Shown here: in pieces, positions 1 to 64,000 of the stretch
How positions within the stretch are numbered: the stretch's first letter is position 1
Layout of the letters: the number at the start of each line of letters is the position of its first letter
NCBI RefSeq assembly: GCF_963675165.1
Contig: NC_087386.1
Coordinates: forward strand, 5,152,169-5,216,168
Origin: Halichondria panicea
Lineage: Eukaryota > Porifera > Demospongiae > Suberitida > Halichondriidae
DNA: 64,000 bases
Direction: 5' to 3'
The notes under the pieces: model-generated
The model's input: only the letters and a program-made list of their open reading frames with translations
Database searches by the model: none
Told to the model about the DNA's origin: nothing
Program-made: the position numbers and the translations under genes

Positions 1-23
1 GGTGCTTCTCCAAATCCATTCAC

Positions 24-840
24 CTTTTTTTTTAGTTTTCTTTCTCCAGCATATACAGATTCCAGCACAGCAGATCAGAATGATCATCAGTATGAGTGTG
101 AACCCTCCAGCTGGCACCGTCACTCCAAGACAGGCTGCAAATCCTAAGTTTGTTACATTTAACTCACCACGACATAGTTCTAGTTGAGTGGGTGTTGCTG
201 ACGGAGTCATAACAGGAGATATTGGCGTTACGATTGATGACATGGTCTGTAGTGAAGGAGTTGGTGTAACTTGACAAGACGAAGAATTGTCTACTACTGC
301 GCAAACTGGACTCCGTTGATAATTAACACTTGAACAACCATTTCCATTCAAGCTTGTATTGACAGTAATATTCACATATGCTGATGGGATGAAGCAAAAC
401 CCGTCAGCTGAGATTTGACAAAAGTAAATACCACTGTTTGAAGAATTGATGCCATGAATAGTTAGTACATAATTGTCTCGAAAGAGTCCATTGATTGGAG
501 AGTTAGAAGAACTAAGTGCAATTTGGGCGTACATCATAGAACTTTCATACCTATCAGAGATATCCTCGACTATAGATTCAATAATTCTGTACCACTTTAA
601 TGTCGCCATTGAATTGTTGTTACTATCACGTGGAGCATATACTTCACATTTTAAGACAGCAGTACCACCTTCTGACACATAACAGTCACTGTTGTTGCCG
701 GGTACTGTCTGATACCAGTAACAGCATCGCTCTGTAACCAAAACTCAATGCATTACTTTTGTAGTCTAACAATAAATGTTACCTGAACAGTTCTGTCCCA
801 TTGATGAGGGTACAAGTAGCACTAGCAGGAACAACAACAT
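24..840 (-). CDS. Ig-domain receptor 1 (3' end beyond window)
   Basis: Two exons are visible: signal peptide (840-783) and Ig/stalk/membrane (731-24), joined by a 51-bp phase-1 intron. The second exon ends at a GTGAAT donor, so the cytoplasmic-tail exon lies off the left edge. The first exon starts MLLFLL-type hydrophobic and ends QNCS. The Ig fold is read from CCYWYQ, GTAVLKC (B strand), LKWYR (C strand) and NSGIYFC (F strand). A Ser/Thr/Pro stalk follows, then a Cys-rich hydrophobic segment and a basic RKKTKKK stop-transfer. The reading frame is fully open. It is a near copy of receptor 3 (6382-8437), differing for example by a three-codon stalk deletion. Likely a type I cell-surface receptor; the ligand is unknown. 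Confidence 0.75.
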
Positions 841-1913
841 TATTTTACTCACAGCTATGCTAATATTATCGGCTTGGCAGTGAGCCTCGGTAGTATCTTT
901 AAATGTGAGTATCTATTGGTTCCTTTGGTAAAGTCCAGGTCCATAGCTAATATAGAACATACCGAAAGACATCATTCCTATAATCATAACAGCATATCTT
1001 AGTCAAAACAAACAGCTTATACTCACTGTAACTTATTAAGAAAACATGCATCACATTGACATACTCAACACACTTACCTGGTACATACATAGTGAGGCTA
1101 CTGCAATCTTTTATAGTAATGGAGACTGTGTTATTTAGTTTGCATGATTGTGCAAAACACAAATAGCTTCACAACGTATAAAATGTTTGCAGTACTGTTT
1201 CAGTTTCACTATGCACAGGCATGCATAAGCACTGTTACAGTAAACTGTACACAAAATGTTAGTAATAACAGGTGGTGAGAACTATCTATTTCTGCAAGGT
1301 ACACACATAATTTAGAACTGGCAACATGGTCATCTTTAATAGTTTGGTTAAAACTCCAGTCTTTGTGATCCAGCTGATGACAGACTACACAGGGGGTGCT
1401 CTCATTACAGGGGAGCATGTGAATTAATTGGTAAGACAGGGATATAGCTTGCTCCCCTCCCCCCCACACACACAGGCACCCTCCCTCTGGATTACAAACG
1501 TATTGGAGCTTGGCATAATTGTTACGGTAAGCAACGAAGTCTCTACTGTTAAAATGCATTTCTACCACAGCGTCGTGATCCTTACAATCAGTATGCTAGC
1601 ACCTTCACTTTGTGAGACGTAGCTGATCCTACTACATGCAAAGTAAGGGAGGTTTCTACTTGGCCATGCATGCAGGGACATACGCGTAGTTTGCCCAGTG
1701 CCTTGCTTCCACACTGACACCCTCCCTCTACTAGATCATGTATAAAGACAGAATTTAACAAGCATGAGCAAGCAGAGAACATCGTAATAAGCTGTCACTA
1801 TTATGCTGTCAAATTTTTTACTTAGTTTTTGCATTTGTTGCGGAATATCATCACCATAGTTTTGTACACTGTAATTCCTCTATATAGGAGTATAATTACT
1901 TCACACTTTACAG
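841..1913. other. Spacer between receptor 1 and orphan exons
   Basis: No gene can be supported. A minus-strand stretch at about 1080-1160 ends in a good GTAAGT donor after a short open frame and is kept in copy 2 (8650-8740), so it might be an unplaced exon. A plus-strand signal-peptide-like start at 1553 is followed by a GTGAGA donor, but its phase does not fit the next plus-strand exon and copy 2 differs. Confidence 0.3.
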
Positions 1914-2572
1914 AACACATGCATTCAATGTATATCCCAGAACATCAGCTAATTCAGTGAACAATACGTTATGTGAAAGGAGAGAGTTTTCTGAAATGTA
2001 CTATGCTGCTATCGGAGTCCTTTCTTGTGTAACTGGGATCCTCGTGATATCTCAAGTGGTCACAATCACAGTATTTGCTGTAGCTTGGAGAAGACAAAAA
2101 AGAAACTTCCATCAACAATTACAAAGAAGTAAGAGTTCTTTAACAGGACATTTTCACAAACTTGTACTAATTTTTACAACCTTGCAACATTAACATAATT
2201 ATGTACCCATGCAGTGCATACGTCGGCTTATAGAGCTAAGAAACATACTGAGTATAATTAATAGAGTAAACAGTTATAAATGTTCCACACTACACATGCA
2301 CAGACAGGCCAGAGCTGAAAGCAAAACGATGAACAAATGCTAAGAAGAATCAAACTGATATAAGTGAAGACCCTCCAATAAAAGACAAAGGGAAATACAA
2401 TCGCGCATCTAGTGAACCGACTTTAAATTTACAAACTTTTGAAGTGGAGCACGTGAGCTCAGCTACAGTTGGTACTAATGAGTACACTCAGTCAATGGCG
2501 AGGGAGAGGAAGTACGAGGCTATTGATGTCACGAAAACGGACTATGTGCAGATGTACACTTCACGGAGTTAA
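1914..2572 (+). pseudogene. Orphan receptor transmembrane + tail exons, copy 1
   Basis: Two plus-strand exons resemble the 3' half of the minus-strand receptors. Exon A (1914-2128) encodes a short stalk, a membrane segment (AAIGVLSCVTGILVISQVV) and a basic WRRQKR. It ends AGAA|GTAAG, the same donor seen in receptors 2 and 4. Exon B (2370-2572) is 203 bp, exactly the length of receptor 2's tail exon, and ends YEAIDVTKTDYVQMYTSRS, clearly homologous to receptor 2's end. No Ig exon is found upstream on this strand. A one-base indel relative to copy 2 changes the phase of exon A's acceptor. It is either a broken inverted copy or a gene whose 5' exons I could not find. Confidence 0.55.
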
Positions 2573-3084
2573 CTTACGGCACATACTCAATTATAATTAT
2601 GCATTTGCAAGTGTACTTTACCACAGCAGCTCAGTACAATAGCACGCAAGCTTATAATTATTATACGCAATATTATGTATAGTACACTTTTTACGTAGGC
2701 ATAATAGATGCCATACGTAATAATTACTTTATGCACAGCTATAATAATAATTATAGTCTACTTATAATTATGCTTGTCAATTTAGTCGATCTGTGTCATT
2801 GTACTTAGGAACCTGGATTGTCTTTCTCTCTTGCACTTTTCACATCCACTAAGTCCTGATTTATGGTGATCATGCTCGTTTGTTACTCCCAAAGCTCTCC
2901 AGTCAGCCACTATATAATTATAGTGAGTAGAAATTAGAGTACCAGTAGCTATGTATACATTAAAAAGAGCAAGACAGTTATTTTAGCCGTGCAGATACGA
3001 TACGATTTTTGTAATGTTAGTGCTAGTCTAATCATACTTGCCATTACTGTGTACATGTATATAATAGCAGGGGTAGAGTGATTG

Positions 3085-3089
<5 letters not shown>

Positions 3090-3123
<34 letters not shown>
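3090..3123. repeat. (GT)n microsatellite
   Basis: Dinucleotide GT run inside duplication copy 1. The corresponding run in copy 2 (10821-10884) is about twice as long. Confidence 0.95.
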
Positions 3124-3125
<2 letters not shown>

Positions 3126-3546
3126 CACAAAAATGAGCTGTTTGAGCGAACTAGACACTTTCATGCATGCATGGGCTGCTTTAACTGCTAATGAGACAGT
3201 AGTTAGGCATGAAACTTTTAGGCGATTTTCGAAGGCGACAAAAACACTGTTTTCTAATCGTCGCTTTATAGATTCACGATCATTCCCCATGCATAATTGT
3301 ATCTGTTTTTCCGCTGTGCACATGCATTAAAGCTCAACTCGCAGGACTAAAGTACTTCATTCAGGTGCTATTGATATTTATTTTCTAGAAGCCATGACAT
3401 TGTCAGATATCTCTACGTATGTACCTCGTGGTAAACACACACAATAAGGCCTTCGGTACAAAATGATTGCTAAAGAGTATGGGAGTGTTGTAAATCTAAC
3501 TAAGTAGGAGTTCAATCGAACCACGGAACACCTCTAAAAGTGTTTT

Positions 3547-4749
3547 TTAAAGTTCATTCGATACACTATACACACTAATGTAGTCCACTTTCGTTATGTC
3601 AATTGCCTCGTACGACTGTGTTTTGTTTTTGGCTGGGGTAGTAGTAGTCAGGTTTGCTCCTTGAGATGAAGATGGCAGAGAGTAGTAAGGATCCTCGACT
3701 GGTCCACCATCATTTGGATGTTCCGCTAATATTGTAGCAGCTCCTTTATCTGCATGTGTAGATAAGCATGACATTGTATAGATAAGCTAAAACATGCAAT
3801 GCAACATGTTATGTACATTAATATTCAGGTATGTTAATGTCTTATCCCCGCGAGCTTACTTCTGCAAGTTTCACACTGGTTCTTCTTATCTCGTCTCATC
3901 CAGGCCAATGCAAAGATGACAATAGTGATGAGTAGTGCCACAGCTAGCAGAGCAACGATAAATGATAGTGAACCAACCAACACTGAAGAGTTGGTTGGTG
4001 ATGATGTCGGGATTCGAGGAATGGCTACTGGAGATATTAGACTAGTTAACGCAATGTTGGCCATAACTGTAGGAGTGGAATTGTTCACCAAAAAGGGAGG
4101 AGTTGGTGTAACTTGACAAGATGACGGATTGTTTAGTGCGCAAACTGGACTCCGTTGATAATTAACATTTAAACAACTATTTCCATTCAAGCTTATATTG
4201 ACAGTGATATTCACATATGCTGATGGCATTAAGCAAAACCTGTCAGCTGAGAGATGACACCAGTAAACACCACTGTCTGAGGAATTGATGCTGCGAATAA
4301 TTAGTTTATAATTGTGTCTAAAGAGTCCATTGATTGGAGAGTTAGAAGAATTAACTGCAATTGTGGCGAGCATCATAGAATTTTCATACTTATCAGAGAT
4401 ATCCTCGACCACAGATTCACTTCTGTACCATTTTACTGTTGCTGTTAAATTGTTGTGACTATCACGTGGAGCGTATACTCCACATGTTAAGACAGCTGTA
4501 CCACCTTCTGACACATGACAGTCACTGTTGTTGCCAGGTACTGTCAGATACCAGTAACAGCATTGCTCTGCATGAATGATCCAATGGCAAAAGTGAAATG
4601 ATTAGCTCTAGCTTATTTGATTACATAGCATAATTTATCATGATAGCAAACACACCTGAGCAGTTCTGAGCTAGAGTGTATTGAAACAGAGCTAATCCTA
4701 TAAAGACTAGCAGCTGTTGCCAAACTATCCTGCTTTGTGCAGCTGCCAT
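3547..4749 (-). CDS. Ig-domain receptor 2 with ITAM-like tail
   Basis: Complete three-exon model: 4749-4656 (signal peptide MAAAQSRIVWQQLLVFIGLA), 4567-3860 (Ig, stalk, membrane) and 3749-3547 (tail), both introns phase 1, 334 aa. The Ig fold shows GTAVLTC, VKWYRS and SSDSGVYWC. A Pro/Thr stalk, a ~25-residue hydrophobic segment ending FALAWMRRDKK and a 67-residue tail follow. The tail holds YYSL and, at its end, YEAI-x6-YISV followed by YSV. That spacing resembles an ITAM, although the last position is Val. This makes it a type I membrane protein likely to signal through SH2-domain proteins after tyrosine phosphorylation; this role is inferred from the motif alone. Splice sites are consensus (GTGTGT, GTAAGC donors; TGCAG acceptors). 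Confidence 0.85.
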
Positions 4750-5200
4750 ACTCTTTTATTCTGTGAAGTGATAAGTAGATTTACATATACTACACGTACC
4801 TTTTACGGCAATTGCTTATCAAAATGTTGACTTATTCAATGTGGTATGCAAAACGGAACTGTATATAAGCCTTATACAGTCCCGTTTTAAGTCAACATTG
4901 GAGTGTTGATATGACACAAACAAATCACTTAAATTAAGTACTTTATACATCGACAGGGTGGTCCACCACAGACTAAAGTGCATATAGGGGCTCATACACA
5001 ATGATTTGCAATGTTTTTGTAACTACAAAAATAGTTATGAGAGATGTAGGTGGTTACAGAACATGTATGTATTCAGAATAATGTCGTGTATTAAATAAGT
5101 CGTGTATTTGCTACGAGTTAAAACAATTGCATGTAACAAACAGTGTAATTTCAAATCTTTCTATTACAGACAATACAATGTGTCTGTAAAGATTGATCAA

Positions 5201-6109
5201 TTAGTCAGTGTGTATCCATACTTCATGTACGTCTGTCAGCTCATCAAAAGGGAATGTCTCAATCGGAGAAACTTCTCTTCTGTGCTCCGGTTCATCCTCT
5301 AAAACTTTCAGTGCAGTAGGGAGAATATCATATTGTGGGTCATCTTTTTCCCTTCCTCAATTCTCGATTGATATAACTGAGAGCTGTTCTTAGATTTAGA
5401 TTTCTTGCTGGCTAGAATTGTTATAAGAGTACACCATAAGCCCAACAGTTGTGTTTGGCTTGTGTTTAGGAATAGGTGGAGTCTGTTCTGGCTAGTTTGA
5501 AGTGGTGGGGATGGTGGTACCGTTTGAAACAGCTTCCTCAAGAACATGTGCTAACCTGTGATAACAACAAGACGGAATGGTTACTGCGCAAACTGGACTC
5601 CGCTGATAGAACATTCATCTACATGTACATTCATGCTTGTATAAGTAATATTCACATAGGCTGATGGGATGAAGCAAAACCCGTCAGCTGAAAGTTGACA
5701 CCAGTAAATTACCACTGTCTGAAGAATTGATGATACGAATGGTTAGTTTACAAAGAGTTCATTGATTGTAGTGCTAAAAAAGTGCAATTTGGGCGAACGT
5801 ACAGAATTTTCATACCTTCAGAGATATTCTCGACCACAGATTCGATGATTCTGTACCACTTTACTGTTGCTTTTTTGAATTGTTGTGACTATCACGTGGA
5901 GCAAATACTCCACATGTTAAAACAGCAGTACCACCTTCTGACACATGACAGTCACTGTTGTTGCCAGGTACTCTCTGATACCAGTAACAGCATCGCTCTG
6001 AATAAATGAGTAGCTTTAACTTATTACATATTTCACCTGGCAGTTCTGAGCAGAGATAATTATTATAAAGACTGCATGCCAAACTCATCCTGCTCCGTGC
6101 AGCTGCCAT
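5201..6109 (-). pseudogene. Decayed Ig receptor pseudogene
   Basis: The stretch matches receptors 2 and 3 in pieces. From 6109 down there is a signal-peptide start (MAAARSRM), then CCYWYQRVPG and GTAVLTC, followed by frameshifts around 5870, 5790 and 5710. The sequence then jumps from the Ig end to the last third of a receptor-3-type tail (5201-5470), including the homologous stop at 5201-5203. The membrane exon and most of the tail are deleted. It sits between receptors 2 and 3 in the same orientation, as expected for birth-and-death turnover. Confidence 0.85.
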
Positions 6110-6381
6110 AGTTCTTATTTTTCAGTGCAAATGATAAGTGTAATCCCTTTTACACATTGTTTATTTTTGAATGCCGCTTTGAAGTGTGTAAGTCAACATT
6201 GTATAATGTGGCTATGTACACACAAAAACTCTGCAACGATCTCGAAAGTTACGATCACATGCATGCAGTGACAGAGAAAGCTGTCTTAATCCACTATTCA
6301 TGCTACACAATACATTATACACAAAATTATTGTTGCATGTAACAAACGGTGTCTCATTGTATACAAGGGTTGCATGATCAA

Positions 6382-8437
6382 TTAGTCATTGTGTATCCAC
6401 ACTTCATGTACGTCTGTCAGCTCATCAAAAGGAAATGTCTGAATCTGAGTAGCTTCTCTTCTGTGCTCCGCTTCATCTTCTAACACTTTCGGTGCAGTAG
6501 GGAGAATATTGTATTGTGGATCATCGAATACCCTCTCTTTGCTTTCCTCAATTATTGATTGATGTAAGGGCTGATCTTGGATTTTGATGTTTTGCTGGCT
6601 GGAATCATTGTAATTGAGTACACCATAAGCTGGAACAGATTTGTGTTTAGGGATAGGTGGAGTCTGTTCTGACTGGTTAAAAGTGGTGGGGAAGGTGGTA
6701 CCGCTTGAAACAGCTTCCTCCAGAACATGATACTCACAGCTATCAGATGATTCATTTGCCAGTGTATTCTGTCGCTGAGCTGACTTTACTACTCTGCTGC
6801 TAAGATTTTCATATTGGTTGTCTTGAGATGTTTCTTCGACAGAGTTTCCCATCAATGTCAACGTGTGTGCATGTGTTCTGCTGTAGCAATGATCCTCTGT
6901 GGAGCCCTCGCTGGTAACAGCTTTAATGGTGTCAGCAATGCTAACAAGAGAGTGATCAAGAACATTGTATTGATTCTGGGATGAACGGCTAGTGGAAAAG
7001 CTATCGAAAGAACTTTGTGGTTGTTGTGACAGTTTATTATCACAAACATCTTCATAATATTGTGAGCTTTCAATTTGCAGCTGCTGTTTCGTATTGACAG
7101 CAGTTTTGTCTTTGTCTTGACCCACAGCCAAAACCATTTCATACATGTGTGGTTCACCCTGATCTCCTTCTAGGTTTATTTTTTGGAGGGCATTGGTTTT
7201 TTCTTGATGCTCCAGCTCACTGTACTCATGATCTAGTGTTCTTTCATGATCACTGACTGGCTCTTCAGTGTGTTCATCAGGTCGTGGGTTTTCCACATCT
7301 TCGTACTGGTGGACTTTCCTTCTCTTGAGACCCACAACTTGAGCATTAGATCTATCTGAGGTATGATCCATTTCAGTTTGAGCCACACTCTGCACAGCTG
7401 CAATGTAAGAGTGAAATAGTTAAAAACAAAGTATGTATATTATGCTGCAGTTCCTAGTGACAGGGATTGTGTGGTGCTAAGTTAATTAATTTTAACAAGT
7501 TGTGGGTTCCCGCTACAAAAGGTAGTTTTACAAGAACCTAAGACCACAACAATTACAACAACAATGTGCTTTTATAAAGGCTTCTCCAAATCCATTCACC
7601 TTTTTTTCTAGTTTTCTTTCTCCAGCATATACAGATTCCAGCACAGCAGATCAGAATGATCATCAGTATGAGTGTAAACCCTCCAGCTGGTACTGTCACT
7701 CCAAGACAGGCTACAAATCCTAAGTTTGTTACATTTAACTCACCACGACATAGTTCTAGTTGAGTGGTTGTTGCTGACGGAGTGATACTAGTCATAACAG
7801 GAGATATTGGCGTTACGATTGATGACATGGTCTGTAGTGAAGGAGTTGGTGTAACTTGACAAGACGAAGAATTGTCAACTACTGCGCAAACTGGACTCCG
7901 TTGATAATTAACACTTGAACAACCATTCTCATTCAAGCTTGTATTGACAGTAATATTCACATATGCTGATGGGGTAAAGCAAAGTTCGTCAGTTGAGAGT
8001 TGACACCAGTAAATACCACTGTCTGAAGAATTGATGCCATGAATAGTTAGTTTATAATTATCTTCAAAGAGTCCATTGATTGGAGAGTTAGAAGAATTAA
8101 ATGCAACTTGGACGGTCATCATAACATTTTCATACCTATCAGAGATATCCTCAACCACAGATTCAATGTTTCTGTACCACTTTAATGTCACCATTGAATT
8201 GTTGTTACTATCACGTGGAGCATATACTTCACATCTTAAGACAGCAGTTCCATTGTGTGACACATGACAGTCACTATAGTTGCCGGGTACTCTCTGATAC
8301 CAGTAACAGCATTGGTCTGTATAATTATAGCCAAAATTCAATGAATTACCTTTGTAGCTTACATTACAATAAATGTTACCTGAACAGTTCTGTCCCATTG
8401 AGGAGGGTACCAGTAGCACTAGCAGGAACAACAACAT
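6382..8437 (-). CDS. Ig-domain receptor 3 with long multi-tyrosine tail
   Basis: Three exons: 8437-8380 (signal peptide MLLFLLVLLVPSSMGQ), 8316-7600 and 7397-6382; phase-1 introns; 596 aa. Residues ~20-145 form a V-like Ig domain (GTAVLRC, LKWYR, SSDSGIYWC), followed by a Ser/Thr/Pro stalk and a membrane helix at ~224-250 with many Cys. The ~340-residue cytoplasmic tail carries nine YxxV/L motifs (YEDV, YSEL, YEMV, YEDV, YNVL, YENL, YHVL, YGVL, YNIL). None has the Ser/Ile/Val/Leu at -2 of a classical ITIM, and none is paired at ITAM spacing, so it reads as an SH2-docking tail. Intron 1 (63 bp) has no stop in frame, so its retention would insert 21 residues before the Ig fold. Confidence 0.85.
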
Positions 8438-9504
8438 TATTTTACTCACTAATATTATCAGCGAGGCAGCGAGGCAGTTTGCTTTAAATGTGAGTATCTA
8501 TTGGTTCCTATGGTAAAGTTAGAGAACATACTGAAAGCATCATTCCTATATTAATCATAACGGCATATCTTAGTCAAAACAAACAGCTTATACTCACTGT
8601 AACTTATTAAGAAAACATGCATCATATTAATTGACATGCTCAACACACTTACGTGGTACATACATAGTGAGGCTACTGCAATCTTTTATAGTAATAGAGA
8701 CTGTGTTATTCAGTTTGCATGATTGTGCAAAACACAAATAGCTTCACAACGTATAAAATGTTTGCAGTACTGTTTCAGTTTCACTGTGCACAGGCATGCA
8801 TAAGCACTGTTACAGTAAACTGTACACATAATAACAGGCAATAACAGGTGGTGAGAACTATCCATTTCTGCAAGGTACACACATAATTTAGATCACTGGC
8901 AACATGGTCATCTTTAATAGTTTGGTTAAAACTCTAGCTAGTCTTTGTGATCCAGCTGATGACAGACTACACAGGGGGTGCTCTCATCACAGGGGAGCAT
9001 GTGGATTAATTGGTAAGACAAGGATATAGCTTGCTCCCCCCCCCCCACACACACACAGACACCCTCCCTCTGGATCACAAACGTATTGGAGCTTGGCATA
9101 ATTGTTACGGTAAGTAAGCAAATAAGTCTCTACTGTTAAAATGCATTTCTATCACAGCGTCGTGATTCTTACAATATCAGTATGCTATAACACCTCCAAC
9201 TTTGTGAGACGTAGCTGATGACCGACTACATGCAAAGTAAGGGAGGTTTATACTTGGCCATGCATGCAGGGACATACGCATAGTTTTCCCAATGCCTCGC
9301 CTCCACACTGACACCCTCCCTTTACTAGATCATGTATAAAGACAGAATTTAACAAGCATGAGCAAGCAGAGAACATCGTAAGCTGTCACTATTATACTGT
9401 CAACTTTTTTACTTAGTTTTTGCATTTGTTGCGGAATATCATCACCATAGTTTTGTACACTGTAATTCCTCTATATAGGAGTATAAATACTTCACACTTT
9501 ACAG

Positions 9505-10309
9505 AACACATGCATTCAATGTATACTCCCAGGACATCTGCTAATTCAGTGAACAATACGTTATGTGAAAGGAGAGAGTTTTCTGAAATGTACTATGCTG
9601 CTATTGGAGTCCTTTCTTGTGTAACTGGGATCCTCGTGATATCTCAAGTGGTCACAATCACAGTATTTGCTGTAGCTTGGAGAAGACAAAAAAGAAACTT
9701 CCATCAACAATTACAAAAAAGTAAGAGTTCTTTAACACGACATTTTCACAAGCTTGTACTAATTTTTACAACCTTGTAACATTAACATAATCATGTGCCC
9801 ATGCAGTGCATACGTCGGCTTATAGAGCTAAGAAACATACTGAGTATATATAGAGGTTATAGTTATAGACTAATCACAAGGTTTGTATGGATATACAGTG
9901 CATTCAAACCCGAGGGCTTTGATTCCCAATCATTCCTATGTAATAGCAGGTTCTGTATCACAGTTATAAACCATTGTATACCTTAGCAACCACATAGCAA
10001 CGGGCAAGAATAAACAGTTATAAATGTTCCACACTATACACATGCACAGACAGGCCAGAGCTCAAAGCAAAACGATGGACAAATACTAAAAAGAATCAAA
10101 CCGAAGACCCTCCAATAAAAGACAAAGGGAAATACAATCGCGCATCTAGTGAACCGACTTTAAATTTACAAACTTTTGAAGTGGAGCACGTGAGCTCAGC
10201 TACAGCTGGTGCTAATGAGTACACTCAGTCAATGACGAGGGAGAAGAAGTACGAGGCTATTGATGTCACGAAAACGGACTATATGCAGATGTACACTTCA
10301 CGGAATTAA
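9505..10309 (+). pseudogene. Orphan receptor transmembrane + tail exons, copy 2
   Basis: Counterpart of 1914-2572. Exon A is 9505-9720 and exon B is 10107-10309 (203 bp, ending DYMQMYTSRN). Exon A here is in frame with a phase-1 acceptor, the phase used throughout the receptor family, which suggests copy 2 is closer to a working exon than copy 1. The tail keeps YEAI-x6-YMQM. YxxM is the PI3-kinase p85 SH2-type motif. No upstream Ig exon is found on the plus strand. Confidence 0.55.
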
Positions 10310-10815
10310 CTTACGGCACATACTCAATTATACCTTGCATAATTATACATTTGCAAGTGCACTTTACCACAGCAGCTCGTTACAATAGCACGCAAGCTCA
10401 TAATTATTATACGCAATATTATGTATAGTACACTTTTTACGTAGGCATAATAGATGCCATTACTTTATGCACAGCTATAATAATTATTATAGTCTACTTA
10501 TAATTATGCTTGTCAATTTAGTCGATCTGTGTCATTGTACTTAGGAACCTGGATTGTCTTTCTCTCTTGCACTTTTCACATCCACTAAGTCCAGATTTAT
10601 GGTGATCATGCTCGTTCGTTACTCCCAAAGCTCTCCAGTCAGCCACTATATAATTATAGTGAGTAGAAATTAGAGTACCAGTAGCTATGTATACATTAAA
10701 AAGAGCAAGACAGTTATTTTAGCCGTTCAGATACGATTTTTGTAATGTTATTGCTAGTCTAATCATACTTGCCATTACTGTGTACATGTATATAATAGCA
10801 GGGGTAGAGTGATTG

Positions 10816-10885
<70 letters not shown>

Positions 10886-11393
10886 ACACAAAAATGAGCT
10901 GTTTGAGCGAACTAGACACTTTCATGCATGGGCTGCTTTAACTGCTAATGAGACAGTAGTTAGGCATGAAACTTTTAGGCGATCTTCGAAGGCGACAAAA
11001 ACACTGTTTTCTAATCGTCGCTTTATAGATTCACGATCATTCCCCATGCATAATTGTATCTGTTTTTCCGCTGTGCACGTGCAATTAAAGCTCAACTCGC
11101 AGGGTGAATGCATGAGCATCTAGTTCTTTATATCTTTGCAATTTAAGTTCTTAGCTTAATTCTTGAACTAAAAATAGGGTCCATACAGACCATACATAAT
11201 TATAAGTCTTTGATATGACTATTTTTAATGAACCTCCCATCAGAGGACAACCTCCTAAAAGAGGACAAAAGGTTTGCTCCCAAAGTGAAAGTCCTTTATT
11301 CGGAGGTTCCACTGACTGTATAATTATAGTAGCAAGTTTATATAATTATTATACGTACTCCTTATAGCCCTACTATTTTTAAAACATACTTAC
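10310..11393. other. Spacer with microsatellite and dispersed repeat
   Basis: Holds the GT tract at 10821-10884 and, at about 11222-11318, a fragment of a dispersed repeat containing 'gaggttccactg'. The tail exon of receptor 4 should be here or further left, but I could not identify it. Confidence 0.4.
10821..10884. repeat. (GT)n microsatellite
   Basis: About 32 GT units, longer than the homologous tract at 3090-3123. Confidence 0.95.
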
Positions 11394-13420
11394 TTCGCCT
11401 GGCAAATTTTAGATCTCTCTTGTCCAGTGCCCTCAAAACACACTTAACGAAACACAGCAGTGGGACACTCAGTATACAAATCAAAATCACAGTTGATACA
11501 CTCGCTAATGCGATTATAATCACTTCTGGATTCGTACAACACTGAGCTTCCTTCTTATTGTTACCCCCTTCAATCGTCATTCCTAGTGTGGTCGGAGTGG
11601 GTGTGGGAGTTGGTATGCTTATTTCACAGCATTCTGGTTCTGCTAGAATTTCCCAGTAGGTGGAGTCGTACCGACTTGATGGGCATGGGGTGGTCACTCC
11701 ATTTGGCTGGTATAAGTGCAGGGTTTGTGACTGTGAGAATTCAAAAATTCCAATATTTGAGCTCCCTGGTGGATGCTCTAATATACACCAGTAGTAGCCG
11801 AAATCTGATGTTCCTGTACTAGAAATGGTAAGCTGTCTCTCATAACCATTGATACCACTCAGCTCAGGAGGAATCCGGGGGAGATTTGATGATGAATAGT
11901 AGCGTTCAGTTGCACTGTATTTGCTGGGAGAGGCAGTGATATTTATCCATGTGCTTGGAACCATGTCAGCATTCGGAGACCAATAGAATTCAAAAGAGGG
12001 TCTTGTTGCATTCGTCTCTGCCTCGTACATTAGAGCTGTGCAGTCGACGTAACTTGATCTACCGACAGGATTGCACGCAGGAGTGTACTCTGCTCTTGGT
12101 ACAATCCAAAAGAAGTAATCACAGTCTCCTGCGGTAAATGCATGTATAGCTCAACTATAGGGTTTATTATTAACGATAATTGCATGTGCATGTACTATAT
12201 AGCTCAGCTATAGGATTATAGTAGACTCTTGTTAATCTGGCCACCCTTGGGACAGCTAGTGCAGCTTGGCCAGAATAGCGAGGTGACCGTATTTCAGAAA
12301 ATTGCCGCGGCTAAAACAATCTTACCTCTAATGACTAATTTTGCAGTTCTGTCTTGAGGACAGTGTGGGTTTTAATGCAGGTTCTGTAAACGACGAACAA
12401 AACAAAACAAGGAGTTTTAGAAAAATAGTTTAGTTGCATGCAGTCAGACGTTGAAGAGAGTAGTTTGTGTACTTAGGCTCAGTGGATGGTCTTGGGAGGT
12501 GGAGGTTATCATAATTATGTCCACGAGTTGATACCTCGAGCTTGTCTATGCTCAGAAGTTTTGGTGAAAAGTTCTTGCATGCATGTATACTTATACAGAG
12601 GCGTAGGAAGCAATTTTACATTGGTCAGGCAATTATTACTATGAACTTTGAATAATGAAGGGGATAATGAATCATTCTGCCCAATTTTATCAGCCAAAAT
12701 TTCATATTCTGTTGTAATAAACGTATTGAAACCTAGTTTGGGGCAGCCAGTACGTGGCCAGTATACGGAATAACAAGTGGCCGCAGTAAACATCTAGCTA
12801 GCGATTCGTGCCAAACCAAATGCATGGCCGGTATATCAAGGTGGCTGTACTTCAGAGAGCCAGAATGGCGAGAGTCTACTATAATCATCATTGCTTTGTA
12901 GGATTGCACATTGGTGGTACTAGCTTACAATTATTTCTCCAACACCGTAAATGATTAATTACCTGTATCTATTAACTAGAAAGCATCAAACATTATTATG
13001 CAAACTTTGATCAATTCGCAAATATAAAATCGCAAAACCTACATAATTACACACGATCCTTGCCAGAATGTAATAGATGGATCGCAAAAGGTCCATTTTT
13101 CTGCTGATTTGGCTTACCAGGGGGGGTAGCTATGGTGGCCCTGGTCAGGTATGCTGTGAGCATGAGAGGGGTAGCTATGGTGGCCCTGATCAGGTATGCT
13201 GTGAGCATGAGAGGGGTAGCTATGGTTGGCTTTTAGCAAAGGTTTTTCACCAGCAAAATAATTATTCATTAATTTTAGACATGGCCATAGATAATTATAG
13301 CAGATATCTTCTCTTTTTCTGAGGGAGTTTGCACAAGAGGTTGTAATATGACAGTATCAACTCACCCACTTGTCCTTTTGCAATATTTAGAGCCATCATC
13401 AAGAGCAGAAAAATGGCCAT
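11394..13420 (-). CDS. Ig-domain receptor 4 (divergent; tail exon not found)
   Basis: Exon 1 is 13420-13366 (signal peptide MAIFLLLMMALNIAKGQ, donor GTGAGT). Exon 2 is 12128-11394, after a 1237-bp phase-1 intron. Exon 2 encodes an Ig-like fold (SYVDC, FEFYW, QLTISSTGTSDFGYYWC), a long Cys-containing membrane-proximal stalk with PTPTPTPTT, and a membrane segment (ALASVSTVILICILSVPLL). It ends CGAA|GTAAGT, the donor position used in receptor 2. Sequence outside these anchors differs strongly from receptors 1-3, so it is an older paralogue. The downstream tail exon could not be placed. Its start lies 116 bp from the divergent SCaMC gene. Confidence 0.75.
12214..12886. mobile_element. Terminal-inverted-repeat element in receptor 4 intron
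   Basis: 'gattatagtagactct' at 12214-12229 is exactly inverted at 12871-12886 (agagtctactataatc). Further imperfect inverted similarity extends inward (tctggccacc / ggtggctgtac, and ccagaat-type words). There is no coding capacity, so it looks like a non-autonomous DNA transposon of about 0.67 kb. Confidence 0.6.
13116..13232. repeat. Minisatellite copies in receptor 4 intron
   Basis: Two and a half units of the ~45-bp repeat 'ggggtagctatggtggccctg..caggtatgctgtgagcatgag'. The same unit forms the large array at 13726-14541 in SCaMC intron 1, about 500 bp away and on the other side of the SCaMC first exon. Confidence 0.9.
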
Positions 13421-13536
13421 TGCAGACAGGAAGCTTGTTGCCCATGCGCGTCGATCTGTTGTCATAGATAAAGTCTTTATTTTCAGTTGTAAACAGTCGA
13501 CCCTGTACCGTTTAATAATTAATAAGGGAAGGGAAG
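13421..13536. promoter_or_regulatory. Divergent gene spacer (receptor 4 / SCaMC)
   Basis: Only 116 bp separate the start codons of two divergently arranged genes. Both promoters or 5' UTRs must lie within or overlap it, unless upstream non-coding exons exist. No clear TATA box is seen. Confidence 0.35.
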
Positions 13537-22004
<8,468 letters not shown>

Positions 22005-22248
22005 CTAGTTTTTTGCTAATTCATTCCCATTTCGATTTTGTTCACTTGTTCTCTAGTTGTTCAATTGACATGTATTTAAAAAATTATTTTGATTCAATTT
22101 GTGTGGTCAATATGTTGTACGATTCATACAGGCATGGCAAAAAAGTTAGATGTAATGTCAGGCACAAAAATAATTTTGTGAGTGCATGAAAAAATAAGAA
22201 TGTGATTGCATTTTAAAATATGTCACAGAAATATGGATTTAGTCTGCT
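22005..22248. other. Convergent 3' spacer
   Basis: Lies between the stop codons of SCaMC (+) and the homeobox gene (-). AT-rich; it must hold both 3' UTRs. No distinct feature seen. Confidence 0.5.
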
Positions 22249-22821
22249 TTAATTGCTTTGTGACTTCATTTGGACAAATTGTGAATAGTTACTTGCTGCT
22301 GTGATCTCTTTCTCTCTGCTCCATTCTTTGTCTGAGCAGTCTTTCTTCCAACGTGTTCGTCTATTCTGGTACCATGTTGTCACCTGTCTCTCCTTGAGAC
22401 CGAGCTGAGAGGCCACTTTGTTGCGATCCGTCTTGCTCAAGTATTTCTGTGCACCGAAATGCTTCTCCAAATCTTGTAGTTGCTCAGTGGTAAATATTGT
22501 CCTCTTCTTTTTCTGTGCTGCTCTTGATGTTTTCTTTGGTGGTAGTTGCTTCATATGCTCAGTCCTGGGTTCTGCCTCACTTTCAGAGCAGGAGGGTGAT
22601 ACTGAGTAGTCTCTCTCTCTAGCTACTGGAGTTAGAGTGCTTGCTTTGTGATAGGGGTAGCTAGCAGAGTGGAAGGGTGCACACATGACATAGCCACCCA
22701 TGGACAACCTGGAGGTGGCCAGCCAGTACTTGCAGTATTGCTCTAAGCTCAGTTGAGGCACACTGACTGGAGATGGTTTTGCAGGTGGGCAGTGCAAAAT
22801 TCGATCAATTGAAAAGCTCAT
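22249..22821 (-). CDS. Bar-like (NKL) homeobox transcription factor
   Basis: Single-exon ORF of 190 aa. The start is the ATG at 22821; an in-frame GTG lies two codons upstream. Residues 3-9 (FSIDRIL) match the eh1 Groucho-recruiting motif, placed near the N-terminus as in many NK-like factors. The homeodomain spans ~103-162 and has the invariant W48-x-x-N51-R (TWYQNRRTRWKK). T47 and Y49 in helix 3, and LEKHFGAQKYLS before it, are typical of the BarH/BarX/Bsh group. T46 replaces the usual Lys and is unusual. It is expected to be a nuclear DNA-binding repressor. There is no intron in the homeobox. BarH, BarX and Bsh cannot be separated by eye. Confidence 0.85.
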   Translation of the reverse strand: MSFSIDRILHCPPAKPSPVSVPQLSLEQYCKYWLATSRLSMGGYVMCAPFHSASYPYHKASTLTPVARERDYSVSPSCSESEAEPRTEHMKQLPPKKTSRAAQKKKRTIFTTEQLQDLEKHFGAQKYLSKTDRNKVASQLGLKERQVTTWYQNRRTRWKKDCSDKEWSREKEITAASNYSQFVQMKSQSN

Positions 22822-23003
22822 CTTCACTGGTGATGCTCTGAAGTTCTAGTGGTGGTTGGAGTTATGCCAGCTAATTTTTATGCCAAGCATCGTCGTGGGG
22901 GAGCTGGGGGAGAGGAGCTTGTACACCGCGACTACTTTTCGAAACACAGATAATTATGACTACTTCGCTTATTGGCCGTGGTTAACCACATTAGAGGTCA
23001 ATG

Positions 23004-23017
23004 GCTGCCATGGCAAC
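23004..23017 (+). promoter_or_regulatory. RFX X-box upstream of CCDC180-like gene
   Basis: GCTGCCATGGCAAC is an imperfect palindrome matching the RFX-binding X-box consensus (GTTGCCATGGCAAC type). It lies 71 bp before the ATG at 23088. RFX factors drive ciliary genes in animals, so this supports a ciliary role for the downstream gene. The site also lies between two divergent genes and could in principle act on the homeobox gene. Confidence 0.7.
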
Positions 23018-23087
23018 TTCGAAGAAATCAACTTAAATGCTATAAACTGGCTTTTGAGCTAATAGAAGAAGTGTAGAGCTGCTGTAA

Positions 23088-34037
<10,950 letters not shown>

Positions 34038-34268
34038 ACTAGAATTTTTATCCTGCTTGTCATGCAAAGTCACTCCCTGTTGATTTTAGTACGTATGCTA
34101 TGTGCTATGGTTTAAGAAGGACAATAATAATCCGTACTATTGTAACGATTTACAGTGGTAAATTACTAATGTAACATGTACAGAGTGGATACATGTACAA
34201 TATTGTATCAGTGCTCAAAACAAAGAAACCAGTAAAACTATTCATTACAGTTTGTATAAAACAGCATC

Positions 34269-34274
34269 AATAAA
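34269..34274 (+). terminator. Poly(A) signal AATAAA for CCDC180-like gene
   Basis: Canonical AATAAA 232 bp after the stop codon, in the convergent spacer before the Spinster gene's stop. Confidence 0.5.
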
Positions 34275-34515
34275 GAAAAAAGTTAGTCCACTATTATAGC
34301 TATAGCAGTCTCAATTTTCTCATGGACGTGCCTATAAAACGTATAGAAGACAGTCACGACATATTTATGGTGATTAGTTACGTACATATACATTTACCTA
34401 TACACATGACCGTACGTACAACGTATATTCATACAGTTTAGAAAGTATACATACATGCTGAAAGTCAATCATCATAATTATCATTGCATCTGGAGCTAAA
34501 ATTTCACATAGCTTA

Positions 34516-35837
34516 CTAAACTGGTTTGGTGGAAGTTCCCTCCGCCTCTAGCCTGGCCTTCTTTCGTAGATCAGACCTCATCAGAAAGAAAGTCGCAATG
34601 AACAGCAGAGAGCTCAGGACATACACGCCAGGGAACGTCACACTCAGCGTGATCCTGAGGCTCAACAGGTGAGGGAGGCTCTGTTGTATGGCATTGAGAA
34701 TGGGAGTCACTAGCAGGTTAAAGTTGCCTCCGATTAGCGTGATGATGAAAAGATAGATACTGACAGCCCCGGTACGGACACGACTTGGAGCAAGGTCGAC
34801 AACGAGCGCTGTGGTGACACCGACCCACATCTCACCGATGATGTTGGAGGGGAGGAGAGAGAGAAAGCACCAGGGGTAGGGCAGGAAGAGGGCACCCAGG
34901 GCAAATGGGGCAGCAGCCATCTGGAAGGGAGGGGGGTGCAAATATACGCATATTTACATAATTTGTATTCATAACACCTCTTTAAGACAAAACAAGGCTA
35001 TTATAATGGACAGGAACTCTTATAGTATGGATCACAAGTGCAGTCAATCCACCAAATACAGAACTGTGTAGCTCATAGTGATAAAAAGTGACCAATAACA
35101 GATGCTCCCTTTTGGAGTAGGGCAAAACCTGAAACGTGATAAAGGCTCACCTGACTGATGATGAGCACCCATATCCTCATGTAGGGACTGCGGCCCTTGA
35201 CGAGGATGTCAGAGATGAGACCCCCCACCACTGCTCCTATGGAACCCGCCACCAAGGGAATCCAAGACATCCACCTGAGAGGGAGAGAGGCATTGAATAT
35301 GTGCAGTGAAATACTATGCTTGTTAGATTCATTTAGCTTTAGCACGTACAGTATGAGAAGCTGGCTCAAATATTTTGATCGTATCATTATAGTAAATGTT
35401 CTTAACCTATCACTCCTACATGTACATGTAAGTACTCAATAGTGAATTTTTTTAGATGGTAGGTATGGCCTGAGCAGGTACAAAACGAACCTTCCCATTA
35501 AAAGAATTGTTACATGTACAAGTGTTCAAAATGTTGATACTGCATGTACATAATACCCCCCTACTCACTGTTGGATGGTAGTGGAGCTGTATCCCACCTC
35601 CTCAAAGAACAGCTCAGTGTGATACGCCCAGACATAGCCCCCAGCGTTCCTAATACCCCCTGCCAAGCACAACATGAGCATCCCAGGCATAAAGAAGGTT
35701 TTCAAGAGGAGAACAATACGTTCCTTTAAACTGAGTTTTTTCTCGGATTTTCCAGCTTTATCCACGGCCTTGTTTTGCGAGCGAGGAGGTTCCTTTACTG
35801 TGAAAAGGACCAGAGGAGCAGCTGCAAGACCTGTGTG

Positions 35838-35890
<53 letters not shown>

Positions 35891-38304
35891 CGTGCACATT
35901 TGCAGGAGAATGTGTACGAAGCTGTATCCATATTCAGTTGGATTATAACAATAGTTGATTTTCTACCTGTCTTAATTAACACAGCTGTGCACTCTCAACA
36001 ATCCCAATATCAACTACACAAGTCACATGCTCAGCTTTTACATAACAAATGAACTCAGCCGCATGCTATGGCCTAACTTAATAACCACCAAAGTTGTACA
36101 GATGCGTGCAGAAACATCCTGTAAGGAAGTGGCCTGACATATGTGTGCCAGAATTTGACAAAAAGGACCAATAATGTTGGTACCCAAATAATTATATGTT
36201 TGAGATGCATACCAGAGATTGGAAAGCTTTAGTTTTCAAAAAACTGACCTTCCTAACAACATTATTTTGACAGCTTGAAATTGTGCTCAGGGAGAATTAA
36301 TTGAACCAAAAATCTACTTCACTTCAAATCAGTCCCTTTTTTATGATCCTTCTGCCACACTTTTCAAGCAACTCACAATTTAAAGTAGCCATTGTTTGTA
36401 CATGCAGCTTACCGATGATCCCACTGAGAAAGAAGACCCATCTCCAGCCGATGGTTTGCTTGATGCCGTTCCCGATGGCAAACGAGAGACTGTACCCGAT
36501 GTAGATACCCCAATAGTAGAATCCTACAGAGGTGCCCCGGAACTCTGGGGGGTAGTAGTCGGCCAAAATGGACACGGCAAATGGACTGCAACCAGCAGCA
36601 CTGTGTGTGTGTGTGTGTGTGCATATAATAGACGCATAAAAATGAATTTTGTCCCTAGAAGTAATGTAACTGGATATAGCTACAGTGTACATTAGAATGT
36701 GAAAACGAAAGGTAGCTAGCTTTTGATATAAACTGTATTATAGCATCTACGCACAGAAGATGATAATGGTACATGTATCACTGTCTCGTTGACAAACACA
36801 TTCTAGGCTGTACACAGGAATTGCAAACCTTCCATCTCTTCTGTAAGACCAATACCCCCTCTCCCCCACCACTCACTCACCCAATGGCCAGCACTGCTCT
36901 CACCAATACCCCCTCTCCCCCACCACTCACTCACCCAATGGCCAGCACTGCTCTCAGCAATGCCCCCTCTCCCCCACCACTCACTCACCCAATGGCCAGC
37001 ACTGCTCTCAGCAATACCCCCTCTCCCCCACCACTCACTCACCCAATGGCCAGCACTGCTCTCAGCAATGCCCCCTCTCCCCCACCACTCACTCACCCAA
37101 TGGCCAGCACTGCTCTCAGCAATGCCCCCTCTCCCCCACCACTCACTCACCCAATGGCCAGCACTGCTCTCACCAATACCCCCTCTCCCCTACCACTCAC
37201 TCACCCAATGGCCAGCACTGCTCTCAGCAATACCCCCTCTCCCCCACCACTCACTCACCCAATGGCCAGCACTGCTCTCACCAATACCCCCTCTCCCCCA
37301 TCACTCACTCACCCAATGGCCAGCATTGCTCTCAGCAATACCCCCTCTCCCTCACCACTCACTCACCCAATGGCCAGCATTGCTCTCAGCAATACCCCCT
37401 CTCCCCCATCACTCACTCACCCAATGGCCAGCACTGCTCTCAGAAGTACCAGTTGCCAGTACGAAGTCACGAAACCTGTCACTCCCACAGCAAGGCTCCA
37501 GATCACCAGACAGATGACCAACCAGACTGTCCGTCTTCCATAGTCCGCCAAGAACCCGGTAAAGATGCCAGCAACAATGTAGAGATTATTGAACACTGGT
37601 CCGGCCACCACTTCATACAGGATACCAGTGCCAGAGTACCACCATCTACACGCATCAAATGTCTTGTTCCCCCACTCAAACTTAACGTCGATCGAGTTGT
37701 TGCAGTTTGTCTCATTATTCCTGCAAAATGTCGAGTAATGTACAAAATAAATACAAAACAAAATAAAAATGCTCTACCAGCATTATAACAGTGATTTGTT
37801 TCCGAAACAGAATCCATTATTACAAAGAAGGAAAGCCATTTTTGCGGCTTCTAAAAAATAAAAATAAACTTACTTGATATCGAGGCCATCATAGGACTGA
37901 TTAGAGCACCGCATAGTGATTGTTTCAAACTCATCCAGCACTGTGTGGTTCAGCTCCTTGTTCACCATACACATCTCATCTCCGTACTCCAAGTCGTACC
38001 CAATCTCCGTGACAACGATTGGTAGCGTGTAGCGATCCAACTGATTGATGAGATAGACCAGCAACATCATGAGCAAGACCCAGTGAGCGTAGGGCTTGAC
38101 TCCACGTATCATACGATACACTCCATAACCTGGGATCACGTGTCTGTGCCGAAATATGAAACCACCTTTGATGACTGTTGGTTCACTGTTAATAGTGTCC
38201 TCTGCAGGTCTGGAAGCTCCCTCTGATGTACCATAGGAGGGAGGGCTCGAGAGATCGGCAACCTCGTCATTGACCAGCAGTTCTTTCTTCTCATCGTCTT
38301 CCAT
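34516..38304 (-). CDS. spns: Spinster-type MFS transporter
   Basis: Six coding exons: 38304-37874, 37720-37421, 36600-36413, 35830-35569, 35274-35151, 34920-34516; 569 aa, within the Spinster size range. An acidic cytosolic N-terminus is followed by about twelve membrane segments. Diagnostic parts are INQLDRYTLP at TM1 (family LN.xDRx), an unusually long TM1-TM2 loop with N-glycosylation sites, MFS motif A as LADYGRRTVW, then LLRAVLAIG-AAGCSPFAVSILADYYP. Spinster proteins export sphingosine-1-phosphate or lysophospholipids from lysosomes or the cell surface; which one applies here is not clear. Exon 2's donor is embedded in a 54-bp minisatellite. A possible 5' UTR exon lies near 38412-38530. 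Confidence 0.9.
35839..35889. repeat. (GT)n microsatellite at Spinster exon 4 acceptor
   Basis: On the minus strand this is a CA run leading into the acceptor CACACAG| at 35831. Confidence 0.95.
36848..37441. repeat. 54-bp minisatellite copying Spinster exon 2 donor
   Basis: Eleven units of 54 bp. The rightmost unit contains the true exon end: on the minus strand ...AGAGCAGTGCTGGCCATTGG|GTGAGTGAG at 37421/37420. The other ten lie in the intron and each repeats the last 20 or so exon bases plus the donor. As 54 is a multiple of 3, long spurious ORFs appear on both strands. Confidence 0.97.
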
Positions 38305-41300
38305 TCTCTACATGCAGAAAGCCAATAATGTTAGCATTGTATGTACGTATGCTTGTATGAGCATTCAGTTGAACTAGCTGAATTGCACTGGAATAATGCA
38401 GCTCCACCTACCGCTGTCTTTGTTAGATCACTGAGCCTATAGAGAGACCTTGAAGCTCCACAGAAGTTAGTTTGAGCTGCTGTGTAGTGTAGTGCTGTGG
38501 AGAGGTCAGTGTGTGCAGCAGCCCTGGTCACATGTCTGACTGTGTAACCTTGACACAGCTATGAAACTCATTAGCGACCCAATTTGTGGTTTCTTGTTAA
38601 TGCCAACTAATAATTACCTCATGTAACTGGGACATCGCTATAATTATACAGCTTCTACATGTGTCTTTTCAAGTTCTTTAGACGATCCACTTTACAGCTG
38701 ATCTAATAGAAGAATGGACCGGTAACTAACCTCATCGTACCCCGATATAAGTCACACTACCCCCAATAAAGTGAGTTCATAGAAGCAGCTAGACTTTTTA
38801 TATCATGTGGCAGGCTGCATGGCCTATTCTAAAAACTAGTATTCTAGAATGCTACATTTACTGTGTATGATATTGCACTGTGTAGAGAGTGAGTGAGTGC
38901 ACTGGGCTAGCTGTGATACTAGATACTGACTGATAACATCTCAGGAATCGCAAGATATTTCGGATCACTTTTTCAAAGGTATGTTCACCGGATGATTAAT
39001 TTTATTGCAGTTTGTACAGTATGCATTATAATATCTAGTGTGCCCTAGGGACATATTTCCATTAAAGAAAATGCTATGGTAGCTACGTATGTATTCGTTA
39101 ATTTTGTCTGCAAACCTCTTGTGCGTAGACTCTTATGTTTGATGAGTAGCGTGTGTGTGTGTGTGTGTCCTTATGCAACAGCCCCCTTCTATGTATGGTG
39201 ACAAAGAGTAGCTTGATGTGATAAAGGTCAATTATGTAAGTGCCGTTCAACTCTCAGCTGTATTGAGTAAACTAGGACAAAGTGCTCATTGTTACCATTC
39301 ATTATAATACTGCCTACTATAACATCAAGCCCATTTGTTGGCCGTCGTGACCTTCCTTTAGTGTGTGGGCAGATGGCCTTGTTGCAATTACAAGCTTCTG
39401 CAGCTATTAGTACAAGCTTCCGTACATTTAAGTGGACTTCTTTTAAATTTCGAGCCTCTGTAGCCATTGGTGTGTTTGTGACTAGTGTCTGTACGTGCAT
39501 CAATTGTTTGTGTCAACTCTTTTGTGAGCATACTTTTCTAATCAACCTACATGTATAATAATTTTTATTTATACATGTAGTAGAAGATCATTTTCGTGAG
39601 CTTTCCTTTGTCTGTACTAGAGCTGACTTCGTGAGCTTTTCCTTTGTCTGTACTAGAGCTGACTTCGTGAGCTTTTCCTTTGTCTGTACTAGAGCTGACT
39701 TCTTGAGCTTTTTCTTTGTCTGTACTAGAGCTGACTTCGTGGGCTTTTCCTTTGTCTGTACTAGAGCTGACTTCGTGAGCTTTTCCTTTGTCTGTACTAG
39801 AGCTGACTTTGTGAGCTTTTCCTTTGTCTGTACTAAAGCTGACTTTACTTGTACATCTGGCCTCTCTATACATCCTCCACCTGGCAGAGATGCTAGGATG
39901 TTGTGGGTATGTGGTTGTGTCTACCCTACATAGAAGGAACAACTTTAGAGTCAGGTGGTGGGTGTGTGGTAATAGTTCCTATCAGGCACCCCTCTTAGCT
40001 GGGACACTTGACTCTAACCACAAGACACAGTTTAAGTCCTTTAGTCAAGTGTGTGGTTAAATTAACACTTGTATTAATAGTACTCACAGGAAGAGTTCCT
40101 CAAAAATGTGCTTCCTACATTTCCTAGAAACATGAGTTTGTATAGTTAGAAGTGCCTGCACCTGTACATGTACATGTACACACGCACACATCGACTCCTT
40201 CGATGTAATGTCAAGTGGGGTTTCATGTAGCTAGATATTTGCATCGGCCTTATACTGAAAGCTTTATTTAAAGTATTTGTTAGTTGAATATAATCTGACT
40301 TACATGCTAATGGCTTCTATATATGCATTATGTTAGGTGTGTGCGGGTTAGCAAACCACATCAAAGGATTCGTAGGGGTTTCCCCAAGGATGTCACAAGG
40401 TTTTCCCTGACGTTTTAGGTCATAATGTGATATTGACATCATTTATCATTTAACAACTCTTAGTTCCTGAAAGAATTTGAAGAGTTCCCATAGATGTGAC
40501 CCGTGTAGAGTTGCTAGTGGTAACCCCAGGTCAATTAGTAATGACCTCAGTACACAGTGTACACATGTCAATGTAATGCCTAAATGATATTCATAGCTTC
40601 CAGACCATGTGCTTATGCTAATTACCTTCGACTGATACGGTGTGGCCTGGGTGTACGTGTCTTATTCATGTACTGCTAGAAACTTAGTATGTGATATATC
40701 CTAACAAAATGTAATATATATTATAATTATAGCTAACAAATTCTTATTCATTGAGGCTGATGCCGTGCATGTAGCTAGCTATAGATGTGCGTGTTTGTAG
40801 GGGCGTGCTTAATTATATACATGTTAACTACAATGTATGCATAATTATATTATAGTACGTACTATATATATCCATAATCAATTTTTCATAATAAATTCTT
40901 GATAGCCTGTGTAGGGGAGTAGATACATTTACTAATAGGTACATCTGCTCCCAGCTGTCATGTGAGGTGGTTAGTAATGGACCCCCAGGCTATAATTATG
41001 TCTGACCTATTACAGCCCACCGTGAGAATTAGATCATTATCAGTTGCCAGCCACCTGGCTCTCTGATTATCATATCAGACATAATATGTTTGCATGAGGT
41101 GTTTTCGCCCTTTTAGACCCCCCTAACAATGCTTGCATTATTGTAGTAAATGAAGCATGTCCTTGGCTACATAATGTTGATTGCGTAAGTGGAATAACTC
41201 TAAGCTTCCATTTTTTAAATAATCATGTAGCTTTCACATGTTGACAGAATTTTCACCTCTTTGTAGGAAAGTGCTTGGTATTGTGACACTGCCAAATTTC

Positions 41301-41890
41301 CGTTTAAAACCATGCAGAGATTTTGTTACGCCCAAGAGTATACTGTTGTACTGTGCATAAGCCATTGACCTTGTACCTTACTACTGCAGGTTCTTGGTAT
41401 GTTAATTAATAGATCATGTTTTCTCTTAAAGTTCTTAGCTTTCTGTAAGGGTGACCTGACCTACAGGTGTGCGATATAGCAGTGGCTTTATTGGCCTACC
41501 ATACTTGTACCTTGAGGTCACCTGGTAGCTATGCAAAGCTGCTTGTGGTCATATGACTTGTACGAACAAAGGATGTGGTAAGCAAAGTTATGTGATATGA
41601 CCCACTGCTTTGGTTCACCGTGCCTTTTATAGACAGCTTCTGTTTCAAGGGTCAGTGTGCATAGCAACGTCTGGTTGTGTCGTTCCTTGGGCAACCTTGC
41701 ACTTGCATCAAGTATAATGAGGGTCTAAATTTCCAAGTATAAATATAAAAGCTGTATAACAGATGTCATGTAATCTTATATGTACTTGTAGTCAGTGTCA
41801 GCAAATTCGATATGCCATCATTATTACAAATGTCTTTACTTTTTTTTACCTACCAGCAGTTGATCTTTGACCTACTACCCACCTCTGAAA
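38305..41890. other. Long divergent intergenic region
   Basis: Lies between the Spinster start (-) and the single-exon gene (+). It holds the 36-bp minisatellite at 39595-39845 and short GT and TACATGTA runs. It presumably includes promoters and 5' UTR exons of both flanking genes. A pyrimidine tract and CAG just before 41857 could be a 5' UTR acceptor for the gene at 41891. No further gene is supported. Confidence 0.45.
39595..39845. repeat. 36-bp minisatellite
   Basis: Seven copies of 'gtgagcttttcctttgtctg..ctagagctgacttc'. The unit length is a multiple of three, so it yields a spurious Ser/Lys-rich repeat protein on the minus strand. Each unit also contains GTGAGC, but no coding exon is recognised next to it. 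Confidence 0.95.
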
Positions 41891-43267
41891 ATGGCCATGG
41901 CTGGGCTTATTCAAGAGATCGAGGATCCCCTCCCTCATTTCCCCCCGGCTCCTCCCCCAAGCCCTGAGGCACAGAGAGCCTGCAACATATTTGAGATACC
42001 CACGAGTGCATTCAATCCGTTGGACATGCGTCAGAAAGATTTTGCCGATTTGGACCTCATTTTGAGCCAAACTCAAAACTCTTCGAGAAATCCTTTCCTA
42101 GAGACCGTTCACGAACGAGAAAATCCGTTTGCTGACGAAGATGAGTACGGTTTCCCAGCCTCGCCCAAAAAGAGGATTTGCAATTCTCCGTGTTCACTCC
42201 CCGATGGATACAATATTCAGTCTAACGAATTTCACTCAGGTGGCAAGCTTACGAGCAGTTCACTACCTCATACGAAAGCCACACGTCATCACCGGTCTCC
42301 AGTCCATTCACATTCACCACCACTACTCAACGTGCCCAACTCAAACAGCCCACCCCCCTTGAACCAATCATTTCACCAGACAAGTCCCTATTCCATACCG
42401 CCTCACAAACCTGAGAATGGATTCGAAATCAGCAACTTCCAACCTGTTCACAGTTACAACCCCAGCCTCTCACCTCCCTCACAACTGGGCATGCTCAGTA
42501 AAAGCTTTGATCTCCACAACGTGCACGCATTTGAGACGAACTCTGAACTCGCTCTCCTGCCGAACGTTAGACCGAGAAGAGCCTACACTCTCGATGCAGG
42601 CTCCAAAAAAGAAGAAGCAAGTCGAAATCGTCGTCGAAAGATATCCCTCAAGCGTACCAAAGAGGAGAGGGACTCTGACCTTCAATTCTCATTCGAGTAC
42701 AGCTATGCAAGTACAAGTACCGGGAGCAGCGAGGAATCTGATTGGCTAGTTGTAACACCCGATACGACAGCTAGCCTTCCCCTTGGCAAGAAAGCGTGTC
42801 AAACTATCCCCATAAGTCCCCCTCCCTCTTTTCCACTGAACTTTGCAAACTCGTCTTTTATGGACCCTTCTGTTGCCTCGAATCTACCCCCCAGCACTTC
42901 AATGTTCAACCCCCCAACCCCCACACTGTACTATAGTCAGTTCGATCAGCAACCCCCCAGTCTTGTTAGCATGGATTCATCTGTTCAAATGATGGACACC
43001 GGAGACACTAGTTTGAGATTCGATTCAATTGATTCTATGGAATGTGGAGGAGACCAGTTTCATAGTTTTGTCGAAATGGACACACAAACCGAGAACGGGC
43101 ACCCCTCACACTATCACACCACACACTCCACCCTCTACCCACCCACACCACTGCGAAGTCACAGTTCCGAAGATCGATATGCTCCAACTAGGCACAGCTT
43201 TATACAAGGTGCCAGTAGTTTATGTACAGAACAAGATGTGTCCAATAGCATTTCTAGAAGTTTGTAG
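41891..43267 (+). CDS. Unrecognised Pro/Ser-rich intracellular protein
   Basis: Intronless ORF of 458 aa from the ATG at 41891 (the longer frame starts at a non-ATG). I do not recognise the family. Visible features: a Pro-rich N-terminus (PLPHFPPAPPPSPEA), two Asn-Pro-Phe motifs in acidic contexts (RNPFLE, ENPFADEDE) of the kind bound by EH domains, a basic cluster (RNRRRKISLKRTKEER) that could be a nuclear signal or 14-3-3/kinase site, and an acidic Ser-rich patch (STGSSEESDWLVV). Repeated Pro/Ser stretches suggest disorder. There is no signal peptide, membrane segment or folded-domain signature. Even composition and an uninterrupted 1.4-kb frame make it a likely real gene. It could be a retrogene or a transcription or trafficking adaptor. 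Confidence 0.65.
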   Translation: MAMAGLIQEIEDPLPHFPPAPPPSPEAQRACNIFEIPTSAFNPLDMRQKDFADLDLILSQTQNSSRNPFLETVHERENPFADEDEYGFPASPKKRICNSPCSLPDGYNIQSNEFHSGGKLTSSSLPHTKATRHHRSPVHSHSPPLLNVPNSNSPPPLNQSFHQTSPYSIPPHKPENGFEISNFQPVHSYNPSLSPPSQLGMLSKSFDLHNVHAFETNSELALLPNVRPRRAYTLDAGSKKEEASRNRRRKISLKRTKEERDSDLQFSFEYSYASTSTGSSEESDWLVVTPDTTASLPLGKKACQTIPISPPPSFPLNFANSSFMDPSVASNLPPSTSMFNPPTPTLYYSQFDQQPPSLVSMDSSVQMMDTGDTSLRFDSIDSMECGGDQFHSFVEMDTQTENGHPSHYHTTHSTLYPPTPLRSHSSEDRYAPTRHSFIQGASSLCTEQDVSNSISRSL

Positions 43268-44019
43268 CATTTGTAGCGTATATATTATTCAATTTTGTTT
43301 TTATTGCCATTTCTTTGTGTCTGCAATCAACAAAATAATTGTTCACTATAATTATTATAGTTAACGTTTGGAGCATGTATATATGTAATGTAATGCGTGC
43401 ATGTGAGACCTGCACATGTATATATAATTAAGTTGATGTAGTGAGGCGAGCATCTGACTAGATGGGCGTGGCAGCCTGTCCATAGGGCCATGCCCATTTA
43501 GTATAAGGGAATTCCCCTTCCCAAGAAAGAGGGGTGGGGCTGGTCTACAATGAATATCGTTATACCATTCTATTCTTGTGGGGGTCAAATCAGCTATAAC
43601 GTCTTGAGCCAGAGCCAGGCTCTCTGCAATTTAATACAGATAATAGGTGCATAAAAGTATATATACAATCCACAGAGCTCCCCATTAATTACACGTACAT
43701 GAAGCCATTTATAATTCACCACTTATTGTTGTGCTCATTCATATACATATGTATATAGTTACACTACTGAGAGAATATGGATTTCATATGATGACACAAA
43801 AATCAGTATACATTTTATATGAACAGTGTAAAACTAATAACGATTTAATCAATAAAGTGGCAACATTTAGAATGATTTGATCGGTATACATGTAAGTTAA
43901 CGAGTCCCCTCTATGCTCCAATAGGAATAGGACATACATTTAACATACAGTGCCCGTATACGGAAACTCGAATACATTAACACAGTTGTAAAAAAAAAAT
44001 TCACTGACAGAGAGTGTGT
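43268..44019. other. Convergent 3' spacer with small fold-back
   Basis: Lies between the single-exon gene and PKN stop codons. Contains an 11-bp inverted repeat with one mismatch, 43462-43472 / 43488-43498 (atgggcgtggc / gccatgcccat). Otherwise AT-rich. Confidence 0.5.
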
Positions 44020-47333
<3,314 letters not shown>

Positions 47334-47489
47334 CTGCAGGACACACATCATCACAACACATCACAAACCTCTAACAACATCGAGGCAACTCAAATCAATT
47401 CTGTGCTTGCTGCTACCTATACTATACCTTGTAGACCTTGAACCGACAATACTATATTAGTTACAGAACGTGAGAACCAATCAGGCTAT

Positions 47490-47689
47490 NNNNNNNNNNN
47501 NNNNNNNNNNNNNNNNNNNNNNNNNNNNNNNNNNNNNNNNNNNNNNNNNNNNNNNNNNNNNNNNNNNNNNNNNNNNNNNNNNNNNNNNNNNNNNNNNNNN
47601 NNNNNNNNNNNNNNNNNNNNNNNNNNNNNNNNNNNNNNNNNNNNNNNNNNNNNNNNNNNNNNNNNNNNNNNNNNNNNNNNNNNNNNNNN
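47490..47689. other. Assembly gap (200 N)
   Basis: Exactly 200 undetermined bases, probably a placeholder length. PKN (left, minus) loses its 5' exons and collagen A (right, plus) loses its 5' exons at the same gap. Confidence 0.99.
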
Positions 47690-50600
47690 TGGTGATCATG
47701 GACCCCCCGGCCCTCAGGGACTCACTGGCCCCCCAGGCAGAGCTGGACCACTGGGACAAGACGGACCCCCCGGACCACAAGGACCCTCCGGAGCACAGGT
47801 ATATACGTAACAGCATTAGAGCAAACACACTTAGTGGGCGCTGATCTGACAGCAGCATGTATATTGTATGTTGTGCTAGTTTCAGATAGTAACTAGGCAT
47901 TATTAACTGATGGCTTTAAATTCCCATAGAGCAAGTCGAGAGAATTTTAGTTTTTAGTCTCCATAGTTGTGGTGTTTGTCTGAATTGTTGTGGTCATATT
48001 TTCTTCCTGTGCAAGTACAAAGTTGCTACACTAGGATGTAGCTTACCTGGCTTTACTGTACTGTACATTTGTCAATCCTGTGTAGGGAAATATTGGATAC
48101 CCTGGACCCCCTGGTCCCCCCGGACCAGCTGGCCCCGTTGGTGATGCTGGACAACAAGGAGAGGACGGAGATAAGGGATCAGCTGGATTCCCTGTGAGAG
48201 TTTAATAATAGCACATGGCACTTTATAAAGCCAGCTAGGGTAGTCACGTACAAGCAGAATTTATAGAACTAAAATTGAAGAAAGAACAATGGCCAACAAA
48301 TAAGCTTCTCTTGTGTACAGAATTTTATTTTAGTTTGGAGCCATGGGAGAATAAATTGAGTGTATAGGAAACATTTTAAAAACCTTGGACCCAATATCAG
48401 CCATGTACGTAGCTAGTACTGAATATATAATCACTCGCTATGCTCCCCCCTCCCCCCTCAGGGTGATAATGGCCTTCCCGGACCTAATGGTCTCCAAGGA
48501 CCTCAAGCAATTTCTGGAGAGCCTGGAGATGCTGGACACAAGGGACCTCAGGGACCACCTGGACCACCCGTATGTTTGACACACCCACTAATACGTTACT
48601 GTAGCGATAGTACGTATAATAGTTGAAGCGTGCAATTACCATGCACCACTCCTTTTGTTAGGGACCCGCTGGCCCCATTGGTCTAGAAGGTATGCGAGGT
48701 AACTCTGGAGTAGGTGGAGACGATGGCGAGGCTGGACCCACAGGACCAGCTGGACCTGTTGGAGGATTCGGAGAAGAGGGAGCAGTCGGAGAGAAGGGAC
48801 CCAATGGAGAGCCCGGACAACCTGTGAGGGCTCATACATAGTGATCATAGTTAAAATAGTAATTCCTTTGTGGTTATATACAATTACTGCATGGACTATA
48901 GTCTCTCTGATCTCCCCCTATGCCGTATATGCGTAGTTGTATGTATGAGCCTTTCTTTTACTAGTTAATTTTTTTTCTGTGAGAGCTGTATAATTATGTC
49001 ATTGTCTGTTTCTCATTCCCTCAGGGCAAGAACGGTAACCCTGGATCATCTGGTGCCCCTGGGTCTCGTGGACCACCTGTGAGTACTCACTCGCCTTTCT
49101 ATCACTTTTACTACTAACTTAGAGAGATTTTATGACGGTCAGTTTACCATAATTATTGTTCTAAACACGCACAGGGAGCCGCCAGTACTACCCCTGGAGG
49201 CGTTGGTGTTTCCGGACCACCTGGTGATGCCGTAAGTTATTCATCTATAATTATGTATTGTTATAGTAACAGTGTAGCTACAGAGTCAGCATTGCACGTA
49301 AATCATAGATTAATTCTGAACCTAAACCGGCTTGCGATGACGAAGGCCCTTAGCACTTTCTCTAAACAGGATAGTTGGGTTGTTAGTTGACAATGTGACT
49401 TCTTGAGTAGTACACCAGTCATTTCTGCTTATGCTCGTGATTACTGCTCTATGACTGTTTGTGTTACAGGGTAGAGCAGGTAGCCAAGGAAGCAGGGGAC
49501 GACCTGGACCAAGCGGAGAAAATGTGAGTACTTTAATCAAAACATAACATGTAGTTATGTACTACCCACATCACCAACTGTATGATCAACAATATTCACC
49601 TTGTGAAGAGTTTTGGCTCTAATATTGTACCATTCTGCTGCAGGGAGAGCCCGGTGATTTCGGAGTTAGTGGACCTCCCGGACCTGATGGACAAAGGGTA
49701 AGTGTCGAGTTGCTATGGAACTTAAAACATTAAAACAGTATAGCATTAGTACAAAAAACGAAAGCTTGATTATCAGTATTTAACCTGTGTGCATGTACGT
49801 GTATGTATGTATATAGATTAAGTATACTAATTAATTATGGGTATAATAATTTATATAGGGAGCTCAAGGCCCAGCTGGCGAGCCTGGTTTCCCTGGTTTC
49901 GATGGAGACCCCGGTATCGACGGAGACGATGGCAAGCCTGGACCCAAGGGAACACAAGGTCCCGACGGCCCAAGAGGACCAGATGGCCCCAAGGGACCTA
50001 AGGGAGGAGAGGGTGTTCCCGGAGATGATGGACCCCAAGGACCTAGAGGAGATCCCGGTGATGGTGGTCAGAAGGGAGCTAGAGGACCAGCTGGAGATGA
50101 TGGCGCTGATGGACAAGATGGTGTTCCTGGCAAGCAAGGACCTCAGGGTCTCAAGGGAGCCAAGGGAGACATGGGACAGAAGGTAGGGATGCTTGTATAT
50201 ACTTACTAGTTTTAGTTTTGTTAGAGTACATAATGTATACATTAACAATAAGCCTCCCTCACTGGCCTCCCCTGAGGAAGTGCGGCCTGGGATCAAGGCT
50301 AATTAACAATAAGCCTCCTTCACTGGCCTCCCCTGAGGAAGTGCAGCCTGGGATCGAGGCTAATTAACAATAATTATTATGGAGTATGGGTATATACTGT
50401 TGGAAGCATTGCTATGTTTTAATTGTGGTTTTTAATTCACTACACAGGGAGAAGTTGGAGACAAAGGTATCATTGGAGCTGATGGCCACAAAGGGCCTGT
50501 TGGTATGTCCGGAGCTCCTGGACCTGCCGGACCTGGGGGAGCACAAGGAGCCAAGGGACCCGTCGGTCACGAGGGCCCATCTGGTGCCGAAGGTATCCGA

Positions 50601-52386
50601 GGACCACCCGGACCCAAGGGACCCACTGGAGATAAGGGAGAACTTGGAGATAGAGGATTCGTTGGACCAGCTGGACCACCCGTGAGTAGACGCATTGTGC
50701 AATACTCGCCCTTAGGCTATTTACATATCGTAACAAGCTAAGGCTTCTCCTATTTCACGTGTTTGGTAAAATGTAGCATCAATTGTATACACATACATGT
50801 ACATGTACGCACTGATATTCTAACACCACACTTAATATTTCACAGGGCCCCCCTGGCGCCCCTGCTGCCGGCTCCCTCCCAGACCCCCCAGAGCTTCCAC
50901 TTGGTCGATTCTATCGTGGAGTGTCTGACGACGGACAAAATGTTGAGCTTGGCACTGTTGATAAGATCCTTGAGCTTCATAAGAAGATGAGCCATCTCCG
51001 AAACCCAGCTGGTACTCGAGAGTCACCTGTTCGATCTTGTGTGGACCTGTACTTGCAAGACTCTGAGATTGAGAACGGTGAGATCATGTGACCTGGTTTC
51101 CTAGGTCTCTCAAATAGTCAGCTATTTGCTCAGCTGTACCGATTTAGTGTACAAGGTCTCTTCTTAGTACTAGCTATAATTATGTACAACGATATGCAAT
51201 TATTGTTGCAAATCAGGTAGTGGTGAAACTTAGTAGCAACTTTGCCTACAAGTATTTGCTTGTTACAGAGAAACCATATTCTGTGTGAGTAGCTTTTCAC
51301 TTTTCCCTTTTCTCTTGCACAGGAGAGTACTGGATTGATCCCAATGGTGGTTGCAACTCTGACGCTATCCGTGTGTTCTGTAACTTCACCGGAGGTGTGG
51401 CCAAGACATGCATCGCCCCCCAGAAGAAGGAGGGAGAGAGGAAGAACTGGGCCGGAGAGTCTGCCTGGTTTAGCAAACTGTCTGGAGGATTCGAGGTACT
51501 TATTTTGGATTGTGAAACCTGTCAGTCTGTCAGTTTTTGGTGAATCCTACTTGTATACTTATCAGTGTGTTAGCATAGCAAGGTGGTTGGTGTATTGAGC
51601 ATTCCGTGGTAAAACTCAAAGCCTAAGAAAAATGCGTGTGTACATTGTAGGACATAAATGACTTCTATAAAGACAGTTCTCCTGTAACCATGTCTATACT
51701 AACTGCCCTCCCTCACTGTATTTGCAGATGTCCTATGTGGTCACAAAGTCCCAGTTGGAGTCTCTTCGTGTTGGATCCCGATTTGGCACCCAGACCTTCA
51801 CTTACCACTGCCGTAACTCAGCCGCCTCCGTTCTGTTCAAGACCCAGAACAACAAGGAGATCACACCAACTGGTGTTCTGTACGATGGATGCCAGGTGAG
51901 ACCAATTAGTCCTTATCTTTTTGTATGTGAGAATCTTTGTTTTTGTTCTCCATTTTGGATCTGTGTCTAAGATCTTCCTAGTTTGTTCCTTAGTGTTAAG
52001 TACTAGTCTACTTATTTGCTTTTGGTTCTGTTGACTTGTTTTCAGAGCGCCAATTAACACTAGGCCACCAATTTTGATGTGGAGTGTTGATAGCATGGTA
52101 TTTATTAACCACCAATATTTAGCATCAGGTGTTATTGGACACAAGCATTTTTTCGATGGTTGTGCTGTACAAGTCTACACTCTTAGAGATATATTGTGTT
52201 GCTAAATTGTTCACTCCCCCCCACCCCTCCTCCCTTCAGAGTCGACCCTCTCTGCCCGGTGCCTCTATCCTTGAGGTCAAGACCAAGAGAGTGGAGCAGC
52301 TGCCATTGAGAGACTTTGCAGCCACCGACTCTTCCGCTTCCAGCCAAGAGTTTGGCTTTGAGATGGGACCTGCCTGTTTCTACTAG
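47690..52386 (+). CDS. Fibrillar collagen A, triple helix and COLFI domain (5' missing)
   Basis: Fourteen exons: 47690-47798 (partial), 48086-48193, 48462-48569, 48662-48823, 49025-49078, 49175-49231, 49470-49523, 49644-49697, 49859-50182, 50448-50681, 50846-51077, 51323-51495, 51728-51895, 52240-52386. Helix exons are 54 bp or multiples (108, 162, 324), the ancestral fibrillar-collagen pattern, each starting with a full Gly codon. Interruptions occur at [10 protein letters not shown] and in the 57-bp exon ([11 protein letters not shown]). After the helix comes a C-propeptide/COLFI domain with [47 protein letters not shown] and a terminal GPACFY. This domain drives chain selection and trimer assembly in the ER before cleavage outside the cell. 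The final Cys follows the family pattern. Confidence 0.95.
50248..50366. repeat. Tandem end-to-end transposon remnants
   Basis: Two ~62-bp copies of 'agcctcc.tcactggcctccc ctgaggaagtgc.gcctgggatc.aggct' separated by aattaacaat. Each joins one end of the 45980-46579 element directly to the other end, with the interior gone. Lies in intron 9 of collagen A. Confidence 0.8.
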
Positions 52387-53017
52387 CCTAGCTCCTGCTA
52401 GCTTCTATCTTCTAAGACAGAATATTAACTATGCAACTTTCAGTGTTTTTAAACCTAACAGTCATGTATGTACTGTGTAGAGTATGTAGTTGGTATTAAT
52501 ATTTTTATCTCTGAGTTATGTTGTTCTTTTGTTTAACACTGATGATTTCATATTTTAATCATTTTGAGCTAGAACCATTTACAAAACTCCTGTACTGAAA
52601 TTCATAAAAAAATCATGCTATTTATTACATACAAGGAAGAGACAATAATTGAGAGCTTAGAGCAAAGCTCCTGCATGCAATTACTAGAATGGAGAATGGA
52701 CAATATCAGATTCCCAAACAAGTGTGGTTAGGTGCAAACCTCAGCCAGCCTTTTGTTTCCTGTCTATTAGCTATTGAGCATTGTGGTGACGTCATAAAAC
52801 GCAGGCCTTCCCCATTGTCTGAATACCATTCTGATATGCGCAATCCGCTGGAGCGACCTTTGAACCCCCCGAAAATCTGCTTGCTGCGAAATTCGCATGC
52901 AAAGAAGCTGTGCAGCTCGCTCACTCCTTCCGCCATTAGCAGAAGGAATACCGGCATCCCTATTAAATATCTACCTGCTTGAGCTATTTGCATGCAGCTG
53001 CACGTCTAGCTGTAGGC
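52387..53017. other. Spacer between tandem collagen genes
   Basis: 631 bp holding the 3' UTR of collagen A and the promoter of collagen B. No obvious gene; no clear TATA box near 52950-53017 other than AT-rich 'tattaaatatc' at about 52961. Confidence 0.5.
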
Positions 53018-56000
53018 ATGGCTCGTTTTGCAGTGTTTAGCTTGCTTGTACTATTGCTGTGCATTGTATCAACAAAGGCTACAGATGATTTTGCTGACTA
53101 TTACAGTGAATCTGAATTGTCAAAGAGTGGATCGTCATTATACAATGGATCTGACTATGATGAAGACTATGAGTCTGGATCTGGGTCTGGTGACGATTAT
53201 GATGATAATGAAGATGGGGATGAGGAAGACAGTGACCCAACAGTTGACCCAACAATAATACAGTGGACTGAAGACACTGATTTCTATGAAGATGGATTGT
53301 GTAAAGGACAATTTCCAACAAGTGAGTATGAGACACATGACAATCCTATATCTTCTACCAATCCCAAAATCAGTGAATTGGTAGTAACTCATATAGAAGT
53401 GTATAAGAGTATATACGCTTGCATGCATGCTCAGCCTAAGGTATACCATTCATTTTGTATTACAGTTTGCTATATGTAGCGATCAACGCCAATCAATATT
53501 CAAAATCGCCTTGACACAAAAATTGCAATACAAACAGAAGTGCACACCGACTTTTGACACCCTCAAACTTCTCGAAAATCAAAAGTCTAATTCAACTGCC
53601 ACTTTAGTATCAAGTTGTTGTCCTCCTTTAGCTAGCAGTTATACCATAATTATAGGCAATCGCTTATGACAATAATTATGATAGTTTCGGTGGGCTTTAT
53701 GCAGCTCTAATTCTTGCAAGGAAGGGTTTTATAGGATTTCCTTTAAGCAAGTTTTTGTCTAGTCCTTGCATGGACATTGTCCGTAAGGTTTACAAAACTC
53801 TCCTGTAGACGCAAATTCATCTGATTACTGATTATTGAATGGCATGAACATTGATCGCTGACTCTATACAGCTCAATATTCAATACATTGACAATAATTA
53901 TGTATACATGCACATGCAGGTTCGTCGGATTATATGGTTGAGCTTATGTCATTCTCTCAAAATGAAGTTAATGAGAGAATAAGCAATGAAGAGTTGACCA
54001 TTACTAGTGACAACTACGGTCAACTGGCAATGAGCACAGTTATCAAGCCCGGATTGATGGCCAAAGGCGGCGACAGATATGATGTGGACTCCCCTGGTGT
54101 GTGTCGAGGAAACTTCCCGTCCGACTATTCCATCTTAATCAAATTTTCATACAAGAAAGAAAAAATCAGCTTTAACTTCTTGAATATTACTGATCAGCTA
54201 ACCGTTACATTAGACAACTGTGACCAAAACCAGCCACAATTGGTGGTTAACTTCCCATCCTGCCTGACAAGTCTTACCAATTCTTTGAATATCGAAAGCG
54301 GCGAATATCATAAGATCGGTATTCAAGTTCGCAATGGTACATTATCCGTCTACTTTGATTGCATAAAACTTGTCAATGATGTTGCAATCAATGATAATTG
54401 CCGTGTTCAATGCGATAAGGAGGTCAATGTCCACATGATGCAGCCAGATGTTTCTTCATCCTGCAACAGTGCTGCGGAAAAGGTCCGAGAAATGTGCAAT
54501 ATTTTATCTGTACTTATAATACGAATGTTTGTTTTGCAGGTCAATGTGAAAGTATCACAGCTAGCTTTTGTCCCAGATCCTCCGGAAGGAGCTGATCTTG
54601 ACACCTATTATGCTCCCGCCGCCCAAGGTCTATGTTATGAGGATGGTGCATTCAATATAGACAACTGTGGAGAAGAGGTCAAACCTGCTGACATTCCTGA
54701 AGCTCAAAAGCAAGGAGGAGTTGTACTCGCCACCAATATCACTGACATTGTAAGTTAAATACGTACGGCTGTGAATACCATTCTGGCAATTAAAATTTGC
54801 TTTGTGTACATTAATAGGTTTACATAGTGGGAGACCCTGGAGAAAGTGGCCCTCGTGGAGCAAGTTTCCCAGGGGTGGTACGTTGTCAATCTCAGCGAAA
54901 ATGAGTGCGCGCAGTCACCATAATTATTTATATCTCTCTTACAGCCAGGTAATACAGGGCCTGTTGGTAGAGAAGGAATATCTGTAAGTGCTGTACAATT
55001 TTATTCTGCATGTGCTTAGTACATTATGTGGAATACTACAAATGTCATAGTTTTTACCAAAGTAGTTTTTGTTGATTACTCTGTTTCGTCGTGTACTCTT
55101 CATGCTGTATGCCAATTATCCCAGGGTGATATCGGAACCGTTGGTCAGCCTGGAGGCTCTGGAAAGCCTGGAAATCCTGGTCCCCAGGGAGTGAATGGAG
55201 CTACTGGACCTACTGGTTTGCGAGGACCCCCTGGGCCTATACTGCTCACTGAGGTGAGTAAATACAACAATAATTATTATCTGAGAAATTCATAAAACAG
55301 TATAATTATATCTGCAATGGCTTAATTTTTCTTTTAACTATCACACACAGACTTCCAGTCAAAATCTTGGAGGCGGTGGCAAGGGACCTGTCAATCTTCT
55401 TCCTGGACCACTCCCAATTCCTGTTGGACAGCCAGGTCAACCTGGACCAAGGGGGCCAGAGGGAGGGTTCGGAATATATGTAAGAAGAAACTATTGGTCT
55501 AGTCTTGCTGTACAATAAATAATGGCATTGTGTATTGTAGGCAGTAAGTATGATAGGCAGCTCAAAAGGTATAATTATCCGAATCGTAATATGGCTCAGA
55601 CACCACTGTTGCCATCTATTTTTGTGGCTGCCTTACAATGTGTATCGTATTTTTTATAGGGACCTCAAGGTTGGCCAGGCACACCAGGACCTGGTGGAGA
55701 GCAAGGAAGACCAGTAAGATACCATTTTAGTTGTGAAATTCGTCCATCCTTGCTTCTGTTTACAGGGTTCAAGAGGTCCACCTGGTCCAACGGGAAACCC
55801 TGGACCCGATGGAAGTCGTGTAAGCAATCCAGCAGCTTTTGTTGATTTGGCAGTTCTTACCATTCAAGCTTTTTTACTATGAGATTAAATTTCCTGCTTT
55901 AGCAGTTATCTTTATGCACTGATGTTGTATTCACAGGGTCACCCTGGAGTCGATGGAGACAAAGGAATTGGGGGACCACAAGGAGAAACTGTGAGTTCAA

Positions 56001-58448
56001 GTGACTATATATCAAGAAAAAATTAATGTATTCATTGCTTATCTGCAGGGTACGTCCGGCAAACCTGGATTTCAAGGTTCCATTGGAATCCCTGGCCACC
56101 CTGTAAGCAACTTGTTGAAATCTTATAATTATTATCATTGTGATTTGTTGTTGGCAAAAGCTGTACACGTAACTAATGAGATATACCAGTCAGACATTTT
56201 TTTCTTAGGGTCGTACCGGAAGTGAGGGTCAGTCTGGAGAAGATGGAGAGCCTGGAAAGCGAGGAGATCCTGGTCCCCTTGGTTACGGTGGACCACAGGG
56301 ACAAGATGTATGTAGAGAGTAGTGCTGTCTTACACATTTTAATGCAACTATTTCCCGTCACCAATTAAGTACAATCTTCCCTCCCATAGGGTGTTGAAGG
56401 TTCCAGGGGAAACAGAGGACCCATTGGACCTCCTGGACCTCCAGTAAGCGGCGAATATTTTTACATGGTGTTGCGAGTTGAGCATTGTGATAATTGTATT
56501 CGTAGGGCTTCGCTGGTGATCGTGGCGTGCAAGGAATTCCAGGTGGTGTGGTAAGTGATGAGTCATTTAAGTTGTTGATATGTTTGAGTGTGTACCTATT
56601 ATGTACTTATACCCCCCTCTCTGTTAGGGCCCACTAGGAGCTATTGGTCCACCTGGACCGCTAGGACCAAGAGGAGAAACGGTAAAGACGGCCTAATTTC
56701 TAAGCTAATTTTATGCATGCATCATAACGCTTTCTTGCCATCATTTTGGCATCAAAAACACTGCCTCTATTCTCTTCAACCACACAGGGACCGCCTGGTC
56801 GTGACGGCACCAACGGAGACTCAGGCTCATCTGTGAGTAGCTATTGCATTATAACTGTCGTTAGATTACACAAAATTGTGACACCCTCAGGGTCAAGATG
56901 GAACTGATGGTCGTCCAGGTTCCAGGGGATCAGCTGGAAGGAGAGGACTAGTGGGTCGCCCTGGACTAGATGGACCTCCAGGACCACCTGTAAGTGCTAT
57001 TAGATCAGTAGCAACTTTCTCGTACTGTGAACATGAACTCATATTTCGATAGGTCATTTTAGTAATGTTGACTATTAACACACAGGGTGATGATGGTACA
57101 GTAGGATTTTCCGGCCCCCATGGGCCTCAGGGAGAGTATGGAGAGAGAGGTCCAACTGGTCCCAATGGAAAGAAGGGAGTATCAGGAGACTCTGGAACAC
57201 CTGGTCTATATGGCCCCAAAGGTACTTAGTTTGATTCTTGCAGCAGAGTCTGAACAACTGCCACGAGTATATTAACCATCAGATTACACATAGTTCACCG
57301 GGTCACACTATTTTAATTCAACTCTTACAGGTGAACCTGGTAATCAAGGCCCCCTCGGGCGCTCAGGTATTCCGGGCAGAGATGGATCTGATGGTCAGAA
57401 AGGAGAACAAGGAGAGCCTGGTACCTCTGGCCCAGCAGGATCCATTGGCCCCCTCGGACCAACTGGCAACCCTGGTCTGCAAGGATTCAATGGACCAGCT
57501 GGATCTCCAGGATCTGAGGGAAATATTGGAGAGCCTGGAAGAGATGGAAAGCGTGGAGAGAGAGTGAGTAATGTAGTAGAGAAATATTTTTGTTTTGTTT
57601 CGTTAACGATTTTACCGAATACTAATTTACTTAATCAATGACCTTTACCTAATTTGTCTCTTATTTTTACTTTGATGACCGTTACCCACCCAGGGTCCTG
57701 CTGGCCAATCTGGTAGAGATGGTATCCCAGGATCTGAGGGAGACTTGGGAGAGAGGGGACCTTCTGGTGTGCCTGGTGTGGATGGAATAACTGTGAGTCC
57801 TCTATAGCTCAAGTAGAGATCAAGTAGAGAAGAGAAGCATTTGAGGACAGTGACAAAGTGAACCTGCAAATTCACGGAAATTTTTATGTCATTTTTCTGA
57901 AGAAATCCTCCATGCATATACAGGATTATGTTTCTAGTTATCTAGTTATATAATTATATGCTTTGATTGTGTTCAAAATGTTGTGTTCAAAAAGTGTCTG
58001 CAAACGTGCCAATAATTATGTGTATCTCACTGCAGGGAGGGACTGGAGAGAGAGGGTTTAGTGGAACACCTGGATCACCCGTACGTCTAATACTGGCGTT
58101 TAATTTAATTGGTCATGACATGATTTCTACAATTTGCCTCTAGGGTGCACAAGGTTCCAGTGGTGATTCAGGAAGCAGGGGAGGCCGAGGAACACAGGTG
58201 GGTGTGGTTAATCCTCGTGGTAGTAGTCTCATTCGATTGGTTGTTCTCGTTTCCAGGGTAACCCTGGTAGAAATGGTGATCGTGGATTCCAAGGCCCTCG
58301 TGGCACTAGGGGAGAGAATGGTATACCCGGACAGCTAGGACGACAGGGTGCCTCTGGACCACTGGTGTGTGTGTGTGATGTGTGTGGGAGTGAAGGGAGA
58401 GAATGGTGTACCCGGGTAGCTAGGACGACAGGGTGCCACTGGGCCACT

Positions 58449-58499
<51 letters not shown>

Positions 58500-61400
58500 T
58501 GTGTGTGAGGAGTGAAGGGAGAGAATGGTGTACCCGGGCAGCTAGGACGACAGGGTGCCTCTGGACCACTGGTGTGTGTGTGTAGTGTGTAGTGTGTGAT
58601 GTGTGTAGTGCCTGTGATATGTGTAGTGTGTGTGGTGTGTGAGGGTGTCCGAAGCTCCTGATGCTGAGGATTGCAAATCTGAAGCTGTATAGGTACTCTT
58701 GGTGGTATTCTTAGTGGTAAAGAAAAGCTCTTCTAGATTTGTACCAATGATAGATAATGCACAATAATTATAGTGAGTCTGACATACAAATGGTGTGACT
58801 CATTGCTGTGTACTATGTGTGTGCAGGGAGAGGCTGGAGACCCTGGTATTCGTGGAGAGGCTGGTGCTCCTGGAAGACACGTACGATTGCTCCTGTCTAA
58901 CTTCAGTACATTTTAATTATTGTTGTTGATTATAGGGTGACCCCGGTGTACATGGAGAGCTCGGTATACCTGGCCAGTCTGGAAATGCCGTACGTTCAAA
59001 ACGCATTATGCCGTCTTTGTATGATTATGAGCTTAATAATGTTCTCGGTATTATATGACCTTTTATATCGTATTCCTTGTTTCATTCAGGGTGCTCCCGG
59101 AGAGCCTGGAGCTGTGGGCCCAGTAGGAGCTGTGGTGAGCAATAGTAGCAGTACTGTGTTATATTTAAATCATGCTACAAGAACCCTCCTCTCTCATGGT
59201 TTTAATCCTGGCCCCATCGTGCGTGTTGTTGAGTGTGTGTGAATTGTACTTTTTATTGTAGTACCGTACCATTAACGTACACTTATTGACCACGACTTGT
59301 TACTCGTACCCTCAGGGTCTCACAGGAGAGACTGGGTCCGACGGTCTGCCTGGAGAGGACGGAGAAAGAGGAGAGCCAGGACCAGGTGGACCTGACGGAG
59401 CAGCTGGACAACCAGTAAGATACATGTTGCATAGCATTCAGTAACAGTAATGTAATAATGATCACAATCAGTTTCCTGTGTTGACCTGGTAAAAAAGGAA
59501 CAAAAATATTCGTTTATGTTGTCTGTTTGCCTTAGGGTTCCACAGGAACAGCTGGCAGTTTGGGACCAACTGGGCCACCAGGACCTTCTGTGAGTTACTT
59601 ACAATTAGTACCATGATTGTGACCTTTGACCTTTGGTTACACCCACACACAGGGAAGTGATGGAGTGGACGGTACTAACGGGCGGGATGGAGACAGAGGA
59701 ACTAGGGTGAGTGTCTCGGAAATTATTGAAAAGTTTCAAAATCTGACTATAAACTTGTAATAATTATGTTGAGTGAATGTGTTAACCTATACTGCAGGGT
59801 CAAGCAGGTGCTAAAGGGGAGGCAGGGGTCAGAGGTCAGGACGGAGCTAGAGTGAGTTTACTTACGCTTATGAGTCTTAACGTTTGAGCTGCTGTTATAA
59901 ACTGATTGCTCCACCCCACCCCTCAGGGCAATGCAGGTCCCTCGGGTATAAAGGGCGGACGAGGTTTCGGTGGTCGCGTTGGATTACCGGGACGATTAGG
60001 AGCCCCTGGGCCGGGCGGAGAGCGGGGTCTAAAGGTCAGTAGGTGTGGTCACTTAAAGGAGTGCTGTGATTTATGCTAGATTGTGATATGCAGGGTACAA
60101 TTGGACCATCTGGAGAACAAGGAGCTCGTGGGAGAAATGGAAATGGAGTAAGTTGCAGTTGCATGTACAGTATCATGTTATGAAGTCAATTGTCTTACTT
60201 AGAGACTGTGTGTGTGATGGCAGTGTGTGTGTATGAGTGTCGCATTCAATGTACTTAACGTGTGTATTGTACCTGTTCCTATAGGGAGTGCTCGGCCCCA
60301 ATGGTCAGGAGGGCAGTAAGGGAGAGAAGGGAAACACTGCAGACGTGGGAGACAGAGGACCCAGTGGCAGGAGTGGTGTACTAGGATTCCCAGTACGTCA
60401 CCTGTTTCCATTCAGTAACATAGTAACACGTTATATAGTGGCATATTTACATTCATTGGCTGTCATTTTAGAAGAACAGTCTAAATAAATCTAATTCACC
60501 CCCTCAGGCTTAGCGTTGATTTCCAGGCTTTTGTAATCTAGGCCACCGCAGGCTGAACTATAATTATGTTCGAGAATCGATGTATTTAATGATTCTTCCC
60601 CTTTCCTCTCCCTTTGTGACTCAGGGTACAGGAGGAGTGAAAGGTGACCGTGGTGTGCCTGGTGAGAGAGGAGACAGAGGTGTCTCTGGGAAGGATGGAC
60701 TGCCGGGGGAGAGGGGTAGTTCTGGACTGGATGTGAGTGGACTGTGCAGTTGTTGTCAGTAGCTAAGCGTGTAAAAGATCGTTATAGATCACTTGTTGAT
60801 CACGTATACGTTTAGGCGACTACGAAGCCAATTAGGTCTACTTGTCAGTTTAATTTCCTTCCTAGCAATAATTATGTTCATTGTACTCGATCGACTATTG
60901 AAAAACTGCACTGCTCTTATTCCCCGGCTGTACCTTCGTCACAGGGTTCTTCTGGTCGCCGTGGTGATCCAGGTCATTCGGGCGTTCCCGGCCAGCAGGG
61001 AGACATTGGTGACCAAGGAGACCAGGGTGCCGTGGGTGCTGCCGGTGCTAAGGGTGTGAGCGGGGCTCAGGGAGCATTCGGTAGCACTGGAAACACAGGG
61101 TCCAAGGGTATAAGAGGACCTGTTGGACTGACTGGACCGAGGGGACCCCCTGGAGTGTCCGTGAGTAGCAATAGTATAGTCAGTGAATGGACCCCCTGGA
61201 GTGTCCGTGAGTAGCAATAGCATAGTCAGTGAATGGACCCCCTGGAGTGGCCGTGAGTAGCAATAGTATAGTCAGTGAATTGAGTAGCAATAGTATAGTC
61301 AGTGAATAGACCCCCTGGAGTGTCCGTGAGTAGCTATAGTATAGTCAGTGAATGGACCCCTGGAGTGGCCGTGAGTAGCAATAGTATAGTCAGTGAATGG

Positions 61401-63902
61401 ACCCCTGGAGTGGCCGTGAGTAGCAATAGTATAGTCAGTGAATAGACCCCCTGGAGTGGCCGTGAGTAGCTATAGTATAGTCAGTGAATGGACCCCCTGG
61501 AGTGTCCGTGAGTAGCTATAGTCAGTGAATGGGGAGTGACCGTGAGTAGCTACATGTACACCTATAGTTAGTATATCTACAGGACAGCACCCAGTGCTAA
61601 GTTGAATATTGTAACTATTGGTACTGTCTTGAGACTCAGCAAGCATGATTCTAGACAGCCTCTGTGGCGGACATTTTATTGCTCGAAATGTTCAAGTACT
61701 GCATTGACGTAGTCATCACTCTTGTGTCGTCATTGGAATCCATCTCATGCACATGATCCCATACTGTGTTCAGGGCACACCAGGTTCCCAAGGTGCACCT
61801 GGAGCAGTAGGATCCGAGGGAGCAAAGGGGTTCAGAGGACGTGATGGTAACCCAGGAACTGACGGAGAACCAGGAAGACCTGTACGTGACTTTAATTTTT
61901 TAATTTAGCGTTCCATAGAGAAAAATTGACCTTGTGACAAACAAGGATAATAGTGATGTTTGATTAATGTGTGGTTATTGTTTCATTATACATTATAAGT
62001 ATGTGTTTACTGTTTCCATAGGGAGTGAATGGACCACCAGGAGTCAAGGGAGTCCAAGGTCTCGTTGGAGAGCAGGTACGATAGGTAGTTTGTGATCGAT
62101 AGTGGGTATTTAAGAATCCTGTCTTGTCTTGGTCAGATACTGCACTTACAATGTATACTAGTAATAAGAAGTTTTTTTTAGGGATTAAAGTAATATTGAC
62201 TTAGAGCACAGCGTAGTGATTCTTAAAGCTTCCTCTAGTTCACACACTTGTGTTTCAACAAAGGTTTTACTACGTTCAATAATAATTATTTGCTTGGTAC
62301 ATGTATAATGATTATACGAGACATCCTTCATTCTGTTTGTGTGTGTGTAGGGATTTTCTGGACCTCGAGGTTCTCAAGGCACCACTGGCTCTCGTGGTGA
62401 TGTGGTGAGTTGAACAGCTGGTGTCATGTGATGGCCGCGTAGAAAGCTTTTTCTTACGTTTAGTTTCCCGTATTCAGTCCATCTATTTACGATATGCATA
62501 CATGTACATGTAATTAGATTGTACGGCCAGCATGTAATGCATTCAAAGTGTTTCTCACAATGTGGAAAGAGCTTGCATTTGTCAGGATTTAACCTAGTAC
62601 ATGATACTGCACGTAGCTTCACTGATGTACGTTTTTGTTATTCATTGGAAGCACATGAAGTATATTTTTATGCTGAAATATTTATGTACCTAATCGAAGT
62701 CTATTTGTCCACTGTCCAGGGTCTGTTGGGTGACTCCGGTTCTGACGGCCCATTTGGAGACACAGGCCCCAAGGGCGTGAGGGGGCGTGGTGGTGCCTCC
62801 GGATCATCTGGAAGCAGAGGAGCTAGCGTGAGTTGTTCTCTTAGTGTATCCGACGTAGATGTACATGTACACATAAACACAGCCCCTCTGTAAGAATAGC
62901 ATGTCCGTTTATCAATGGCATATAATTATTTTAACGAAGGCACTGTGTTTTAAATGGCAATTAAGAGAGTGATACTGACTGCTTTCATGGGATGGTTTTT
63001 TTTTAAAACACTATTAAATTTTATTTTCTTACATCTGCTAAGTATAACCCTCCCCCCCTCCTCTCTGTAGGGTACCAATGGTGCTCGTGGAGATCCAGGC
63101 TTCCCTGGAGTACCTGGACGAAGGGTGAGCTTTGTTCTGTACTCTTGTGCATGCCTACACCGCTTACTGCATGTTTGACAACTGTGTATGCTCTGTTATC
63201 ATCCTACATTTACTTGTATCATATTCTAATGAATGCTCTTCATCTAGGGTGACGTTGGTCCCTTTGGAATTGAAGGCAACAAAGGACAAAAGGGAGATGA
63301 TGTAAGGCAGTCGAAAATGTTCCATAATTATTGCTTTCCACAAATTAGATGGTACCTGAATTAATTATTATTACCCCTCAGGGCAGACAAGGTGAAACTG
63401 GCCACAAGGGTGACCTTGGACCCCCTGGTTTCATTGGTAGCGACGGATTCCCTGGACTATCCGGACCTCTAGGACCCTCGGGAACAACTGTACGTCACAG
63501 CTGTCCAAATAATTACTTGCAGGGGGAGTTTCCAACGCTTGAGAGCATTAATTAATTCGTGACGTTTAATTGTGCCTTAGTACAGTACAACGAGTATAGC
63601 CAGGCTAGTGCATGTCGGGGGTGTTGTATACGAGAAAGGCTGGTGGTGTATTGAATGATTTGTGTTTGTTGCTACCATGCAGGGAGATGCTGGCAGACCT
63701 GGTATACCCGGAACTGACGGAGCTTCAGGAGTACACGTACGTTGTCTTGTGTACTGCATGTGTGTACATGTACCATACGTGTATGTACGTAGTTTAACTA
63801 GACAAGTTTTGTTATAAACTAAAATGCACTGTTGTTAACCTTGTCTTGCCCCCCCCCCCCACATAGGGACCCCGTGGAGAGGACGGCTACAGAGGAATCC
63901 CT
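53018..63902 (+). CDS. Fibrillar collagen B, N-propeptide and helix (3' beyond window)
   Basis: At least 44 exons, 1453 codons in the window. Exons 1-3 (53018-53321, 53920-54482, 54540-54749) give a signal peptide ([20 protein letters not shown]), an acidic Asp/Glu/Ser/Gly stretch and a TSPN/LamG-like domain ([48 protein letters not shown]). Such an N-propeptide is typical of type V/XI-like fibrillar collagens. A short minor helix with interruptions follows (54818-54877, 54945-54983, 55125-55253, 55351-55479). The main helix then runs in exons of 45, 54, 99 or 108 bp, each opening with Gly, from 55660-55713 on to 63867-63902. Larger ones are 57086-57221, 57331-57563 and 60945-61160. The C-propeptide lies past the right edge. 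Secreted matrix protein, head-to-tail with collagen A. Confidence 0.93.
58311..58585. repeat. Triplicated collagen B exon end plus donor
   Basis: The last ~55 bases of exon 58257-58364 and its donor (...GGACCACTG|GTGTGTGTG) are repeated at about 58394-58450 and 58516-58573. The spacers consist of GT repeats (longest 58450-58498). The copies are slightly diverged. Confidence 0.9.
61141..61560. repeat. Minisatellite copying collagen B exon end plus donor
   Basis: About nine copies, several shortened, of 'ggaccccctggagtgtcc|gtgagtagcaatagtatagtcagtgaat'. The first copy contains the real exon end and donor at 61160/61161; the rest lie in the intron and many keep GTGAGT. Confidence 0.95.
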
Positions 63903-64000
63903 GTGAGTTAGTCTATCTAAGACCACTAACTTCTCATAGAATATTATTATCTTATAATTATTATAACAGCTTAGTACATAATAATTATATGCAGTCTTAC

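Follow-up and report, generated by a model that had tools for sequence, protein, structure and literature searches.

Alike V-set ectodomains on two types of tyrosine-bearing tails: a changing receptor cluster in a sponge genome as a candidate for innate recognition

While sponges discriminate self from foreign grafts, the receptors involved have not been established, and the part of the cited literature consulted still names the aggregation factor as the candidate. A stretch of sponge DNA in which immunoglobulin (Ig) receptor genes lie side by side therefore raises the question of whether these genes form a recognition system and, if so, of what kind. The window analysed here is the whole stretch of 64,000 nucleotides; its positions 1-13465 form the right-hand end of a cluster of receptor genes on contig C10. 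Four Ig receptor genes are present there on the minus strand (Table 1), in agreement with the at least four type I receptor genes proposed by a first-pass annotation; three of them belong to one family and the fourth, I19, is divergent. The spliced models possess GT/AG introns, all of phase 1, and encode open proteins, and the three family models (I15, I16, and I18) splice cleanly according to one common exon plan. The shared plan and phase that had been claimed are thus borne out, with the third exon of I19 as a candidate only, and the pseudogene noted at the same time (I17) is present as well.

Table 1. Coordinates of the features of the receptor locus, given as window positions unless a contig is named.
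Feature	Position	Strand	Remark
I15 (type A) exon 2: V-set, Cys-rich end, stalk, TM	24..731	-	Pfam V-set 27.9 bits; 591 aa model
I15 (type A) signal-peptide exon	783..840	-	spliced model, GT donor, phase 1
I15 tail exon	C10:5150980-5151989		outside the window
Adaptor-like copy 1: signal peptide 1554-1611, short ectodomain + TM 1958-2128, ITAM-like tail exon from 2304	1554..2572	+	stop codon early in tail exon
Tandem duplicate block	3343..9867	.	matches window -4242..2278; 93.9% over 6605 columns
I16 (type B) tail exon	3547..3749	-	YEAIDITKVDYISV = YxxI-x6-YxxV; spliced model
I16 (type B) exon 2: V-set, Cys-rich end, stalk, TM	3860..4567	-	Pfam V-set 33.7 bits; 334 aa model
I16 (type B) signal-peptide exon	4656..4749	-	spliced model
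Pseudogene I17: disrupted Ig exon fused to end of type A tail	5201..6121	-	frame breaks
I18 (type A) tail exon	6382..7397	-	cytoplasmic part with 12 tyrosines, 9 in YxxΦ; spliced model
I18 (type A) exon 2: V-set, Cys-rich end, stalk, TM	7600..8316	-	Pfam V-set 27.6 bits; 596 aa model
I18 (type A) signal-peptide exon	8380..8437	-	spliced model
Adaptor-like copy 2: signal-peptide exon 9141-9203, TM exon 9550-9720, tail exon from 10050 open	9141..10309	+	signal-peptide exon out of frame with the rest
I19 candidate third exon, tyrosine-free tail	10516..10645	-	inferred only: AG acceptor + open frame
I19 exon 2, divergent Ig	11394..12128	-	sole genome match is itself; 320 aa model
I19 signal-peptide exon	13366..13465	-	spliced model

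Each spliced model contains a single Ig domain, which in the family receptors is a V-set domain placed on a short Ser/Thr/Pro-rich stalk. We assigned V-set membership by a profile score above the curated cut-off together with the B-strand Cys, the C-strand Trp, and the F-strand YxC; all three family Ig exons pass the Pfam cut-off of 26 bits, and I18 displays the hallmark residues C27, W45, and C103. No charged residues are found in the transmembrane segments of the spliced models. Among four intact members (I06 and I11 were left out), variable residues are concentrated in the C'-D and FG regions, which were delimited after inspection of the sequences (22/37 versus 34/114; P = 0.002).

The 13 kb to which the cluster had originally been confined proved too small an extent. 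Matches in the genome place Ig exons from C10:5065341 to 5164318, with short-tail matches reaching down to 5042101, so that the suggestion to look for more members on the neighbouring stretch was rewarded with further paralogues. Within 100 kb we count 19 Ig exons or exon pieces, 18 of them alike and one divergent, and 11 of the 18 like exons are broken; like the Alr complex, the locus groups Ig transmembrane genes and pseudogenes in close linkage, and it shows the birth and death of receptor copies. Silicatein-like exons in the genome support the sponge host that had been presumed: the first four cathepsin loci carry the ordinary Cys, Ser is found in six of 16 further pieces, and the one of these six that was compared with the PDB is silicatein-like. 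The assembly yielded no mitochondrial contig; a single short COX1-like match lies on a large contig. Among the matches listed, titles and the opening parts of abstracts in the open-licence literature contain no description of such a sponge cluster.

I19 shares 33% identity with I18 in an alignment (BLASTP E = 1e-4 over 40 residues) and stays below every Pfam cut-off (ig, 18.3 versus 21.8). Membership in the family was not accepted, since a profile from which I19 had been left out recovers it only at E = 0.049, and recovery by a profile that includes I19 is no test. The tail exons described earlier as orphans do exist, but they are not orphans; they are parts of two plus-strand genes, each with a lesion, that encode a signal peptide, a tiny ectodomain devoid of an Ig domain, a transmembrane segment, and an ITAM-like tail. 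These two are the plus-strand copies of transmembrane segment plus tail in the 136 kb examined.

In the family receptors, one ectodomain is united with two dissimilar TM/tail modules. Types A and B share an Ig module of 479 columns at 87.5% identity and are dissimilar beyond it, so that the presumptive ligand-binding domains are alike, as in paired receptors. Between I15 (type A) and I16 (type B), identity amounts to 82-95% per 60 columns and drops to 33-47% within the same exon. In the broken copies I07 and I12, the Ig module is 95-98% identical to that of the type A copies I03, I06, and I11, yet it is followed by a type B stalk. An Ig tree split by tail type is rejected when all 12 typed members are included (AU p = 2e-41); without I07 and I12, the values are p = 0.12 for ten members, 0.47 for the six intact ones, and 0.015 for one seven-member subset. 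Discordance between Ig tree and tail type is therefore not supported among the intact genes, and an exchange of Ig domains between intact A and B genes is weakly suggested by these sequence comparisons.

As had been claimed, the tails are rich in YxxΦ motifs: the spliced type A tail contains nine, versus 2.3 expected, a number reached by 0/5000 shuffles. ITIMs are not borne out. None of the nine YxxΦ motifs is a canonical ITIM, and ITIM, ITSM, and ITAM are all absent from the spliced type A tail; the single ITIM pattern of the type B tail (VDYISV) is no rarer than chance (850/5000 shuffles). The spliced type B tail has neither an ITSM nor a strict ITAM, but it carries one relaxed ITAM-like pair, YxxI-x6-YxxV, which is unusual (144/5000 shuffles) and is kept at 10 of 12 short-tail places, these places being recent copies. 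The A and B tails hence do not bear opposed ITIM- and ITAM-type motifs. Tyrosines of the type A tail are not significantly better conserved than its other residues (11/12 invariant versus 178/256; P = 0.12).

The block duplication recognized in the first-pass annotation is confirmed (Table 1), and its divergence is uneven. In the type A Ig exon pair I15/I18, 42 of 378 sites differ (11.1%), whereas the duplication's non-coding and pseudogene sequence, taken together, differs at 102 of 2954 (3.5%; P = 2e-9). Divergence is 2.3% for the Ig part of the pseudogene and 5.0% for the type B Ig pair, one member of which is broken; the latter pair is not significantly fast (P = 0.14). The excess is largest over the Ig exon, the adjoining intron, and the nearby flank (12-19 differences per 150 columns over the Ig exon), with smaller peaks of at most 12 elsewhere in the unit. 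We do not claim positive selection from the dN/dS of the pair (1.19) alone. Positive selection on point changes is not established, because synonymous sites are raised too (pS 0.098, pN 0.112; synonymous excess over 3.5%, P about 0.006-0.02) and the 16 of 18 private changes that are nonsynonymous do not exceed the neutral share (P = 0.24). Since synonymous sites are also raised, the exchange of segments of divergent sequence accounts better for the Ig-exon excess than does point selection alone.

We give slightly better than even odds to the reading that the locus is a changing set of clustered receptors for innate recognition, built like the paired receptors of vertebrates and signalling through SH2 proteins. 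The common ectodomain is joined to either of two modules with a presumed signalling role. A variable ligand, which may be a microbe, a symbiont, or self, would on binding cluster the receptors at the cell surface, and Src-type kinases would then phosphorylate their tails. Phosphorylated YxxΦ sites of the long type A tail could dock SH2 proteins, and the ITAM-like tyrosine pair of the short type B tail might bring in a kinase with tandem SH2 domains, for instance Syk; if the two signals are of opposite sign, their balance would set the response. The genome contains 71 SH2 matches, and Syk-family kinases have been reported from sponges in the part of the source consulted (PMC9601881). A role in self/non-self recognition is one possibility among several.

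The other readings are all less probable. An ordinary Ig family of adhesion or developmental receptors, expanded in tandem and using its tyrosine tails for endocytosis or cytoskeletal coupling, is unlikely but is the best of them. YxxΦ doubles as an AP-2 sorting signal, and the weak sequence matches comprise adhesion proteins, among them sidekick, CEACAM, and NCAM, as well as MXRA8 and CTLA-4. But adhesion would have no need of two alternative tails on one ectodomain, and the share of pseudogenes together with a faster Ig exon would be unusual for developmental receptors.

An allorecognition locus, whose polymorphic Ig self-labels or receptors would decide on fusion or rejection between sponge individuals in the manner suggested for Hydractinia Alr and Botryllus fuhc, appears improbable. 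Clustered Ig receptors with pseudogenes and a fast Ig exon pair are what such a locus might look like; the tails carry core motifs of the form YxxI/L/V, such as excerpts of a review describe in Botryllus FcoRs (PMC12065747), and sponges tell self from non-self grafts according to part of a further source (PMC5450542). Nothing, however, singles out the cluster for this role, because the genome holds other groups of V-set exons, on C10, C4, C9, and C1, and the main text of the transcriptome study on grafting in Amphimedon uses neither "immunoglobulin" nor "receptor" even once. It is likewise improbable that the locus represents the first genetic candidate for a sponge Ig self/non-self complex, in which a diversifying V-set domain would be wired to an ITAM-like or multi-YxxΦ tail and accompanied by an Ig-less ITAM-like adaptor gene.

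We rate lower still the view that a decaying family has expanded neutrally; differences between copies would then stem from relaxed constraint and gene conversion, not from recognition. The broken Ig exons, the damage to both adaptor-like copies, the shortened tails of I06 and I11, the raised synonymous sites of the Ig exon, and dN/dS values of 0.72-0.97 in the youngest tail pairs all agree with it. At least three complete genes nevertheless persist, dN/dS is 0.42-0.60 for the type A tail in 11 pairings of the older lineages of that type and 0-0.48 for the transmembrane segment in seven within-type comparisons with few changes, and the divergence excess is greatest in and next to the Ig exon. 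That the tandem unit is an assembly effect, two haplotypes placed in series, is very improbable: the 94% identity between units is a level that heterozygosity can produce in certain marine invertebrates, but more distant block copies lie upstream at 74-88% identity, the copies differ in intactness, and apart from weak matches a genome search yielded no copy on another contig, nor was a second haplotype seen in the one assembly.

In the excerpts consulted, a 2025 review describes the allorecognition candidates from sponges, cnidarians, and ascidians as unrelated proteins, and cnidarians, Botryllus, and mammals as converging on ITAM/ITIM signalling (PMC12065747); a sponge Ig cluster with two classes of tyrosine tails would extend this convergence to Porifera. 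The cluster also offers graft experiments a specific locus for genotyping, and thereby a testable candidate for friend/foe recognition in sponges. Should the receptors prove to be a paired self/non-self system, receptors of this type with tyrosine motifs would have existed at or near the animal root.

Among known systems, the Geodia RTK and SAM adhesion molecules are likewise Ig-domain membrane proteins of a sponge. They carry two Ig domains, and we know of no tail pairing or cluster for them. The consulted part of PMC12018476 cites a Geodia RTK with Ig-like domains. The PDB chains 8qpx and 8ovq, Geodia entries annotated respectively as receptor tyrosine kinase (fragment) and as cell recognition molecule, are weak matches (E = 0.004 and 0.008). 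Botryllus FcoRs, as described in excerpts of the review, are type I receptors from a recognition locus in which they lie clustered, and they combine a V-type Ig domain with long tails; these tails bear YxxI/L/V core motifs, ITIM or hemITAM, and the FcoRs differ in adding a sushi and two C2-type Ig domains (PMC12065747). In contrast to the FcoRs, no partner ligand was seen at the sponge cluster.

The Hydractinia Alr complex is also a cluster of Ig transmembrane genes and includes pseudogenes, but it belongs to a different phylum, and its ectodomains are tandem Ig-like domains whereas each sponge model has one. Parts of two sources credit it with 41 genes with V-set and I-set domains (cited in PMC11999971) and with ITAM/ITIM-type motifs (cited in PMC12065747); the Alr likeness of the sponge cluster is functional only. 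The paired Ig receptors of vertebrates (CEACAM1/3 and the Xenopus Ceacams; also KIR, LILR, and CD300) are clustered as well and carry alike IgV domains on different tyrosine tails, and exchange is confined to their ligand-binding part, to judge from a portion of PMC5112662. The sponge receptors differ from them in a long tail without a canonical ITIM and in a boundary of similarity that lies inside one exon; the homology seen is that of the Ig fold, and opposed effects of the two tails are in the sponge a prediction. In its design of two tails on one ectodomain, the sponge cluster resembles these vertebrate receptors at least as much as it does Hydractinia Alr.

The window occupies C10:5152169-5216168. 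A search of the genome assembly (131.5 Mb, 39 contigs) with the frame of I18, a long-tailed receptor gene of the window, yielded 28 matches, 26 of which fall in the cluster stretch of the contig C10, and two weak ones elsewhere. Further members, which the first-pass annotation had proposed to seek on the neighbouring scaffold, are indeed present: the whole-genome and local search matches, grouped by hand, resolve into 18 family Ig places at C10:5065341-5160665. Six of these (I06, I08, I11, I15, I16, and I18) are open through the Ig and TM segments, I07 combines an open Ig part with a frame-shifted TM, and 11 are broken or fragmentary. A long-tail query produced 11 matches and a short-tail query 12 matches at 11 places, every one of them on C10. 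This contig carries further long Y-rich open frames (5038448-5039839, 5040420-5041541, and 5079662-5080783), none of which matched the long tail in a local search. To the right of the cluster, an EF-hand/mitochondrial carrier gene takes over. The large, changing receptor cluster of this sponge is real.

In the 13 kb of the window described at first, four Ig receptor genes are present, all on the minus strand, in agreement with the minimum of four proposed at first, and the claimed pseudogene was located among them. Spliced models bear out the common exon plan and phase, their introns being bordered by GT/AG and all in phase 1. The Ig exons of I15, I16, and I18 pass the Pfam cut-off for V-set domains, while that of the divergent gene I19 stays below every Pfam cut-off. 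I19 matches the family by BLASTP over 40 residues (E = 1e-4), and a family profile made without it scores it at E = 0.049; it is thus weakly related to the other members.

Receptor and adaptor-like genes of the cluster, in window coordinates
Feature	Position	Strand	State
I15, type A	24-840, tail exon beyond window	minus	spliced model, 591 aa
Adaptor-like gene, copy 1	1554-2572	plus	stop in tail exon
I16, type B	3547-4749	minus	spliced model, 334 aa
Pseudogene	5201-6121		
I18, type A	6382-8437	minus	spliced model, 596 aa
Adaptor-like gene, copy 2	9141-10309	plus	frame break at signal peptide
I19, divergent Ig gene	10516-13465	minus	two exons fit model, one inferred

By reading of the frames, we assigned members to type A, with a long tail (I03, I06, I10, I11, I15, and I18), or type B, with a short tail (I04, I08, I13, and I16; I07 and I12 by their stalk). 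The two types have the Ig module in common and are dissimilar beyond it. Identity between I15 and I16, per 60 columns, is 0.82-0.95 over the module and 0.33-0.47 in stalk and TM; since Ig, stalk, and TM form a single exon, this drop falls within the exon. In I07 and I12, a type B stalk stands under an Ig module 95-98% identical to those of I03, I06, and I11. An Ig tree constrained to tail type was rejected for all 12 typed members (AU 2e-41) and weakly for a seven-member subset (0.015); it was not rejected without I07 and I12 (AU 0.12) or for the six intact genes (AU 0.47). Judged from these sequences, module joining likely occurred more than once; Ig exchange among the intact A and B genes is not proven.

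The block duplication claimed earlier holds: the unit at 3343-9867 duplicates that at -4242 to 2278. Between the duplicates, 42 of 378 sites (11.1%) are different in the A Ig exon, as compared to 102 of 2954 (3.5%) in pooled non-coding and pseudogene DNA (P = 2e-9). The other coding parts and the pseudogene diverge less than the A Ig exon: the Ig exon of type B by 5.0% (P = 0.14), the Ig part of the pseudogene by 2.3%, the tails of A and B by 3.1% and 2.0%, and the A stalk by 2.3%. The divergence peak extends over intron 1 (6/49), and smaller peaks lie near 7125, 7427, and 9117. For the A Ig exon pair, pN is 0.112 and pS 0.098; since pS also exceeds the divergence of the surrounding DNA (P about 0.006-0.02), the simplest cause is an exchange of sequence with copies or alleles that had diverged. 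From there, one may further infer selection on which Ig variants persist. Changes private to I15 or I18 are nonsynonymous in 16 of 18 cases, no more than expected under neutrality (P = 0.24). Among four intact members (I08, I15, I16, and I18), variable residues are more frequent in C'-D and FG (22/37) than in the rest (34/114; P = 0.002), with strand borders set by eye from conserved Cys/Trp after the differences were seen.

The reported YxxPhi richness is evident in the spliced I18 tail, where nine of 12 cytoplasmic tyrosines lie in such motifs (2.3 expected; 0/5000 shuffles as high); neither ITIM nor ITAM is present there. Counted unspliced, two further long Y-rich frames are likewise enriched (11 versus 4.8, P = 0.004; 6 versus 2.6, P = 0.02). 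The B tail carries YEAI-x6-YISV; a comparable relaxed pair turns up in 144/5000 shuffles (P 0.03). Of the 12 short-tail places (5081340 and the 11 matched ones), 10 keep the pair; they are recent copies and not independent cases. The pair is absent from 5042101 and from 5137659, whose frame stops there. The dN/dS of the tails is 0.42-0.60 between older A lineages (11 comparisons) and 0.72-0.97 among the youngest copies (four comparisons). The products of the adaptor-like genes beside the receptors start with a signal peptide and continue with about 14 residues that include one Cys and an N-glycosylation site; a TM follows, and then a tail that has YEAI-x6-Y[VM]QM. These genes are like ITAM adaptors in outline; however, their TM lacks acidic residues, and both copies are damaged.

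Ankyrin and kinase exons (one of each Pfam-confirmed, the others read from frames) are repeated between the Ig receptor groups at C10:5049754-5113145 (loci L010-L012, L016, and L017). A receptor-like gene with a TM and an ectodomain without assigned family occurs twice (C10:5067827-5071212 and 5119103-5122845), followed downstream by a stretch resembling a tyrosine-kinase C-lobe; when tested, the stretch at 5070901-5071212 reached 21.9 bits, below the Pfam cut-off of 23.1. Other V-set exon groups lie at C10:1.636-1.729 Mb, C4:5.66-5.72 Mb, C9:2.465-2.475 Mb, and C1:10.649 Mb. In the window, a 45-bp minisatellite (13123-13226 and 13718-14534) sits both beside the initial exons of the EF-hand/mitochondrial carrier gene and within them, and about two of its copies fall in intron 1 of the adjoining Ig gene model; 34519-38307 (minus), 46759-47103 (minus), and 49770-61211 (plus) hold an MFS transporter and a protein kinase (both by Pfam), and collagen-like frames read from open frames, and a masked N run lies near 47.5 kb. 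On the large contig C1 (5280527-5280718), a short stretch that resembles COX1 contains two TGA codons and is perhaps a mitochondrial insertion. Silicatein is a marker of siliceous sponges, and silicatein-like pieces show that the source is a sponge, most likely a demosponge. Six of 16 short cathepsin-like pieces have Ser in place of the catalytic Cys (context CG[AS]SYAF), and the one Ser-type piece searched against the PDB matched silicatein alpha best (6zq3, E 3e-11), with cathepsins behind (next 4e-9).

Alr ectodomains are tandem Ig. The cluster receptors are not built in this way; we therefore do not class the cluster as Alr. SH2 exons are plentiful in the genome (at least 71 matches) and Syk-family kinases are present in sponges, Amphimedon among them, according to PMC9601881; tyrosine-tail signalling by the cluster receptors is thus plausible, and A and B tails might act in opposition. 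A recognition role is a concrete but unproven proposal. The cluster may be likened in its way of working to vertebrate paired receptors (PMC5112662) and to the receptor side of recognition in Botryllus (PMC12065747) and Hydractinia (PMC12065747; PMC11999971).
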